Assembly: GCF_000308055.1 (NCBI RefSeq)
Contig: NZ_CAGY01000005.1
Span: 124,001 to 188,000, forward strand
Reading direction: 5' to 3'
From: Actinomyces sp. ph3
Lineage (GTDB): Bacteria > Actinomycetota > Actinomycetes > Actinomycetales > Actinomycetaceae
Length of the DNA: 64,000 nt
Notes under the pieces: model-generated
What the model saw: only the letters and a program-made list of their open reading frames with translations
The model's database searches: none
Told to the model about the DNA's origin: nothing
In this document: positions 1-64,000 of the stretch, piece by piece
How the letters are laid out: each line of letters begins with the position of its first letter
Numbering within the stretch: position 1 is the stretch's first letter
Program-made: the position numbers and the translations under genes

Positions 1-65
1 ATGATGGCGCCTATGCAACTCGCGGTTATCTGGACAATTTTGTCACTGCCATTGCGAAGATGTGA
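1..65 (+). CDS. C-terminal end of a truncated gene, possibly D-alanyl-D-alanine carboxypeptidase (PBP4 type)
   Basis: The window opens inside a reading frame (codons start at base 3) that gives the 20-residue tail DGAYATRGYLDNFVTAIAKM and then stops with TGA at 63-65. The body of the gene lies upstream and cannot be seen. In many actinobacteria the gene before the DUF2342-tilS-hpt-ftsH cluster is dacB, a periplasmic D,D-carboxypeptidase/endopeptidase that trims peptidoglycan. A tail of the form LDxFVxAIA fits the end of such proteins. The assignment rests mainly on gene order, so it is tentative. Confidence 0.4.
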   Translation, partial: DGAYATRGYLDNFVTAIAKM

Positions 66-160
66 GTGCTGCCAAGTATTCGCTGAGCAGTGCCGGTTCA
101 GCCGCGAGTTCAGTCGAAAAGGCTGCATACAAGCGCAGAGCAATTCGATAGCATAGAGAC

Positions 161-988
161 ATGCCGTTGTATCCCTCACTCACACAGATCGCGCGCCTGA
201 GCGCGATGGGCATGTTTTCTGGACCTCAGGCTTCAGCCTCATCGGCGCAGGCCATTGTCTCGCGTCTTCGTCGCGGGCAAGAATGGGCTTCTGGGCGGTT
301 GCCTTTTCTGATCACTCGCTTCGCTGAGTTTTCCTCTTCTGATGTGCAGGATGGCGTGCACGTGGATCTGCCGATCATTGAGCGTCGCAGCGCAATGATT
401 CAGTGGGCAGATTTCGCCGATGAATGGGGTGTGCACGCACGTAGCCTTCCCAGCGCAGCCACCCTGTGCACAGCTTTAGGAGTGCTGGCAAAACATTCCC
501 TGAGTGTGAGCGGACCCAGCGGAGCTGCTGCCTATCTTGTCGCCCCGAATGTTTTAGAGGCGGGTGTGCGCGCCAAGTTCGATCTGGGAGATTGGGCAAA
601 GTGGGTGTCTTTGCGCGCGGGGGTTGATACCTGGCTGTCCATGCGAACGCCTTTTTATCGGGAGTATTGCCGCGAACTTGTCGCCGCTGCGCCGATTGAT
701 GCGATTGATGCTGAAGAGCTTGCGCGTCAGCTGCTTCTTCGCGAGTGCATCATCGATGTTTTTATGGATTCATTGACTCCGAAGGATCTGTCTTCGGTCA
801 ATTGGATTACTGCGCATCGGCCTGCAGATTTTATGGTCGATGGGGCTCTGATTAGTCTGCTCGGGGGAGTGGCTCCCGCAGGAATCACTCAGCTTCGCCG
901 TGAGATGGCCAATGAAGTCCATCAGATCTTGACCGGCCCCGGTCTTGAATCGATTCTTAACAACCGGATGTGGCCGAGCTTCCAGTGA
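161..988 (+). CDS. DUF2342-like (zinc metalloprotease family) protein with degenerate metal site
   Basis: This 275-residue protein has no obvious signal peptide. An in-frame TAG at 149-151 fixes the ATG at 161 as the earliest start. The segment YLVAPNVLEAG followed by WAKWVSLRAGVDTW resembles the core of the actinobacterial DUF2342 family (putative zinc-dependent metalloproteases), and the position just before tilS matches that family's usual place. The family normally has a HExxH motif at the point where this protein reads RAGVD, and an EGHxxxxMD motif where it reads RECIIDVFMD. Both expected zinc-ligand motifs therefore look lost, and the protein is shorter than typical members. It may be a non-catalytic remnant with a structural or binding role. 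It overlaps the next gene. The family call is moderate; the loss of the motifs is seen directly once the alignment is accepted. Confidence 0.6.
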   Translation: MPLYPSLTQIARLSAMGMFSGPQASASSAQAIVSRLRRGQEWASGRLPFLITRFAEFSSSDVQDGVHVDLPIIERRSAMIQWADFADEWGVHARSLPSAATLCTALGVLAKHSLSVSGPSGAAAYLVAPNVLEAGVRAKFDLGDWAKWVSLRAGVDTWLSMRTPFYREYCRELVAAAPIDAIDAEELARQLLLRECIIDVFMDSLTPKDLSSVNWITAHRPADFMVDGALISLLGGVAPAGITQLRREMANEVHQILTGPGLESILNNRMWPSFQ

Positions 989-2085
989 TCACAATTCCCG
1001 CTAATCCCAAGGGAGATCTACGTAAGCTCTCGCTGGAAGTGCGTCCGCACGTTCAGTGGGCCATCCAGCACTGCGATGCGCTTCTTATTGCCGTATCCGG
1101 TGGCGCGGACTCAACTGCGCTCGCGGCGGTCATTATTGATCACTGCCTGCGCGCGGGCTGTACTCCCCACACCTTGACTGTTGATCACGGAATCCGAGCG
1201 GGATCGGATATTGAGGCGCGTGAGGTGTGTGAGCGTATGGCTTCGCTCGGTGCCCGTGCCGAATGGGTGAGCGTCACACTTGCGGCAGAAGGGGGGCCCG
1301 AGGCCTCGGCTCGCGATGCGCGTCGGCGCGCTCTTGTGGACCATGCAAGATCTTTGGGAGGGCGCGTCGCGGTCTTCCTTGGGCACACGATGGATGATCA
1401 GGCTGAAACCGTGCTTTTGCGTTTAGCGCGTGGCTCGGGAGTCGGGTCATTGAAAGCGATGAGCTCATGTGATGACGCGGGAGAGATCGTCTGGATTCGA
1501 CCAATTATAAAATGTCGACGCATTGAGACTATTGGTGTATGTCGCGAACTTGGGCTTCCCTGGGTTGATGATCCTTCGAACGCGATGGATGGCCCTTGGA
1601 GGGCCGCTGATGGAAGTGCGCTACGTCGAAGCGCGATCCGAGAATGTGCACTTCCCAGTTTGCGCGACAGCTTGGGGATCGACCCCGTTCCCGCCCTTGC
1701 ACGCACCGCGGAGCTTTCCGCAGCCGATGACGAGGCTCTGGATCAGTGGGCGAACCAGGTGTGGACATGCGCATGGGAAGCGATGCCGCCAAGGGAGGAT
1801 ACGACCTCGGGAATGGGAATCCTCAAAATTGAGCATCTGCAGCAGATTCCCGAGGCGGTGCAGATGCGCGTCCTTCACCGCTACCTGAGCGCACTTGGAG
1901 CACCGAGCTACGTGCATCTTCAAGAGGCGCGCGCACTAATCAACCACTGGACGGGACAAGGGCCCATCTCGGTTCCAGGGGGAACGCTCTTACGCAAGGG
2001 GAAAGGAAAGCAGGCATACCTCATTGCCATGACGCCTGCTGACTCTTCCTTGTTGCGCCAAGAGCGAGAAACTCCGCCATGCTGA
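970..2085 (+). CDS. tilS: tRNA(Ile)-lysidine synthetase TilS
   Basis: TilS uses ATP and lysine to convert C34 of the CAU-anticodon isoleucine tRNA to lysidine, which switches decoding from AUG to AUA and is normally essential. The N-type ATP pyrophosphatase P-loop appears as AVSGGADSTALAAV at about residues 42-55, followed by LTVDHGIR and GHTMDDQAETVLLRLARGSG, all characteristic of the family. The 371-residue length fits actinobacterial TilS with its C-terminal substrate-binding region. The GTG at 970 overlaps the preceding gene by 19 bases. A second in-frame GTG at 985 would give a 4-base GTGA overlap with that stop and is an equally plausible, coupled start. hpt follows 66 bases later. Confidence 0.95.
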   Translation: MAELPVITIPANPKGDLRKLSLEVRPHVQWAIQHCDALLIAVSGGADSTALAAVIIDHCLRAGCTPHTLTVDHGIRAGSDIEAREVCERMASLGARAEWVSVTLAAEGGPEASARDARRRALVDHARSLGGRVAVFLGHTMDDQAETVLLRLARGSGVGSLKAMSSCDDAGEIVWIRPIIKCRRIETIGVCRELGLPWVDDPSNAMDGPWRAADGSALRRSAIRECALPSLRDSLGIDPVPALARTAELSAADDEALDQWANQVWTCAWEAMPPREDTTSGMGILKIEHLQQIPEAVQMRVLHRYLSALGAPSYVHLQEARALINHWTGQGPISVPGGTLLRKGKGKQAYLIAMTPADSSLLRQERETPPC

Positions 2086-2151
2086 GCGCCTCTTCGCGCA
2101 CATGTGGCACTCTTATAAAGTTGGGACCCGCACAGGAAAGGACATGGGACT

Positions 2152-2706
2152 GTGGACGCACAGGACATGGGAAACGCACTCGAACGCATTCTGGTTACGG
2201 AAGATGAGCTGGCACGCCGTATGGCTGAGCTCGCCGCTGAAATTGATGCCGATTACCAGGGCAAAGAAATTCTTCTTGTGGGTGTCCTCAAGGGCGCGGT
2301 CATGGTCGTCGCCGACCTTTCACGCCACCTCCACACTCCTCTCTCGATGGACTGGATGGCCGTTTCCTCCTACGGTGCGGGCACTAAGTCGACCGGCGTT
2401 GTCCGTATCCTCAAAGACCTCGATACAGACGTCACCGGTCGTGATGTCCTGATTGTCGAAGACATTATTGACTCTGGACTGACTCTGTCCTGGCTTCGCG
2501 AAAACCTTCTGGCTCGAGGAGCAGCCTCTGTCGAAATTGCTGCTGCCCTGCGCAAGCCCGAAGCCCTCAAGGTCCCGGTCGAGGTCAAGTACGTTGGTTT
2601 TGATATCCCGAATGAATTCGTTGTGGGCTACGGACTGGACTACGCAGAGCACTACCGTCAACTTCCCTTCGTTGGGACCCTGGCACCGCACGTATACGGC
2701 GGCTGA
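2152..2706 (+). CDS. hpt: Hypoxanthine-guanine phosphoribosyltransferase
   Basis: This purine-salvage enzyme transfers phosphoribose from PRPP to hypoxanthine or guanine in the cytoplasm. The PRPP-binding loop is VLIVEDIIDSGLTL near residues 100-113, and the downstream PNEFVVGYGLDYAEHYRQLP segment is the usual HPRT substrate-binding end. The length of 184 residues is normal for bacterial Hpt. The gene starts with GTG; the product begins MDAQDMGN. It sits between tilS and ftsH, the same order as in other Gram-positive genomes, probably as part of one transcription unit. Nothing unusual is visible. Confidence 0.95.
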   Translation: MDAQDMGNALERILVTEDELARRMAELAAEIDADYQGKEILLVGVLKGAVMVVADLSRHLHTPLSMDWMAVSSYGAGTKSTGVVRILKDLDTDVTGRDVLIVEDIIDSGLTLSWLRENLLARGAASVEIAAALRKPEALKVPVEVKYVGFDIPNEFVVGYGLDYAEHYRQLPFVGTLAPHVYGG

Positions 2707-2717
2707 AAGGTAAATCC

Positions 2718-4787
2718 ATGGCAGATAACACTCAGAACAAGAAGAAGAGGAATACCTGGGGGCTTGTTGCAATCCCATTGCTTCCCCTGGTGATCGCCCT
2801 GTTCTTCCTGTGGACGTGGTTCCAGCCGCAATCGGTGGATACTTCCGAAGGTCTTCAGATTCTGAAGGAAGCCCAGATTGAACGCGTCGTCGTTAACGAT
2901 GGAACTCAGCAGGTCAACTTGGTGTTGAAGGACCCGTGGACCCACAAGTCCACCGGTGTTAACGACCGCGAACGTAGCTTGGGGCGAAACATCAGCTTCA
3001 CCTATGCGCGCACGCAATCGCAGTCAATTGTTGAGTCGGTTGAGAAAGCCAATCCCGGTAAAGGCTGGGATGCGTACTACCCGCAGTCCTCGTTCCTGAG
3101 TTCAACTCTTGCCGCAATCCTTCCCTTGGCGCTGGTCATGGGGCTTTTCTGGTTCTTCATGAGCCGCATGGGTGGATCCCAGATGATGGGTCCCTTTGGC
3201 CAGAGCCGCACCAAGGACTTTAACCAGGAGCGCCCGAACGTTACCTTTGCTGACGTGGCCGGTGAAGACGAGGCCGTTGAGGAACTTGAAGAAGTTCGCG
3301 AGTTCCTGATTGCCCCCGAGAAGTTCCGCAAGGTCGGTGCACGCATTCCTCGAGGTGTGCTCCTCTACGGTCCTCCTGGAACAGGTAAGACCCTGCTGGC
3401 AAAGGCTGTTGCGGGTGAGGCCGAGGCTCCCTTCTTCTCCATTGCAGGTTCGGAATTCCTTGAGATGTATGTCGGTGTTGGCGCTTCGCGTGTGCGTGAT
3501 CTTGTATCCCGCGCAAAGAAGGTTGCTCCCGCGATTATCTTCGTCGATGAAATTGATTCGATCGGTCGTCACCGCGGTTCTGGTTATGGTGGCGGTTCTG
3601 ATGAACGCGACCAAACCCTCAACCAGCTGCTCGTTGAGATGGACGGCTTTGACGATTCCTCGAACCTGATCTTCATCGCGGCGACAAACCGTCCCGATAT
3701 TCTTGATCCCGCCCTCCTGCGTCCGGGCCGTTTTGACCGACAGATTGCGGTTGAAGCCCCCGATCTGAAGGGACGCGAGGCAATCCTGCGCGTGCACTCT
3801 GCGGGCAAGCCCCTGACCGATGATGTCGATCTGCATATGATCGCAAAGCGCACTCCCGGCTTCACCGGTGCGGATCTGGCAAATGTCTTGAACGAGGCCG
3901 CTTTGCTGACGGCTCGTTCAAATGCTGACTTGATTGATAACCGCGCGATTGACGAGGCCATTGACCGTGTGATTGCCGGCCCGCAGAAGCGCACTCGTGT
4001 CATGAATGACCACGACAAGCTGGTGACCGCGTATCACGAAGGCGGCCACGCCCTGTGTGCAGCGGCATTGCGCTACACGGATCCGGTCACGAAGGTCACC
4101 ATTCTTCCGCGTGGACGCGCGCTGGGTTACACCATGGTGCTACCCACCGAAGACCGCTACTCCAAGACCAGGAATCAGATTCTTGACGATCTGGTCTATG
4201 CCATGGGTGGCCGCGTTGCCGAAGAAATCGTCTTCCGTGATCCTTCAACCGGTGCGTCGAATGACATCCAGAAGGCCAGCTCTCAAGCTCGCGCGCTCGT
4301 TACTGAATACGGCATGTCCGATCGCGTAGGTAACGTCCGTTTGAGTGCGGATGATTCGGACCCAATGACCGGTTACGGTACCGGTCGAGGCGCTGAGCGT
4401 GCCTATTCTGATGAGCTTGCTTCTGTCGTTGACCAGGAAGTGCGTGCACTCTTGGACAACGCGACCCGTGAGGCTTGGGAGATTTTGACTAAGAACCGTG
4501 CGGTTCTGGACCGCTTGGCCCAGCGTCTTTTGGAAGAGGAAACTCTGGACGAAGCGCAGCTCGCCGAGATCTTCAAGGACGTCATCAAACAAGATGAGCG
4601 TCCGGTGTGGAATTACGGTGCGGAAGGCGCGGTTCAGGGCGCGGTTATGGGAAATCCCATCGCCATGCCCCTGAGTGACCGTGCGCAGTCCGAATCTGCT
4701 GATGAACCATCGGCTGACCCGTCTGCTCCCGCAGAGGTTCTGGATGACCCCGATGGTGGTATCGCGCCCGAGGAGAATGCCCAGTGA
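2718..4787 (+). CDS. ftsH: ATP-dependent zinc metalloprotease FtsH
   Basis: FtsH is a membrane-anchored AAA+ protease that degrades misassembled membrane proteins and selected cytosolic regulators. Transmembrane segments lie at about residues 15-35 and 128-150, with a small extracytoplasmic domain between them. The AAA module has Walker A GPPGTGKT near residue 218, Walker B IIFVDEID near 273 and the second region of homology [19 protein letters not shown]. The peptidase domain carries HEGGH near residue 440, a normal actinobacterial form of HExxH. The acidic, proline-rich C-terminal tail is poorly conserved in the family. The gene starts 11 bases after hpt. Its TGA overlaps the GTG of folE, so FtsH and folate synthesis are translationally coupled. 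Confidence 0.97.
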
Positions 4788-5356
4788 GCTACGATCAACA
4801 AGGCGTTGAAGACGCCTCGCGCGCGCTTCTTGAAGCCGTCGGCGAAGACATTAACCGCGAGGGACTTCGCAATACCCCCGCGCGGATGGGTCGTGCGTGG
4901 CGCGAACTTCTCAGCGGCCTCGAAGAAGATCCTCGTGAACACCTCAAGACCACCTTCGAAGTGGGGACCGATGAGATCGTTATGGTCCGTGATATTCCCT
5001 TCTACTCCGTGTGCGAGCATCACCTGCTGCCTTTCTACGGGCATGCGCACGTGGGGTACATCCCCAAGGGCGGTCGCGTTACGGGGCTGTCAAAGCTTGC
5101 GCGTGTCGTCGAAGGGTATGCGCGTCGCCCGCAGGTTCAGGAACGTCTGACAGCTCAGATCGCCGATGCCATCGATGAGGTTCTTGCACCTCAGGGTGTC
5201 ATTGTCGTTGTTGAGGCCGAGCACATGTGCATGACGATGCGAGGTATTTCCAAGCCGGGGTCCTCGACCGTGACCTCTGCTCTTCGTGGAATTGTCAAGC
5301 GCGACGCCACTCGAGCGGAAATGATGTCCCTGGCATTGGGTGGGGTCCGCCGATGA
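4784..5356 (+). CDS. folE: GTP cyclohydrolase I
   Basis: FolE converts GTP to 7,8-dihydroneopterin triphosphate, the first step of tetrahydrofolate synthesis. The zinc-site motif [20 protein letters not shown] lies near residues 75-95, and the second cysteine is in MCMTMRGI. The 190-residue length is typical of type IA enzymes. The GTG start overlaps the ftsH stop by four bases (GTGA), and the stop in turn overlaps the ATG of folP. Together with the following genes this makes a compact folate operon. Confidence 0.97.
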
Positions 5357-6213
5357 CTTCTGTTGAGGCCTCTTCCTCTTGGGCGCTCGCGGGAGGTGCA
5401 CAACCGCCTCGTCTTCCCGAAGGCGTCGATCTGCCACGGGATCGAATGCTCGTCATGGGCATTTTGAATGTCACCCCAGATTCCTTCTCGGATGGGGGCC
5501 GTTTTCTGGATCCGGGAGCGGCGCTCGACCACGCTCAGGAAATGCTCGACGAAGGTGCGGACCTGGTCGACTTGGGCGGTGAATCAACACGTCCGAACTC
5601 CACGCGAATCAGCGAGGACGAAGAATGGGAGCGAATTGGCTCGATCATTCAGCGCCTTGGAGCATCGGGGGTTGTTGTTTCTGTTGATACCCTGCATGCG
5701 CTAACAGCGCGTCGTGCGGCAGATGCGGGTGCTGCCATCATCAATGATGTCAGTGGAGGACGCTGGGATCCGCAGATGAATGCGGCCGTTGCATCGACCT
5801 CCTGTGCCTATGTTATTCAGCACTATCGTGCGCTTCCGGGGATGCCCGAAGAGTCTTTCGACTACGGCGATCAGCCCATCGCAGTTGCCTTGAGAGAGCG
5901 GGTTTCCCAACAGGTTCGTGATGCTCTCGAGGCCGGGGTTGAGCCCGAGCGCATCATTGTTGACCCGGGATTGGGTTTTTCACTGAATAACGAACAATGC
6001 TGGTCTCTCGTCGCGTCGCTGCCGATTTTTGCTGAGCTTGGGTACCCTGTTCTTATAGGTGCGTCCCGGAAACGCTTCCTCGGTCAGTCCCCCCTTTCGG
6101 ACCGAGATGAAGCAACTCTCGATATATCTCGGCGCGCGCTTTCAGACGGAATATGGGCCGTCAGGGTCCATGCCATAAGCCAACAAGCAAAGCTTGTTCG
6201 TGCAGGGAGGTGA
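5353..6213 (+). CDS. folP: Dihydropteroate synthase
   Basis: FolP condenses 6-hydroxymethyl-dihydropterin pyrophosphate with p-aminobenzoate and is the sulfonamide target. The pterin-binding signatures are [26 protein letters not shown] and INDVSGG, and the C-terminal GASRKRFLG loop is present. The open frame extends upstream to 5227, but that part lies inside folE. The ATG at 5353 overlaps the folE TGA (ATGA) and gives a normal 286-residue protein, so it is chosen as the start. The product acts between FolK and dihydrofolate synthase. Confidence 0.96.
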
Positions 6214-6220
6214 GGGCACG

Positions 6221-8716
6221 GTGGGACAGCTCGATGTGATCGCGTTACGCGGTATTACAGCTGAGGCTGTCCACGGAGTTCTCGAAAAGGAGTGGAACGC
6301 TCCTCAAACCTTCACTGTTGACCTGCTTCTGTGGGTTGATACCGATCGCGCTGCACTCAGTGATGACATTGCCGATACGGTTTCTTACGCCGAAATTGCA
6401 GAGAAAGCTCACGCGATCCTTGCGGGCCCCTCGGTTCGTCTGATTGAAACACTTGGCCACAAGATCGCTGATGCGGCTCTTGAAGATTCGCGTGTTCGTG
6501 GTGTTGAGGTTATTGTCCATAAGCCTGAAGCGCCCATCGACGTTCCCTTTACCGATGTTTCGGTCACCATTCGCAAGGGCGATATCCCGCTTCCTTTCGT
6601 CGCGGCATCGAATGTTCTTCCCCCCACTGCTTCCGACGCTGATGAGGATGTGCCCCCTGCTCCCTCTGCGCCCAGCACGCCATCAGATGCCGTAGCTTCC
6701 CAGGAAGAAGAATCCCCGGCCTCTGATTCAGATCAGCCCGTTCAGCTGCACTCTCCCGCGGCACCGCAGCAGCCCGCCACGGCCTCGGAGCTTGTGGTGG
6801 ACGCGGCTGAGGAAAGCGAAGCAGCACAGGTCGACGAGCCTGCCCAAGACGAACTTGACGCACCTTTGGCTCCGCGCGCCGTAGTGCTCGCACTTGGTGG
6901 AAATCTGGGCAATGTTCCCGTTACCCTCAAGCGAGCAATTGACGAAATGTCCAGCTGGGATGACTTGGAAATTACGCAAGTTTCGCCCCTGGTTCGTACG
7001 CGCGCTGTATTGCGTCCCGACCAAAAGCCTCAGCCTGATTATTGGAATGCCGTCGTTTTGGGAACGCTGTCCATGGCACCCCTCAACCTCTTGGATCGGA
7101 TCCACGAGCTTGAAGCACGCTTGGGTCGTGTACGTCATGAAGTCTGGGGCTCGCGCACCATCGATATCGACATCATTCAAATTGACGGCGTGAGCTCGGA
7201 TGACCCGCGTCTGACGCTGCCACATCCGCGTGCACATCAGCGTGCTTTTGTGCTCTCTCCGTGGCTGATGGCCCAGCCCAAGGCTGAGCTTTCCGGCTTC
7301 GGCGCCGCATCGGAGCTTATCGCACAGGCTCCGGATCGTGGTGGAATTCTTGACGCAGTGGGGGACTGGCTCGAAGATCCCGAATCGGTGATCGCTGATT
7401 CGGATGAACTTCTTCACCGGATGCGCCTTCCTCGCCTCGATCATGCTGAGCAGTTGCGTCCTCTCAAGCTTGAGACAAATTCACAATCCTCGCGTCCGAG
7501 TCGCTTGGACATGCTTCCCGAAGCATCGCGTTCCGGCCTTGCTCCCAGCGATGAAGGCACCGATGTGACCTGGCATCGCCTGTGGGATCGCTGGGGAGCT
7601 CCGGTTGAATCCGTTGAATCGCGCCATGTTGAGCTTTCGAAGCCTTCGGCCTCAGCAGTTTCTGCCGCTCAACCCACGCCTGCGCCCAAAGAAACTTCCG
7701 TGTCCTCTCCTGCTAAGACTTCCGGTGAGGTACCCGCGCAGCTAGCGAGCCGCCAGGTTCCTGCGCCTTCTCCGGTGAGCGCACCTCCGCTTCGTCGACT
7801 GCACCTGTCGGCCACCCCGTCTCCAGCAGATACGACTGCGGCTTCCGCCAACCTTGCTCAGGGCATGGTCTCTTTGGAGCCTCGTCGTCCTCTCCCTTCT
7901 GCTGAACCCGAGCAGCCCGTCGTCGAGCGGCACTCGCTCCTCGAACGCCTGCAGGGCAGCGCCCTTCCTCACGCCATTCCCGAGGCCGCAGCGCAGTCCT
8001 CCGATATCCAGAGCGCGCAAGAGCCGGCGCAGAATTCTCCCTCGACTTCACCGATTACCGCCGAGGTTCCCGTTGGACGTCGGACTCGTCGCCCGCGTTG
8101 GCGTCCGGTAACCGAAGAAGGAACGGGTATCTCGACGGCTGATTCGCCGCGTCCGTTCCGTGCACGTACCGATCGTCTTGCCGCACAATCTCACCGTGCA
8201 AAGCTTTCGCACCGCGCACCTGCTCCTCAAGAGCAACAGAAGCCCGCAACGGAAGCTACCCAGCCAAGGCGTGGTTCGCTCTTTGCTCGCCGCCCCGAGC
8301 CGGCCTCGTCAGCGGGAAGCCAGGCCTCGGTTCCCACGCAGGGACGTACGTATTCAGAGAGTGCTGCACCTACGCAAAACGCTTCGGGGACGAAGCCTTC
8401 GGCTGCCTCTGCCCAGCGGAAGTCCGCCTCGCAAGCTCGCACCTCGCGCGCTCTACCGGGCTGGAACTTCTCTGAGGACGTCCGTGTTGTGGATGATTCC
8501 AGTGTACTCAGCCCGCGTGAGGACGTGCGTCGTTCTTCTCCTAGCTTGCCGCCTCGCTACAGTCATGTTCTTGATCCCAAGCTCGATGATTCCATTGATC
8601 AGGGACCAATGACTCCCGGCTCGCAGACCCCTTCCTCTGTCAACCGCGACGTGACAATCCGTCCAAGCATTACCGGTCAGATTCCAGTCTTCCGTCGTCG
8701 TCCTGAGGATTCATGA
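6221..8716 (+). CDS. folBK: Fused dihydroneopterin aldolase - HPPK (FolB-FolK) with long low-complexity tail
   Basis: The first domain (about residues 1-120; VIALRGITAEAVHGVLEKE, then ETLGHKIADAAL) is dihydroneopterin aldolase. After a Pro/Ala/Glu-rich linker of about 100 residues comes a pyrophosphokinase domain (LALGGNLGNVPVTLKRAI, then SRTIDIDIIQIDG and LPHPRAHQRAFVL), so one chain covers two consecutive folate steps. Beyond roughly residue 400 the chain continues for about 430 residues rich in Pro, Ser, Ala, Arg and Gln that look disordered, which makes the protein (831 aa) far longer than known FolB-FolK fusions. The GTG at 6221 is preceded by GGGAGG at a good distance. An upstream TTG at 6194 would overlap folP and is less likely. 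The stop overlaps the next gene (ATGA). Confidence 0.93.
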   Translation: MGQLDVIALRGITAEAVHGVLEKEWNAPQTFTVDLLLWVDTDRAALSDDIADTVSYAEIAEKAHAILAGPSVRLIETLGHKIADAALEDSRVRGVEVIVHKPEAPIDVPFTDVSVTIRKGDIPLPFVAASNVLPPTASDADEDVPPAPSAPSTPSDAVASQEEESPASDSDQPVQLHSPAAPQQPATASELVVDAAEESEAAQVDEPAQDELDAPLAPRAVVLALGGNLGNVPVTLKRAIDEMSSWDDLEITQVSPLVRTRAVLRPDQKPQPDYWNAVVLGTLSMAPLNLLDRIHELEARLGRVRHEVWGSRTIDIDIIQIDGVSSDDPRLTLPHPRAHQRAFVLSPWLMAQPKAELSGFGAASELIAQAPDRGGILDAVGDWLEDPESVIADSDELLHRMRLPRLDHAEQLRPLKLETNSQSSRPSRLDMLPEASRSGLAPSDEGTDVTWHRLWDRWGAPVESVESRHVELSKPSASAVSAAQPTPAPKETSVSSPAKTSGEVPAQLASRQVPAPSPVSAPPLRRLHLSATPSPADTTAASANLAQGMVSLEPRRPLPSAEPEQPVVERHSLLERLQGSALPHAIPEAAAQSSDIQSAQEPAQNSPSTSPITAEVPVGRRTRRPRWRPVTEEGTGISTADSPRPFRARTDRLAAQSHRAKLSHRAPAPQEQQKPATEATQPRRGSLFARRPEPASSAGSQASVPTQGRTYSESAAPTQNASGTKPSAASAQRKSASQARTSRALPGWNFSEDVRVVDDSSVLSPREDVRRSSPSLPPRYSHVLDPKLDDSIDQGPMTPGSQTPSSVNRDVTIRPSITGQIPVFRRRPEDS

Positions 8717-9255
8717 AGCCGCTGAGTATTGTGCTGTTAATCGCCGAGGCAGCCGCTGCTTCGGCGCTTGCTGCAGCCGCAACCGCCTTTGCGATTCGTC
8801 AGGGCGCGGGGCCGTGGATTATTCATCCCGCCCTGGCTCTGGTTTTTGTTGTCGTCGCGGGCGTACTTGTCTGGATGGGAATCCAGGTTCGGCGTTTTCG
8901 CGCGCATAAGGCTACCTGGGTTGACGCCGTATCAGCCTTCCGAATTGCAATGTTTGCTCGTGCGAGTGCGCTTGGTGGCGTGATCAGCGCTGGGCTACTG
9001 GCAGGTATGTCCTTGGCCTTCCTCGCTCGCTGGGAAGCGCAGACCAGTGTTTACGCTGGAATTTGCGGACTGATGTGTGCGCTCGGTGCTGGTTTGTGGG
9101 GTATTGCCGGAGTGGTCGTTGAACGCTGGTGCGTCATTGACCCAAAGGATGATGACACCGAGGTGACGAAGGCGCGCGCTCGGCGTGACAAGGGCACTCT
9201 TGGGGCGCAGCGTGTGAATGCTCGTAAGAGCGATGTATCTGAGGGGAGAAGGTAG
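8713..9255 (+). CDS. DUF3180 family membrane protein
   Basis: This is a 180-residue integral membrane protein with about four hydrophobic segments (residues 5-27, 37-58, 85-107 and 117-138) and a charged, Lys/Arg-rich cytoplasmic tail. A DUF3180 protein directly after folK is a standard feature of actinobacterial folate clusters. The function of the family is unknown. Its ATG overlaps the folBK stop, so it is translated together with the folate genes. No catalytic motif is visible. Confidence 0.8.
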   Translation: MKPLSIVLLIAEAAAASALAAAATAFAIRQGAGPWIIHPALALVFVVVAGVLVWMGIQVRRFRAHKATWVDAVSAFRIAMFARASALGGVISAGLLAGMSLAFLARWEAQTSVYAGICGLMCALGAGLWGIAGVVVERWCVIDPKDDDTEVTKARARRDKGTLGAQRVNARKSDVSEGRR

Positions 9256-9259
9256 TCTC

Positions 9260-10135
9260 ATGCCCAATAGACCACGGTCTTCTTCGGCCTCTTCATCTCC
9301 TTCGAGGGCTCCTCGTGCAGGGCGTCCAGGCGCTCGTCCCACAGTTCGTTCGGGTGGGACTTCTCCAAGAAAACCGGCTGGGGGACAGGTGCCTCCTTCC
9401 CTGTGGGTCAGGCGTATCGTCACCGGACTCGGATTACTTGTGATCATCGCGCTTATTGTGTGGGGGATTGCAAAAGCCGTTTCAGCGGTCACGAAGTCTT
9501 CCGCTCCCGAGGCCACTCCAAGCGTCTCTGTAACTCCTACTCCGACGCCCACCGCGACAGTGACGCGCTCTGGAACCGCAGCACTTCAAGATGGTGAACA
9601 GGCTACAGCCGATGGAATTGTCGATGCGGAAGGGCGAGTTCGTATTCCCGCCTGTGCCTCGGCAGATCTGACGGTTCGACCGACCATTTCTGGTGGCGAG
9701 GTTGGACAAGCTCAGAACATTTCGGTCGCCATTGAAAACCGTGCGGGAGTTGCCTGTTCGTTTGAGTTCGGGCACATCGATTTCAAGATTTCCACCGGCG
9801 ATGAAACGGTATATGACGGCTCGAAGTGCCAGCGTGATCGCGAGAGTGCGACATTGCTCTTGATTCCCGGGGATACCTGGAATGGTGGTCTGACGTGGGA
9901 TGGCGGGCTCTACTCTGGGTGCGATGCGAAGGACCGGAATTCGGATGGTGCGACCGATCCTGCTCCAGCTGGAACCTATCGTTTACAGCTGCTGTTGAAT
10001 GGCCAGACGGTTGGAGATGAACGAGTATTCACTCTGACTCAGCCCGTTCAGCCAACAACTGAAGCAACGCCCGAGCCCTCGCAATCAAGCACCTCTGAAG
10101 CGACTAACGCTCCGCAGGGTGAAGAAGGCCATTAG
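9260..10135 (+). CDS. Membrane-anchored extracytoplasmic protein of unknown function
   Basis: The 291-residue product starts at ATG 9260, behind a strong GAGGGGAGAAGG; the frame is open further upstream, but only inside the preceding gene. The N-terminal ~45 residues are a basic Ser/Pro/Arg-rich cytoplasmic stretch, followed by one transmembrane helix (about 50-72), a Thr/Pro-rich stalk (TPSVSVTPTPTPTATVTRSG) and a compact domain of about 160 residues with several cysteines (CASADLTVRP, ACSFEFG, SKCQRD, YSGCDAKD). It ends in another Thr/Pro/Glu-rich tail. The beta-rich domain recalls DUF4232-like secreted actinobacterial domains but I cannot assign it firmly. It closes the folate-region operon and faces the disA operon. 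Confidence 0.6.
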   Translation: MPNRPRSSSASSSPSRAPRAGRPGARPTVRSGGTSPRKPAGGQVPPSLWVRRIVTGLGLLVIIALIVWGIAKAVSAVTKSSAPEATPSVSVTPTPTPTATVTRSGTAALQDGEQATADGIVDAEGRVRIPACASADLTVRPTISGGEVGQAQNISVAIENRAGVACSFEFGHIDFKISTGDETVYDGSKCQRDRESATLLLIPGDTWNGGLTWDGGLYSGCDAKDRNSDGATDPAPAGTYRLQLLLNGQTVGDERVFTLTQPVQPTTEATPEPSQSSTSEATNAPQGEEGH

Positions 10136-10216
10136 AACTCTTCTCCGCTGAGATTAGGGGTCGCGAGGGGCCCAATTCTGGGCTAGTTGAGGTGTTGCTT
10201 TAGCCTGACCAGCCGA

Positions 10217-11287
10217 TTACCAGCCGACAATTCCTGTGGCAGCCATTGAGAATTGGTTCTCAAGCGTTTCGCGGATGAGCTTTGCGCGGTAGGGGCCGAT
10301 GCCTTCGATTTGCTGCAGATCCTCAACTGTCGCTTCACGCAGGTCCGCAAGGTTCTCCCAATGACTGGTGATGTCCTTGATGACATTCCAGGGAAGGCGA
10401 GGAACCAGGGAGAGGGCTCGCACACCACGCGGTTGAATGGTGCGGTCCAGATCGGTGGGATCATAAACGCCCAAGCCCAGTACGTTAGCGATAGCTGCGA
10501 GATCGACCAGACGATCGCTGGCAAGCTCCGAGAGGGCAGCTTCTGCGGTTGAGACCGCGGAGGCATCTCGGGTGTAGTCGCGAAGTACCAGTGCGCGTTC
10601 GGAGCCTGAGCCGCGAACCAGATCATCGACCTGTAGAGCCAAAAGGCGTCCTTCTGAACCGAGTTCTTCAAGGTATTCGTTGATCTCAGAGGTGATGCGT
10701 CGGATCATCTCCATGCGCTGCATGACGGTTGCGACATCACGGACCGTTGCAGAATCACGCATTTCCAAGATTGTGAGAGTTTGAAGGACCTCATCCAGAC
10801 GCTGGCTGTAGCGGTCCAGGGTGTCGACGGCCAGATTAGCGCGGGACAGCAGTGCTTCGGGTTCTTCAACGATGTGATGGTACTTGCCGACGTAGATCGA
10901 AATAAGACGCATTGACGCCGAAACTGAGAGCACCGGAAGGTGGGTTTGGTAAGCAGTGCGTTGTGCAGTGCGGTGACGCATACCCGATTCATCGGTAGGG
11001 ATGCTCTGATCGGGGAAAAGCTGGACATTTGCCTTGCGGATTCGCCAGTCGGTGGGGTCGATGATGACCGCGCCGTCCATTTTGCACAATTCGCGCAGAC
11101 GTGAGGCCGTGAATTCGATATCGAGATCGAAACCACCCGAGCACATTTCCTCAAGCTGAGGAGAGACACCAAGAACAATCAAGCCGCCGGTATGGGAGCG
11201 CTGGATGCGTTCCAGTCCTTCGCGAAGGGGCGTGCCCGGTGCGATATCTTGAAGTGCGCTGCGCAGAAGAGCGGCATCTGATGTCAT
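10217..11287 (-). CDS. disA: DNA integrity scanning diadenylate cyclase DisA
   Basis: DisA condenses two ATP into cyclic di-AMP while scanning DNA for lesions and stalled forks. The N-terminal DAC domain has MDGAVIIDPT near residues 70-79 and the RHRTA motif near 104-108, the two catalytic signatures. The middle is the helical linker, and the C-terminus carries helix-hairpin-helix DNA-binding repeats (EGIGPYRAKLIRETL). The 356-residue length is typical. It is the last gene of a minus-strand run trkH-trkA-radA-disA, and RadA is a known functional partner that inhibits or modulates DisA in Bacillus. The neighbouring potassium transporter is a classical c-di-AMP target. Confidence 0.96.
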   Translation of the reverse strand: MTSDAALLRSALQDIAPGTPLREGLERIQRSHTGGLIVLGVSPQLEEMCSGGFDLDIEFTASRLRELCKMDGAVIIDPTDWRIRKANVQLFPDQSIPTDESGMRHRTAQRTAYQTHLPVLSVSASMRLISIYVGKYHHIVEEPEALLSRANLAVDTLDRYSQRLDEVLQTLTILEMRDSATVRDVATVMQRMEMIRRITSEINEYLEELGSEGRLLALQVDDLVRGSGSERALVLRDYTRDASAVSTAEAALSELASDRLVDLAAIANVLGLGVYDPTDLDRTIQPRGVRALSLVPRLPWNVIKDITSHWENLADLREATVEDLQQIEGIGPYRAKLIRETLENQFSMAATGIVGW

Positions 11288-11358
11288 GAATCCTGCCTTT
11301 CGATGCGTGATTCCTGCTCTAAGTGTATTTCGAGTATCCGCACAATGAAGGAAGAGAC

Positions 11359-12717
11359 TCAGTGAATAGCGGCACGTAGTGCGCCGGCAAGGTCCGAGAT
11401 TGGTAGAACCGTAATTCCGTCGATCCCCATGGCCTCTTCACTTCCCTGTGCAGGAATGATGGCGACCTTGAATCCGAGGCGTGCAGCCTCTTGAATTCTG
11501 CGACGCACGCCAGTGCATGCGCGGACTTCTCCTGTGAGCCCTACTTCGCCGAAAGCAATCAGAGCGCTGCGTGTTGGGGTTCCCCGAATGGCCGAGACAA
11601 TTCCGATTGCCGTTGCCAAATCGGCAGCCGGCTCACTGATACGGGCACCTCCGACAGTTGAGGCATAGACATCGCAATCAGAGGTATCGATACCGAGGCG
11701 TGCCTGAAGGACTGCCAAAATCATCGCTACGCGTGAGTGGTCAACTCCGACGGTAGTTCGACGAGGGGAACCAGCAGAAGTATGTGCGACAAGAGCCTGG
11801 ATCTCAGTGGGGAGGGGGCGGCGTCCCTCAAGAGTGACGGTGACGCACGAGCCTGGAACTGCAGACTGGGACTGGGAAAGGAACAAACCCGAAGGGTCTG
11901 TCAAACCAACAATCCCGGTGTCGCTCAGTTCAAAGCAGCCCACTTCATCGGTGGGTCCATAACGATTCTTGACGGCTCTGAGCAAGCGAAGTCGCGTGTG
12001 CCGATCGCCTTCGAATTGGCAGACGACATCCACCAAGTGTTCAAGTAGGCGAGGCCCAGCAATCCCGCCATCTTTAGTCACATGGCCTACAAGGAGAATG
12101 GGGATTGAACGTTCCTTTGCAACGCGAATGAGAGCTGTTGCAACAGCGCGAACCTGTGCAACGCTACCGGCACTGCCATCGAGCTGGTCGGATTGAAGAG
12201 TCTGAACCGAGTCGATGATGACCAAAGAAGGGTTGGTTGCATCAATTTGGCCAAGAGCTGTGGAAAGTGATGTCTCATCCGCAAGAAAAAGCTGTGGGTG
12301 CAGGGCGCCAATACGTTCTGCGCGGCCCCTGACCTGTGAGGCAGACTCTTCGCCAGTGATGTACAAAACCGGTGCCACCGCGGCGCAGGTCGAAGCAACA
12401 TCCAGAAGAAGAGTGGACTTTCCGACCCCGGGTTCGCCAGCAAGAAGGATGACAGCTCCGGGAACAATGCCCCCACCGAGAACGCGGTCAAACTCACCGA
12501 TTCCGGTTGGCTTAGACCGCGCGCGTTCAGCACTGATGTCATTGATGGGCTGAGCAGGCTGACGAGGCGTGAGTGCGACAGCGGCACCTGGAACGGAAGC
12601 AGAGGGGCCAGACTCTTCCATGGAGTTCCATTGGTGGCACTCTCTACACTGGCCAACCCATTTGGGTGAGGTCCAACCGCATTCGCTGCAGCGGTACACG
12701 CTTTTTTCTTTCGCCAT
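11359..12717 (-). CDS. radA: DNA repair protein RadA
   Basis: RadA is a hexameric DnaB-like branch-migration motor for recombination intermediates. The 452-residue protein shows a C4 zinc finger at residues 10-27 (CSECGWTSPKWVGQCREC), Walker A GEPGVGKS at 94-101, the RadA-specific KNRYG motif, and a C-terminal Lon-like domain (IAFGEVGLTGEVRA). The gap to disA is 71 bases and the two are probably cotranscribed. Nothing is missing from the catalytic signatures. Confidence 0.96.
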   Translation of the reverse strand: MAKEKSVYRCSECGWTSPKWVGQCRECHQWNSMEESGPSASVPGAAVALTPRQPAQPINDISAERARSKPTGIGEFDRVLGGGIVPGAVILLAGEPGVGKSTLLLDVASTCAAVAPVLYITGEESASQVRGRAERIGALHPQLFLADETSLSTALGQIDATNPSLVIIDSVQTLQSDQLDGSAGSVAQVRAVATALIRVAKERSIPILLVGHVTKDGGIAGPRLLEHLVDVVCQFEGDRHTRLRLLRAVKNRYGPTDEVGCFELSDTGIVGLTDPSGLFLSQSQSAVPGSCVTVTLEGRRPLPTEIQALVAHTSAGSPRRTTVGVDHSRVAMILAVLQARLGIDTSDCDVYASTVGGARISEPAADLATAIGIVSAIRGTPTRSALIAFGEVGLTGEVRACTGVRRRIQEAARLGFKVAIIPAQGSEEAMGIDGITVLPISDLAGALRAAIH

Positions 12718-12840
12718 ATCCCTACGCTAAACCACGCCACCGGCATCTGCGTCCAGATTGGCTTCGTACGCACATAGAATTCCCATCATGCAAATCTACA
12801 ACACGGTGCATACGCAGAATAGGAAAAGTGAAGCCGCCAC

Positions 12841-13509
12841 TTAGGGACGGTTTGCGAAATACTCCAAAAGTCGCGTATCGCCTGAAACCACAATGGTGTC
12901 TTCGCGGTTAATTCGAGTCGTCGCGTCGGCGTATTCAAAGGGCGCACCCGGACGAAGAATCCCCAACACGTTCACGCCGTAACGGCCTCGAAGATCGAGC
13001 TCACTGAGGGTGAAACCGCACACTTCTTTCGGCGGACGGAGCTTCATGATGGCAAAGCCGTCCTTGTCCATTTCGATGTAGTCGATCATGCGTCCACCAA
13101 CGAGGTGGGCCGTACGCTGACCGGCATCATATTCGGGAGCAACAACGTGCTGGGCGCCGATGCGTCGAAGAATACGACTGTGTTCGCGCGAGATGGCCTT
13201 CGCCCAAATATTTGTCATTCCAATATCGACAAGGTTTGCAGTGATCAGCACCGAGGCCTCCAAGGAGGAACCAATCCCCACGACCGCGGAGTAGAAATCC
13301 CTTGCCCCCAACTGGTTCAGTGCTTCCATCGAGGAGGCATCGGCCTCGACAACGGGAATACGACCCGAGAACTGCTGGACGCGGCGGCTGTCTTTTTCGA
13401 CGGCCAGCACTTCGTAGCCAAGCTTGTCCAGAGTGAGGGCAACAGCGGAACCGAAACGTCCCAATCCAATGACCAGGGTTCCCGATGCAAGGGTCTTTTC
13501 TTCTGCCAT
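12841..13509 (-). CDS. trkA: TrkA/KtrA-type potassium uptake regulatory subunit
   Basis: This is a cytoplasmic gating subunit that binds nucleotides and controls the potassium channel encoded immediately upstream. The RCK_N Rossmann fold shows GLGRFGSAVALTLDKLGYEV near residues 15-34, with an acidic residue after it. An RCK_C domain occupies the last ~75 residues (LRPPKEVCGFTLSEL and onwards to the C-terminus). The length of 222 residues matches single-RCK KtrA-type subunits. RCK_C domains of such proteins bind c-di-AMP in several Firmicutes. That would fit with disA two genes away, but ligand residues cannot be verified by eye. Confidence 0.93.
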   Translation of the reverse strand: MAEEKTLASGTLVIGLGRFGSAVALTLDKLGYEVLAVEKDSRRVQQFSGRIPVVEADASSMEALNQLGARDFYSAVVGIGSSLEASVLITANLVDIGMTNIWAKAISREHSRILRRIGAQHVVAPEYDAGQRTAHLVGGRMIDYIEMDKDGFAIMKLRPPKEVCGFTLSELDLRGRYGVNVLGILRPGAPFEYADATTRINREDTIVVSGDTRLLEYFANRP

Positions 13510-13560
13510 AGTCGTATTCTCCCACGAGTGCGGGCTTTTGCTCGTGGGGCGACGCGGCTC

Positions 13561-15108
13561 TTAGCCGATCAGCGGAGACTCGGCTGGTTGGCGAATTGCT
13601 CGAGGCCGATCGCGCAGAGCGAGCGCAGCTGCGAGGGTCATGGTTCCAGTACGTCCCGCAAACATCAGGGCTGCAAGAACGTATTTTGCAAGAGCTGGAA
13701 GATCGGGAGTAATACCCGTTGAAAGCCCAACGGTCGCGAATGCGGAAATCGATTCAAAGAGAACAACATCGAGACTGTAGCCGGTCAAAGTCAGCAAAAC
13801 GACGGTCGAAAGAGCAACCAAAAGCGATCCCAAAAGGGTCACTGCAACGGCCAGGCGAAGCACCGAGTGGGGGATGCGTCGACTGAAGATTTCGATGTCG
13901 CGGTCGCCTCGGGCTTCGGCAGCGGCAGCCAACAGAAGAACGGCGAAGGTCGTGACCTTAATACCACCTGCGGTTGATACCGAACCGCCACCGATCATCA
14001 TCATGATGTCTTGAATGAAGTGGGTCTGGGGGCGCATATTCGCCACGTCCAAAGAGGACAGGCCCGAGGAGCGGGTGTTGACCCCTGCCAGGAGGGAGTT
14101 CAACAGTCGTGAGGAAATATCAAGATCACCTAGGGTTGCCGAATTCGTCCATTCGGTGAAGGCAAAAGTGATGGTGCCAAAGAAAACTAGAAGAATGTAT
14201 GTCGAAAGCGTGAGCTTCGTATGCAGGGCCCATCTAGAGGGAGTGCGCCAGTGCTGTGAGAGGTCGGAGATGACAGGAAATCCGATTGCCCCGACAAAGG
14301 TTCCCAAAATAATGGGACTGAGCATCCACCAGTCAGTGTGGTAGGGGACTAAGCCGCCGCTCAAGATCACGAAACCGGCATTATTGAACACCGAGATTGC
14401 CATGAAAGCCGCATGGAAGAGCGATTCCCATACCGTCTCATGACCCAGGGTAAGGAAGCGGGGAACGAAGGCGATGGTGAGCAAAACCTGAGCGATAAAT
14501 GAGGTTCCGATGACCGCCTTCAATAGCGCGGTCAGCCTTCCCATGCCGCTGGATTTCGTCTCTACAGTTGCCAACATTCGCTGTGTCAGCCCCAGCTGCC
14601 GCGAAACGGCGTAGCTCAAAATGGTTGCCAGAGTAACGACACCCAGACCACCGATAAAGATGCCCATCGCAATGACGGTTTGGCCAAAAACTGACCAATA
14701 TGTCGCGGTGTCAACAACGGTCAGGCCGGTCACGCAGACCGCTGAAATTGCAGTAAAGAGGATGTCGACGAAAGGCGCGCGTTCATCAGATGCTGTTGAA
14801 ATCGGGAGTGCAAGAAGACAGGTGATGAATGCAATAAGCATGACGAAGACGATGAGCACCAGTCGTGCGGGTGAAAAACGAGCTTCGTGTGCAAACCAGA
14901 CGCGGAAGCGAGTAAGAATTCCGGAATCTTCAAGGGTGGAGGGCCTGACTCCGGGGGGATAGACAACGGTAGGCGAAGGTCGATCTTCGGGGATGCCTGT
15001 CGGTCCGTAGCCTCGGCTTGAGTGAGCGAGTGCGCGACGATGCGACGCAGAGGAATGCTGATCGGATGCCCGACCAGGCGCGCTAGGGCGCCGATTTCTA
15101 CGAGCCAT
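13561..15108 (-). CDS. trkH: TrkH/KtrB-type potassium transporter subunit
   Basis: This is the membrane pore of a Trk/Ktr potassium uptake system, with about ten hydrophobic segments and P-loop-like repeats (SAVCVTGLTVVDTATYW, FNNAGFVILSGG, NTRSSGLSSLDVANM, STGITPDLPALAKY). The N-terminal ~90 residues are basic and apparently disordered. The ATG at 15108 (product MARRNRRPS) is preceded by GGAGGTGAC and is preferred over an in-frame ATG at 15138. It is followed 51 bases later by trkA, so channel and regulator form one unit. The divergent BldC-like gene begins at 15298. Confidence 0.93.
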   Translation of the reverse strand: MARRNRRPSAPGRASDQHSSASHRRALAHSSRGYGPTGIPEDRPSPTVVYPPGVRPSTLEDSGILTRFRVWFAHEARFSPARLVLIVFVMLIAFITCLLALPISTASDERAPFVDILFTAISAVCVTGLTVVDTATYWSVFGQTVIAMGIFIGGLGVVTLATILSYAVSRQLGLTQRMLATVETKSSGMGRLTALLKAVIGTSFIAQVLLTIAFVPRFLTLGHETVWESLFHAAFMAISVFNNAGFVILSGGLVPYHTDWWMLSPIILGTFVGAIGFPVISDLSQHWRTPSRWALHTKLTLSTYILLVFFGTITFAFTEWTNSATLGDLDISSRLLNSLLAGVNTRSSGLSSLDVANMRPQTHFIQDIMMMIGGGSVSTAGGIKVTTFAVLLLAAAAEARGDRDIEIFSRRIPHSVLRLAVAVTLLGSLLVALSTVVLLTLTGYSLDVVLFESISAFATVGLSTGITPDLPALAKYVLAALMFAGRTGTMTLAAALALRDRPRAIRQPAESPLIG

Positions 15109-15297
15109 GTCACCTCCAGAATCACTCGCAAGCTTCATCCTAATGCCCTAAAAGTCTATTGGCTGAAACGTATGTGAATAACGTGACACAGGGGACAGTA
15201 GTGATTGAAGAAAATTGAAGTGGAGAAAGTTGCCAAATGGGGGGATCTTTCCAGTATCATGAGACGGAATTAATCTTTGCACGTCTGGGAGTCATCA

Positions 15298-15516
15298 ATG
15301 GATCAGCACTCTGCCCCGCGTTTTATGACGGTATCTGAGGTGGCGGATATTATGCGCGTCTCGAAGATGACTGTTTATCGTTTGATTCACAGCGGAGAGA
15401 TGCCGGCGATTCGCGTCGGTAAGAGCTTCCGAGTTCCCGAGTCTGCGGTCGGCCAGCTGATCCGCGCCGGTCTGACTGATCACATCGATGAACGCGTTGC
15501 GGGGATTAACGGGTAA
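15298..15516 (+). CDS. BldC-like excisionase-family DNA-binding protein
   Basis: This 72-residue protein is essentially one MerR-like winged helix-turn-helix: FMTVSEVADIMRVSKMTVYR, LIHSGEMPAIRVGKSFRVPE and a short tail. It matches the small BldC/excisionase-type regulators that are ubiquitous in actinobacteria, where BldC controls development in Streptomyces. The ATG at 15298 has GGGAG seven bases upstream and is chosen over an in-frame TTG at 15277. It is divergent from the trkH operon. The bS22 gene follows about 80 bases downstream, an order also common in actinobacteria. Target genes cannot be inferred. Confidence 0.88.
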   Translation: MDQHSAPRFMTVSEVADIMRVSKMTVYRLIHSGEMPAIRVGKSFRVPESAVGQLIRAGLTDHIDERVAGING

Positions 15517-15598
15517 TATAAACCTGCTGTGCCTTTTGGCACCTGACGTCAGGCGGTAGTCACCTCTGCCGCACCTACACACTCGAGGGAGGAACCCC

Positions 15599-15697
15599 AT
15601 GGGCTCCGTCATTAAGAAGCGCCGCAAGCGCATGGCGAAGAAGAAGCACCGCAAGCTGCTGCGCAAGACGCGTCACCAGCGTCGCAACAAGAAGTGA
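15599..15697 (+). CDS. Small ribosomal subunit protein bS22 (AURKAIP1/COX24-type)
   Basis: A 32-codon frame encodes [20 protein letters not shown] and then [12 protein letters not shown] before TGA. This nearly all-basic peptide is almost identical in pattern to bS22 of the mycobacterial 30S subunit, which carries the AURKAIP1/COX24 domain and sits near the decoding centre. The ATG at 15599 is preceded by GAGGGAGG with a spacing suited to initiation, and a strong terminator follows, so it is a real gene despite its size. It is likely to be overlooked by ORF callers with length cutoffs. Confidence 0.9.
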
Positions 15698-15704
15698 TCT
15701 TCTT

Positions 15705-15733
15705 GAAGGGTCCCTCCACTGGTGGGGCCCTTC
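15705..15733 (+). terminator. Intrinsic terminator after bS22
   Basis: GAAGGG(T)CCC pairs with GGG(G)CCCTTC around a short loop, eight bases after the bS22 stop codon. It would end the short bldC-like/bS22 transcript. The U-tract is weak. Confidence 0.7.
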
Positions 15734-15812
15734 GGCATATCTCCCGCAACGCATGCGCTGAATACTTCGCAGTATTGCCTCAGCGCAGTGGTACCTCCAG
15801 AAAGGCACTGTC

Positions 15813-16478
15813 ATGAAGACTGTTATTCACGTGATGCGCCACGGTGAAGTTGATAATCCCGATGGTATTTTGTACGGCCGCCTTCCCGGTTATGGCTTAA
15901 CTGACCTTGGTATTGAGATGGCCGAGGCCGTCGCTGAGTATTTTGTCGACAGTGGCGCTGATATTACCCACGTCGTTGCCTCGCCCCTGTTGCGTGCCCA
16001 GATGAGTGCAGCGCCGACCGCGCTTGCCTACGAGCTTGAGATTGAACATGATCACAACCTCATTGAGGCTGAATCGGTTTTTGAAGGTGTTGCGGTCAAT
16101 GCGAATCCGTGGGTTCTTGCACGCCCCGAATACTGGCGTTACTACGTGAATCCTTTGCGCCCCTCTTGGGGAGAGTCCTACGCCCATGCTGCCCAGCGCA
16201 TGACCCGAGCGGTTGCTCGCGCATTGCGTGAGGCGCGCGGCCACGAGGCGCTGCTGGTTTCGCACCAAATGCCGATCGTTTCGCTTCAGCGTCTGATCCG
16301 TCACCAGCCCCTGGGACACTCACCGCTGTCACGGCAGTGCTCCCTTGCTTCGCTGACCTCGCTCATTTTTGACGATGACGTGCTGGTTGGAATGACCTAT
16401 AACGAGCCGGCTGCGCACCTGCTGTCTAAGGCCTCGGATATGGTTCCCGGGGTCTCTGAAGCTCAGCTCAAGCGCTAG
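15813..16478 (+). CDS. Histidine phosphatase family protein (phosphoglycerate mutase-like)
   Basis: The 221-residue cytoplasmic protein carries the RHGE signature (HVMRHGEVDNPDGILYGRLPG) near residue 9 and the second catalytic histidine in LLVSHQMPIV. Position and sequence fit the actinobacterial histidine phosphatase branch often found beside cytochrome-biogenesis or menaquinone genes. The substrate is unknown; a broad phosphomonoesterase or a phosphosugar phosphatase are both possible. GAAAGG precedes the ATG. It converges with the next gene, with only eight bases between the stops. Confidence 0.85.
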   Translation: MKTVIHVMRHGEVDNPDGILYGRLPGYGLTDLGIEMAEAVAEYFVDSGADITHVVASPLLRAQMSAAPTALAYELEIEHDHNLIEAESVFEGVAVNANPWVLARPEYWRYYVNPLRPSWGESYAHAAQRMTRAVARALREARGHEALLVSHQMPIVSLQRLIRHQPLGHSPLSRQCSLASLTSLIFDDDVLVGMTYNEPAAHLLSKASDMVPGVSEAQLKR

Positions 16479-16486
16479 TTCTTCCT

Positions 16487-16858
16487 TTACCCTTCTTCGG
16501 GCCCGTCCCCTTCATCCTCAGTGGTGGAGGGGTTTTCTTTATTCTTCCGTTCTTCTTCGCGCTTACGCTTCATCTGAAGATCTCGCTCTAAACGGAAGAG
16601 GAATTCGGGATCATCGTCTGGAGCGGTTGGGGCTTTGGGAGCCGATTGTGCCTGACGGTCTTCGGCATTTGCGACCATCTTGAGGACGATCCACGCAATT
16701 GCTCCAAGAGAAACGAATGGGACTGTCACGACCAAGATGATCAGCCAGGTCATTCGAGAAAGCTTCAAAGGCATTCTGTCGGCCGGCGTTGTTGCCCAAT
16801 CTGAAATTGCATAAATCGATGCGGCGAACCATGCGACGATGAACAGAATACGTACCAT
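16487..16858 (-). CDS. PLDc_N domain small membrane protein
   Basis: This 123-residue protein has two N-terminal transmembrane helices (about 2-20 and 36-60) with the MPLKLSRMTWLIILV pattern of the phospholipase-D-nuclease N-terminal domain. A charged tail rich in Lys/Arg and Glu follows. No catalytic HKD motif is present, as usual for these stand-alone domains. It lies directly downstream of menA on the same strand, a common neighbour pair in actinobacteria. Its function is unknown and it probably acts in the membrane. Confidence 0.75.
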   Translation of the reverse strand: MVRILFIVAWFAASIYAISDWATTPADRMPLKLSRMTWLIILVVTVPFVSLGAIAWIVLKMVANAEDRQAQSAPKAPTAPDDDPEFLFRLERDLQMKRKREEERKNKENPSTTEDEGDGPEEG

Positions 16859-16880
16859 GATTTGAGTTTAGAGCAGTTGC

Positions 16881-17804
16881 TCAGGCAAATGTACTTGAGA
16901 CCAAGAGAGCGCTAACGAAGAGCGCCCACCCCAAGGTTAAAAAGCCGGTGTGCTTGAGGACAATGATGAGGTCCTTTCCCTTCACTCCACTCAACACCAA
17001 GTAGACCGGCTGGAAGATTGCCAAAATCCACGCAAGTGACGCCAAAATGCAGATGATGACATGGGTGCCGATCGCCGCGGGAAGCGCAAAAAAGACGGAG
17101 ATTGGGGCCAATAGACACAGGGAAAAGAGGAAGCGAGAAGCTCGCTGTCCCAAGCGAACGGCCACGGTCTTTTTCCCGGTAGCGCTATCGGTAGGAATGT
17201 CGCGGATGTTGTTGACCATGAGCATTGCCACCGACATCAGACCCAAGCATGAGGCCATGAGCCACAGCCACCAAGGTGCTGAAGGGATATGTGTCCATGT
17301 CGTTCCAACGGTCGCCATCAGTCCGAAGAAAACGAAAACAAAGAGTTCAGATAGGCCGATACCCATATAGCCGTAGGGGTGTTTCCCGCCCGTGTAGAAC
17401 CAGGCTGCTGCAACCGCAGCAATACCCGCGGCGATCAGAGGCCAGGTTCCACTGATTGCAACAAGGATCAACCCTAGGACGCCGGCTGCGGCGAAGCAGC
17501 CCAGTGCCGCCTTTAAAACAGTACGAGGCCGCGCAAGCCCAGAACCCGTCAAACGTTGGGGACCGCTTCGCTGGTCATCCGTCCCACGGATGCCATCGGA
17601 GTAGTCATTGGAGTAGTTCACGCCAACTTGAAGCAATAGGGCGACAAGAAGCGCTAGGACTGAGCGTACAGGATGAACAGCTCCCAAGGCGAAAGCCGCG
17701 GAGGCGCCGACGAAGACTGGAGCTGCAGCAGCAGGAAGGGTGCGCAGCCTGGCACCTTCAATCCAATCGCCCAGGCTTGCATGGCGCCTATTTTCAGTGC
17801 TCAT
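16881..17804 (-). CDS. menA: 1,4-dihydroxy-2-naphthoate polyprenyltransferase
   Basis: MenA attaches the polyprenyl tail to 1,4-dihydroxy-2-naphthoate at the membrane to give demethylmenaquinone. The UbiA-family aspartate motif is NYSNDYSDGIRGTDDQRSGP near residues 60-80, and a second region is NIRDIPTDSATGKKTVAVRL. Eight or nine hydrophobic helices are visible over 307 residues. The ATG at 17804 overlaps the menE stop (ATGA). A GTG three codons earlier is also possible. The product is methylated by MenG and reduced by a MenJ-like enzyme, both encoded later in the window. Confidence 0.95.
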   Translation of the reverse strand: MSTENRRHASLGDWIEGARLRTLPAAAAPVFVGASAAFALGAVHPVRSVLALLVALLLQVGVNYSNDYSDGIRGTDDQRSGPQRLTGSGLARPRTVLKAALGCFAAAGVLGLILVAISGTWPLIAAGIAAVAAAWFYTGGKHPYGYMGIGLSELFVFVFFGLMATVGTTWTHIPSAPWWLWLMASCLGLMSVAMLMVNNIRDIPTDSATGKKTVAVRLGQRASRFLFSLCLLAPISVFFALPAAIGTHVIICILASLAWILAIFQPVYLVLSGVKGKDLIIVLKHTGFLTLGWALFVSALLVSSTFA

Positions 17805-19129
17805 CGGCGCCACTCAGACTCTGTGCCGGTGAGCGATTCAGCGAGCTGGCGTGCGGCAATACGATCGACCTTGCCGGAAGAAAGCTGCGGAATCGAAGAA
17901 ACGAAAATCACGCGACGCGGTGCCTGCGGGCGACCGATCTGGGAAGAAACGGCCTCGCGGATGCGATGCCCCTGTTCCTCAACAAACTCAGGTGGGGGAG
18001 GGAAGGAAGGAGCGTCCTCGGGGACAACAAGGCAGGACAATGCCTGTCCCCATTTCTCATCGTCCAAGCCCAGCGCCCACGCGTCCTTGATGCCGGCCAC
18101 GTTCTTTAGGGCATCCTCGACTCGGATCGGCGGAATGTTGAGCCCTCCGGAGATGATCATGTCGTCGGCGCGCCCCAGAACTTTCAAACGACCACCGGCG
18201 TCGATTACGCCGGTATCCCCGCTGATAAACCAACGGGTACCGGCCTCGTCGTGGAATGGGGTGTCGCCGACAAGGTAGCGCGTCAGCAAAACGGGGCCGG
18301 CGATAGCGATACGGGTGGCGCCCTCCCAATCGAGGGTACGGACCATAACTCCGGGAAGCGGGACTCCGTCATATACGCAGCCGCCGCAGGTTTCGGTCAT
18401 TCCAAAAGACTCGACGATGGTGAGTCCTGCATCCTCGGCGCGTTGGCGCAGCGCGGGATCAAGACGGGTGCCGCCGATCAAGATGGTGTGGAGGCGCGCC
18501 AAGGCGCTCACGACTTCGTCGCCGGCGTTCAGGCAATCAACCAATTGGGTGGGGACGAGTGAGAGGTAGCCCGGCAGAGAAGGATCGGAGGTTGCCCCCG
18601 CAATCGCGGGAAGCAGATCCTTTGGATTGAAACCATGGGAACAATCGACGATCTGGGGCGAAATTTCGGTCGCGGCAGCGCGCATGAGTACTTGAGCACC
18701 CGCAATGTGGTGGGAACTCAGCGCCAAGATCCAGCGCCCCGGTCCTCCCAGAACGGAATGCGTCGCCTTGACCGAGGCCATGAGTGCATCGATGGAGAGG
18801 CCAACCAGTCGCGGTTCACCGGATGAACCTGAGGAGGCCAAAACCAGATCGATGTCGTCAAAAAGAGCGGGGTCGTCAATGCGGTCGGCAAGCTCTGGGT
18901 AGAGCTCTGGTGGGAAGGCTTCACGTGGTGTGGTCGCAGCTGTGCGCAAACTCGATGGGGGAACAAGCTCAGGGTCGCGAATAACAACAACGGTGTGTGG
19001 AGCGGGGTGGTCGGGGTCTGCCTGACGCTCTTCGTACAGCTCCGCGAGCTTGTGTAGCGAGGCATGAGCCATTGCTACAGATGCCGGGGAAGTGCCCCCC
19101 GGAACGACAAGAAGACGAAGGTCACTCAC
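17801..19129 (-). CDS. menE: o-succinylbenzoate-CoA ligase
   Basis: MenE is an ANL-superfamily adenylating enzyme that activates o-succinylbenzoate with CoA. Visible signatures are the P-loop-like VLASSGSSGEPRLVGLS, ESFGMTETCGGCVYDG, the hinge SGDTGVIDAGGRLKVLGRAD, and the C-terminal lysine motif QLSSGKVDR. The length of 442 residues is on the short side, as usual for actinobacterial MenE. The GTG start is preceded by AGGAGGGA. The stop overlaps menA, so both are translated together. Gene order and coupling with menA support MenE over other acyl-CoA ligases. Confidence 0.92.
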   Translation of the reverse strand: MSDLRLLVVPGGTSPASVAMAHASLHKLAELYEERQADPDHPAPHTVVVIRDPELVPPSSLRTAATTPREAFPPELYPELADRIDDPALFDDIDLVLASSGSSGEPRLVGLSIDALMASVKATHSVLGGPGRWILALSSHHIAGAQVLMRAAATEISPQIVDCSHGFNPKDLLPAIAGATSDPSLPGYLSLVPTQLVDCLNAGDEVVSALARLHTILIGGTRLDPALRQRAEDAGLTIVESFGMTETCGGCVYDGVPLPGVMVRTLDWEGATRIAIAGPVLLTRYLVGDTPFHDEAGTRWFISGDTGVIDAGGRLKVLGRADDMIISGGLNIPPIRVEDALKNVAGIKDAWALGLDDEKWGQALSCLVVPEDAPSFPPPPEFVEEQGHRIREAVSSQIGRPQAPRRVIFVSSIPQLSSGKVDRIAARQLAESLTGTESEWRR

Positions 19130-19291
19130 GTTTATCCCTCCTGGGGTCCGCCTGCTTTAACGGTACCCCCGACCAGTTGGAATAGGGTAACAGGAAACAA
19201 TCTGGGCTGTCTGAAGATATTCGGGTCACATAGATGCGCACAATCTGTGAATTTCAAGCAAAAATGATGTGAAATCAGTAGGATAGAGGGG

Positions 19292-20737
19292 ATGTCTGAA
19301 CATAAATCTTCACGGTCACGTAAGCCGCTTGTGATCGGTGTAACGCTTGGATGCGTCCTGATTGCTCTGTGTGTGGCTGGGGTTGCTTATGCCCTGCACT
19401 ATTCGACGCGTGCGCTGCCCAATGTCAGCGTGGCAGGTCAGCCGGTATCGGGAATGACCCGGGATGAAATCGCACAAATGGTTGATCAACGCGCGAAGAC
19501 GATGCAGGTCAATGTCGTAGTTGAGGGGCATTCGACACCCCTGACGCTTTCCGATATGGGAATAACCGTTGATCCGCAGGGGAGTGCGGACCAAGCACTT
19601 GCCGCGAATTCGAACCTGTTTAATCGGTTCAAGGCGATTTTCGTTCACAATGACGTACCAGCTGCCATCACTGTCGATGATCTGAAGATGAAAGATCTGT
19701 CGAACTCGATTGCCTCCTCACTGGGAACTCCGGTGGTTGACGCTACTGTTCGTCCAGCCGAGGACCAAGAGTCCTTTGTTTCAACCAAATCCCAGGCTGG
19801 GCGTGGTGTTCCCTACGACGTCCTGCGCAATTCCTTGGACGAGGCCGCGCGGATGCTCCGCGGGGGAGAAGTGCAGTTGAGTGCAACTAACCTTCTTCCC
19901 GTGGTTGACGACGCAAGCGCGCAGACCATCGCCGAGGCCGCAAATAAGCTTGCGCAGATTCCCGTTGAGATCTCCGATGGTGAAGACACGATCGAGGCCA
20001 GTTCGAAGGATCGGGTTGGATGGGTGAAGATTGCTCTGGCCGATGATGGTTCCTTGAAGCAGCCTGCGATTGATGAAGAGCGCGTTCGTGAGTGGGTGCG
20101 TTCGCAGGGTGAAGAAACCAATCGTGATCCTGTGAATGGTCGCCACAACGTCAACTCTGCTGGCGATATCGTTCAGACTCCGAAGAAGGCTGTTGATGGC
20201 CGAAAGGTCAAGGACCTTGATGCGCTCTCTGCTTCGGTGATTACTTCACTCAAGGACAACAAGAAGTTCGAGGGGAACTTCAGCTACGACGTCACTCCGG
20301 CTACCTATGAACGCAAGCTCATTGCCGACGGAGCTGAAAACCTGGTTTATCAGGCCGCCCCGGGTGAGAAGTGGCTTGAGATCAATCTTGGAAACAACTC
20401 CGTTACCGCTTATGAGGGCGCCACAGTTGTCCACGGTCCGGTCGCGATTGTCCCCGGTTCACCTGGTCATGAGACTGTCACGGGACTCTACAACGTATAC
20501 CTCAAGTATCAGGCGCAAGATATGGGGTGCACTCCGGATTGGCCTTACTGTGCGAAGGGAGTGCCGTGGGTGACCTACTGGACTGGCTCCTACGCGTTCC
20601 ATGGTGCCCCTTGGCAGGATTCATTCGGCTGGAGTGGACCCGGCGGTTCACACGGCTGCATCAATATGCCAGTTGAAGAGGCGCATTGGGTGTATCAGTG
20701 GTCGGAGATTGGTACTCCGGTCATGTCGCACTACTAA
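19292..20737 (+). CDS. L,D-transpeptidase with PG-binding-4 domain
   Basis: This 481-residue cell-envelope enzyme makes 3-3 peptidoglycan cross-links. It has a short cytoplasmic N-terminus, one membrane anchor (about residues 13-35), a repeat-type peptidoglycan-binding region, and a C-terminal YkuD domain. The YkuD active site is HGAPWQD followed by GGSHGCINM near residues 449-457, with the catalytic cysteine in SHGC. The gene is divergent from menE. AGAGGGG directly abuts the ATG, and a possible -10 (TAGGAT, 19279-19284) lies only eight bases upstream, so translation may be leaderless. The downstream gene is convergent. Confidence 0.93.
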   Translation: MSEHKSSRSRKPLVIGVTLGCVLIALCVAGVAYALHYSTRALPNVSVAGQPVSGMTRDEIAQMVDQRAKTMQVNVVVEGHSTPLTLSDMGITVDPQGSADQALAANSNLFNRFKAIFVHNDVPAAITVDDLKMKDLSNSIASSLGTPVVDATVRPAEDQESFVSTKSQAGRGVPYDVLRNSLDEAARMLRGGEVQLSATNLLPVVDDASAQTIAEAANKLAQIPVEISDGEDTIEASSKDRVGWVKIALADDGSLKQPAIDEERVREWVRSQGEETNRDPVNGRHNVNSAGDIVQTPKKAVDGRKVKDLDALSASVITSLKDNKKFEGNFSYDVTPATYERKLIADGAENLVYQAAPGEKWLEINLGNNSVTAYEGATVVHGPVAIVPGSPGHETVTGLYNVYLKYQAQDMGCTPDWPYCAKGVPWVTYWTGSYAFHGAPWQDSFGWSGPGGSHGCINMPVEEAHWVYQWSEIGTPVMSHY

Positions 20738-20755
20738 AACGCTGGAGCTTTAAGT

Positions 20756-21052
20756 TTAGAGTCCTGCCTCGGCAAGGAGTGCTGAGACGCTCATGCCAAG
20801 CGCTTGTGCAATGCCGCTGAGTGTTGTCATGCGTGGGTTGGAAGCGCGCGCTTCGCCTTTACGCCCCGAAGCGCGTCCTGATTCCAGTAGTTGAATTTGG
20901 TTTTTCGTCACCCCAGAACGGTAGGCCAAGGTTTCTTGTGAGAGTTTGTGTTCCTCACGAAGTCTGCGGAGAGTAAAGCCAAATTCGCGCGCGTTTGAAT
21001 CGTTCCAAAAAACCACCCACCTATATTGAGAAAAGGGACAAGAAGAGTACAC
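20756..21052 (-). CDS. XRE-family HTH transcriptional regulator
   Basis: A 98-residue protein made almost only of a Cro/CI-type helix-turn-helix: FGFTLRRLREEHKLSQETLA, then YRSGVTKNQIQLLESGRASG, ending in GMSVSALLAEAGL. No effector or oligomerisation domain is visible. The start is uncertain: the GTG at 21052 gives an N-terminal extension that does not belong to the HTH, and an in-frame GTG at 21016 would remove it. It stands alone between ldt (convergent) and the aldolase gene (divergent), next to an AT-richer stretch. Its targets are unknown; its own promoter and that of the aldolase are natural candidates. Confidence 0.8.
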   Translation of the reverse strand: MYSSCPFSQYRWVVFWNDSNAREFGFTLRRLREEHKLSQETLAYRSGVTKNQIQLLESGRASGRKGEARASNPRMTTLSGIAQALGMSVSALLAEAGL

Positions 21053-21228
21053 CCTATATAGAAGGCGAATTTTAGTAGGTCTAAAACTGGTCCCTGATCA
21101 ATGTTGAGCAGGGAGAATGGCGCGTTGCTCAAAGGACTTCGATCTGAGGGCCAATAGTCCAGTGATGTTCTTCTGCAAATGTGGGACAATATGAAGCGAC
21201 AAATGTTGTCATCAATTAGGAGGCTCCT

Positions 21229-22254
21229 GTGCCCATCGCAACCCCTGAGGTTTACAACGAAATGCTCAACCGTGCGCGTGACGGAAAGTTCGCGTACCCC
21301 GCAATTAACGTGACCTCTTCTCAGACTCTGAGCGCTGCACTGCGCGGTTTCGCCGATGCTGAATCTGACGGCATCATCCAGGTTTCCGTGGGTGGCGCTG
21401 AATACTGGTCAGGTTCCACCGTCAAGGACCGTATCGCCGGCTCGTTGGCAATGGCTGCCTACGCCCGTGAGGTCGCAAAGAACTACGACGTCACCATTGC
21501 TCTGCACACCGACCACTGCGCAAAGCAGAACCTGGATTCCTGGACCGAGCAGCTCATGCACATGGAGGCCGAGGAAGTTAAGGCTGGTCGTCTTCCCTGG
21601 TTCCAGTCCCACATGTGGGATGGCTCCGCCATTCCGTTGGATGAGAACCTTGAGATCGCAAAGCGCCTGCTGCAGCTGGCCGTTGACTCTCACACCGTCC
21701 TCGAGATCGAGGTCGGCGCTGTGGGTGGCGAAGAAGACGGTGTCGTTGGTGAAATCAACGAGAAGCTGTACACCTCGACCGCAGATGCCATCAAGACCGT
21801 TGAGGCCCTGGGCCTTGGCGAAAAGGGCCGTTACATCACCGCTCTGACCTTCGGTAACGTGCACGGTGCGTACAAGCCCGGTCACGTCAAGCTGCGTCCT
21901 GAGCTCCTGGGCACCATCCAGGAAGAGGTTGCTGCTCACTACGGTCTGGATCACCGCCCCTTCGACCTGGTCATGCACGGCGGCTCCGGCTCCACCGACG
22001 AAGAGATCGCACTGGCAGTTGCCAACGGCGTCATCAAGATGAACGTTGACACCGATACCCAGTATGCCTTCACCCGCCCCGTGGTCAACTGGATGATGAC
22101 CAACTACGAGGGTGTCCTCAAGATCGACGGCGAGGTCGGCAACAAGAAGAAGTACGATCCTCGCGCTTGGGGCAAGGAAGCTGAAGCCGGTATGGCTGCA
22201 CGCGTTGTTGAGGCTGCTGAGCGTCTGGGCTCGGTCGGCACCAAGATGCGCTGA
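21229..22254 (+). CDS. fba: Class II fructose-bisphosphate aldolase
   Basis: This glycolytic enzyme cleaves fructose-1,6-bisphosphate to dihydroxyacetone phosphate and glyceraldehyde-3-phosphate. Zinc-site regions are ALHTDHCAKQNLDSW, EIEVGAVGGEEDGV, FGNVHGAYKPGHV and VMHGGSGSTDEE. The 341-residue length and sequence style fit the type IIA (FbaA) group. GTG start with a strong AGGAGG upstream, strict codon use and a perfect terminator all point to high expression. It is distinct from the shorter tagatose-type aldolase at 28186-29022, which belongs to the glycan cassette. Confidence 0.97.
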   Translation: MPIATPEVYNEMLNRARDGKFAYPAINVTSSQTLSAALRGFADAESDGIIQVSVGGAEYWSGSTVKDRIAGSLAMAAYAREVAKNYDVTIALHTDHCAKQNLDSWTEQLMHMEAEEVKAGRLPWFQSHMWDGSAIPLDENLEIAKRLLQLAVDSHTVLEIEVGAVGGEEDGVVGEINEKLYTSTADAIKTVEALGLGEKGRYITALTFGNVHGAYKPGHVKLRPELLGTIQEEVAAHYGLDHRPFDLVMHGGSGSTDEEIALAVANGVIKMNVDTDTQYAFTRPVVNWMMTNYEGVLKIDGEVGNKKKYDPRAWGKEAEAGMAARVVEAAERLGSVGTKMR

Positions 22255-22283
22255 TCGCTTCTGAAACTGCTTCATTAGCACTG

Positions 22284-22320
22284 AAAGGTGAGGGCACCCA
22301 AATGGGTGCCCTCACCTTTT
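22284..22320 (+). terminator. Strong intrinsic terminator after fba
   Basis: A perfect 16-bp stem, AAAGGTGAGGGCACCC against its complement, encloses the loop AAAT and is followed by a T-run, 29 bases after the fba stop. Confidence 0.93.
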
Positions 22321-22401
22321 CTGTTGTGATGTGCCTATCGATCGGAAGGACAGGCTAAACTTGTAGCTAGTCGAAGGACGATTCTCAGGGTCTTCGGAAG
22401 G

Positions 22402-23595
22402 ATGACAATGATGACTGATACGACATGGACCCGCGTTGAGGGAATGATGATTGCCTCCCAGCTTGATCCCGATCAAGTTGCGCAGGTGCTCCGTGAGAGT
22501 TCCGTTTTGGCCCAATTGGAGTGGTTTGAGGCAACTCCTCAGCTTCTGGGCCTCAATATTGCGGTTGAGAACGGACGAGTCGCGACCCTTGCTGAAGGTG
22601 CTCAGGATGCGCAAGCGGGAATTACGGTCAGCGAGCTTGCTTCTCAGTTAGCGTCGCACTTCAAAGCAGAGGTGCGTCTAGGCGGAGAACATATCGATGC
22701 TCTTCCTCAGGGTGATAGCCCTCTGGCAGATTTCCTTCCCGAAGAGGTCGAAGAGTCAGAGTCGGGCGTTCGCGTCGTAGAAATTGGTCGTACCCCCGCA
22801 TCTTCGGTTCCTCTCTTGGCTGCACTTGAGGGCGTCGATGTCGCAGATGTCGAGCTGAACAACGGGTATCGTGCACTGTTGGCAGAAATTCCCGAAGACA
22901 AGTCAGGATGGAACTTCGGTGATCTTCCGCTCGTTTCCTTGGCGATGACCGATGGTGATTTGCATCTGTACTTGGTGACCGATGATCATCTCGAGCATGT
23001 GCTGACCCATAACTGGGGGATGACAACGCGTATCGTGACCGGTTCCGCTTCTGCTGAGTCCGTCGATCCTTCGGTCGTCGACTTGGTGGGAGATCGCCCT
23101 GCCTTGCGTGAAATCGCGGCACACGTCCCGGGTGCTGATGTTGAGGCATTGCTGGCCGCTCAGGACCTTAACGGAGTTCATGCGATTACAGCCGTCGTGA
23201 AGGCTCTTGCGCTGCCTCACGGCGTTGCAGAGTTCCTCCAGGGTTCGATTGAAGCCGGGGATGTTGAAGGCGCAGTTCTCCACAATGCGCGCGGCATCTC
23301 GAACGCCATCGGTCGTAGCGTTGACATCATGATGACCGGGAACAAGGAAGAAGATCCCAGCGCTATTCAGAAGGCCTACATGGCGGTTGTCTCTGACCGT
23401 CCGTGGATTCTTTCAGCTCTCGCTTCTATCGAGGCGGCGGCCGGTGCGGCGCTGTTGGTTTCTGCGGTGAAGGCTACGAAGCCGCGTTCGGGATGGAAGA
23501 TCTTCTCGGGTGTTTTCGGAGGTGCTCTTCTGGTGGATGCCTTCGCTGAACTTGCCTTGGCGCGCGTGATGCGTGCGAAGTTTGGACGCCGCTAA
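22402..23595 (+). CDS. Hypothetical protein, unknown family
   Basis: The 397-residue protein is acidic and has no signal peptide, and I recognise no catalytic motif. An N-terminal half with LDPDQVAQVLRESSVLAQLE and regular alpha/beta spacing is followed by an alanine-rich helical region (ALLAAQDLNGVHAITAVVKA). The C-terminus has one or two hydrophobic stretches (ASIEAAAGAALLVSAVK and GVFGGALLVDAFAELALA), so it could be membrane-associated. GGAAGG lies directly before the first of three close ATGs (22402, 22408, 22411); one of the latter two is more likely the true start. It is flanked by strong terminators on both sides and forms a single-gene unit. Possibly lineage-restricted. Confidence 0.6.
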   Translation: MTMMTDTTWTRVEGMMIASQLDPDQVAQVLRESSVLAQLEWFEATPQLLGLNIAVENGRVATLAEGAQDAQAGITVSELASQLASHFKAEVRLGGEHIDALPQGDSPLADFLPEEVEESESGVRVVEIGRTPASSVPLLAALEGVDVADVELNNGYRALLAEIPEDKSGWNFGDLPLVSLAMTDGDLHLYLVTDDHLEHVLTHNWGMTTRIVTGSASAESVDPSVVDLVGDRPALREIAAHVPGADVEALLAAQDLNGVHAITAVVKALALPHGVAEFLQGSIEAGDVEGAVLHNARGISNAIGRSVDIMMTGNKEEDPSAIQKAYMAVVSDRPWILSALASIEAAAGAALLVSAVKATKPRSGWKIFSGVFGGALLVDAFAELALARVMRAKFGRR

Positions 23596-23613
23596 GGTCA
23601 TTTGAAACGATAC

Positions 23614-23645
23614 AAGCGCTGGGCTGCATGGTCAGCCCAGCGCTT
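23614..23645 (+). terminator. Intrinsic terminator after the 22402-23595 gene
   Basis: AAGCGCTGGGCTG pairs perfectly with CAGCCCAGCGCTT around CATGGT, followed by CTTTA. Confidence 0.88.
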
Positions 23646-23718
23646 CTTTATCCTCTCCGCGGGTAGCATTCGCTTGTGCACCCCGAAAGAGCGTAAGGAG
23701 CTCTTTTGAATACAAAAA

Positions 23719-23748
23719 GCTGGCACCTACCAAGTGATAGGTGCCAGC
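23719..23748 (-). terminator. Intrinsic terminator after the 23768-25423 gene
   Basis: GCTGGCACCTA and TAGGTGCCAGC form an 11-bp stem with an 8-base loop. On the minus strand it is followed by TTTTTG, the expected U-tract, 19 bases beyond the stop of the surface protein gene. Confidence 0.9.
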
Positions 23749-23767
23749 GAATATGAAAGAGAGTGTT

Positions 23768-25423
23768 TCACTTACCCTTGTGGAAGGTTGCCAGTGCGCC
23801 GGCGCCAGCGGTGACAAGCAGTGCAGCAACTGCAACCGCACCATTAGCTTCGACGTCACTCATCAAGCCGCCGCGGCGACCGTTCGCGTTGAAACCATAG
23901 CTGGAATCAGCCAGCTGTGAGTTATCTTGGTTCTCTGCAGGAGCTTGGGAAGCAGCGGGAGTGGCATCGCTATTCGAGTGTGTCGGAGCGGCAGGCGCAG
24001 CATTATTGCGTTGAGCCGCAGCGTTTGTGTTTTGCTGCTGGCGGGCAGTCGCCTGAGCCTGTCGAGCAGCAGCACTGCGACGCGCTGCTTCCTGTGCGCT
24101 CGGACGGTTCGGCGAACCGGGAGCGAAGACTTGCACTCGTCGAGCCGGGGCAGGCGCAGGGCGAGTCTGGTCCCGCCTTGGCCGAGGCTGAACGCTCGAC
24201 TGGCTTTCGTTGATGTGCCGGGTCGGAGTTGCTGTCGGAAGAGGCTTTGCCGTCGCAGAACGCGTCTGAACATCACTTGAAGGCGTGGTAGCCGTAGGAG
24301 TGGGGGACGGCGTTACTGAGGGCGTTGCCGTCGGTGTGGGAGTTGCGCTTTCGCAGGCAATCTTCCCTGTTAGCTCAAGATCGGTCTGCTTTGATTTATC
24401 AGCACCCAAGCGCTTCCAGCTGAAACGAGTAGTTGTCTCATTGATGGCATCGGGGGTGCACTGAGCGATTGTTTGGCGAATTTGAGCGGTGATCGTGATC
24501 GTGGAGCCCTTTGGCATGTTGATCACGGAATGGAAGGGCGAGAATTCGGGCTTGTCCTGAGTGAGGGTAACCGACTCTGCATACCCATCGGTGCGCTCGG
24601 GGCAGGTTGCTCCGCCTTTAACTGAGCACTGGAGGCTCCAAATGACCGTACTGCTGCCGGCGACCTTACTGGAGAAAACGCCTTCAATCTCGATGTCCTT
24701 CGCATCCTTGCCGACATTGGTCAGCTCGAATGTCAGGGTACGAATTTGTCCGTTTTGAACGAGAATCTCCGGGGTAGCAAGCGAAGAATCGATGGCGGGA
24801 ATACCCTTTTCCTGCAACTCGTCGAGAGTCTTAACATCCTGCTCATCGCCTTGCAATTGAGCAATTGAGGTTGCGTTGGCGGAAGGTGTCGCGTTGCTCT
24901 CAACCCACATCGCACCTTCATGACCCTTTAGGTCATTCAAAGAGGGAGTATCGTCGCTGGATGCGGGCTTGGGTTCAAGTTGATCGAAGCTCGCCGCGGG
25001 AGTCTGATTGGACGGTGTCGTTTCAGGTGCGAATTCAGCACCTTCAACAATGACCACTGCCTTTTCATAAGGAGTGTGGACAAATTTCTTTGCCAGCGGG
25101 GAACCGCTTTCAAGAACTAGGCGGTCAGGAGTTGACTGAAGATCCTTGATACTGAGGGTTGGATCTGCGCTGGGAGCTTCAGCCGTAGCGTGTATATCTA
25201 GGCTGCCGCCGACATCGTCAAGATGATCAAGAGGATCAGTGGAAACGGTTGTAACGGGCGTTGTGTCTGGATGCGCATATGCGGAAGACCATGGCAGAGC
25301 CAAGAGCGTAAAAGACCCGCCAATCGCGGCAGTTGTGAGAAGAATTAGGGTGCGCGAAACCTTAGAACTCTGTCGATATGACAGCGCCCTTTGGGAGTTT
25401 CGTGATCCTAAGCGGGTTCTCAC
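23768..25423 (-). CDS. Secreted, membrane-anchored surface protein of unknown function
   Basis: The 551-residue product begins with a basic leader and hydrophobic core that looks like a signal peptide (VSRTLILLTTAAIGGSFTLL, likely cleavage after SSAYA). The mature part has two regions. Residues ~60-350 contain a beta-rich domain (FELTNVGKDAKDIEIEGVFS, CSVKGGATCPERTDGYAESV). Residues ~355-510 are a low-complexity stalk rich in Thr/Pro and then Ala/Gln/Asn/Arg. It ends with a single hydrophobic segment (GAVAVAALLVTAGAGALATF) and HKGK. There is no LPxTG/LAxTG-type motif before that segment, so it is probably retained by the C-terminal helix. I do not recognise the family. It is a single-gene unit with its own terminator. 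Confidence 0.65.
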   Translation of the reverse strand: MRTRLGSRNSQRALSYRQSSKVSRTLILLTTAAIGGSFTLLALPWSSAYAHPDTTPVTTVSTDPLDHLDDVGGSLDIHATAEAPSADPTLSIKDLQSTPDRLVLESGSPLAKKFVHTPYEKAVVIVEGAEFAPETTPSNQTPAASFDQLEPKPASSDDTPSLNDLKGHEGAMWVESNATPSANATSIAQLQGDEQDVKTLDELQEKGIPAIDSSLATPEILVQNGQIRTLTFELTNVGKDAKDIEIEGVFSSKVAGSSTVIWSLQCSVKGGATCPERTDGYAESVTLTQDKPEFSPFHSVINMPKGSTITITAQIRQTIAQCTPDAINETTTRFSWKRLGADKSKQTDLELTGKIACESATPTPTATPSVTPSPTPTATTPSSDVQTRSATAKPLPTATPTRHINESQSSVQPRPRRDQTRPAPAPARRVQVFAPGSPNRPSAQEAARRSAAARQAQATARQQQNTNAAAQRNNAAPAAPTHSNSDATPAASQAPAENQDNSQLADSSYGFNANGRRGGLMSDVEANGAVAVAALLVTAGAGALATFHKGK

Positions 25424-25646
25424 ATAGGCCCTTTCTTTGAACGCAATTCGTGTGATGGGAGCACGTATTGCTGGAGAGTTCCTGCAGCTGATGGCACTTA
25501 TAGTTTATAGGTTTTGTCAAGCTAATGGGATACATAAGTGTATATTATGGCCACTTTTCCCTGGTATTCCCGCAGAAATGTCATACAAGGTAACTATGAC
25601 TTGAGCTGTGACAAAGCTGATCGGCTCCTGAAAGCCAAACTAATAT

Positions 25647-26624
25647 TTAGAAATAATACGGGAAAGACGACCAATCTGGCGAGCGGTGTTCAATGAATGC
25701 GTCGCGACCTTCCTGGGCCTCATCTGTCATGTATGCCATGCGCGTTGCCTCCCCAGCGAAAACCTGTTGGCCAGCCAAGCCGTCATCGGCCAAGTTGAAA
25801 GCAAATTTCAGCATGCGGATAGCCTGCGGAGACTTCGTTGCAATGATCCGGGCCCACTCCAGCGCGGTTTCCTCCAGCTGAGCATGGGGAACGACTTCGT
25901 TAATGACGCCCCAGCGCTCCGCAGTATCGGCGTCATAGCGCCTGGCAAGGAAGAAAATCTCACGTGCACGCTTATCGCCCGCTTGGCGCGCGAGCAGCGC
26001 AGAGCCATAACCGGCATCAAAAGAACCAACATTCGCATCGGTCTGCATGAACGCGGCATGCTCACGAGAAGCAATCGAGAGATCGCACACAACATTCAAG
26101 CTGTGGCCGCCGCCAGCCGCCCAACCGGGAACCGCTGCAATAACGACCTTCGGCATGGTGCGGATCAGGCGCTGAACCTCCAAAATATGAAGGCGTCCCG
26201 CGCGTGCGGGGTCGATTTGCTCACGTCGCTGTTCCACTCCCGCCGAGGCCTCGCTGCCCTCAAGTTCGTAGTGGTAGCCATCTTTTCCTCGGATCCTCTG
26301 GTCGCCACCCGAACAGAAGGAATAGCCGCCATCGCGAGGGGAAGGCCCGTTTCCCGTCAAAATAACCGCAGCGACATCGCTAGTCATTCGCGCGTGGTCC
26401 AGGCAGCGGTAGAGCTCATCAACGGTATGCGGACGGAACGCATTGCGAATTTCTGGACGATCAAAAGCAATACGGACCACGGGCAAGTCCGCGCCCTTCT
26501 CAGCTCCGTCGATGGGGCCTCGGGAAATCCCGCGGTGGTAGGTCATATCGGTCAGTTCGAAACCCTCAACCTCACGCCAGCGCGAAGGATCAAAAGTATC
26601 GGAAACGAAATTCAGTGCGCTCAT
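25647..26624 (-). CDS. menB: 1,4-dihydroxy-2-naphthoyl-CoA synthase
   Basis: MenB is a crotonase-fold enzyme that closes the second naphthoquinone ring from o-succinylbenzoyl-CoA. Motifs are RIAFDRPEIRNAFRPHTVDE, the oxyanion-hole region FCSGGDQRIRG, and PGWAAGGGHSLNVVCDLSIA; the C-terminus SPDWSSFPYYF is typical of MenB. The frame extends to 26705, but the ATG at 26624 (MSALNFVSDTFD) gives the normal N-terminus and 325 residues. It stands alone on the minus strand, separated from menE by unrelated genes and from menC by the glycan cassette. Confidence 0.95.
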   Translation of the reverse strand: MSALNFVSDTFDPSRWREVEGFELTDMTYHRGISRGPIDGAEKGADLPVVRIAFDRPEIRNAFRPHTVDELYRCLDHARMTSDVAAVILTGNGPSPRDGGYSFCSGGDQRIRGKDGYHYELEGSEASAGVEQRREQIDPARAGRLHILEVQRLIRTMPKVVIAAVPGWAAGGGHSLNVVCDLSIASREHAAFMQTDANVGSFDAGYGSALLARQAGDKRAREIFFLARRYDADTAERWGVINEVVPHAQLEETALEWARIIATKSPQAIRMLKFAFNLADDGLAGQQVFAGEATRMAYMTDEAQEGRDAFIEHRSPDWSSFPYYF

Positions 26625-26717
26625 AGTCCCAACAATAGCGGCCGATGACCACTTGTTGCCCAGAGGGCTAGGATAGGGATGTTCATACAGTTGATGACTA
26701 AGCAAAGGAGCTCATCG

Positions 26718-28082
26718 ATGTCCTCCTCTCTGTCCACGATTCCCGGACTTCTTCCTCTTCCGGTCTTCATTGAAGAGGCCGATGCACATCCCGAAGAAGC
26801 CACTTGGGCAGAAATTAGCCCCTCTGTTGTACTGAAGACTCCTGAGGAATTTTCGGCGGCAATTGCGCCCTTGGTAATCCCCGAGGAATGGCAGTTCGCA
26901 GAGGCCTACATCTTGACTATTTCCGCTGGAAGCGCGCAGGTGACCGCGGCGACGGAATTGGGGCTTTCTCGAGGCCTGCGTCGCCTCAATACATTGGCCA
27001 TCGCGAACCATAGTCGGGCTCCCATTGCAGTGAAGATCATCGACTATCCCGCTTATAGGCACCGCGGCTTGCATATCGATGTTGCTCGCCATTTCTTCGC
27101 CGTTCCCACAATCCTTCGCGTCATGGATGCGATGAGCGAAGTGGGTTTGAATATCCTGCACCTGCACCTGAGTGATGATCAGGGATGGCGCATTGAAATC
27201 CCGCAATTCCCTGAACTCATTGAACGCTCATCCGATTGCGCAGTCGGCGGGGAAGAAGGGGGCTACTACACTCTTGATGACTATCAGACCCTGGTCGAGG
27301 GAGCGCGCTCGCGGATGATTGCAATCATCCCCGAAATTGATATCCCCGGACACGTCAATGCCGCACTCCACGCGATTGAAGGACTCAACCCCGATGGGGT
27401 CTGTCCGCCCCTTTACGAAGGAACTGAAGTCGGTTTCTCGACTCTCTCAACCAAGGCGCCTGCAACCCAGGCCTTCCTCGAGGCCATTGTCGAGACCCTT
27501 GCTCCCTTCTCTCCGGCCGGTATCCACATTGGTGGCGATGAATCCTTCTCAACAGCCGAAGGTGATTACCCCGCGATTGTTGGAAGCCAAATTGAGCGTA
27601 TTCATGCCCGTGGGACGCGCGCTGTGGCGTGGGAAGAAGCTGCAGATCTGCTTGGGGATGGCGATCTTGTTCAGGTCTGGCATGACGATCTTGAAGGAGA
27701 CTCGATCGCTCGTGCCGTCGGACGCGGAGTGAAAGCGATCATGTCGCCCGGTCCGAAGGCCTACTTCGATATGAAGGAATACCCAGAACAAAAGCTCGGC
27801 ATCACCTGGGCCGGAATCCTTCCTTTGAAGAAAGCCTGGGATTGGGATCCCGAGAGCATCTGTGAGGGCGTGGACCGTAAGGGGATTGAAGGCGTCGAGG
27901 CCTGCCTGTGGAGTGAAACCTTGCGCCGAGAGAAGGACGTGTGGGAGATGTTGCTTCCGCGCCTAGCGGGTCTTGCAGAAGTTGCCTGGGCGGGAGGCCC
28001 TCGCGGAAGCTGGGAAGACTTCCAAGAACGTTTGGCGGGCCTCGAAGGCCTGTGGCGAGGCCGAGGCTGGTACGTCAAATAA
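26718..28082 (+). CDS. Cytoplasmic GH20 beta-N-acetylhexosaminidase
   Basis: GH20 enzymes release terminal beta-linked GlcNAc or GalNAc by substrate-assisted catalysis. The catalytic Asp-Glu pair is in GIHIGGDESF near residue 274, and the family motifs RHRGLHIDVARHFFAV and LHLSDDQGWRIEIPQFPEL are intact. AAAGGAG seven bases before ATG 26718 fixes the start (454 aa). There is no signal peptide, so the enzyme should act on imported oligosaccharides. That fits its place beside the galacto-N-biose/lacto-N-biose cassette, for example on GlcNAc-beta-1,3-Gal units. Exo-hexosaminidase versus lacto-N-biosidase activity cannot be told from sequence alone; the cytosolic location favours the former. Confidence 0.9.
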   Translation: MSSSLSTIPGLLPLPVFIEEADAHPEEATWAEISPSVVLKTPEEFSAAIAPLVIPEEWQFAEAYILTISAGSAQVTAATELGLSRGLRRLNTLAIANHSRAPIAVKIIDYPAYRHRGLHIDVARHFFAVPTILRVMDAMSEVGLNILHLHLSDDQGWRIEIPQFPELIERSSDCAVGGEEGGYYTLDDYQTLVEGARSRMIAIIPEIDIPGHVNAALHAIEGLNPDGVCPPLYEGTEVGFSTLSTKAPATQAFLEAIVETLAPFSPAGIHIGGDESFSTAEGDYPAIVGSQIERIHARGTRAVAWEEAADLLGDGDLVQVWHDDLEGDSIARAVGRGVKAIMSPGPKAYFDMKEYPEQKLGITWAGILPLKKAWDWDPESICEGVDRKGIEGVEACLWSETLRREKDVWEMLLPRLAGLAEVAWAGGPRGSWEDFQERLAGLEGLWRGRGWYVK

Positions 28083-28100
28083 GTTGAGCGCGAATGAAAA

Positions 28101-28128
28101 GCCCTCCCTCGCGGAAGCGGGGGAGGGC
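28101..28128 (+). terminator. Terminator between GH20 and aldolase genes (possibly bidirectional)
   Basis: GCCCTCCCTCGC and GCGGGGGAGGGC form a stem around GGAA, preceded by AAAA and followed by T-poor sequence. Just downstream GCTACCT (28134) and AGGTAGC (28160) make a second, looser inverted repeat that may serve the convergent aldolase operon. Confidence 0.75.
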
Positions 28129-28185
28129 TGCGTGCTACCTCATCGCATCAAAACAAACTAGGTAGCGAATTGCCTTCGTTGAGCA

Positions 28186-29022
28186 TTAAGCCTGGGCGTA
28201 GAGGCGCATCAGGCGTTCAACTTCTTCCTGGACCAAATGAGTTGCAGGGCCGACATACTTTCGCGGATCAACGATCTTCGGGTTTTCGTCAAGAATCTGA
28301 CGAACGCCCTGGGTGAAGACGACATTCAAGTGCGTCGAAACGTTGATCTTGGTCATTCCGGCTTGAATTGCCGCGACCATGCCCTCGTCGGGAACGCCGG
28401 AAGAACCGTGCAAAACCAGCGGAACAGGGACGAGTTCATGGATTGCAGCAATCAGCTGATTGTCCAAAACCGCCTCGCGAGTTGCCATCGCGTGAGAAGA
28501 ACCCACAGCAACAGCAAGCAGATCAACGCCAGTATCTGCGACAAACTTGGCCGCATCTTCAGGATTGGTGCGTGCTGAGGGGTCGTGGACACCGTTCTTT
28601 CCACCAACTTCACCCAGTTCGGCCTCGACGCTGACACCGTGCTCATGAGCGAAAGCGGTGATCTCAGCGGTAGTCTCACGGTTCTGCGCATCTGGAAGCT
28701 TTGAACCGTCGTACATGATCGAGGTAAAACCGAGCTCGACAGCCTCACGGCACAAATCGGTGGATTCAGCGTGATCAAGGTGAACAGAAACGGGAACGGT
28801 GGAGGCCTCGGCAAGCTCGATAAGTGCGCGTCCCAGGGGACGCAGACGGCCACCGTGATACTTCACAGCGTTTTGGGACAGCTGAAGGACCAAGGGCAAA
28901 CCGGTGTTTTCGGCGGCATCAACGAATGCTTCGGCGTGATCAAGAAGGACCACGTTAAAAGCCGCAAGACCAACCTTGCGGGCGGCGCAATCGCGTGCAA
29001 GCACAGCGGTGTCAGCAAGCAT
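28186..29022 (-). CDS. Class II aldolase, tagatose-bisphosphate type (KbaY/GatY-like)
   Basis: The 278-residue zinc aldolase has VSVHLDHAES, VSVEAELGEVGGKNGVHDPS and PLVLHGSSGVPDE, the class II metal and substrate motifs. Its short length and sequence type match the KbaY/GatY/AgaY group, which cleaves tagatose-1,6-bisphosphate, rather than glycolytic FbaA. It is the last gene of the operon SIS isomerase - ROK kinase - PfkB kinase - aldolase. That order corresponds to the lower N-acetylgalactosamine pathway. Fructose-bisphosphate as substrate cannot be excluded. Confidence 0.85.
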   Translation of the reverse strand: MLADTAVLARDCAARKVGLAAFNVVLLDHAEAFVDAAENTGLPLVLQLSQNAVKYHGGRLRPLGRALIELAEASTVPVSVHLDHAESTDLCREAVELGFTSIMYDGSKLPDAQNRETTAEITAFAHEHGVSVEAELGEVGGKNGVHDPSARTNPEDAAKFVADTGVDLLAVAVGSSHAMATREAVLDNQLIAAIHELVPVPLVLHGSSGVPDEGMVAAIQAGMTKINVSTHLNVVFTQGVRQILDENPKIVDPRKYVGPATHLVQEEVERLMRLYAQA

Positions 29023-29044
29023 AGCGACCTACTTTCTTGACAAA

Positions 29045-29971
29045 TTAGGACAGGCGAACAGGAGAAATACGGGAAAGAAGCTCCTCGCGGAGGGGAAGGT
29101 CAATTTCCCCAGCGACGGGCATGGTCACCGCGGCCGCAGAGGTTGCGACGGCCTCGGCAATGGCAGTAGGAATCTCTGACTCAAGGTCATCCCCAGCCTG
29201 AGCAAGCGAGCGAGCAAGGGATGCAACGCAGGCATCGCCGGCACCGGTGGGATTGCCCTGAAGGACAACTCCGGCCTCGGCGTGCCAATGGCTTTCGCGA
29301 GAAAAGAGGTCCATTCCCTCTTCACCTCGCGATACGCACACCCAGCTCGGTCCCTGCTCGATAAGGGCACGTGCGCCCTCTTCGATGGAGGACGCACCCG
29401 TAGCGTCGAGAAGCTCCAAGTGATTGGGCTTGAGGACATCGGCCCACGCTGCGCACTCAACCAAGGATGGCCCTGAGGTATCCAGAATGATTCGGCAACC
29501 GATCTGACGGACACGGCGCAACACCGGCTCGAGAACCTCAAAAGTGCTACTTCCGGGAAGAGAACCCGAAACGACCAAGAGGTCATCCGCATTCAGGCGG
29601 CTTCCCAAAAGATCAGCCATCTGCTTCCAGGAATCAGGATCTAGAGCATGACCGGACTCGTTGTATACCGTGGCGGTGTCGTCAATCATGGCAATTGAGC
29701 GTCGCGTTTGGAAGGGAACCTCAACCCACTCTGGCGTCACCAGAGAAGTCATTTCCTTCATCAGCGAGGCGATCACACTGCCGGTTGCACCCCCCAAGAA
29801 CCCTGTTGCATGGCTGGGGACTCCGAGCTGGTCCAAGACGCGAGAGACATTCAGTCCCTTTCCTCCCGGACGCTGGGAATACTCCGTGATGCGGTGAACC
29901 TGACCGCGGGTTTGGTCAGGAGCCTGCCACGTAATATCCAGAGCCGGATTGGGAGTGAAGGTCCAGATCAT
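29045..29971 (-). CDS. PfkB-family hexose-phosphate kinase (LacC/FruK-like)
   Basis: This 308-residue kinase has GGKGLNVSRVLDQLG near residues 36-50 and the catalytic anion-hole motif NPTGAGDACVASLARSL near the C-terminus. It belongs to the branch containing 1-phosphofructokinase and tagatose-6-phosphate kinase. The neighbouring tagatose-type aldolase and AgaS-like isomerase favour tagatose-6-phosphate as substrate (inference). Its start overlaps the ROK gene stop by four bases, and the aldolase follows 22 bases later. Confidence 0.87.
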   Translation of the reverse strand: MIWTFTPNPALDITWQAPDQTRGQVHRITEYSQRPGGKGLNVSRVLDQLGVPSHATGFLGGATGSVIASLMKEMTSLVTPEWVEVPFQTRRSIAMIDDTATVYNESGHALDPDSWKQMADLLGSRLNADDLLVVSGSLPGSSTFEVLEPVLRRVRQIGCRIILDTSGPSLVECAAWADVLKPNHLELLDATGASSIEEGARALIEQGPSWVCVSRGEEGMDLFSRESHWHAEAGVVLQGNPTGAGDACVASLARSLAQAGDDLESEIPTAIAEAVATSAAAVTMPVAGEIDLPLREELLSRISPVRLS

Positions 29972-30888
29972 GATTCAACCTCGATTCCATGGCTCTGGAA
30001 TGCCAAAGCTGCGGCACCCAGTGCCTGAGACGAGGAACCTAAAGCAGCGGAGAGCAGTGCAGGCGCGGGCATGACCGTGCAGCCTGATTCCAAGCCTTTA
30101 CGCAGGGGATCGTAAACCAGTGAGCCACCTTTACAGAGGCCACCTCCCAGAACGACGGGAAGCGAACCAACCTGGTGGCACACCGTTGCGAGAATCCCGC
30201 CCAGTAGACTCATCGAGGTCTCAAGGATCTCGCGTGCCTTTCGAGCGTTCTCGCTGGATGAAAGGGCAAGTTCCTCAACTTCGCGGGCGCCGGATCCTTC
30301 GGGGACGATCCCGGCCTCGATTGCCCGGCGTGCAATACCGCTGGCCGAGGCAACCTGCTCCACCGGAACAACCTCATAGGGGCGATCGGGGTGTGGAACG
30401 GGGACCTGCCCGATCTCACCAGCCCACGGCGGTGCCGGGGCGAGGCGCGAATTGATCACAACACCCGAGGCGATCCCGGTCCCTACTGCCACATACAGGC
30501 AGGAGGGACGGCGAACGCCCCACAGGGCCTCGGCAAGAGCGCCCGAACGGACATCGTGTCCCAGGGGGACGAAGGAACCCAGGGCTTCGGAAAGCTTTTC
30601 GCTTAGAGGAGCGTCTTTCCAGCCCAAATTGGCAGAAAAAATACCAATTCCATGTTCTTCATCAATAATTCCAGGAACGCACACACCGACGGGCGCATCG
30701 ACCGAAGCCTCACGTAGAGTTCGGGCCAGACGCACGACCGCAGAAACGACATCATCAGCGCCGGTCTGGGGGGTGGCGACGGCCTCGGAAGAGGTAATCA
30801 CAGTGCCGCGGGTGTCAGCGAGCACCCCCTTGATGGTGGTGCCGCCGACATCGATCCCGATAGCGAGCTTCTGGTCCGAGTTGCTCAC
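29968..30888 (-). CDS. ROK-family sugar kinase lacking the usual zinc motif
   Basis: The 306-residue protein has the ATP-binding start LAIGIDVGGTTIKGVLAD, the catalytic region LGHDVRSGALAEALWG and VAVGTGIASGVVIN. It has no helix-turn-helix, so it is a kinase rather than a repressor. Most ROK kinases continue with GELGHxxx and a CxCGxxGCxE zinc site. Here the sequence reads GEIGQVPVPHPDRPYE and has no cysteine cluster, so the zinc site is absent. In context a role as N-acetylgalactosamine (or other N-acetylhexosamine) 6-kinase is plausible but unproven; glucokinase is the alternative. It overlaps both neighbours by four bases. Confidence 0.85.
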   Translation of the reverse strand: MSNSDQKLAIGIDVGGTTIKGVLADTRGTVITSSEAVATPQTGADDVVSAVVRLARTLREASVDAPVGVCVPGIIDEEHGIGIFSANLGWKDAPLSEKLSEALGSFVPLGHDVRSGALAEALWGVRRPSCLYVAVGTGIASGVVINSRLAPAPPWAGEIGQVPVPHPDRPYEVVPVEQVASASGIARRAIEAGIVPEGSGAREVEELALSSSENARKAREILETSMSLLGGILATVCHQVGSLPVVLGGGLCKGGSLVYDPLRKGLESGCTVMPAPALLSAALGSSSQALGAAALAFQSHGIEVES

Positions 30889-31757
30889 TTGAGGATCACC
30901 GAGCGGGTCAGGTGGCGCGGGGTGTCAGGGTTGAGACCGCGAGCCTCAGCGCGAGCAACGGCCAGGCGCTGTGCAACAACGAGGTGAGCCATGGGGTCAC
31001 CGTTGAAAGTCACCAATTCGGCGCCAGTTGCGGCAACCTGATCGGCCATGCCCTCGGGAACCGGGCCGAAAACCCAGGTCAGGCGGCCGGGCTGAGCGAT
31101 AGAGATCGGGCCGTGGCGGTATTCCATTGCAGGGTAGACCTCAGTCCATGACTGAGATGCTTCACGCAGCTTCAGGCCCGCTTCGTTGGCCAGACCAATG
31201 GTCCATGCGGTGCCCAGGAAAGTGATCTGGTCTGCATCAACCCAACGCTGGGGGATTTCGAGCTCGAGGGCGCGCTGTGCGTCATCCGCGGCTGCAGCGA
31301 TATCGTCGCCCAAGCTGTGACGGAAGTATGCAAGAGCAGTGGTTGCAAAACGGGTCTGGACAACGGATTCTTCATCGGCGAAGTCCAGAACAACCTCAAC
31401 ATCTGCGTAGGGGGTTGCGGGACCATTGCCCACAGCGGTGATCAAGACGTTGGGGATGCCGCGATCCTTCAGACCGTGCAGGATGTCAATAATTTCAGTT
31501 GTCGTGCCCGAACGGGAAAGGCACACGACGCGGTCGTAGTGGCGATCCCAGGGGAATTCGGTGGCGGTGAAGGCATCAGAGAGACCCTTGCCCTGGCGCT
31601 CGCGGGCAACGGTGTATGCCTGCGCGATAAACCATGATGTTCCACACCCGATGACGGCAATTGCCTCACCATCTTTGGGAAGTGCATCAGTGGGAACGTC
31701 AAGAACTCGACGCCACAGCTCAGGTTGGCTGTTAATTTCTTCAGAAGTAAGGGACAT
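30885..31757 (-). CDS. AgaS-like SIS-domain sugar-phosphate isomerase/deaminase
   Basis: Two SIS domains are visible: GEAIAVIGCGTSWFIAQAY with VCLSRSGTTTEIIDILHGL, and ITFLGTAWTIGLANEAGLKL with YPAMEYRHGPISIAQPGR. The arrangement resembles GlmS isomerase domains and AgaS, which converts galactosamine-6-phosphate to tagatose-6-phosphate with release of ammonia. The frame is open to 32141, but GGAGA lies just before ATG 31757 and the longer version would cross the divergent promoter, so the 290-residue form is chosen. It is the first gene of the minus-strand operon and is divergent from the GH112 gene. Confidence 0.85.
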   Translation of the reverse strand: MSLTSEEINSQPELWRRVLDVPTDALPKDGEAIAVIGCGTSWFIAQAYTVARERQGKGLSDAFTATEFPWDRHYDRVVCLSRSGTTTEIIDILHGLKDRGIPNVLITAVGNGPATPYADVEVVLDFADEESVVQTRFATTALAYFRHSLGDDIAAAADDAQRALELEIPQRWVDADQITFLGTAWTIGLANEAGLKLREASQSWTEVYPAMEYRHGPISIAQPGRLTWVFGPVPEGMADQVAATGAELVTFNGDPMAHLVVAQRLAVARAEARGLNPDTPRHLTRSVILK

Positions 31758-31801
31758 CGGTGTCTCCATTGTTATCGGGAATGCATCACCACCTCGGTGT
31801 G

Positions 31802-31820
31802 CTTGTACTATCGTACCAAG
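31802..31820. promoter_or_regulatory. Candidate operator in the SIS/GH112 divergent promoter region
   Basis: The sequence CTTGTACTATCGTACCAAG contains GTAC-N4-GTAC and imperfect CTTG/CAAG arms, placed between two divergent operons of the same pathway. Such dyads are typical GntR- or LacI-type binding sites. No cognate regulator gene is visible next to it. Confidence 0.4.
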
Positions 31821-31907
31821 AAGGAAATAACTTAGGACTAGCTGGATAAGTGCCCGAAGTTGTCTACCTCTTTGCAATGACGCTGAAATCAACACATCGG
31901 AGTGACA

Positions 31908-34202
31908 ATGACTGACAAATCGACCAAGCCAGGTCGTCTCACCCTTCCCATTGAGCGTGGAATCGATGCCGAAGTGCGCGCTCTTGTTGAACGCCTTGGT
32001 GCGGACGCAGTGCGAAATTCCGATGGAACAGAACTTCCTGAATGGGTCGACCGAGCATTTGCCAAGGTCTACTCCACGTATTTCCCTGCGCGTGGCGATG
32101 AAGAGTGGGCCGATCAGAGCGAGGGCGAGCGCATCCACCAATACCTTTCGTCAAACCCTCATACCGCCCCAGAAAGCGGGCCTTTGAGTATCAATGTCAT
32201 GGAGGGATGGTTCCAAGCGCAATTCCGTCCTGATACCCAATGCGATACTTCCCGCTGGTGGCAGGTGATTGATCGGACCAGCGGGAAGGCTCTGGATCCC
32301 TCGGAGTGGAGCGTTCAAGAGGTTGAACCCTCACCCGTCGTTGATCCCGTGCCGATCGTTGGAGAGCTGCCTCCCACCGCGTCGAGCGCGGTGGTGACAA
32401 TTCACGAGCCCATTCCCTTCCACGTGTACACCGTGAACTTCTTTGCTGTGCAGATGTGGGATTCCACCCAGATGTACAACTATCTGACGAACGACTGGGC
32501 GCTTGAGGAAGGCCGCGTGAAGGAGCGCCCCTTCGATGTGGCATTCCCACGGACCTGGGAGCACGTCAAGGATGCCTTAGCCGCATGGCTGAAGGCGAAT
32601 CCTCAAGTGGACGTGGTTCGTTTCACGACCTTCTTCTACCACTTCACCTTGGCCTTTGATTCCCGAGGCCGCGAACGATACGTCGATTGGTTTGGCTATT
32701 CGGCCTCGGTGTCGATCCCGGCGATGGAAGAGTTTGAAAAGGAATACGGCTATGCGCTGACTCCCGAGGACTTTGTGGATGGCGGCTGGTACAACTGCCC
32801 CTTCCGCACGCCAACACGTGTGTTCCGGGATTGGATTGACTTCACCTCCAAGCGAGTTGCCGAAAAGGCAGGGGAATTGGTTCGCAAGGTCCACGAGGAG
32901 GGTCGCGAGGCCATGATGTTCCTTGGCGATAACTGGATCGGTATGGAACCCTACGGGCCCTACTTCCCTTCGATCAAGATGGATGCGGTTGTTGGATCCG
33001 TCGGTTCGGCCGCAACCTGTCGAATGATCTCCGATATTCCCGGTGTGCGCTACACCGAGGGGCGCTTCCTTCCCTACTTCTTCCCCGATGTCTTCCGCGA
33101 GGGCGGAGATCCCCTGGGAGAAGCGAACGAGTCGTGGCGCACCGCTCGGCGCGCAATTGTCCGTAGTCCCTTGGATCGCATGGGCTATGGCGGTTACCTT
33201 TCCTTGGCGCTCAAGTTCCCCGAGTTCATTGACCGCGTGGAGGAAATCCTTGCAGAATTCCGTTCCCTTCACGAGGCCACGGGCGGGGAAAAGCCCGCGT
33301 GTGCACCAGTACGCGTTGCCGTTTTGAATGCATGGGGAAAGCTGCGCACGTGGCAGACCCATATGGTTGCCCATGCCCTGTGGTACAAGCAGATTCATAC
33401 CTACTTGGGGGTTATCGAAGCCCTTGCAGGACTTCCTTTTGACGTGCGTTTCATGTCTTTCGATGAGGTCATCAATGGGGGAGATTCCTCTTTGGAGGAT
33501 GTCGACGTGGTCATCAATGCCGGCGCCGCGAATACTGCCTTCTCCGGCGGGGAAGTTTGGGAGGATCTACGACTGCAAGACACTCTGCGTCGCTTTGTTG
33601 CCCGCGGTGGCGGTTTCATTGGGATTGGCCAGCCCACGGCCTCGTTGGGAACTCAAGGACAAGTGGATAGAGGCGGCATCTGCCGCGGAAGCGTTTTTGC
33701 ACTTGCGGACGTCTTGGGTGTGGATCAAGAAATCTCGTGGTCCCTGTCCAAAGATCGCTATGACGAGGTTGTGCCAGAGCATTTCATTACTGCTGACCTT
33801 GATGGAGACTATGTTTTCGGTGAAGACCCCGGAGATGTCGTAGTTACGGATCCTGACACTTCTGTGCTTGTCATGGAGCGGGGGAGTGTACGCGCTTCTG
33901 CGCATGATTTTTGCTCGGGTAGGGGCGTTTACCTTGCTGGACTGACCTGGTCGACTGCCAATAGCCGGCTTTTGCACCGCGCGATTATGTGGGCGGCGCA
34001 CCGAGAAGATCAATGGGATTGTGTCCTTGCGTCATCCAATCCTGATGTTGAGGTCGCTTGGTATCCCAAGTCGCAACTTGCCTTTATTTACAATGATTCT
34101 GATGCTCCATCTTCGAGTGTCATCACTGGTTTTGGACTGGAACGTGCCGTGGATCTAGCTCCCGGAGAAGGGCGTTGGACCCAGTGGAAGAAGGAAGATT
34201 AA
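31908..34202 (+). CDS. GH112 1,3-beta-galactosyl-N-acetylhexosamine phosphorylase
   Basis: This cytosolic enzyme phosphorolyses galacto-N-biose (Gal-beta-1,3-GalNAc) or lacto-N-biose (Gal-beta-1,3-GlcNAc) to galactose-1-phosphate and the N-acetylhexosamine. Family features include GRLTLPIERGIDAE, VNFFAVQMWDSTQMYNYLTN, FTTFFYHFTLAFDSRGRERY and EDFVDGGWYNCPFRTPTRVF; an aspartate in this last region is the likely general acid. The 764 residues compare with about 750 in the bifidobacterial enzyme, and no signal peptide is present. CGGAG precedes ATG 31908. It heads the plus-strand importer and beta-galactosidase genes and is divergent from the Aga-type operon. The preference between galacto-N-biose and lacto-N-biose cannot be read from the sequence. 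Confidence 0.95.
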   Translation: MTDKSTKPGRLTLPIERGIDAEVRALVERLGADAVRNSDGTELPEWVDRAFAKVYSTYFPARGDEEWADQSEGERIHQYLSSNPHTAPESGPLSINVMEGWFQAQFRPDTQCDTSRWWQVIDRTSGKALDPSEWSVQEVEPSPVVDPVPIVGELPPTASSAVVTIHEPIPFHVYTVNFFAVQMWDSTQMYNYLTNDWALEEGRVKERPFDVAFPRTWEHVKDALAAWLKANPQVDVVRFTTFFYHFTLAFDSRGRERYVDWFGYSASVSIPAMEEFEKEYGYALTPEDFVDGGWYNCPFRTPTRVFRDWIDFTSKRVAEKAGELVRKVHEEGREAMMFLGDNWIGMEPYGPYFPSIKMDAVVGSVGSAATCRMISDIPGVRYTEGRFLPYFFPDVFREGGDPLGEANESWRTARRAIVRSPLDRMGYGGYLSLALKFPEFIDRVEEILAEFRSLHEATGGEKPACAPVRVAVLNAWGKLRTWQTHMVAHALWYKQIHTYLGVIEALAGLPFDVRFMSFDEVINGGDSSLEDVDVVINAGAANTAFSGGEVWEDLRLQDTLRRFVARGGGFIGIGQPTASLGTQGQVDRGGICRGSVFALADVLGVDQEISWSLSKDRYDEVVPEHFITADLDGDYVFGEDPGDVVVTDPDTSVLVMERGSVRASAHDFCSGRGVYLAGLTWSTANSRLLHRAIMWAAHREDQWDCVLASSNPDVEVAWYPKSQLAFIYNDSDAPSSSVITGFGLERAVDLAPGEGRWTQWKKED

Positions 34203-34236
34203 GGCTAGTTATCAAATCGTGACCAAATAGTTGCAT

Positions 34237-34277
34237 TCTCACAGGCCAAAATGTCATCAGACATCTTCTCTGTGAGA
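34237..34277 (+). promoter_or_regulatory. Two-tier inverted repeat between GH112 and the binding-protein gene
   Basis: TCTCACAG pairs with CTGTGAGA, and inside it ATGTC pairs with GACAT around ATCA, giving a 41-base dyad with small internal loops. There is no U-tract. It may be an RNA element in the leader of the importer genes or a DNA operator. Confidence 0.5.
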
Positions 34278-34353
34278 TAGCATAAAAGAGCAATAAATAA
34301 AGCTGGCAAAAGGTGTCAACTTTGTAAACGTCCCACAACGGAGAGGGAATAAC

Positions 34354-35682
34354 ATGCACATGTCACGCCGCTCCATGAGCGTTGTTGCGCTCATGTCAGT
34401 TGCTGCGATGGGTCTGACTGCGTGCTCGGGTTCGGGCGCGAAGACTGACAGCACCGCAAGCTCTTCGGCATCTGCCGATAAGGGCGCAACCATCACATAC
34501 CTGCACCGTCTGCCCGACGGTGAGGGAATGACCAAGATCTCGACTCTCGCTGAGCAGTGGAACAAGGAGCACCCTGATACTCAGGTTCAGGCGGTCAAGT
34601 TCGATGGCAAGGCCAACGAAATGATCAAGAAGCTCGAGACCGACGTCAAGGCCGGTTCCGGACCTTGCTTGGCGCAGCTGGGCTATGCAGAAATCCCCGA
34701 GATGTTCACCAAGGGCCTGCTGGAAGACGTTACCCAGTACGCGACCCAGTACAAGGCCAACTACTCCGCTGGCGCCTTCTCGCAGGTTGGCGTGGGTGGA
34801 AAGTACTACGGCCTGCCCCAGGACACCGGCCCGCTTGTTTACTACTACAACAAGGCTGAGTTCGAGAAGCTGGGAATCAAGGTTCCCACCAACCTCGAAG
34901 AGTTCAAGGCCGCTGCCAAGACCGCAGCAGCTCAGGGCAAGTACATCTCTGCTTTCCAGGCTGACGAGTCGCGCTACAGCCTGTCCGCTCAGGCAGCTGC
35001 AGCAGGCGGTGTTTGGTACAAGGCTGAAAACGATAAGTGGACCGTCAAGATCGACGATGCGTCCGCCAAGACCGTGGCAGACTTCTGGCAGTCGATGCTC
35101 GATGACAAGACCACTCTCGTCGCCGAGCGCTGGGGAGATTCCTTCACTAAGGCTCTGACCGACAAGACCCTGATCGGCACCATCGGTGCCGCATGGGAAG
35201 CACCGCTCATCTCCGGTGATCTGGAGAAGACCGACAACAAGGGCGAATGGGCAGTTGCTCAGCTCCCTGACTTCGGCAAGGGCGCGCTGACCGGCCCCGA
35301 CGGCGGTTCCGGCGTTGCAGTCATGAAGGGCTGCTCGAACCCCAAGGGCGCCATGGAGTTCAACAACTGGCTGAACACCCAGGTTGACGCTCTGGTCTCC
35401 CAGGGCCTGGTCGTTGCAACCACGACCGGCACCATGAAGACCCCGGATTCGGTCAAGGAATTCTACGGTGGACAGGATGTCTTCGCTGAGCTCTCCAAGG
35501 CGAATGCAAACCTGGCCCCCGACTTCCCCTACATCCCCTTCTTCTCGACCCTCGGCGATCCCATGGCCAAGGCTGCAACCGCAGCTGGTGATGGCTCCGG
35601 CAAGGTGATCGACATCTTCAAGGCTGCTCAGGCGCAGTCCGTGAAGGCGCTCAAGGACGGAAACCTTCCCGTCGCTGAGTAA
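34354..35682 (+). CDS. ABC sugar transporter substrate-binding lipoprotein
   Basis: The N-terminus is a lipoprotein signal with lipobox LTAC (cysteine near residue 24), followed by a Ser/Ala linker and a family 1 extracellular solute-binding fold (GPLVYYYNKAEFEKLGIKVP, DGGSGVAVMKGCSNPKGAME). It captures oligosaccharides outside the membrane for the two permeases encoded next. Its place in the cassette suggests galacto-N-biose/lacto-N-biose or related host glycans, like the bifidobacterial GL-binding protein. GGAGAGGG precedes the ATG, and codon use is more biased than in neighbours, consistent with high expression. No ATPase gene accompanies it. Confidence 0.93.
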   Translation: MHMSRRSMSVVALMSVAAMGLTACSGSGAKTDSTASSSASADKGATITYLHRLPDGEGMTKISTLAEQWNKEHPDTQVQAVKFDGKANEMIKKLETDVKAGSGPCLAQLGYAEIPEMFTKGLLEDVTQYATQYKANYSAGAFSQVGVGGKYYGLPQDTGPLVYYYNKAEFEKLGIKVPTNLEEFKAAAKTAAAQGKYISAFQADESRYSLSAQAAAAGGVWYKAENDKWTVKIDDASAKTVADFWQSMLDDKTTLVAERWGDSFTKALTDKTLIGTIGAAWEAPLISGDLEKTDNKGEWAVAQLPDFGKGALTGPDGGSGVAVMKGCSNPKGAMEFNNWLNTQVDALVSQGLVVATTTGTMKTPDSVKEFYGGQDVFAELSKANANLAPDFPYIPFFSTLGDPMAKAATAAGDGSGKVIDIFKAAQAQSVKALKDGNLPVAE

Positions 35683-35697
35683 TCGCTAATCGCGGAG

Positions 35698-35731
35698 GGG
35701 GTGTGGTTTCTCCGCTGAGGAACCACACCCC
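35698..35731 (+). terminator. Stem-loop between binding-protein and permease genes
   Basis: GGGGTGTGGTT pairs perfectly with AACCACACCCC around a 12-base loop, without a strong T-run. This position usually holds a partial terminator or mRNA-stabilising hairpin that keeps binding-protein levels above permease levels. Confidence 0.75.
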
Positions 35732-35780
35732 TACCGTGTTTAAAGTCCACAATCTGCCAGCAATCGAGGGTGATTGATAC

Positions 35781-36713
35781 ATGCAGTCAGACATTCAAAA
35801 CCGGCGTATCAGAGAACGGCACGATGCGCGTACGGGCTGGGCATTTATGGCCCCATTCTTCATTATGTTCCTCTTGGTTTTTGCCGTTCCGATTTGTGTG
35901 GCAATCTACCAGTCCTTCTTCCGTCAGGTCGCAAGTGGCGGAGGCCTGTACGGCGGCGGCGAACTTAAAAATCAATTCGTCGGCCTCGAAAACTTCACCA
36001 TGGTGATCACGTCCGGACAATTCTGGTCCGGCATGGGGCGAGTCGTTGTTTACGCGGCCTTTCAGATCCCGATCATGATCATCTCGGCTCTTGTTCTGGC
36101 TCTTGTTTTGGACTCATTCCTGGTTCGTCGAGTTGGTTTGTTCCGACTGAGCTACTTCCTGCCATTTGCAATCCCCGGCATTGTTGCCGCAATGGTCTGG
36201 CTCTACATCTACACCCCTGAGCTTTCACCGATCGTTAAGTTTTTTGATTCCCTTGGAATCCACATTGACTTCATGGCCCCAGGCGCCCCAATCCTTGCCT
36301 CGATGGCAAATATGACGACGTGGACCTACACCGGTTACAACATGCTGATCTTCCTGGCAGCGCTGCAAGCAGTGCCCCATGAGCTGTACGAGGCCGCACG
36401 TCTCGACGGCGCTTCCTCGTGGCAGATTGTGCGCCAAATTAAGATCCCCATGGTCTCCGGAGCTGCCCTCCTGGCAGTCTTGCTCTCCATCATCGGCACA
36501 ATTCAGCTCTTCAATGAACCCGCAGTTATGCAGTCTGCAAATGGGTGGATGGGCAATGCCTACACGCCGATGATGATGGCCTACAACACCATGTTCGGAA
36601 CTATCTCGCCCGGTGGTGATGGCCCGGCCTCGGCAATCTCAATCGTCATGGCACTGGTTGCTGGCGGACTTGCCGTGATCTACGCGCTCTTGCAAAGGAA
36701 GACTCTGCGATGA
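35781..36713 (+). CDS. ABC sugar transporter permease (first)
   Basis: This is a 310-residue MalF-type inner-membrane permease with about six transmembrane helices starting at residue 22. The EAA loop that contacts the ATPase is EAARLDGASSWQIVRQIKIP. It follows the binding-protein gene after a hairpin and overlaps the second permease gene by four bases (ATGA). Together they form the channel for the glycan cassette. The substrate is inferred from context only. Confidence 0.93.
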   Translation: MQSDIQNRRIRERHDARTGWAFMAPFFIMFLLVFAVPICVAIYQSFFRQVASGGGLYGGGELKNQFVGLENFTMVITSGQFWSGMGRVVVYAAFQIPIMIISALVLALVLDSFLVRRVGLFRLSYFLPFAIPGIVAAMVWLYIYTPELSPIVKFFDSLGIHIDFMAPGAPILASMANMTTWTYTGYNMLIFLAALQAVPHELYEAARLDGASSWQIVRQIKIPMVSGAALLAVLLSIIGTIQLFNEPAVMQSANGWMGNAYTPMMMAYNTMFGTISPGGDGPASAISIVMALVAGGLAVIYALLQRKTLR

Positions 36714-37618
36714 CAACTCCCACTCGCACACTGCCTGACGGACGCGAATACCGCGTTTCGATTGAAGGAATGCCCCCGCGCACCCTTGCTCCCAAGAAAC
36801 TTGCTCGGATCGTCACCATCGTTGCGTTGACGATCACCATGGTTTACTTCATCCTGCCCATCATCTGGGTGATGTTCTCGGCAACGAAGTCGAACGCAGA
36901 TCTCGTTTCTACTAATGGCTTCTGGTTTGGTCACTTTGAGCTGGCGGAAAACTACACGAAGCTCATGGGATGGACCCAAGGTCTGTTCTGGCGCTGGGTG
37001 CTCAACTCCCTCTTCTACTCAACGACCGCTGGCGTGATTGGAACCCTGATCTCGGTTGCCGCAGGATACGCGATGGCAAAGTTTGTTTTCCCGGGACGTA
37101 ATGTCTCGATGGCTTTGATTATGGCCGGACTGCTGATGCCCGTCGCTCTGTTGACAATCCCGCTTTACGTTGTCTTCCATAACCTTGGGTTGACAGACAC
37201 TGTGTGGGCAATCCTGATCCCCAGTTGCGTGTCTCCCTTCGGTGTCTTCCTCGGCCGTGTCTACGCAGATTCTTCTGTCCCGACTGAGCTCATCGAGGCA
37301 GCTCGAATCGATGGGGCTTCTGAAGCACGAGTCTTCTTTACGATCGTTCTTCGACTTCTTGCCCCCGCAATGGTCACGATCTTCCTTTTCATCTTCGTGG
37401 CAACGTGGAATAACTTCCTGCTTCCCTTGATGATGGTCTCCACCCCTGAACTCAAGCCTGTCACTTTGGGCTTGTACGGCATGATGAGCTACTTCGCTCC
37501 GCAAAAGGGCGCAGTCATGCTGGGTGCCCTCTTGGGTGTTCTGCCGCTCATCGTGCTATTCCTTGGCTTGCAGAAGTACTGGCAATCAGGTCTGGCTGCC
37601 GGTTCTGTGAAGGGATAG
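36710..37618 (+). CDS. ABC sugar transporter permease (second)
   Basis: This MalG-type permease of 302 residues has six hydrophobic helices, with the EAA loop EAARIDGASEARVFFTIVLR. It is translationally coupled to the first permease by an ATGA overlap. GH42 beta-galactosidase follows 46 bases later on the same strand, so uptake and hydrolysis appear to be cotranscribed. Confidence 0.93.
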   Translation: MTTPTRTLPDGREYRVSIEGMPPRTLAPKKLARIVTIVALTITMVYFILPIIWVMFSATKSNADLVSTNGFWFGHFELAENYTKLMGWTQGLFWRWVLNSLFYSTTAGVIGTLISVAAGYAMAKFVFPGRNVSMALIMAGLLMPVALLTIPLYVVFHNLGLTDTVWAILIPSCVSPFGVFLGRVYADSSVPTELIEAARIDGASEARVFFTIVLRLLAPAMVTIFLFIFVATWNNFLLPLMMVSTPELKPVTLGLYGMMSYFAPQKGAVMLGALLGVLPLIVLFLGLQKYWQSGLAAGSVKG

Positions 37619-37664
37619 TCAGCCCGCTGCTGAGTCACCTCGAGGTGCTGGGAAGGATAGGGAA

Positions 37665-39821
37665 ATGGACACGATTGCCTACGGCGGCGATTGGAACCCC
37701 GAACAGTGGGATGAGGAAACCAATCGACGTGATATCGAACGCATGGTCCGTGCCGGAGTCAATCTGATCTCCCTTGGGATCTTTTCCTGGGCATCTCTTG
37801 AACCCGAAGAAGGCCACTACGATCTGGAGTGGTTGGCGGATCTCATTGATCAGCTCCACAGTGCGGGAATTAGTGTGGACCTGGCCAATGGGACCGCTTC
37901 CCCTCCGGCGTGGATGGCTCAGCGCTACCCCCAAACCCTTCCCGTTGATTCTCGAGGCGTGCGGCTGGGATTTGGTTCGCGCCAGCAATACAACCCCTCA
38001 AGCGAGCTTTTTTGTCGCAAAGCCTGTGAGTTAACCGAGGCCATGGCGCGACGTTTTGGCGACCATCCCGGCGTCGTCATGTGGCACATTTCGAACGAAT
38101 ACGCCTGTCACACGGCGGAGAGCTTCGATGATGAGTCCGCTGCGGCATTTCGACGCTGGCTCGTGGAGAAATACGGGGATATTCAGGCGATCAATCAGGC
38201 CTGGGGAACTGCATTTTGGTCCCAAACCTATAGGGATATCCAAGAAATTCAGCCTCCCCGTGCAATGCCCACCTTCTACAACCCCGGGCAAATGCTGGAT
38301 TGGCGTCGCTTTAGTGACTATGCCCTGCGTTCCCAGATGGAACGCGAACGAGAGGTGATTCGTCGCTATTCTGACCGGCCAATCACGACGAATTTCATGG
38401 GGACCTTCCCGCTTCTCGATTACCGCAAGTGGGCACCCCTGTGTGACATCATCGCCGACGATTCCTACCCGGACCCCGCAGATCCTCAGGCTGCACACGA
38501 GATCGCATGGCAGGGTGACGTCATGCGTGGTCTCGGCAATGGTGCTCCCTGGCTGCTGATGGAGCAGAGCCCCGGTGCGGTGCAGTGGCGTCCTCAAAAT
38601 TCTCCCAAGCGCCCGGGACACTTCCTTTTGTGGACTATCGCAAGACTTGCTCACGGCGCGGATGGAATCCTCCAATTCCAGTGGCGGCAATCCGCCAGGG
38701 GATCGGAAACCTTCCATGCCGGGATGGTGCCCCACTCTGGCGAAGACTCACCGATCTGGACAGATGTTGTGAGCACCGGTCAAGCTCTAAAATCTTTGGC
38801 TCCTATTACGGGGACTCGCATGAGCTCGCGTGCTGCAGTTGTCATTGACTGGGAGAGCGAGTGGGCGCGCCACTATGCGATCGGTCCGATTAGCTCTGAA
38901 AATCCCACAGATTCGTGGGGGAACTTCGCTCCCGCTAAGTCCTGGCATCAGAGCCTGTGGGAAGCGGGAATCGCAACTGATGTTGTGGGCGTCGACAATG
39001 ACTTCAGCTCTTACGATCTCATCATTCTTCCCGCACTCTTCATTGACTACCCGCAGATGACTCAGGCCCTGCGTCAGGCAGCTGAACGCGGAGCACATAT
39101 TGTCATTACCGCACCCAGTGGTGTTGTTGATTCCCAACTTGGGGCCGTCTTAGGCGGATATCTTGGCTCTCTTTCCGATCTTGCGGGAGTGCGGGTTCTG
39201 GAACATTCAACTCTCACCGGTCCCGGTCAGGGACGTGTTTATGATGCGCGCGAGAAGGCCGCGAACCGGATTTCTTCTGCAGTAAGTACCCCGGCGGCCT
39301 GTGATTGGTGCGGGATCGATACCGATAACGAGGCCCTCAAACGAACCATGGACCTTCTTGGGGGAGCGGCGAAGGACCTGCGCAGTGGTCGCTGGGCCGA
39401 AAAGATTGCCCCCGCTGCCGGTTTGCAGTGGCAGATTCCCGGGGACTCCTTGGAGGGTGGGCCTGAGTGCCTTGCATACTTTGATGGCCGAGGCGGTGGC
39501 CTTGACCTTGCCGGGCTTCCAGCGCTCACCCGCAGAAAAGTTGGCCGCGGAAGTGTCTGGTACGCAGGAGCGGACTTTGACGCGCTGACTCGCTCGGTTC
39601 TGCTGCGCTTGTGGACGACCTACACGCGAATTCGCCCCGTGTGCCCAGACCTTCCCGAAGGCGTCGAAGCTCAAGAACGTGAAGGCTTCCTCTTCATTCT
39701 CAACCACTCTGATCGTGCGGTTGAACTCGCTGGGATTGTGGGCCAAGATCTTCTCAGCGGAGCTGAGTGTACGGGACACGTTCTTCTTGCCCCGCGATCA
39801 GCAATGGTTATTGAACGATAG
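37665..39821 (+). CDS. GH42 beta-galactosidase
   Basis: The 718-residue cytosolic glycosidase begins AYGGDWNPEQWDEETNRRDI, the usual GH42 N-terminus. The acid/base is in MWHISNEYACHTAESF (Asn-Glu near residues 142-144), and the nucleophile is in WLLMEQSPGAVQWRPQNSPK near residue 299. A trimerisation domain and a C-terminal beta domain follow. In glycan cassettes GH42 removes galactose from Gal-beta-1,3/1,4/1,6 oligosaccharides after import, complementary to GH112. The TAG stop overlaps the AGGAG that serves menC. Confidence 0.95.
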   Translation: MDTIAYGGDWNPEQWDEETNRRDIERMVRAGVNLISLGIFSWASLEPEEGHYDLEWLADLIDQLHSAGISVDLANGTASPPAWMAQRYPQTLPVDSRGVRLGFGSRQQYNPSSELFCRKACELTEAMARRFGDHPGVVMWHISNEYACHTAESFDDESAAAFRRWLVEKYGDIQAINQAWGTAFWSQTYRDIQEIQPPRAMPTFYNPGQMLDWRRFSDYALRSQMEREREVIRRYSDRPITTNFMGTFPLLDYRKWAPLCDIIADDSYPDPADPQAAHEIAWQGDVMRGLGNGAPWLLMEQSPGAVQWRPQNSPKRPGHFLLWTIARLAHGADGILQFQWRQSARGSETFHAGMVPHSGEDSPIWTDVVSTGQALKSLAPITGTRMSSRAAVVIDWESEWARHYAIGPISSENPTDSWGNFAPAKSWHQSLWEAGIATDVVGVDNDFSSYDLIILPALFIDYPQMTQALRQAAERGAHIVITAPSGVVDSQLGAVLGGYLGSLSDLAGVRVLEHSTLTGPGQGRVYDAREKAANRISSAVSTPAACDWCGIDTDNEALKRTMDLLGGAAKDLRSGRWAEKIAPAAGLQWQIPGDSLEGGPECLAYFDGRGGGLDLAGLPALTRRKVGRGSVWYAGADFDALTRSVLLRLWTTYTRIRPVCPDLPEGVEAQEREGFLFILNHSDRAVELAGIVGQDLLSGAECTGHVLLAPRSAMVIER

Positions 39822-39831
39822 GAGAAGGCCC

Positions 39832-40893
39832 GTGGGGGATATCGGCAGCGCGTCTTCAGCTGTTCGCCTCCACGAACTTTCTGTGGATTCGCTTCCCGCC
39901 AAGACTCGAATGGTTGTAGAAGGAATCGATCGTCTGCTGGTCTACTCAATTCCGATGCGCCTGCGCTTTCGCAATATTGAGGTTCGCGAAGGTCTTCTTC
40001 TGCACGGTGAATACGGGTGGGGAGAATGCGCGCCTTTCTGGGATTATGACCCGCGTGAATCCTCTACCTGGCTTGCTAGTGCATTGGAGGCTGCCCGAGT
40101 AGCGCCACCCTGGCCTCGGCGCGAAAAAGTGCCGCTCAACGTGACAATTCCGGTGATTTCGGCCGAAGATGCGCGCAGGCGGGTATTCGATAATCCGGGC
40201 TGTGCGACTGCAAAAGTCAAGGTTGCCGATGCGCGTTCTGACCTTGAGCGTGATTGCCAGCGTGTTCAGGCCGTTGCTGAGGCTCTGGTTGAATTGCATG
40301 GTGCATCTGCGAAAGTGCGTGTTGATGCCAACGGCGCTTGGGACAGGGAAACTGCTCTGACTTGGATTGCTCGTCTGAATCGCGCCGCCCAAGCTGTAGG
40401 CGGTCTGGAGTACGTTGAACAGCCCTGCATGGCCGTTGAAGACCTTGCGTGGCTGCGGCGCAAACAAGATGTACCTCTCGCAGCCGATGAATCGATTCGT
40501 CGAGCGGAAGACCCACTCAAGGTGGCTCGCCTCGAGGCAGCTGACGTCGCCGTGATCAAAGTTGAACCTCTGGGAGGAGCGGGCGCCGTTCTCCAATTGG
40601 CAGAGGAGCTGCCCATGCCTTTGGTGATCTCTTCGGCCTTGGAAACCAGTTTTGGCTTGGATTATGCGGCTCGGGTGGCCTGCGCTTTAGATCAGGAACC
40701 ACGCGCATGCGGCCTGGGCACGGCCTCGCTATTGAGCGGCGATACCGCGGTCTCGCCTGTGCGCGTAGTTGATGGCAATATGATTCCCACCGATCTTGCT
40801 GTGAACGAAAGCCTGATCACGCCCTCAGCACCCGACTCTCGGCTCTGTGAATCCTGGGTGAACCGACTCAATGCGATGGCATCCCACCGTTAA
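39832..40893 (+). CDS. menC: o-succinylbenzoate synthase
   Basis: MenC, an enolase-superfamily enzyme, dehydrates SHCHC to o-succinylbenzoate in menaquinone synthesis. Signatures are CATAKVKVADA (catalytic lysines), VRVDANGAWDRETALTWI, LEYVEQPCM, PLAADESIRRAEDP and DVAVIKVEPLGG. The open frame begins at 39679 inside the GH42 gene, but AGGAG at 39820-39824 positions the GTG at 39832 as the start (353 aa). The start lies 10 bases after the beta-galactosidase stop and menD begins five bases after menC, so menCD appear to ride on the glycan operon transcript. Confidence 0.94.
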   Translation: MGDIGSASSAVRLHELSVDSLPAKTRMVVEGIDRLLVYSIPMRLRFRNIEVREGLLLHGEYGWGECAPFWDYDPRESSTWLASALEAARVAPPWPRREKVPLNVTIPVISAEDARRRVFDNPGCATAKVKVADARSDLERDCQRVQAVAEALVELHGASAKVRVDANGAWDRETALTWIARLNRAAQAVGGLEYVEQPCMAVEDLAWLRRKQDVPLAADESIRRAEDPLKVARLEAADVAVIKVEPLGGAGAVLQLAEELPMPLVISSALETSFGLDYAARVACALDQEPRACGLGTASLLSGDTAVSPVRVVDGNMIPTDLAVNESLITPSAPDSRLCESWVNRLNAMASHR

Positions 40894-40898
40894 AGATC

Positions 40899-42641
40899 AT
40901 GAATAGAAGTAGAAGTATGTACCCCTCACAAGCTTTGGCTGAGTGCATCATTGATTCCCTGATTGCCGGTGGAATTCGCGATTTTGTGTACTGCCCCGGA
41001 TCGAGAAATGCGCCCTTCGCCTATGCGCTTGCGCGGTATGAGGCTTTGAGTGAGAGCCCAATCCGCGTGCACATTCGCCTGGATGAACGTTCGGCCGCGT
41101 TTTTTGCCCTTGGCTTAACGTTAGGGCAAGGCAGTGGTTCCCCAGCTGCGCGCGCCTGCGTCATTACGACCTCGGGGAGTGCGGTGACGCATCTGTATCC
41201 CGCGATTAGCGAGGCCTTTTACTCTCGTCTTCCTCTTGTTGCTATTAGCGCGGACCGTCCCGCTGAATTGCATGGCGTTGGCGCGTCCCAAACCATGGCT
41301 CAGAAGGGAATTTTTTCCGACCATATCGGGGGAGAATGGGACTTTTCCTCGGACAGCGCTGAATTGGCTAGTGTTCCTGGCCGTGTTGCGCGTGCTCTTG
41401 CAGCTGCTGCTGGTCATCCTTCCGGCACTCCGGGGCCAATCCACTTGAACTGCGCTTTCCGTGATCCGCTTACTCCCAGCGACGAGGCCGAGGCCTCTAA
41501 TAGCGCTCAGCTTAGGGAAAATCGCGATGGGGGAGCCGAGATCTATCCTTCCCAGATTGTGCGTGAACCGAGTGCGGAGGCTGTGGTCAAGTCCGATCTT
41601 GCAACGGTTGTGATTGCTGGTCACGGCGCACAGGATTCGGTGCTGCGCTGGGCTGAGCGCTCGCGGGTTCCAGTTTTTGCCGAGCCTATGGTTACCGGTG
41701 TGAGCAGTGAAGTCCTCATTCCCTTCCAGCAGACTCTGTGTGCGGATTCTGATGTCGTTGCACGAATCGGTCAGATTGTTGTCACTGGACGTCCAACATT
41801 GTCGCGTCCGATCCAGAAACTTCTAGCTTCTGATAAGCGCGTCATTGTTGTCTCTCCCTATGCAGCGTGGACGGATCTGCATGGCATGGCATGCTGCGTT
41901 GTTTCGTCGCTCACCCAATCCGATCGCGTGGATGCAGCCATCCAAAGTTCTTTGTGTGAAGACTTGTTTGCACGTGCTCAATCGGTGGCTCGCGGGGTTG
42001 ATGAACTGATCAATTCCTATGGTGATGAGCTCAGCGAAATTGGTGTTCTTGATGCCCTGTGGCATGACTGCTCTCATATTTTCCTTGGCGCATCGAATCC
42101 CGTCAGGGTCGCGGATCTCATTGCCGGACGCCACGGCTATGATCCGCAGGGGAATTCTGAGAGTGATCATCGAGCTCCCCAGCAGGTGTGGTCGAGCCGA
42201 GGCCTTGCGGGAATTGATGGAAATGTATCGACCGCTCTTGGCTGGGCGCGCGCATTGGAAAAAGCATATGAATGCCCGCAAACGGTTCATGCCGTAATGG
42301 GGGACTTAACCTTCTTGCATGATGCCTCTGGGATGGGGATGCCTCTCGGAGAGGAATTTCCCCGTTGTCGGGTCATTGTCCTAGATGATCAGGGCGGCTC
42401 GATTTTTAAGAGTTTGGAGCATGGCCAGCGCGCTTCGAAGGCTGTGTATGAGCGCTATTTCGGAGTCGCTCAGCGCGTGGATATCACTGTGCTTGCTCAG
42501 GCGTATGGGGCGAAGATTCATCGCGTGAGTTCAATGCCCGAGCTTCGAGCGATTTTGAATACAGAGGCTGATGGGCTGGAAGTGCTGCAGCTCTCCATTT
42601 CGCGACCAACGAAAGATATTGCATTTTTGCGATCGTTGTAG
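40899..42641 (+). CDS. menD: 2-succinyl-5-enolpyruvyl-6-hydroxy-3-cyclohexene-1-carboxylate synthase
   Basis: MenD is a thiamine-diphosphate enzyme joining isochorismate and 2-oxoglutarate. The N-terminal Pyr domain shows DFVYCPGSRNAPFAYALAR and TTSGSAVTHLYPAISEAFYS. The C-terminal PP domain has GDLTFLHDASGMGM and VIVLDDQGGSIFKSLEHGQR. At 580 residues the length is normal. The ATG at 40899 has a weak ribosome site; an in-frame ATG at 40917 after AGAAGT is an alternative. It works directly upstream of MenH/MenC in the pathway. No menH gene was recognised in this window. Confidence 0.95.
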   Translation: MNRSRSMYPSQALAECIIDSLIAGGIRDFVYCPGSRNAPFAYALARYEALSESPIRVHIRLDERSAAFFALGLTLGQGSGSPAARACVITTSGSAVTHLYPAISEAFYSRLPLVAISADRPAELHGVGASQTMAQKGIFSDHIGGEWDFSSDSAELASVPGRVARALAAAAGHPSGTPGPIHLNCAFRDPLTPSDEAEASNSAQLRENRDGGAEIYPSQIVREPSAEAVVKSDLATVVIAGHGAQDSVLRWAERSRVPVFAEPMVTGVSSEVLIPFQQTLCADSDVVARIGQIVVTGRPTLSRPIQKLLASDKRVIVVSPYAAWTDLHGMACCVVSSLTQSDRVDAAIQSSLCEDLFARAQSVARGVDELINSYGDELSEIGVLDALWHDCSHIFLGASNPVRVADLIAGRHGYDPQGNSESDHRAPQQVWSSRGLAGIDGNVSTALGWARALEKAYECPQTVHAVMGDLTFLHDASGMGMPLGEEFPRCRVIVLDDQGGSIFKSLEHGQRASKAVYERYFGVAQRVDITVLAQAYGAKIHRVSSMPELRAILNTEADGLEVLQLSISRPTKDIAFLRSL

Positions 42642-42685
42642 GATGCTAATGTAACGATTTGATAACGAAATGAGATGGGTTGGTC

Positions 42686-44119
42686 ATGAATCCAGAAGAA
42701 ACCACTCCTCAAGGTGATGCGCGCTTTCAGCCTGACGCGCAAGAATCCGCCCAGCAATCGGCCTCGCAAAGCGGCAGCGTGTCTGCGCCGATGCAGCACG
42801 AAACCATGCCACTTCCTGCAGTAACTCCTACCACTTCTGAAAGTGAAGCAGCGCATGCTTCCGCTCCTGCTCAGTCCCCTTCGTCCGAGGCTTCGGCAGA
42901 AGGCGAAAGTCCGGCTGGAGTTCCCGCGGGTCCGGTCCCTACTCTTCTTGAGACGCATAACCCCCGCCGCGGACCCGGCTGGGGAGCGCTTGTGCTGGCG
43001 ATGGCCTGCACCGCGGGCCTAGCCATCGGGGGCACCCTGGTCATTGGGCAAAACCTGCATTCTTCGGTGACAACACCGTTGGTTAGCCAGACCTCCGCGC
43101 CAGCTCAGAGCAATTCTGCTGGAACCGCAGTTGATTGGGAGAATGTCGCACAAACCGTGTCTCCCGCTGTCGTCACTATTTCTGTTTCGGCTCAGAATTC
43201 CTCGGGAATTGGCTCGGGTGCGATCGTTGATTCGGCTGGAAACATCGTCACCAACTACCACGTCATTTCCTCGGTCGTTGATGGAAGTGGACGGATTCAA
43301 GTAACCCTCACTGATGGCCGAATCTACGAAGCAAAGATTGTTGGCACAGATAAGAGCACTGACCTTGCGGTGATCCGCTTGGTGAATCCGCCCTCAGATC
43401 TTGTTGCTGCTCAGTTTGGGCAATCCTCTGATCTCAAGGTCGGTCAGCCCGTCATGGCCATTGGTTCGCCCCTTGGTCTTTCGAATACGGTGACAACGGG
43501 TATTGTCTCTGCTCTCAATCGTCCTGTTCAGGTGCAGGCCTCGGAATCGCAAAATCAGGACAACTCAAAGGATCCTTTCGGTCAGCTTCAGCAGCAGGGC
43601 AACCAGAGCCAATCGATTACAACGAATGCCATTCAGGTCGATGCTTCGATCAACCCCGGTAACTCCGGTGGCCCGCTATTTAATGAGCACGGCCAAGTGA
43701 TCGGTATTAACTCCTCAATTGCATCGCTCTCCTCATCTCCGAACTCTGAGGCGGGATCAATCGGTCTGGGATTCGCGATTCCTTCGGACTTGGTTGTTTC
43801 GGTTGTCAATCAGCTCATTCAAAACGGAACAGTTGACCATGCTCGATTGGGCGTCACTGTCAGTACCGGTGCCGCGCGAGTAGGAAACGACACCCGCGCG
43901 GGCGCGCAGATTTCTGGTGTGAGCCAGGGGTCTGGAGCTGAAGCTGCAGGCTTGAAGGCCGGGGACGTGATCACCAAGATTGATGGGAACACTGTCACCT
44001 CGGCGCAGTCCTTGGTTGGTTATGTCCGTCGCTATACGGGTGGCCAAGAGGTGAGCGTCACCTACGTGCGTGACGGTGTTGAAAACACTGCAAAGGTCAC
44101 GCTTCAGTCAGAGCACTGA
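42686..44119 (+). CDS. HtrA/DegP-like membrane-anchored serine protease with PDZ domain
   Basis: The 477-residue protein has a cytoplasmic Gln/Ser/Pro-rich N-terminus of about 95 residues, one transmembrane helix (about 97-120), a trypsin-like protease domain and a C-terminal PDZ domain. The catalytic triad is His in NYHVISS (near 191), Asp in STDLAVIRL (near 225) and Ser in INPGNSGGPLFNEHG (near 326). The PDZ domain contains GSGAEAAGLKAGDVITKIDG. It is expected to degrade or refold damaged envelope proteins. The frame is open to 42680; ATG 42686 is used. Its stop is one base from the convergent menF stop. Confidence 0.93.
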   Translation: MNPEETTPQGDARFQPDAQESAQQSASQSGSVSAPMQHETMPLPAVTPTTSESEAAHASAPAQSPSSEASAEGESPAGVPAGPVPTLLETHNPRRGPGWGALVLAMACTAGLAIGGTLVIGQNLHSSVTTPLVSQTSAPAQSNSAGTAVDWENVAQTVSPAVVTISVSAQNSSGIGSGAIVDSAGNIVTNYHVISSVVDGSGRIQVTLTDGRIYEAKIVGTDKSTDLAVIRLVNPPSDLVAAQFGQSSDLKVGQPVMAIGSPLGLSNTVTTGIVSALNRPVQVQASESQNQDNSKDPFGQLQQQGNQSQSITTNAIQVDASINPGNSGGPLFNEHGQVIGINSSIASLSSSPNSEAGSIGLGFAIPSDLVVSVVNQLIQNGTVDHARLGVTVSTGAARVGNDTRAGAQISGVSQGSGAEAAGLKAGDVITKIDGNTVTSAQSLVGYVRRYTGGQEVSVTYVRDGVENTAKVTLQSEH

Positions 44120-44120
44120 G

Positions 44121-45413
44121 CTAAAGGTTTAAAACCTCGAGCAACGGCCGCATCTTGGTCTGGGTCTCCTCCAATTCGCTGCGGGATGATGAATCTGGCA
44201 TGATTCCGCAGCCGGCGAAGATCCTCAAGGTGCGGTCGTTGTTCTCTAATTGACCACAACGCAGAGCAATGCCGAATTCCCCATTTCCCGCACCATCAAT
44301 CCAGCCGACGGGGCCTGAATAACGTTCGCGTTCCGTGCGTTCGTAGGCGTGAATCAGATCCAGTGCGTCATCGGTGGGAGTTCCGCACACTGCGGCAGTC
44401 GGATGCAGTTGGGCCACCGCATCAAGAACGCTTCCCTGGGGGAAAGTTGCATAGACATCAGAACTGAGGTGGGCAATATTGGGAAGAATCAGTACATCGG
44501 GACGTGCGGGCGCTTGAACATCCTGCGCGACAGAAAGAAGCGCGGCCACGACGGACTCGACCGCAAAAAGATGTTCAGAACGATCCTTTAAAGACAGTGG
44601 GAGCGAATCTGCATCCTCGGGTTTGCTACTTCCTGCAAGGACGCGTGAATGGAGTTTTCCCTGGTGAAGGGAGACCAGCATTTCCGGAGTTGCACCAATT
44701 AATCCTGCAACGGCGAAGGTCCAAGTTTGGGGATAACGCTGATGCAGATGCTCAACCAAAGCGGCCTGATCAAAGGGAGAGTCAGAAATGATCGTCATGT
44801 CGCGGGCCATGACAACTTTTCCGGCCTCTTCATTGCGAAGTGCGTCGATGATTTCATCAACCGCGCCGCACCATGCCTCCTCGTTCATAGCGCCAGGGCC
44901 AATACTCAGCGTTTCGGCAGGTGGAAGCTGGTGATCAATAACCTCAGCATCAAAAACAGGTTTGTCGCGCGAATCGATTGAGCTCGTCACCAAGAAACGT
45001 GTCGAACCGCGAGTGATGATGAGAAAAGTCGGTACAACCAGAACACGTTCCCCGTCGTCCTCAAAAGCGCAGGATGCAAATGCAATTGGAAGGACCGGTA
45101 AATCAGGTCCCCAGGCATCGCGCGCACCTTCAGCCCAGTGGATCTGCGCTTTCTCGCGAACTAAATCCCACACTCGCGCGGCTTCGGTGATCGCGGCGTT
45201 TTCCCCGGCCTCGACAAGGGGAGGGCGGTCCTTCCCACGCTGCCAACGCCACGCTTGTCCCCAGCCGACCATGGCCTCGTCGCGAATCCACGCGCAAACT
45301 TCAGAGGTAGGGAGGAAAGAAGTCAATGGAAGATGCCCGTGAGGGGAGGAAGGATCGATGCGCTCAACCCAGCAGTACAGGGTAGGGATCGGCGAAAAGT
45401 GTCCGGAGGGCAT
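44121..45413 (-). CDS. menF: Isochorismate synthase
   Basis: MenF isomerises chorismate to isochorismate, the entry step of menaquinone synthesis. The 430-residue chorismate-binding fold has KVVMARDMTIIS, FAVAGLIGATPEMLVSL, HLSSDVYATF and the signature HPTAAVCGTPTDDALDLI, then YSGPVGWIDG. In a window with menD and no salicylate or siderophore genes, menaquinone is the logical use. It is divergent from menG, with 74 bases between the starts. Confidence 0.93.
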   Translation of the reverse strand: MPSGHFSPIPTLYCWVERIDPSSPHGHLPLTSFLPTSEVCAWIRDEAMVGWGQAWRWQRGKDRPPLVEAGENAAITEAARVWDLVREKAQIHWAEGARDAWGPDLPVLPIAFASCAFEDDGERVLVVPTFLIITRGSTRFLVTSSIDSRDKPVFDAEVIDHQLPPAETLSIGPGAMNEEAWCGAVDEIIDALRNEEAGKVVMARDMTIISDSPFDQAALVEHLHQRYPQTWTFAVAGLIGATPEMLVSLHQGKLHSRVLAGSSKPEDADSLPLSLKDRSEHLFAVESVVAALLSVAQDVQAPARPDVLILPNIAHLSSDVYATFPQGSVLDAVAQLHPTAAVCGTPTDDALDLIHAYERTERERYSGPVGWIDGAGNGEFGIALRCGQLENNDRTLRIFAGCGIMPDSSSRSELEETQTKMRPLLEVLNL

Positions 45414-45487
45414 GGTTCAATGCTAGTGCTTTGCGTGAGCTTCCACTTAAGTGTGCCGATGTGGCGCGTAAATGGGAAAATGTATGC

Positions 45488-46204
45488 ATGAGTGAACAGA
45501 CTGCCTCCCAGCAGCGTCGAGCAGATCTTGGAAAGTCTCAAGATCAAGTGGCCGCAATGTTTGATGATGTCTCTTCGCGTTATGACGTGATGAATGCACT
45601 GCTGAGCGGCGGAATGAATTTTGTCTGGCTGAAGGCTTTGACCAATGCGCTGGCGCCGAAGCCCTCGGATCGGATTTTGGACCTAGCAGCTGGAACGGGT
45701 GCCTCCTCTGCAGAGATTGCGCGCAGCGGTGCGCGCGTTGTTGCCTGCGATCTTTCCGCCGGCATGATCGAGGTAGGACGCAATCGTCACCCCGACATTG
45801 AATTCGTCCAAGGCGACGCGATGGATCTTCCTTTTGAAGATCAGTCTTTCGATGCTGTCACCATTTCCTACGGTCTGCGAAATGTTCCAGATCCCAAGCG
45901 TGCACTGGAGGAAATGGCTCGCGTTGTGCGCCCCGGCGGGCGACTGGTCGTCTGCGAATTTTCGACACCGACCTCTGTGCCTCTGCGTGCGGGGTATTCA
46001 TTGCACCTCCAGTATGTGATGCCGCTGGTTGCGCGCCTAGCTTCTTCAGATGACGTCGCCTATGACTACTTGGCGGAGTCGATTCGCGAGTGGCCCGATG
46101 CTCCCGAAGTTGCACACTTGATTGCCGAGGCCGGGTGGAGTGACGTCCAATACCGTTACCTGACGGGTGGGATCGTTGCTCTTCATCGCGCTGTGAAGCA
46201 CTGA
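45488..46204 (+). CDS. menG: Demethylmenaquinone methyltransferase
   Basis: MenG (UbiE family) transfers a methyl group from SAM to demethylmenaquinone, completing menaquinone. The SAM-binding motif is ILDLAAGTGASSAEIA, with VACDLSAGMIEVG, DAVTISYGLRNVPDPKRALE and RVVRPGGRLVVCEFS downstream, all diagnostic for the UbiE/MenG family. The ATG at 45488 is preferred over an upstream ATG at 45431 because the extra residues are not family-like; the protein is then 238 residues. In many actinobacteria the next gene is the geranylgeranyl reductase; here that gene lies 9.6 kb away, past the second sugar cassette. Confidence 0.95.
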   Translation: MSEQTASQQRRADLGKSQDQVAAMFDDVSSRYDVMNALLSGGMNFVWLKALTNALAPKPSDRILDLAAGTGASSAEIARSGARVVACDLSAGMIEVGRNRHPDIEFVQGDAMDLPFEDQSFDAVTISYGLRNVPDPKRALEEMARVVRPGGRLVVCEFSTPTSVPLRAGYSLHLQYVMPLVARLASSDDVAYDYLAESIREWPDAPEVAHLIAEAGWSDVQYRYLTGGIVALHRAVKH

Positions 46205-46257
46205 AGTTCCGCAGGTTTTTGCTCGAGTGAGGAGTCGGAGCTTCTCGCTTGGGGACT

Positions 46258-46278
46258 TTGTCAAGACCTTTGCATAAG
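46258..46278. promoter_or_regulatory. Candidate ROK-repressor operator upstream of the Gfo/Idh gene
   Basis: TTGTCAAGACC followed by TTTGCATAAG matches the reverse complement of the dyad at 50629-50647 (with two flanking bases) at 17 of 21 positions by eye. It overlaps a possible -35 element, as expected for a repressor site. Confidence 0.5.
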
Positions 46279-46299
46279 TGGGGGTAGAGAGCGCATAAT
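46270..46299 (+). promoter_or_regulatory. Candidate promoter of the Gfo/Idh gene
   Basis: TTGCAT, an 18-base spacer and CATAAT lie 37 bases before the start codon. The -10 is good, the -35 weak and overlapped by the operator candidate. Confidence 0.35.
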
Positions 46300-46321
46300 A
46301 GGGGTGTCAAAGATGACCCCT
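46300..46321 (+). other. Leader hairpin before the Gfo/Idh gene
   Basis: AGGGG and TCA arms (with a TG bulge) pair with TGACCCCT around AAGA, ending five bases before the GGAG ribosome site. It could affect translation or mRNA stability. Confidence 0.4.
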
Positions 46322-46335
46322 GAATGGAGCTAAAA

Positions 46336-47517
46336 ATGTCTGCACCCCTACGTGTTGGCGTGATTGGTTTGGGCGCACGGTGCGTCATTGCCGAGAATTG
46401 CCACAAAGCCACGATTCCTGCAGAACTGGTTGGAGGATGCGATCCCAATCCCGCGATGCGCCAGCGCGCGACAGAAGTTTTGGGTGATTACCCGTGGTTT
46501 GAAACCCTCGATGAGCTGCTGGAACTGGGCATTGACTGCGCAATTGTTACCAGCCCTGATGACACTCACGAAGACATCACCTGCGCGCTTTTGGAAGCTG
46601 GGGTTGCGGTCTATCTGGAAAAGCCGATCGCGATCACTATTGAGGGTTCTGATCGCGTTCTTGAAACCGCGTACAGGACCAAGACTCCGCTCTATGTGGG
46701 CCACAACATGCGACACATGGCGGTTGTGCGCATTCTGCGTCAAGTCGTCCAAGATGGTCTGATTGGTGAGGTCCGAGCAATTTGGTGCCGTCACTTTGTG
46801 GGCAATGGCGGTGACTATTACTTCAAGGATTGGCATGCAGATCGCAGTCGAACGACTGGGCTGCTGCTTCAGAAAGCTGCGCACGACATTGATGTCATGA
46901 ACTGGCTGTCTGATTCCGTCCCCGAGCGTGTCGTTGGCATGGGAGATCTCATGCTCTACGGAAAGCTTAGTGATCGCAGCGGGCAGAAGTCTGATGCGGT
47001 GATGAGTGACTGGTTCTCTTTCGACAACTGGCCGCCCGCGTCTCTGACCGGTCTTAATCCCGTGATTGATGTCGAGGATGTCTCCATGCTCATGATGAGG
47101 CAGGCTTCTGGCACTCTGATTTCCTACGAACAGTGCCACTTCACTCCCGATTACTGGCGTAACTACACCGTGATTGGAACCGAAGGTCGAGCGGAAAACT
47201 TTGGCGATGGTGAAGGCGGGGTTGTTCGCGTATGGAAGCACCGCAGTGGATGGGAGCCCACTGGCGATATCGAGATCCCCATTAAGGGTGATGCTGGCGG
47301 ACACGATGATGCCGATGTCGCAACGATGGACGAGTTCTTGCGCTTTGTTGCCAAGGGTGATCGGACCGATACGACGCCGCTGGGGGCTCGCGAGGCCGTT
47401 GCTGCGGGAGTGCTGGCCACCAAGTCACTGCGTGAGGGTTCTCTTCCCTTTGATGTCCCGCGTGTCAGTCCTGAATTGACGAGGTACTTCGAGAATAACC
47501 AGGATCGAGGAGCCTGA
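46336..47517 (+). CDS. Gfo/Idh/MocA-family NAD(P)-dependent oxidoreductase
   Basis: The 393-residue enzyme has the Rossmann motif VGVIGLGARCVIAENCHKA at its N-terminus, the family motif YLEKPIAITIEGSDRVLETA with its catalytic EKP, and the active-site HxxD in LLLQKAAHDIDVMNWL. Members oxidise sugars or polyols, and some (GH109) hydrolyse glycosides through an oxidised intermediate. GGAG six bases before ATG 46336 decides the start. It is a single-gene unit next to a ROK repressor and galactoside genes, so a sugar or sugar derivative is the likely substrate. The exact reaction is unknown. Confidence 0.9.
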   Translation: MSAPLRVGVIGLGARCVIAENCHKATIPAELVGGCDPNPAMRQRATEVLGDYPWFETLDELLELGIDCAIVTSPDDTHEDITCALLEAGVAVYLEKPIAITIEGSDRVLETAYRTKTPLYVGHNMRHMAVVRILRQVVQDGLIGEVRAIWCRHFVGNGGDYYFKDWHADRSRTTGLLLQKAAHDIDVMNWLSDSVPERVVGMGDLMLYGKLSDRSGQKSDAVMSDWFSFDNWPPASLTGLNPVIDVEDVSMLMMRQASGTLISYEQCHFTPDYWRNYTVIGTEGRAENFGDGEGGVVRVWKHRSGWEPTGDIEIPIKGDAGGHDDADVATMDEFLRFVAKGDRTDTTPLGAREAVAAGVLATKSLREGSLPFDVPRVSPELTRYFENNQDRGA

Positions 47518-47533
47518 GACTCAGGTGAAAAGT

Positions 47534-47557
47534 GGGGGGTGGCTGTGGCCACCCCCC
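47534..47557 (+). terminator. Intrinsic terminator after the Gfo/Idh gene
   Basis: GGGGGGTGGC and GCCACCCCCC form a 10-bp stem around TGTG, shortly followed by TCTTTT. Confidence 0.88.
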
Positions 47558-47580
47558 CAATCTTTTAGGACACGATCAAT

Positions 47581-48741
47581 TTAGGAGACGATCTGAATAA
47601 CTTCCGATGCGGGGAGTAATTGCTCTCCGCACGCGTGGGCTGTAATTTGGTCGATTCCGCGGCATACAGCACCTTGAACCACTCCGCGTCCGCCGAGCTG
47701 AGAGACGCGGATTTCGGGCATGTGGATCGTGAGTTCTTCGAGGCGTGAAGAAAACTCATCCTTCCACAGGTCTGCGGATGCCGAGATACCGCCGCCAAGG
47801 ATGAGAACTTCTGGGTCAATCGTCAGGATCAGCGCTGCTGCTCCAAGGGCAAGGTCTCGCGCGAATTCTTTGATAATCCGCGTTGCTTCTGCGTCGCCAT
47901 CCCTCATCCGGTCGCATACCCACCGCGCTGCTGAGCGATGAGAGAGGTCAGCAGGAAGCTGTGAGTGTGTTAAGAAATGTGCGGGCGTCTTGTACCAATT
48001 GAGGTGGGGGAGTGCACCGATTTCTCCAGCCGCACCGGCTGAGCCCCGACAGACCTTTCCGTCAATCATGAAGGACGCGCCAATTCGTGCACCCGCCATG
48101 ATGTAGACAGCAGAAGAAACATCTTGCGCCTGGCCAAGGTGAGACTCTGCATCCAGAGCGCACTTACAGTCATTCTCAACGGTAACTGGGCGTTTGTAGC
48201 GTGCCTGAAGCTCTTGAACCATTGGCACGCTCTCCCAACCGGGAAGAGGACCGCCGAAAGGCATTCTTCCGGCCTCGTCAACGGGGCCGGTAACTGCGAC
48301 CGAAATCAGTGCGAGACCGTCTCGATAGGACGGGTTTTTCTCAAGGGTGTGGGAAATAGTGTGCTGAACAGCTTCCATTCGCCTTGGAGCAGCTGAAGAA
48401 GGGGCCAATTCGGTTTCTTCTGCGCACTTTTCTTCACCGCATAGATCGGTCAAGGAAGTTGCGATTCGGTTTGCCCCAATATCGACACCCAAGACGAAAC
48501 CCGACTCTGAACGGAAACGGTAGCGCTTTGCGGGGCGCCCGGTCGGAGGTGAGGTCGGTGGCAGGGATTGGACCCATCCCAAACGCTCAAGATCAGTGAT
48601 CGTTGCATTGACCGAAGTGCGTGAGAGGCCCGTTGCGGCAGCAATTTGAGAGGAAGTTGTGTCCTCAATAGCGCGCAGGTGCGCGAGCACCGCGAGGGAA
48701 TTCATTTCCCTGATGCGGTCGGGGCCGTAGGTCTGAGTCAT
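47581..48741 (-). CDS. ROK-family transcriptional repressor
   Basis: The 386-residue protein has an N-terminal MarR/winged-helix DNA-binding domain (EDTTSSQIAAATGLSRTSVN, ATITDLERLGWV) and a C-terminal ROK sugar-sensing domain (FVLGVDIGANRIATSLTDL, VTVENDCKCAL, GAAGEIGALPHLNW, LILGGGISASADLW). The zinc CxCGxxGC motif of many ROK repressors is not present. It lies between the oxidoreductase gene and the surface-protein/importer genes and most likely controls them from the TTGTCAA-type sites described here. The inducer is probably a galactoside or its breakdown product (inference). Confidence 0.92.
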   Translation of the reverse strand: MTQTYGPDRIREMNSLAVLAHLRAIEDTTSSQIAAATGLSRTSVNATITDLERLGWVQSLPPTSPPTGRPAKRYRFRSESGFVLGVDIGANRIATSLTDLCGEEKCAEETELAPSSAAPRRMEAVQHTISHTLEKNPSYRDGLALISVAVTGPVDEAGRMPFGGPLPGWESVPMVQELQARYKRPVTVENDCKCALDAESHLGQAQDVSSAVYIMAGARIGASFMIDGKVCRGSAGAAGEIGALPHLNWYKTPAHFLTHSQLPADLSHRSAARWVCDRMRDGDAEATRIIKEFARDLALGAAALILTIDPEVLILGGGISASADLWKDEFSSRLEELTIHMPEIRVSQLGGRGVVQGAVCRGIDQITAHACGEQLLPASEVIQIVS

Positions 48742-48770
48742 GGCTCTCTCTTCGTTGGGATGAGACCAAT

Positions 48771-48810
48771 TCAGCGTAGGCCCAGGAAGGAAATCCTGAG
48801 CCTACGCTGA
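48771..48810 (-). terminator. Long hairpin between surface protein and ROK repressor genes
   Basis: TCAGCGTAGGC pairs with GCCTACGCTGA, and inside CAGGA pairs with TCCTG around AGGAAA, with one mismatch between the two stems. It would end or attenuate the minus-strand transcript of the surface protein before the repressor gene, though no U-tract follows. Confidence 0.75.
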
Positions 48811-48857
48811 TAGGCGAGTCGAATAATTCTGAATACTCGACAGTTGCGACGCCTATC
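48809..48857 (-). other. Second inverted repeat overlapping the surface protein stop codon
   Basis: GATAGGC and GCCTATC are the outer arms; GTCGA and TCGAC pair further inside. It abuts the hairpin at 48771-48810, giving two tandem structures in one short 3' region. Confidence 0.5.
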
Positions 48858-50553
48858 AGGCGCGCGTGCGGCGAATCAGAAGGGCTCCAAGCCCAAGCGC
48901 CCCCGCTGCGATTGCAAGAACAGCGCCACCGACGGTGCCGGTGCGCGCCAGCTTCGTCTTGGGGGCTTCTGCACTCTGCTTTTCAGTAGAAGTGCTAGCT
49001 GCCTTGGCTTCAGTGGAACCGCCGGGCGTGTTCGAGTCATTGCCCTTTGGCGTGGAAGGCAGAGCCGGAAGCGAGGTGCCCAAAGACACCGTTCCCAGGC
49101 TCAAGTAGCCGGGAAGGGTTGTGCCCATTGCTTCGTTTGCAAATGCCACAGGTACGCCATTGGGTAGCGGATTGACAACCCGAAGGACTGCAGTGAGATC
49201 TCCGCTTGCGGGGGCGGTAGCTGCCTGGGCGCCACGTTCTCCAGCGCCACTGCTCAGGTCAAGCGTGGCCTCGACAGTCGTTGAAGATCCGGGCTGAACA
49301 GAGGGAAGCGGGGACTCAATGGTCTTGGAAACGACCTTCTCTCCCTTGCTGTTTACCAGCGCGACCTCGATTGGCCAATTCGCGTAGAAGGGGGCGAGGC
49401 CGGTGTTAGCGATCTCTGCTTCGACGGTGACGGAGGAATCCTTCACGGTCGTCCGAGCCTTCTTAGCGCTCAGGGTGTAGCCCATGAGGGCATTTGCTTC
49501 CTTTGCTCGCTCCAGGTCTGCGCCCTTGTATCCGACAAGGAAAGCCTTGTGGTTGATGAGCCAAGTCGCGTGGGTGGCCTTGATGGACTCAATCATGTCG
49601 AAATTGCGACCCTGTGCTTTTTCTGCTTCCGCACCCGGGCAATTCAAAGGCTGAGAGAAGATGCAGGTCTGCAATGGCGGGTAGACTTCGCCACCGATCG
49701 GAACGTTCTGCCATGCCTTGTCTTCGCCCTGATTCTTCATGTGTGCCATGAAGTGCCAGTCAACATTGTCAAGGGTTGAGTAGGCGAAAGAGTCATCGTG
49801 GTAGCCCATGTGGTGGGCCTTCGTTGCCTCGGTGGGAAGGCGGTACAGAATGTGGGTGTCGTTGAATGCGCTGTCCCATGCGGCAACCAGCTTGGCACGG
49901 AATTCGTCGCTGGGCATCCAGTTTTCACCCTTGGGGTTGTCTGCGCTCACTTCGCCGTTCATGGGCCACGTGTGGTCTTCTCCCCAGAAACCGATGAGTC
50001 CGGCGGTCAGATAACCCACGCGCGCATCACCGTCATACTTTTCGCCCAGTGCCTTGACGAAATCAAGCATCATTTCCTGAACACGGGGGTCGTTGTAGTC
50101 GGGCGAGAATGATACGCGATTGTTATCAAAGACCGTGTAGGTACGGGAAGTGTTGATTCCTTCATCGATGAGATACTGCGGAACTCCGGACTTCCTGGTG
50201 GGGTAGTCAAGGTAGAAACGGAACACTGCTTGGTGGCCGCGGGAGGCAATAGCATCGAGCATCTTGTCGACCTTGCTCCAGTCGTAGACACCCTTTGCGG
50301 TGACAACGTCACTGACAGGGAAGTAAGTCCATTCCATCGTGTAGGGAAGCGCGCCTTCTGCGGCAGGCAACTCGCTTCCATCGTCGGGCGCGAAGGGGAA
50401 GAAACCCTTGAGAGGGTTGGAAACGGGGGCCGGGGCGCTCTTGAGTTGCGTCCATTCCCCATTTCCTGAATCCGAGGCCGTGGCCGGCAGGGCGGCAATC
50501 GTCAGTGCCGTCGCGAGTGCGCCTGAGAGAAGAAAAGCTGGTGTTTTTCTCAT
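48856..50553 (-). CDS. Sortase-anchored DUF4832-type surface protein (possible glycosidase)
   Basis: The 565-residue product has a signal peptide (LLSGALATALTIAALPATAS), a domain of about 350 residues, a beta-sandwich-like region (KDSSVTVEAEIANTGLAPFY), a Ser/Thr/Lys stalk, and the sorting signal LARTG followed by a hydrophobic helix and RRTRA. LAxTG is the form used by class E sortases of actinobacteria. The main domain (PYTMEWTYFPVSDV, GVYDWSKVDKMLDAIASRGH, AGLIGFWGEDHTWPMNGE) resembles DUF4832-type TIM-barrel proteins, whose reaction is not established. AAAGGA precedes ATG 50553; the frame is open to 50589. It is divergent from an importer and alpha-galactosidase, so cleavage of galactose-containing glycans at the cell surface is a reasonable guess. 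Confidence 0.8.
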   Translation of the reverse strand: MRKTPAFLLSGALATALTIAALPATASDSGNGEWTQLKSAPAPVSNPLKGFFPFAPDDGSELPAAEGALPYTMEWTYFPVSDVVTAKGVYDWSKVDKMLDAIASRGHQAVFRFYLDYPTRKSGVPQYLIDEGINTSRTYTVFDNNRVSFSPDYNDPRVQEMMLDFVKALGEKYDGDARVGYLTAGLIGFWGEDHTWPMNGEVSADNPKGENWMPSDEFRAKLVAAWDSAFNDTHILYRLPTEATKAHHMGYHDDSFAYSTLDNVDWHFMAHMKNQGEDKAWQNVPIGGEVYPPLQTCIFSQPLNCPGAEAEKAQGRNFDMIESIKATHATWLINHKAFLVGYKGADLERAKEANALMGYTLSAKKARTTVKDSSVTVEAEIANTGLAPFYANWPIEVALVNSKGEKVVSKTIESPLPSVQPGSSTTVEATLDLSSGAGERGAQAATAPASGDLTAVLRVVNPLPNGVPVAFANEAMGTTLPGYLSLGTVSLGTSLPALPSTPKGNDSNTPGGSTEAKAASTSTEKQSAEAPKTKLARTGTVGGAVLAIAAGALGLGALLIRRTRA

Positions 50554-50628
50554 CGTCGAGAGTCCTTTCGGGCGATTGAGCTCTGTCATTGAGCTCGTGA
50601 CAAGTAGTGAAGCAGAGTGGGATCAGCT

Positions 50629-50647
50629 TTGTCAATGGTCTTGACAA
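50629..50647. promoter_or_regulatory. Palindromic operator in the divergent promoter of the second cassette
   Basis: TTGTCAATGGTCTTGACAA is a perfect 7-bp inverted repeat with a 5-base spacer. It contains a consensus -35 hexamer (TTGACA) on each strand, so a bound repressor would block both divergent promoters. The ROK protein encoded nearby is the obvious candidate. Confidence 0.65.
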
Positions 50648-50700
50648 ACTTTGTTCAAGGTGTTTAATTAGTGCCTGTCACAGCAATGGAGGTGTACTCA

Positions 50701-51708
50701 ATGAAGAGCCCCACACTTGCGGAAGACCGGTCAGGGACCGGTTCTGATTCGCAGAAAACCAGCGCGCAACAGGGAGCGCAGCTGGCAGGCAAGAAGCAGG
50801 GTCTGCGCTCGAGCGCAGATGCGGCTGGAACTCGCACGCTCAAGCGTCGCGATGATCGCCGGGCAGCAGCTATCTTCCTCATTCCAACCTTCATCGGTTT
50901 CTTCATCTTCTACGTCTACCCCGCACTTCGGGGCCTGTGGTACTCATTCACAGACTTCAACCTGATCGGCGAGGCCAACTGGGTTGGCCTGGACAACTAC
51001 AGCAAGGCAATTGCCGATAAGGAAGTCTGGAACGCCTTCAAAGTCACCATTGCTTACGCGCTGTACAACATCGTGGGACAGACTTTCCTCGGATTGCTTC
51101 TTGCAGCACTCATGCAGCGATTTGCTCGCGCAACCTGGGTTCGCTCACTCTTGCTCTTGCCGTGGCTTGTTCCCAATGTCGCCATCGCGCTGATCTGGGG
51201 ATGGCTCCTCGATTCGAATATCGGTTTTGTTACTCACCTACTTTCAATGGTTGGTGTTGATGGCGTGACTTTCTACAACGCCAACGCAGCAATGCCGATC
51301 GTCGCTGGAATTAATATCTGGGCCTACACCGGATACACCGCACTGCTTTTATACGCAGGCATGCTGCAGATCCCCGGTGAACTCTATGAAAGTGCGTCGC
51401 TAGATGGTGCTGGCGAGACGCGAATGTTCTTCGGAATTACGCTTCCGCTTCTGCGTCCTGTTTTGGTTCTGGTCCTGGTCATGGGTCTGATTGGATCCTT
51501 CCAGATCTTCGATACGGTTCAGATCGGTTACGCCGGACATCCAATTCCCGCAGTTCGCGTCATTTACTACTACATCTACCAGCAGGGCTTCACCTTCCTG
51601 AAGATGGGCTACGCCTCGGCCGTCGCAATGCTCCTGGTTGTCGTTCTGGCAATCTTCACTGCAATCCAATTGCGCCTCATGCGCGCCGGCTCGTCGGATC
51701 TGGCCTAA
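50701..51708 (+). CDS. ABC sugar transporter permease (second cassette, first subunit)
   Basis: The 335-residue MalF-type permease has a hydrophilic, charged N-terminal extension of about 55 residues and then six transmembrane helices. The EAA-type loop is ESASLDGAGETRMFFGITLP. GGAGGTG upstream of ATG 50701 fixes the start, although the frame is open from 50671. It is the first gene of a four-gene operon ending in an alpha-galactosidase. Confidence 0.92.
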   Translation: MKSPTLAEDRSGTGSDSQKTSAQQGAQLAGKKQGLRSSADAAGTRTLKRRDDRRAAAIFLIPTFIGFFIFYVYPALRGLWYSFTDFNLIGEANWVGLDNYSKAIADKEVWNAFKVTIAYALYNIVGQTFLGLLLAALMQRFARATWVRSLLLLPWLVPNVAIALIWGWLLDSNIGFVTHLLSMVGVDGVTFYNANAAMPIVAGINIWAYTGYTALLLYAGMLQIPGELYESASLDGAGETRMFFGITLPLLRPVLVLVLVMGLIGSFQIFDTVQIGYAGHPIPAVRVIYYYIYQQGFTFLKMGYASAVAMLLVVVLAIFTAIQLRLMRAGSSDLA

Positions 51709-51719
51709 GGGGACCAATC

Positions 51720-52598
51720 ATGCTCAAGAAATTCCAACCTTCCAAAGTTGTCGCGTGGGCAATCATTGCGATCGCAGTTCTTGTGACGGTTTTCCCCTTC
51801 TATTGGATGATCCGCACGGCGATCACACCGCAGGCCGATCTCATTGCCGAATCAACGAGGCTGTGGCCATCGCACCCGACGATGATTAATTTCAAGCGAA
51901 TTCTTGGATTGGTTTCCGTTGAAGAAGCCATGGCAGCCGGTGGTAGTGGAGCAACGATCAACTTCGCTATTGCAACAACGAACTCGCTGATTTACGCGGG
52001 CGGTATTGCCATCATTCAGACCTTCTTCGCTTCATGCGCGGCCTACGCTTTCGCCCGTTTGAAGTTCCCCTTCAAAAATGCGCTCTTTGCGTGCGTCATT
52101 GGTGCGCTCATGATCCCCGGGATCTTCTCGCTTCTGCCGAACTACGTGTTGATTAAGCAGCTTGGCTGGCTGAACACGATGCAGGGCATGATGCTTCCCG
52201 CACTTTTCATGGCACCCTTCTCAATCTTCTTCCTGCGGCAGTTCTTCCTCTCCCTGCCTCGGGAAGTGGAGGAAGCGGCAATGCTTGACGGATTGGGACC
52301 CGTCCGCCGTTTCTTCAAAGTAACCATCCCCATGTCCGCAGGACCAATCATGACGATGACCCTCATTACGATCATCGGCATGTGGAAAGACTTCCTCTGG
52401 CCGCTGCTGACCGGGCGCGAAGGCGCTCAGCTCCTCACCGTTGCTCTGGGAATTTTCCAGCAGCAATCGCCCAATAGGGCACCCGACTGGACCGGACTCA
52501 TGGCAGGGTCAACGCTCAGCGTCATCCCGGTCCTGATCCTCCTGATTCTCATGGGACGCAAGCTGGTTGAGTCCCTGAACTTCTCTGGAATCAAATAG
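51720..52598 (+). CDS. ABC sugar transporter permease (second cassette, second subunit)
   Basis: This MalG-type permease of 292 residues has about six hydrophobic helices and the EAA loop EEAAMLDGLGPVRRFFKVTI. It lies 11 bases after the first permease gene. No ATPase gene is found in the operon, so the importer probably uses a shared MsmK/UgpC-like ATPase from elsewhere. Confidence 0.92.
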   Translation: MLKKFQPSKVVAWAIIAIAVLVTVFPFYWMIRTAITPQADLIAESTRLWPSHPTMINFKRILGLVSVEEAMAAGGSGATINFAIATTNSLIYAGGIAIIQTFFASCAAYAFARLKFPFKNALFACVIGALMIPGIFSLLPNYVLIKQLGWLNTMQGMMLPALFMAPFSIFFLRQFFLSLPREVEEAAMLDGLGPVRRFFKVTIPMSAGPIMTMTLITIIGMWKDFLWPLLTGREGAQLLTVALGIFQQQSPNRAPDWTGLMAGSTLSVIPVLILLILMGRKLVESLNFSGIK

Positions 52599-52629
52599 CA
52601 CGAAAGTGCCTGAAGAGAAAGAACCACAC

Positions 52630-53985
52630 ATGAAAACTCGTACCGTAGTCTCAGCGGGGATTGTCGCAGCAATGGCGCTGTCCCTGGGCGCGTGCAACGC
52701 CAACTCCTCGAGCACCTCGAGTTCCTCGGCATCGGGCGACGGTGTGACCGTCAGCTACTGGCTGTGGGATGACCGTCAAGCTCCTCTGTACCAGAAGTGC
52801 GCTGACGACTTCCACGCAGAAAACCCGAACATCACCGTCAAGATCACCCAGACCGCATGGGGTCAGTACTGGGATACGCTGACCACTCAGCTGGCAGCAT
52901 CGAACGCCCCCGACACCTTCGTCGATCACTCCACGCGTCTTCTCCAGTTCATTGATTCCAAGCAGATTCTGGATATCACTGACAAGGCGAAGGAAGCTGG
53001 AATCGATGACTCCATCTACCAGCCCGGACTTGCTGATCTGTCGAAGTTCGAGGGCAAGCGTTACGGCCTGCCCAAGGACTGGGACACCATGGGTCTGCTC
53101 TACGACACCGAGGTCGCAAAGGAAGCTGGCTACACCAAGGAAGACATGGCCAAGCTGACCTGGAACCCCACCGATGGCGGCACCTTCCAGGAATTCGTTG
53201 CAAAGACCACAGTTGACGCCAATGGCCACAACGGACTTGACCCGGCATTCGATAAGAACAACGTCAAGCGTTACGGCTACTACCCCGAGTGGGCAGACGG
53301 CGCAATCGGCCAGAACGGCTGGGGCGAATTCGCCGCTTCCAACGGCTTCACCTACGGCGACAAGACCGTGAACCCCACCAAGTTCAACTTCGCCGATAAG
53401 AGCCTGGTCGACACCCTCGCTTGGGAACGTCAGCTCATCGAGAAGGGCTACGCCCCCAAGTTCGATAAGCAGTCCTCGCTGGGCACCGACGCAACGATGA
53501 ACGCAGGTATTGCTGCATCGACCATCGCCGGTTCCTTCACCGTCTCTTCCTACCTGGGTGCAGATGCGCAGAAGAAGTTCGCCTACGCACCCCTTCCGAT
53601 CGGCCCCGTTGGACGTCGTAGCGCCATGAACGGCCTGCACGACGTCGTGTGGAGCGGTTCGAAGCACCCCGATGAGGCATTCAAGTGGATCGCCTACATG
53701 GCTTCCGACAAGTGCCAGATCAAGGTCGGCGAGTCCGGCGTCATCTTCCCCGCCAGCATCAAGGGTACCGAGGCGTCCCTGAAGGCACGCGAGGCAAAGG
53801 GCCAGGACAACTCGGCATTCACCACCGTCGTTGAGAACAAGGAGACCTTCCCGGTTCCCGTCTTCTCACACGGTGACGAGGTCAACGCTCTGATCCAGGA
53901 CGCAATCCAGGAGGTCGCCGGTGGCGCCGATCCTCAGGCGACCATGACCGCGGCCAACGAGAAGGCAAACGCTCTGCTCAAGTAA
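52630..53985 (+). CDS. ABC sugar transporter substrate-binding lipoprotein (second cassette)
   Basis: The 451-residue family 1 solute-binding protein begins with a lipoprotein signal ending in the lipobox LGAC, then a Ser-rich linker. Recognisable fold elements are VSYWLWDDRQAPLYQKCADD, YGLPKDWDTMGLLYDTEVAK and MNGLHDVVWSGSKHPDEAFK. ATG 52630 is used because it starts the signal peptide; the frame is open from 52606. Unlike the first cassette, the binding protein follows the permeases. An alpha-galactosidase gene comes next, suggesting alpha-galactosides (for example melibiose- or host-type Gal-alpha glycans) as substrates. Confidence 0.92.
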   Translation: MKTRTVVSAGIVAAMALSLGACNANSSSTSSSSASGDGVTVSYWLWDDRQAPLYQKCADDFHAENPNITVKITQTAWGQYWDTLTTQLAASNAPDTFVDHSTRLLQFIDSKQILDITDKAKEAGIDDSIYQPGLADLSKFEGKRYGLPKDWDTMGLLYDTEVAKEAGYTKEDMAKLTWNPTDGGTFQEFVAKTTVDANGHNGLDPAFDKNNVKRYGYYPEWADGAIGQNGWGEFAASNGFTYGDKTVNPTKFNFADKSLVDTLAWERQLIEKGYAPKFDKQSSLGTDATMNAGIAASTIAGSFTVSSYLGADAQKKFAYAPLPIGPVGRRSAMNGLHDVVWSGSKHPDEAFKWIAYMASDKCQIKVGESGVIFPASIKGTEASLKAREAKGQDNSAFTTVVENKETFPVPVFSHGDEVNALIQDAIQEVAGGADPQATMTAANEKANALLK

Positions 53986-53992
53986 GCCACTG

Positions 53993-54043
53993 AGCGGGTC
54001 CCGCCCCCGTCGATTACCCAATCGCAGGGCGGCGGGACCCGCT
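53993..54043 (+). terminator. Stem-loop between binding-protein and alpha-galactosidase genes
   Basis: AGCGGGTCCCGCC pairs perfectly with GGCGGGACCCGCT across a 25-base loop and is followed by TTTCC. It may act as a partial terminator favouring the binding protein. Confidence 0.75.
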
Positions 54044-54116
54044 TTCCACACCCAAACCCAAAACTTTCCTTTCCTTCTGCACCGCTTCCCGCGGCCTCGT
54101 CAATGAAAGAACGATC

Positions 54117-55613
54117 ATGCAACGTCTGGTACTTTCCCTTCCCAACGCCACTTTGAGCGCGTCAGCCGATGCTCAGCTCATCGAGCAGGGTGACAACTAC
54201 GCAATCATTGACGCCAGCCGTGTCGCGCTGCTCCACGGAATGGAAAGTGGCCAGTACTACCGCAGTGGGCACAATTCTTGGTCGCCCTCGGGCTGGAATT
54301 CGCTGAGCGATGCGCCGCTGCGCGTTCCCTCTGATGAACGTCGGACAACCGCCGATGACCCGGGCGCAGATGACGCCGTCCGCCACCACGGTTCGTGGAT
54401 CGGTGCGGTCGTTGAAGAAGAGGGTGGCGCAGGTTTCCTCATCGGTGCGCTCGCGGGTGGGCACCCGAAGGTTCGTGCCGATGAAGATGTTTTTGTTGGC
54501 TTCGACGAGATTCGTCCGGCTCGCTGGTTTGTGAGCTGGGGCAGTGAAGCGGAGATTTTCGAGGCCTATGTGGAGCAGCTGCGCTCTCGGCGTCGTAGCC
54601 CCGGTCAGGCACCGCGCGTGTGGTGTTCCTGGTATTCCTACTACGAAAACGTTTCCTGGGACGTTCTTGCGGGACAGCTTCCCGGGCTTGCAAAACTTGG
54701 TTTCACAGCCTTGCAAATTGATGATGGTTGGCAGCTAAATGTAGGCGATTGGCGTCCGAATGCGAAGTTTGGACACGATCTTGCGGCCTGTGCGCGTTAC
54801 ATTTCCGATCTCGGCGTGACTCCCGGTCTGTGGATCGCTCCCTTCATTGCTCGCGAAGGAACGCCTTTCCTTCAAGCGCACCCCGAAGCTTTCGTTCACG
54901 ACGAAGATGGGAAGCTCGCTATCGCCGGATACAACTGGGGCGGTCCCTACTATGCGCTGGATACGACGCACCCTCTGGCGCAGGAATATCTGCGCGACAC
55001 CATCGGATACCTGCTTGAGGCTGGGATCCGCTATATCAAGACGGACTTTATTAACGCAGCGGCCATTGAAGGCGTGCGTTTTGATCGCGAAGCAAGCCCC
55101 GATGACGCATTTGTTTTGGGTTCGCAGATTTTGCGTGAGGCTGCAGGGGAGGGCACCTACCTTCTGGGTTCTGGTGCCCTGATCATCCCTGCGATCGGGC
55201 TCTACGATGGAATTCGAGTGGGCTGCGATGTTGCGCCCATTTGGAAGAACTACGCGACTGATGATCGTTCCGACGCAGAAGCGCGCAATGCTTTTATGGG
55301 TTCTGTATCGCGGCTATGGCTGCGTGAGCTCATCGATGTTGACCCCGATGTCATCTTCTTCCGCCACATGAAGAACCTGCTGAATGATCAGCAGATTGGG
55401 TGGCTTCAGGACGTTGCTGCGGTCGCCGGTTTTAAGTCATCTTCCGACCCTCTGGTATGGCTGACGGAGCAGGAACAGGCAGAGCTGAGCCAGTGGCTTG
55501 CTCGCCACGAGGACGTCCAGCAGATCTCGCGAAATGTCTGGTCTCTGGACGGTCGAGAGGTTGACTTCGGTCCCGGTTTGGCCGAGCCGGAGCACTGCTA
55601 CCCGGTTTCCTAA
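54117..55613 (+). CDS. GH36 alpha-galactosidase (compact form)
   Basis: The 498-residue enzyme has the GH36 barrel features VWCSWYSYYENVSWDVLAGQ and LQIDDGWQLNVGDW. The nucleophile aspartate is in IRYIKTDFINAAA and the acid/base aspartate in IRVGCDVAPIWKNY. It lacks a signal peptide and should act in the cytosol on imported sugars. It is shorter than the ~700-residue type I enzymes and closer to compact bacterial GH36 members; alpha-N-acetylgalactosaminidase activity is also known in GH36. It is the last gene of the second importer operon. Confidence 0.9.
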   Translation: MQRLVLSLPNATLSASADAQLIEQGDNYAIIDASRVALLHGMESGQYYRSGHNSWSPSGWNSLSDAPLRVPSDERRTTADDPGADDAVRHHGSWIGAVVEEEGGAGFLIGALAGGHPKVRADEDVFVGFDEIRPARWFVSWGSEAEIFEAYVEQLRSRRRSPGQAPRVWCSWYSYYENVSWDVLAGQLPGLAKLGFTALQIDDGWQLNVGDWRPNAKFGHDLAACARYISDLGVTPGLWIAPFIAREGTPFLQAHPEAFVHDEDGKLAIAGYNWGGPYYALDTTHPLAQEYLRDTIGYLLEAGIRYIKTDFINAAAIEGVRFDREASPDDAFVLGSQILREAAGEGTYLLGSGALIIPAIGLYDGIRVGCDVAPIWKNYATDDRSDAEARNAFMGSVSRLWLRELIDVDPDVIFFRHMKNLLNDQQIGWLQDVAAVAGFKSSSDPLVWLTEQEQAELSQWLARHEDVQQISRNVWSLDGREVDFGPGLAEPEHCYPVS

Positions 55614-55661
55614 GGATTTCCGCGCCGATTAACGCAACAAACATATGTGCAAATTGAATAC

Positions 55662-55683
55662 GGGTGTGTGCTCGCTCACGCCC
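55662..55683 (+). terminator. Weak hairpin after the alpha-galactosidase gene
   Basis: GGGTGTG and CACGCCC pair (one G-T wobble) around TGCTCGCT, about 48 bases after the stop. There is no U-tract, so its termination strength is doubtful. Confidence 0.4.
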
Positions 55684-55708
55684 CTAAAGTGTTGTTCTCA
55701 CGGACTTT

Positions 55709-55736
55709 TTGGCGTGCTTTCGCGGCTTCGTATACC
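55709..55736 (+). promoter_or_regulatory. Candidate promoter of the menJ-nuo operon
   Basis: TTGGCG, a 16-base spacer and TATACC give a plausible but imperfect sigma-70-type promoter 67 bases before the start codon. Confidence 0.35.
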
Positions 55737-55802
55737 GGTGACTATGGTCTGAACTGGACCCCGATATAGGTTCGTCGTTGCGTGGAGCGTGAAGGAGGCG
55801 TG

Positions 55803-57080
55803 GTGAGCCAACAGGCCCAAGACATGAACGCTGATGTCGTTATTGTCGGCGCTGGCCCAGGTGGTGCATCTACCGCCTATCATTTGGCAACCCTTGGTAT
55901 TGACGTCCTTCTTGTCGATAAGGCACGTTTCCCGCGCGACAAGATCTGTGGTGATGGCCTGACTCCCGCCGCCGTCCAAGAGCTCATCCTCATGGGTGTC
56001 GATACTTCTGGTTGGGCACGAAACCGCGGTTTGACCGTCATTGGCGGTGGCCACACCATCCACATGGAGTGGCCCGATCAGGCTTCACTTCCGGGATACG
56101 GAATGACTCGCGCGCGCATGGATCTTGACCACGCACTGGTCCAGCGTGCACAGAGTGCGGGAGCTCGCCTCGAAGAAGAACTCACCGTTACCGAGGCCCT
56201 CCAAGACTCCGCGCACCGAATCTGTGGTGTTCGCGCGCGTCGAGGCCGTGGCAAGAATGCCCAGGACGTGACAATCCGCGCCAAGCTGGTTGTGGATGCT
56301 GGTGGCGTCTCTGCAAAGGTTTCCACCCGCCTCGGAATTGAAAAGAATCCCAAGCGTCCCATGGGCGTTGCGGCGCGCACCTACTTCCGTTCCCCTCGTG
56401 GCAACGAAGAGTGGATGGAATCGCACCTGGAACTCTGGGCGGGCGAACCCGGGCACTCGGATCTGCTTCCTGGATACGGCTGGATCTTCCCCATGGGGGA
56501 TGGCGTCGTCAATGTCGGACTGGGCTCTGTGGCCTCGACGGCAAGTGCGACAAACCTGCCCTATCGTCAGGTTTTCGAACAGTGGATGGCCAACCTTCCC
56601 GAGGATTGGGGATTTACCCCAGAGAATCAAATCGGTGAGCTCCGCAGCGCAGCTTTGCCGATGAGCCTTAACCGTCAGCCCCACTACACCAATGGATTCG
56701 TCATTGTCGGCGATGCCGGCGGAATGGTTTCTCCTTTTAACGGAGAAGGAATCGCACCCGCGATGAAGGCTGGACGCTACGCGGCCGAGGCCATGGCTCA
56801 GGCTCTTGCCCGCACGCACCGCGCTGGCGTTGACCGAGCGATGAGCGCCTATCCCCAACGGATCCGCGACGAATACGGCGGTTACTACCAGTTGGGACGC
56901 ATCTTTGTTCGTCTCATTGAAAATCCGCGAATCATGCGCCTGTGCACGACCTACGGTCTGCCCATCCCGCGCCTGATGACCCTGGTTCACAAACTTCTGT
57001 CGGATGGCTTCGAACGCCAAGGCGGCGACTTCGACGACCGACTGATTACGACCCTATCCAAGATGGTGCCATCAGCATGA
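55803..57080 (+). CDS. Geranylgeranyl reductase family protein, likely menaquinone side-chain reductase (MenJ-like)
   Basis: This FAD-dependent enzyme opens with the dinucleotide-binding motif VIVGAGPGGASTAYHLATLG, then KARFPRDKICGDGLTPAAV, and has the second FAD motif GFVIVGDAGGMVSPFNGEGI. The 425-residue length fits the family. In actinobacteria such genes sit between menG and nuoA and saturate one isoprene unit of menaquinone, as MenJ does in mycobacteria. Here it directly precedes nuoA, which supports that role. The GTG at 55803 is chosen with GGAGG four bases before it; in-frame GTG codons at 55800 and 55782 are alternatives. Confidence 0.88.
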   Translation: MSQQAQDMNADVVIVGAGPGGASTAYHLATLGIDVLLVDKARFPRDKICGDGLTPAAVQELILMGVDTSGWARNRGLTVIGGGHTIHMEWPDQASLPGYGMTRARMDLDHALVQRAQSAGARLEEELTVTEALQDSAHRICGVRARRGRGKNAQDVTIRAKLVVDAGGVSAKVSTRLGIEKNPKRPMGVAARTYFRSPRGNEEWMESHLELWAGEPGHSDLLPGYGWIFPMGDGVVNVGLGSVASTASATNLPYRQVFEQWMANLPEDWGFTPENQIGELRSAALPMSLNRQPHYTNGFVIVGDAGGMVSPFNGEGIAPAMKAGRYAAEAMAQALARTHRAGVDRAMSAYPQRIRDEYGGYYQLGRIFVRLIENPRIMRLCTTYGLPIPRLMTLVHKLLSDGFERQGGDFDDRLITTLSKMVPSA

Positions 57081-57114
57081 TGGCTACGAAGGTACACCCG
57101 ATGTGGGAGGAACG

Positions 57115-57474
57115 ATGACAAATCCCTATGTTCCGCTGCTGATCATGGCTGCAGCCGCCATGGTCTTGGCGCTGGGCGGGCTGGGCGCATCCGCAATTCT
57201 GGGGCCAACGCGCAAGAATCGCACGAAGGCCGATAACTATGAATGCGGAATCGACCCCACGGAGCAGCACCTGGAGCGTGGACGCTTTCCTGTGCGCTAC
57301 TACCTGGTAGCTATGACCTTCATTGTCTTCGACATTGAAGTCGTGTTCATGTACCCGTGGGCCGTGAGCTTCAACCAGCTGGGACTTTTCGGATTGGTTG
57401 CCATGCTGACCTTCATCGCGGTGATCACCGTCCCCTATATCTACGAATGGCGCCGCGGCGGACTGGACTACTGA
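57115..57474 (+). CDS. nuoA: NADH-quinone oxidoreductase subunit A
   Basis: This 119-residue membrane subunit of complex I has three transmembrane helices and the conserved loop ADNYECGIDPTEQHLERGRF, then RYYLVAMTFIVFDIEVVFMY. ATG 57115 follows GGGAGG; an in-frame GTG at 57103 is less likely. It opens the nuo operon behind the menJ-like gene. The loop contributes to the quinone cavity. Confidence 0.96.
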   Translation: MTNPYVPLLIMAAAAMVLALGGLGASAILGPTRKNRTKADNYECGIDPTEQHLERGRFPVRYYLVAMTFIVFDIEVVFMYPWAVSFNQLGLFGLVAMLTFIAVITVPYIYEWRRGGLDY

Positions 57475-57489
57475 GGTAAGAGGAAAACA

Positions 57490-58044
57490 ATGGGAATTGA
57501 AGAAAGCCTGCCTGCAGGCATTGCCCTGGCAAGCATGGAGAAGATCCTCGGTCTTGCTCGAAAGCACAGCCAGTGGCCAGTCACCATGGGCTTGGCGTGC
57601 TGCGCAATTGAAATGATGGCAGCCGGAACTCCCCGTTTCGACATGTCGCGTTTCGGTTTGGAAGTTTTCCGCGCATCGCCGCGTCACTCCGACCTCATGA
57701 TTGTCTCCGGACGTGTTTCCCACAAGATGGCTCCCATCGTGCGCCGCGTCTATGACTCAATGGCCGATCCCAAGTGGGTCATCTCCATGGGTGCCTGCGC
57801 ATCTTCGGGCGGTATGTTCAACAACTACGCCGTCGTTCAGGGATGCGACCACATTGTTCCCGTCGATGTGTACCTTCCCGGCTGCCCGCCTCGTCCCGAG
57901 GCCTTGATTCACGCAATCCTTACACTGCGTGAGCAGATCGGAAGTGAACCGCTGGGCGCACACCGTCGCGAAATTGCTCGCAAGGCTGAAGCAGCAGCAC
58001 TTGCTGCGACCCCGACTCACGATTTGAAGGGATTGCTGGCATGA
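57490..58044 (+). CDS. nuoB: NADH-quinone oxidoreductase subunit B
   Basis: NuoB holds iron-sulfur cluster N2, which hands electrons to menaquinone. The cluster ligands are visible as the tandem cysteines in [12 protein letters not shown], the cysteine in [13 protein letters not shown], and that in [13 protein letters not shown]. The length of 184 residues is typical. The gene overlaps nuoC by four bases (ATGA), giving tight coupling. Confidence 0.97.
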
Positions 58045-58736
58045 GCGAAGAAATTAATCGTTTCGGTGCCGAGCAGCCCGAGGTCATCAAAACCCGTCAG
58101 GGTCTGTTCGGAGCTCCGGATCAGGGCGATACCACGGGCTTCTCGCAGCAAGTAACTGTTGCGCGCACTGCGCCCGCAGCAGTGCGGCCCTATGGTTCGT
58201 ACTTCGATCAGATCGTTGACATCCTCGAGGAATTGATTGCCGCCGATGGGCTGGCAGTTGCGGATGTCATTGAGAAGGTCGTCGTTGAACACGGTGAACT
58301 CAGCATCTTCATCCCGCGTGAGCACATCCGCCGCGTCGCGCGCTACCTGCGTGATGATCAGGATCTGCGTTTCGAGATGTGCCTGGGAACTAACGGCGTG
58401 AACTACCCCGAAGATCAAGGCCGTGAACTCCACGCGATCTACCCCTTCATGTCGATCACGCACAATCGCATGATCCGTCTGGAAGTGACCTGCCCGGATT
58501 CGGATCCGCACATTCCCTCGATCGTCGATATTTACCCGGCGAACGACTGGCAGGAACGCGAAACATGGGACCTCATGGGAATTGTTTTTGATGGGCATCA
58601 CTCGCTGACACGAACCGCTATGCCTGATGACTGGGTAGGTCACCCGCAGCGTAAGGACTACCCCCTGGGTGGTATTCCCGTGGAATTCAAGGGTGCAGTC
58701 AACGCACCTGCCGACACTCGGAGGTCGTACAACTAA
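58041..58736 (+). CDS. nuoC: NADH-quinone oxidoreductase subunit C
   Basis: This 231-residue peripheral-arm subunit carries the 30-kDa-subunit signature [20 protein letters not shown] and ends with [18 protein letters not shown]. It has an N-terminal extension of about 60 residues typical of actinobacterial NuoC. It is not fused to NuoD. The stop overlaps the nuoD ATG by one base (TAATG). Confidence 0.96.
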
Positions 58737-60085
58737 TGACTACTCCTTCACTTCACGCTGCAGCATCAAGTGCAGGCCTGGACATTGACGAGGTTCCCGA
58801 GGTTCTTGCCCAGGGCGGAGACTGGAACGACGTTATCGCTGAGATCGAGCGCATCAACCATGAGCGCATCGTGCTCAACATGGGTCCTGTCCACCCCTCA
58901 ACCCACGGCGTTCTTCGCCTGATCCTCGAGCTGGATGGTGAAACCGTTCGCGAAACTCGCGTTGACACGGGCTACCTTCACACCGGTATCGAAAAGACCA
59001 TGGAATACCGCACGTGGACCCAGGGCGTCACGCTGTGCACTCGTATGGACTACGTGGCTCCCTTCTTCCAGGAAGTGGGTTACTGCCTGGCCGTTGAGAA
59101 GCTCCTGGGGATCACGAATGATGTGCCGGAACGCGCAAACCTCATTCGTATCCTGATGATGGAAGTCAACCGCATCGCCTCGCACATCGTTGCAATCGGT
59201 ACCGGCGGTAACGAGCTTGGCGCGACGACCATGATGACTATTGCCTTCAGGGGACGTGAAGAGATTCTGCGAATCTTCGAGCGCATTACCGGTCTGCGTA
59301 TGAACCACGCATACATCCGTCCCGGTGGTGTGGTTCAGGACCTGCCCAGCGGTATGGTCCCGTACATCCGCGAAAAGCTTCCGAAGGTGCGAAACGATAT
59401 CGGTGAGCTCCAGGACCTGGTTCTGGCAAACCCGATCTTTAAACAGCGCTTCATTGGTGTTGGTTACATGCCGCTGTCAGCAATGATGGCCCTGGGCTTG
59501 ACCGGTCCGTCCCTGCGAGCAGCCGGCTTGCCCCAAGACCTTCGTAAGGATCAGCCTTACTGCGGTTACGAGAATTTCGAATTCGACGTTCCCACCTATG
59601 ACTCGAACGACGCCTACAACCGTGTTCGCGTGCGTTTCGATGAGTGCTACCAGTCGCTGCGTATTGTCGAGCAGGTCCTTCGCCGCTTGGAGGCAACTGA
59701 AGGCCAGCCCGTCATGGTTGCCGACCCGCATATCAAGTGGCCCGCACAGCTTTCAGTTGCAACGGACGGCCAGGGTAACTCAGCCGAACACATTGCGAAG
59801 GTCATGGGAACTTCAATGGAATCCCTGATCCACCACTTCAAGCTGGTCACCGAAGGATTTAGGGTCCCCGCCGGCCAGGTCTACCAGACCGTTGAGCACG
59901 CAAAGGGCATTTTGGGTGTCCACCTGGTTTCTGACGGTGGAACTCGTCCCTTCCGCGCGCACTTCCGTGACCCTTCATTCGCAAATCTGCAGTCTCTGGC
60001 CATGATGACGGAAGGCGGCCAGCTGGCCGATGTCGTTGTCTCGCTGGCCACTCTCGACCCCGTTCTGGGAGGCGTTGATCGATGA
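58736..60085 (+). CDS. nuoD: NADH-quinone oxidoreductase subunit D
   Basis: The 49-kDa subunit forms the quinone-binding pocket with NuoB. Diagnostic parts are [60 protein letters not shown] and the C-terminus [20 protein letters not shown]-like region. The length of 449 residues is normal. The start overlaps nuoC and the stop overlaps nuoE (ATGA). Confidence 0.97.
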
Positions 60086-60780
60086 GCTATCCCGTGGAAA
60101 CCTATGAGCGCCTTGCAGGTGAGGCACGCGAAATCATCGCGCGCTACCCCCAGGGCCACGCTCGTTCCGCACTGCTTCCCATGCTTCACCTAGTCCAGTC
60201 TGAAGACGGCTATGTGAGTGCAAACGGAATCGCACTATGCGCTGAACTTCTGGGTATCACTCGCGCAGAAGTTTCTGCAGTTGCGACCTTCTATACCCAG
60301 TACAAGCGTCACCCCACGGGTGAATACCTCGTGGGTGTGTGCACCAATGCTCTGTGCGCCGTCATGGGTGGCGATGAAATCTGGGAGGCCGTCAGCGAAA
60401 AGGTTGGTGTCGGAACCGACGAAACCAACGAGGCCGGAACCATCACCCTTGAGCGCCTCGAATGCAACGCGGCCTGCGATTACGCTCCCGTTGTCATGGT
60501 GAACTGGGAGTTCTTCGACAACCAGACCCCCGAATCCGCATGCGCCCTCATTGATGACATCGAGGCCGGTAAGCCCTTGCACCCCACCCGCGGAAGTGCT
60601 GTGCTGCCGACCTTCAAGGAAACCGAGCACGTCCTTGCCGGCTTCCTTGACGGACACGAGAACGAAGGACCCAGCGCCGGCGAGGCCTCGACGCTGGGAC
60701 TGAGGATCGCCGAAGAACGCGGCTGGAGCGCTCCGGCTGACGTTCCTGCGGAAGAAGGAAAGGAGAAGGACGGTGAGTGA
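60082..60780 (+). CDS. nuoE: NADH-quinone oxidoreductase subunit E
   Basis: NuoE is the 24-kDa thioredoxin-like subunit of the NADH dehydrogenase module and carries [2Fe-2S] cluster N1a. Ligand motifs are [12 protein letters not shown] and [16 protein letters not shown]. The 232 residues include an acidic C-terminal extension after the fold, as in other actinobacteria. It overlaps nuoF by eight bases. Confidence 0.96.
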
Positions 60781-62068
60781 AACAACCGTGGCCCTGACCC
60801 CGATTCTGACCCGCGGATGGGGAAGCGATCGCTCGTGGACTTTGGAGTCCTACCTGAGCCGTGGCGGCTATGAGGGACTCAAGAAGGCCAACACCATGGA
60901 GCCCGCCGAGATCGTTGAGACCGTTAAGGCCTCTGGCTTGCGAGGCCGTGGTGGTGCTGGATTCCCCACGGGCCTCAAGTGGTCGTTCCTTCCGCCCGAT
61001 GACGGTTTGCCTCGTTATCTCGTGGTTAATGCCGATGAATCGGAACCGGGAACCTGTAAGGATATCCCGACGATTATGGCAAATCCCCATGTGCTGATTG
61101 AAGGTATTGCGATCACCTCGCGTGCCATCAATTGCCACCACGCATTTGTCTACCTTCGCGGCGAAGTCGTTCACGTCTACCGCCGCCTGATGGCTGCAGT
61201 TAAGGAAGCAACCGAGGCCGGCCTGCTGGGTGATCTTCGCATCACCGCTCACGCAGGTGCGGGTGCGTACATCTGTGGTGAAGAAACTGCTCTTCTGGAT
61301 TCTCTGGAAGGCTACCGAGGCCACCCGCGTCTGAAGCCTCCATTCCCCGCTGTCGCAGGTTTGTATGCGCGTCCGACTGTTATTAATAACGTCGAGTCGA
61401 TCAGCCAGGTGACCGGAATCTTCCAGCACTCCGCACAGTGGTACTCCTCGATGGGAACGGAAAAGTCCAAGGGACACGGTCTGTTCTCAATCTCAGGTCA
61501 CGTGAAGAATCCGGGCCAATTCGAGGCTCCCTTCGGAATCACCATGCGTGAGCTCATTGAGCTTGCCGGCGGTATTCGCGAAGGACACCAGCTGAAGTTC
61601 TGGACTCCCGGTGGTTCTTCGACCCCGATCTTCACCGAAGCCGAACTGGACACGCCTCTGGATTACGAATCTGTTGGCGCCGCCGGTTCGATGCTGGGTA
61701 CCCGTGCATTGCAGGTCTTCGATGAAACGACCTCTGTGGTTCGTGTCATTACCCGTTGGATTGAGTTCTACCAGCACGAATCCTGCGGTAAGTGCACGCC
61801 CTGTCGTGAAGGAACCTACTGGCTCAAGCAGATCATGCTCCGCCTGGAAGCAGGTAAGGGCCAGGAAGGCGATATCGATCTTCTGGACGAGATCGCACAC
61901 AACATTTTTGGCCGAAGCTTCTGTGCTCTGGGCGATGCGGCAGCAACCCCGATCATGTCGGGAATTAAGAAGTTCCGCGAAGAATTCGAGGCCGGGCTGA
62001 CCACGCCCGCGCGCGAATTGTTCCCCTACGAGGCCTCGAGCAACTTTGCCAAGGGAGGAGTTCGATGA
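60773..62068 (+). CDS. nuoF: NADH-quinone oxidoreductase subunit F
   Basis: NuoF binds NADH, FMN and [4Fe-4S] cluster N3. The nucleotide loop is GLRGRGGAGFPTGLKWSFLP, the FMN region GAGAYICGEETALLDSLEG, and the cluster ligands are in ESCGKCTPCREGTYWLKQ with a later cysteine in FGRSFCALGDAA. The GTG start at 60773 lies inside the end of nuoE, and the stop overlaps nuoG (ATGA). The length of 431 residues is typical. Confidence 0.97.
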   Translation: MSETTVALTPILTRGWGSDRSWTLESYLSRGGYEGLKKANTMEPAEIVETVKASGLRGRGGAGFPTGLKWSFLPPDDGLPRYLVVNADESEPGTCKDIPTIMANPHVLIEGIAITSRAINCHHAFVYLRGEVVHVYRRLMAAVKEATEAGLLGDLRITAHAGAGAYICGEETALLDSLEGYRGHPRLKPPFPAVAGLYARPTVINNVESISQVTGIFQHSAQWYSSMGTEKSKGHGLFSISGHVKNPGQFEAPFGITMRELIELAGGIREGHQLKFWTPGGSSTPIFTEAELDTPLDYESVGAAGSMLGTRALQVFDETTSVVRVITRWIEFYQHESCGKCTPCREGTYWLKQIMLRLEAGKGQEGDIDLLDEIAHNIFGRSFCALGDAAATPIMSGIKKFREEFEAGLTTPARELFPYEASSNFAKGGVR

Positions 62069-64000
62069 GCGAGAACCTAGTGAAGGTCACAATCGACGAC
62101 GTCGAATTGGACGTTCCCGCAGGCACCCTGGTGATCCGTGCGGCCGAGCAGGCCGGAATTCGTATCCCGCGTTTCTGTGATCACCCGCTGCTTGAGCCCG
62201 TCGCCGCGTGCCGCCAGTGTCTTGTTGAGGTTGGAATGCCCGATCGCAACACCGGCGAGCTGCGATTCATGCCCAAGCCTCAGCCTTCATGTGCTCAGAC
62301 TGTCACCCCAGGCATGGTGGTCAAGACTCAGCACACCTCCGAGGTTGCCCGTCGCGCCCAGGAAGGCGTGATGGAATTCCTGCTGATCAACCACCCGCTT
62401 GATTGCCCAATCTGCGACAAGGGCGGCGAATGCCCCCTGCAGAACCAAGCGATGAGCGAAGGCCGCGAGAGCTCGCGCTTCATCGATGCAAAGCGCACGT
62501 ATCGCAAGCCTTTGAAGCTCACCTCGCAGATTCTTCTGGACCGCGAGCGTTGCATCCTGTGCCAGCGCTGCGTGCGCTTCGGTAAGGAAATTGCGGGCGA
62601 CCCCTTCCTTGATCTTCAGGGACGAGGCGGTGGCACCGCGCCGACCGAGCACCATCACTTCATGGGTGAGCAGGTTGGCTCCTTTGATACCGCGGTCTTG
62701 GATTACTTCAACCCGCAGGCAAAGGACAATGTCAAGGCGGGAATTTCCGGACCTTACGGTCAAGAAGGCATTATCGGCTCCCTCAATGAAGGCGATCTTG
62801 CCCCCAATGATCGTGATGTTTCGGGCCGCGCATTCGCCTCGTACTTCTCGGGAAATATCATCCAGATCTGCCCGGTTGGTGCTCTGACCTCGAATGATTA
62901 CCGCTTCCGCGCACGCCCCTTCGACTTGGTATCTACCGCTTCGGTAACCGAGCACGATGCTTCCGGTAGTGCGATCCGCGTGGATATTCGCCGCGGCGAA
63001 GTTCTGCGTCGTCTGGCTGGAAATGATCCCGAGGTCAACGAAGAGTGGATCACTGACAAGGATCGCTTCGCATTTAAGTGGTCCGGTGTCCAGCGCCTCA
63101 ACACTCCTTTCGTTCGCGAGAACGGCCAGCTAGTTCCGACCTCGTGGTCGGATGCCTTGGACCGTGTCCATCGTGCGCTTGCCGGCCTTTCCGGTGACCA
63201 GGTTGGTTTTCTTCCCGGTGGCCGCCTGAGCTTCGAAGATGCTTGGGCATGGTCGAAGTTTGCGCGTTCCGTTGTTGGATCCGATTCCATCGATATGCGT
63301 TCGCGCAGCCACAGTGAAGAGGAACGTTCATTCCTTGCTGCCCACGTCGCAGGTAGCGGATTGGGTGTCACCTACTCGCAGCTTGAGAACGCCGGCCAGG
63401 TCCTCCTGGTTGGACTCGAACCCGAGGATGAGTGTGGTGCGATCTTCCTGCGGATGCGCAAGGCCACTCGCAAGGGCAAGCTCCGCGTTGCTTCTTTGGC
63501 TCCGATGACTTCCCGAGGCCTCGCCAAGCTTTCTGGAGAGCTGCTCCGTTGCGCTCCCGGAACCGAGGTCGAGGTTGCCGCTGAGATCCGCGAGGGTGGT
63601 GAGTTCGCTGATCTTGCCTCGCGTCTTGACGGGGGAGTGATCCTGGTTGGCGAGCGCGCAAGCCGAACGCCGGGTCTGCTCAGTGAAGTTGTTCGACTGG
63701 CAGAGCGCACTCACTGCCGTATTCAGTGGGTCCCTCGCCGCGCCGGTGAGCGCGGTGGAGTGGAAGCCGGTCTTCTTCCCGGTCTTCTGCCTTTCGGCCG
63801 TGCGCTTGCCTCTCAAGAGGCTCGCGAGTCTTTGGCATGGGGAGAGATTCCCGCTCAGCGCGGTCTTGATGCCACGCAGATGTTGGAAGCTGCAGCTGAT
63901 GGTCGCGTTAAGGCACTGGTTGTCGGTGGCGTTGACCTTCGTGACTTCGATGATCCGGCTGCCGCACGAAAGGCGCTTGATCAGGTTGATTTCTTGGTGA
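62065..64000 (+). CDS. nuoG: NADH-quinone oxidoreductase subunit G (3' end beyond the window)
   Basis: The frame is open from ATG 62065 to the end of the window (645 codons so far). The N-terminal [2Fe-2S] ferredoxin domain has RFCDHPLLEPVAACRQCLVE. The His-Cys cluster region has CPICDKGGECPLQNQAMSEG, and a [4Fe-4S] region has RERCILCQRCVRFGKE with IIQICPVGALTSNDYRFRAR. The molybdopterin-oxidoreductase-like part follows. It overlaps nuoF by four bases. The rest of the protein and nuoH onward are expected to the right of this window. Confidence 0.97.
   Translation, partial: MSENLVKVTIDDVELDVPAGTLVIRAAEQAGIRIPRFCDHPLLEPVAACRQCLVEVGMPDRNTGELRFMPKPQPSCAQTVTPGMVVKTQHTSEVARRAQEGVMEFLLINHPLDCPICDKGGECPLQNQAMSEGRESSRFIDAKRTYRKPLKLTSQILLDRERCILCQRCVRFGKEIAGDPFLDLQGRGGGTAPTEHHHFMGEQVGSFDTAVLDYFNPQAKDNVKAGISGPYGQEGIIGSLNEGDLAPNDRDVSGRAFASYFSGNIIQICPVGALTSNDYRFRARPFDLVSTASVTEHDASGSAIRVDIRRGEVLRRLAGNDPEVNEEWITDKDRFAFKWSGVQRLNTPFVRENGQLVPTSWSDALDRVHRALAGLSGDQVGFLPGGRLSFEDAWAWSKFARSVVGSDSIDMRSRSHSEEERSFLAAHVAGSGLGVTYSQLENAGQVLLVGLEPEDECGAIFLRMRKATRKGKLRVASLAPMTSRGLAKLSGELLRCAPGTEVEVAAEIREGGEFADLASRLDGGVILVGERASRTPGLLSEVVRLAERTHCRIQWVPRRAGERGGVEAGLLPGLLPFGRALASQEARESLAWGEIPAQRGLDATQMLEAAADGRVKALVVGGVDLRDFDDPAAARKALDQVDFLV

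Follow-up and report, generated by a model that had tools for sequence, protein, structure and literature searches.

Phosphorolysis of galacto-N-biose by a GH112 enzyme probably feeds a tagatose-type route for N-acetylgalactosamine (GalNAc) in the Schaalia-like bacterium Actinomyces sp. ph3, with every substrate and reaction predicted by comparison. The locus lies at 26718..39821 of a 64,000-nt stretch of DNA (the window) and was compared across 213 Actinomycetaceae genomes. The first-pass annotation had already joined GH112 to such a route, by way of an AgaS-like isomerase. The coupling gained comparative support from conserved linkage, exclusion of NahK and a NagA homolog in some versions of the operon. 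The AgaS identity, in contrast, had to be abandoned, and the cassette proved to be a family-wide variant, its SIS gene being found in 42 of 86 genomes with GH112. The recurrence of the pairing across a bacterial family suggests a genuine, though modest, variant of an established scheme.

The locus and its proteins

The proposed content of the locus (GH112, ABC importer, GH42 and GH20 genes with a divergent SIS/ROK/PfkB/aldolase operon) was borne out by Pfam and NCBIfam families. The ten open reading frames are where they had been placed, and all ten proteins score above the Pfam cut-off for their named family:

26718..28082, plus strand, GH20 beta-N-acetylhexosaminidase-type protein (PF00728, 228.9 bits)
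28186..29022, minus strand, class II aldolase, proposed tagatose-1,6-bisphosphate aldolase (PF01116, 280.6 bits; TIGR00167, 231.4 bits, cut-off 215.6)
29045..29971, minus strand, PfkB kinase, proposed tagatose-6-phosphate kinase (PF00294, 127.2 bits)
29968..30888, minus strand, ROK kinase, proposed N-acetylgalactosamine 6-kinase (PF00480, 116.2 bits)
30885..31757, minus strand, SIS-domain protein, GlmD-like, proposed galactosamine-6-phosphate deaminase/isomerase (PF01380, 40.7 bits, cut-off 25)
31758..31907, no strand, intergenic region from which the SIS operon and GH112 diverge (from coordinates; aligned with four relatives)
31908..34202, plus strand, GH112 beta-1,3-galactosyl-N-acetylhexosamine phosphorylase (PF09508, PF17385 and PF17386; TIGR02336)
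34354..35682, plus strand, ABC importer solute-binding lipoprotein (PF01547, 88.5 bits)
35781..36713, plus strand, ABC importer permease 1 (PF00528, 58.6 bits)
36710..37618, plus strand, ABC importer permease 2 (PF00528, 70.4 bits)
37665..39821, plus strand, GH42 beta-galactosidase-type protein (PF02449, 458.5 bits; PF08532; PF08533)

GH112 is read from the ATG at 31908, with GTG 31902 as an alternative start. The PF08533 match of GH42 is narrowly above threshold (22.6 vs 21), and no signal peptide was seen at the GH20 N-terminus by crude hydropathy. An operator search of the divergent region (31758..31907) gave nothing beyond one short direct repeat and a palindrome of 9 nt, and no operator is assigned; a promoter scan found 4 sites there against 4.1 expected, and no promoter is claimed. 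A separate aldolase, 29% identical to that of the operon, is encoded at 21229-22254 of the same stretch.

The GH112 protein passes TIGR02336 by a wide margin (868 bits vs a cut-off of 560) and matches the Bifidobacterium longum enzyme of known structure over nearly its full length. Asp313 (B. longum numbering) is kept in 66 of 66 compared GH112 rows, the window included. In the alignment, Thr occupies the site of B. longum Val162, a difference that may favour galacto-N-biose. The residue count (66 rows) and the GH112 tree (65 rows) were built from the longer fetched stretches only, leaving out 30 short GH112 loci, nine named duplicates and L087, and from the tree also L201 (GH112 35% identical); only six of the 19 genomes with GH112 and NahK are thus represented in them. 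L071 and L092 both stand for genome G014, and L071 is marked "none" as SIS falls past its end. A galactosyl-rhamnose phosphorylase reading has less in its favour: the protein passes TIGR02336, and no solved relatives turned up other than the B. longum enzyme and a mutant of it, in a comparison that included no galactosyl-rhamnose enzyme.

The SIS protein is GlmD-like rather than AgaS-like. It scores 28.7 bits with the AgaS model TIGR02815 (cut-off 529.2), and its best NCBIfam match is the GlmD model NF041128 at 79 bits, itself below the cut-off of 580. In a profile search of solved structures the best chain was 2cb0 (E 2.6e-28). Chains named tagatose-6-phosphate ketose/aldose isomerase, the AgaS type, reached E 4e-11 at best and ranked well below chains of glucosamine-6-phosphate deaminases and aminotransferases. 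Model scores and structure search together rule out membership of the AgaS family. Judged from alignment only, the protein has Arg where aligned GlmD-type proteins have Lys.

The nearest solved chains of the ROK kinase are ROK glucokinases and N-acetylhexosamine kinases. PfkB kinase and operon aldolase belong to the right superfamilies without reaching the tagatose-specific models: the kinase has 108 bits on the LacC model (cut-off 410) and is slightly below the cut-off of TIGR03168 (214.9 vs 216.4), and the top-scoring model for the aldolase is that of fructose-bisphosphate aldolase. Since a separate aldolase exists at 21229-22254, a kinase and aldolase of the operon's own suggest a ketose other than fructose.

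Linkage of GH112 and the SIS operon

Full GH112 above cut-off is present in 86 of the 213 genomes, not counting six with a partial gene (G028, G033, G085, G127, G186 and G188). An SIS ortholog (at least 64% identity) was found in 52, G103 and G104 being kept out at 46-47%. The two genes occur together in 42 genomes, within 10 kb of each other in 38 and within 1.5 kb in 29, an adjacency that exceeds chance. NahK is present in 20 genomes; 19 of these have GH112, and GH112, SIS and NahK never occur together. SIS and NahK can therefore be read as alternative fates of the same product. Neither is present in 25 of the 86 GH112 genomes, and the SIS operon occurs without GH112 in 10 of its 52 genomes, one of which has a split GH112. 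GH101, a family that releases core 1 from mucin, is found in 43 of the 213 genomes, and all 43 also have GH112; the source genome gave no GH101 match, and its near relative G158 has the gene.

A genome of the same genus (G151, locus L035) provides a natural swap of the amino-sugar module. Its GH112 is 72% identical to that of the window and falls inside the window's six-row clade of the tree (support 100). The same stretch holds homologs of GH42, both permeases, the binding protein and GH20, in a different order. It carries a NahK-GalT fusion and lacks the SIS ortholog. Schaalia suimastitidis DSM 15538 (L133), in contrast, has the window's cassette.

Operon make-up is similar in relatives. Besides the window, 27 GH112-SIS loci, standing for 27 of the 41 such genomes other than the source, have ROK in 25, the aldolase in 23, PfkB in 19, a DeoR regulator in 23 and the divergent layout in 23. 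Among the best 80 of 592 named SIS loci, the aldolase is found in 69, PfkB in 50, ROK in 34 and DeoR in 67. All these counts are lower bounds, because they come from tblastn on stretches that do not exceed about 20 kb. A DeoR regulator like that of the relatives was detected neither in the window nor, by a search that had no positive control, in the source genome.

GH112 is absent from 72 of the best 80 stretches (20 of the 80 being shorter than 20 kb). A NagA homolog is present in at least 32 of the 80, in 29 cases on the SIS strand and no more than 4 kb downstream, and that of Longispora passes the nagA cut-off. In Pseudonocardia the SIS operon is followed by GH123, a family whose characterised enzymes act on beta-GalNAc. 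Both the downstream deacetylase gene and this GH123 fit GalNAc as the substrate. A Gfo/Idh/MocA protein encoded next to the SIS operon is at most a candidate for GH109, a family of NAD-dependent alpha-N-acetylgalactosaminidases: the solved chains most similar to it bear the names of dehydrogenases or oxidoreductases. Alignment-free structure models of a DUF4832 protein and a GH36-like protein were poor (mean pLDDT 44.8 and 32.5).

Proposed pathway and alternatives

The first-pass annotation had found neither a deacetylase nor galactose-1-phosphate enzymes in the window and had advised a genome search for nagA, galT and galE. The absence holds for the 64-kb window; genome-wide, a nagA homolog, galK and galE are present, and galT was not detected. 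The NagA homolog (C10:293515-294672, E 3e-63) scores 213 bits against the nagA cut-off of 226. NagA is found in 197 of the 213 genomes, and therefore its presence here does not discriminate. In E. coli, nagA can stand in for agaA (PMC3668189). GalE is encoded at C10:397118-398068 (339 bits, cut-off 262). The source genome gave no match to GalT (PF01087, matched in 67 of the 213 genomes), to a UDPGP-type pyrophosphorylase or, at E 1e-20, to NahK. The sole candidate found for the galactose-1-phosphate step is a GalU-like protein (C6:299704-300528). GalT and the UDPGP enzyme are both missing from 7 of the 42 genomes with GH112 and SIS.

In the pathway we propose, sugars of mucin and milk would be imported, intracellular GH20 and GH42 would shorten longer oligosaccharides, and GH112 would convert the disaccharide and phosphate into galactose-1-phosphate and GalNAc. 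The ROK kinase would produce GalNAc-6-phosphate, whose acetyl group may be removed by the NagA encoded outside the locus. The SIS protein would then turn galactosamine-6-phosphate into tagatose-6-phosphate and ammonia, with PfkB and the class II aldolase leading on to triose phosphates. Galactose-1-phosphate would enter metabolism via GalE and a uridylyltransferase, probably UTP-dependent.

The closest rival keeps the SIS operon for GalNAc alone and lets GlcNAc leave through NagA and NagB. It is a serious possibility, although we lean somewhat against it. In its favour, the source genome has a NagA homolog, and the closest characterised GH112, from B. longum, accepts both galacto-N-biose and lacto-N-biose (PMC8950772, sections covered). 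The Thr at the Val162 site may speak for galacto-N-biose instead. A glucosamine route is unlikely. There, mainly lacto-N-biose would be used, SIS would be a GlmD-type glucosamine-6-phosphate deaminase yielding fructose-6-phosphate, and PfkB and aldolase would be extra glycolytic enzymes. Such a route would suit the nearest SIS relatives (GlmD in NCBIfam, deaminase and aminotransferase chains among structures), the top aldolase model, and the action of bifidobacterial GH42 and N-acetylglucosaminidases on lacto-N-tetraose and lacto-N-triose described in the part of PMC6109692 covered. However, the genome has the separate aldolase (21229-22254) and, by eye, a 6-phosphofructokinase (L183 15975-18308), so that the operon kinase and aldolase would be redundant; the Pseudonocardia GH123 and the confinement of GH101 to GH112 genomes also argue against it.

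It is very improbable that the SIS operon belongs to another sugar system, at 46324-55613, and merely adjoins GH112. Homologs of that system do flank the SIS operon in four of the six genomes of the genus that were fetched and have SIS without GH112 (L079, L080, L081 and L084; not L082 or L083), but no more than 10 kb separates SIS from GH112 in 38 of 42 genomes, which belong to many genera, and NahK never accompanies the two. That both loci use the operon is a likelier explanation than chance adjacency.

Beyond a link between GH112 and a tagatose-type route, we tentatively put forward a wider scheme, to which we give slightly less than an even chance. GH112 would be a hub with three interchangeable modules in Actinomycetaceae: SIS-ROK-PfkB-aldolase; NahK(-GalT); or a GlmM-like mutase accompanied by a GHMP kinase and a nucleotidyltransferase. 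The SIS-containing module would hold an undescribed, non-AgaS family of galactosamine-6-phosphate deaminase/isomerase, with Arg for the GlmD-type Lys, and the window's clade would handle galactose-1-phosphate without GalT.

Relation to known systems

We found no description of GH112 joined to an SIS-ROK-PfkB-aldolase operon in the literature searched. If the proposal is true, it would explain how members of the Actinomycetaceae might grow on the core-1 sugars of mucin with no NahK pathway of the bifidobacterial kind, amino-sugar nitrogen leaving as ammonia and carbon passing straight to triose phosphates. Annotation keyed on AgaS or NahK would overlook this SIS-type route. The natural module swaps also make this single locus a clean example on which non-orthologous replacement can be tested.

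A reconstruction of human gut genomes (PMC5583593), with Actinobacteria among its phyla, includes an ABC importer with a phosphorylase (LnbABC-LnbP) and agaS/agaA in GalNAc catabolism; in the sections covered it contains no GH112-linked operon of the window's make-up. Its orthologs were AgaS-domain matches to cd05010 with an e-value under e-70, a criterion the window's SIS family would probably fail.

The bifidobacterial LNB/GNB pathway (gltABC, lnpA, nahK, lnpC, lnpD), as presented in the covered part of PMC6109692, yields galactose-1-phosphate and N-acetylhexosamine. It shares with the window an ABC importer and GH112 phosphorylase, and GalE is also in the source genome; unlike it, that genome has no NahK or GalT match and carries the divergent SIS-ROK-PfkB-aldolase operon instead. 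The gnb operon of Lactobacillus casei processes the GalNAc of galacto-N-biose via a GalNAc-6-phosphate deacetylase and an isomerizing galactosamine-6-phosphate deaminase (same source and sections), as proposed for the window genome, yet relies on PTS import and the GH35 galactosidase GnbG, whereas the window locus would use ABC import and GH112 phosphorolysis. The Aga pathway of E. coli and streptococci (AgaA, AgaS, AgaZ, AgaY, AgaR) also imports by PTS; the window differs in its non-AgaS SIS protein, its PfkB kinase and a putative deacetylase outside the operon. The DeoR-family regulator of the E. coli pathway (PMC4694137, sections covered) is paralleled by the DeoR gene of the window's relatives, and the proposed chemistry after GalNAc-6-phosphate is the same.

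The GH112 cassette and its conservation in Actinomycetaceae

The window spans positions 124001-188000 of contig NZ_CAGY01000005.1 in the genome of Actinomyces sp. ph3 (1.86 Mb, 99.8% complete). It carries a ten-gene cassette in which GH112 is followed on the plus strand by genes for a solute-binding protein, two permeases and GH42. The SIS, ROK, PfkB and aldolase genes lie on the minus strand, divergent from GH112, and GH20 is convergent with this operon.

25647-26669: menB, flanking the cassette (named from sequence and position, no model)
30885-31757 (-): SIS-domain protein, proposed galactosamine-6-phosphate deaminase/isomerase
31908-34202 (+): GH112, proposed galacto-N-biose/lacto-N-biose phosphorylase
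39700-42641: menC/menD, the other flank (named from sequence and position, no model)
46324-55613: second sugar locus, with a Gfo/Idh/MocA protein, ROK-type repressor, DUF4832 protein, ABC importer and GH36-like protein

Family models and gene layout confirm the cassette as the first-pass annotation described it. All the families it named were borne out by Pfam, but the isomerase that it had called AgaS-like is not AgaS (28.7 bits against the AgaS model, cut-off 529). By crude hydropathy, the starts of GH20, GH112 and GH42 have no signal-peptide-like character and that of the solute-binding protein does. Inverted repeats occur at 35687-35742 (26-nt arms), between the binding-protein and permease genes, and at 28100-28129 (13-nt arms), between the convergent GH20 and aldolase genes.

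GH112 was found above cut-off in 86 of 213 family genomes, with partial matches in six others, and a SIS ortholog (at least 64% identity) in 52. Both occur together in 42 genomes, at most 10 kb apart on one contig in 38 of these and at most 1.5 kb apart in 29. Among 27 fetched stretches with full-length GH112 and SIS (window excluded), ROK was present in 25, aldolase in 23, a DeoR regulator in 23 and PfkB in 19; ROK, PfkB and aldolase were all present in 17, and the layout was divergent in 23. GH42 and GH20 homologs were found in just 4 of the 27. The GH112-SIS pairing is therefore a conserved trait of the family, and GH20 and GH42 are additions in the window's clade.

Alternative modules beside GH112

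NahK, the N-acetylhexosamine 1-kinase of the bifidobacterial pathway, was found in 20 of the 213 genomes, and 19 of these also have GH112; GH112, SIS and NahK never occur together in one genome. Neither SIS nor NahK was found in 25 of the 86 GH112 genomes, and the GH112 surroundings were fetched for all 25. In 12, a GHMP kinase, a nucleotidyltransferase and a phosphohexomutase lie beyond the importer, replacing NahK or SIS:

L040 (14502-18012), L188-L193, L195, L197-L200: GH112 and importer, then phosphohexomutase, nucleotidyltransferase and GHMP kinase

The GHMP protein is galactokinase-like, below cut-off (93 bits against 227), and the phosphohexomutase is GlmM-like with a score under cut-off; in L200 the GHMP kinase and importer appear in pieces. 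Another four genomes keep ROK and aldolase with SIS absent; in GH112 loci L062, L065, L072 and L202, DeoR, ROK and aldolase are kept and no SIS or PfkB was seen within the stretch. The other nine had none of these module genes at the thresholds used, including L094, where weaker homologs of the GHMP kinase and nucleotidyltransferase occur.

On a GH112 tree of 65 rows, built by a quick method and carrying a tool warning of long branches that meet, well-supported branches force at least nine label changes for SIS, three for NahK and one for GHMP. The clearest module swap is in G151, a genome of the window's genus whose GH112 is 72% identical to that of the window and nests with it (support 100). 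The stretch that holds this GH112 also has counterparts of GH42, GH20, the binding protein and both permeases, in a different gene order, and the genome has no SIS ortholog. Beside GH112 (locus L035, 11199-13862) is a single reading frame with APH-type (NahK-like) and GalT-type parts; both GalT domains score slightly below Pfam cut-offs, the N-terminal one slightly above in another search. Such a swap is expected if the SIS and NahK modules both process the amino-sugar product of GH112.

The amino sugar and the completion of the path

The SIS operon also occurs away from GH112. Around the best 80 of 592 SIS relatives, nearly all actinobacterial by title, we counted aldolase in 69, DeoR in 67, PfkB in 50, ROK in 34, NagA homologs in 32 (in 29, at most 4 kb downstream on the SIS strand) and GH112 in 8; these are lower bounds, since 20 of these stretches fall short of 20 kb. 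Its neighbours mark it as an independent amino-sugar operon, frequently with a predicted deacetylase gene of its own, and in Actinomycetaceae it is joined to GH112. Of six same-genus genomes that were fetched and have SIS without GH112, four (L079, L080, L081, L084) show the SIS operon flanked by homologs of the 46324-55613 locus, so both loci of the window may share the operon.

GalNAc is favored as the amino sugar of this operon by the genes neighboring SIS, by a GH123 neighbor and by the confinement of GH101 to GH112 genomes. Characterized GH123 enzymes act on beta-GalNAc, and in Pseudonocardia kunmingensis a GH123 gene (L152, 14681-16291; PF13320, 279 bits) follows a SIS-ROK-NagA-PfkB-aldolase operon. 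A weak GH123 homolog (27%) was also seen in SIS stretch L090. GH101, which frees core 1 from mucin, was found in 43 of the 213 genomes, all 43 with GH112; this search did not find it in Actinomyces sp. ph3, and the near relative G158 has it. Against GalNAc, the SIS protein is nearest to glucosamine-6-phosphate deaminases. Its top solved structure is 2cb0, deposited as glucosamine-fructose-6-phosphate aminotransferase (E 2.6e-28), and the third is 1j5x, a glucosamine-6-phosphate deaminase; chains named tagatose-6-phosphate ketose/aldose isomerase follow at E 4e-11 or weaker. It scores 79 bits against the GlmD model (cut-off 580). Residue 285 is Arg in 21 of 21 aligned SIS proteins and Lys in the three solved chains printed in the alignment.

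GH112 itself aligns over nearly full length with the B. longum enzyme of solved structure, and Asp313, Asn166, Arg210 and Arg32 are conserved in 66 of 66 compared rows. At position 162, which may be linked to galacto-N-biose preference, 24 of 28 SIS-linked rows (among them the window) have Thr, as do 12 of 12 GHMP-linked rows, and five of six NahK-linked rows have Val.

The first-pass annotation had seen neither the deacetylase nor the galactose-1-phosphate enzymes in the window. Genome-wide, a NagA homolog below cut-off and GalE were found, but GalT was not detected. The single NagA homolog (213 bits, cut-off 226) lies near genes that, read by eye, resemble an ATP synthase operon. NagA was found in 197 of the 213 genomes (E 1e-30) and in 40 of the 42 with GH112 and SIS (exceptions G124 and G189); its presence is needed for the path, yet not telling, because so many family members carry it. 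In E. coli, agaA is replaceable by nagA, and GalNAc is no longer used once agaS is lost (PMC3668189).

GalK accompanies GalE in the genome, and a UDPGP-type pyrophosphorylase was not detected there; the sole candidate found for the galactose-1-phosphate step was a GalU-like protein, scoring 267 bits under a cut-off of 327. Across the 42 genomes, GalT occurs in 17 and UDPGP in 18, with no overlap, and seven have neither of them. These seven are G119, G124 and every SIS-bearing member of the window's clade, five in all (Actinomyces sp. ph3, G152, G158, G163, G175). At three loci of another genus (L064, L067, L096), a UDPGP gene adjoins GH112.

Relation to known systems

The main idea of the first-pass annotation, GH112 coupled to an Aga-type GalNAc route, is probably correct. 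No description of GH112 joined to an operon with these genes in Actinomycetaceae was found in the open-access literature searched. Published accounts cover the bifidobacterial and L. casei systems (PMC6109692), the streptococcal Aga system (PMC4694137) and GH112 specificities (PMC8950772). In PMC5583593, which includes Actinobacteria among its phyla but uses AgaS-domain criteria, GalNAc catabolism already takes in a phosphorylase paired with an ABC importer, as well as agaS/agaA. The newness is moderate: the chemistry is known, and the combination is new and conserved across a family.
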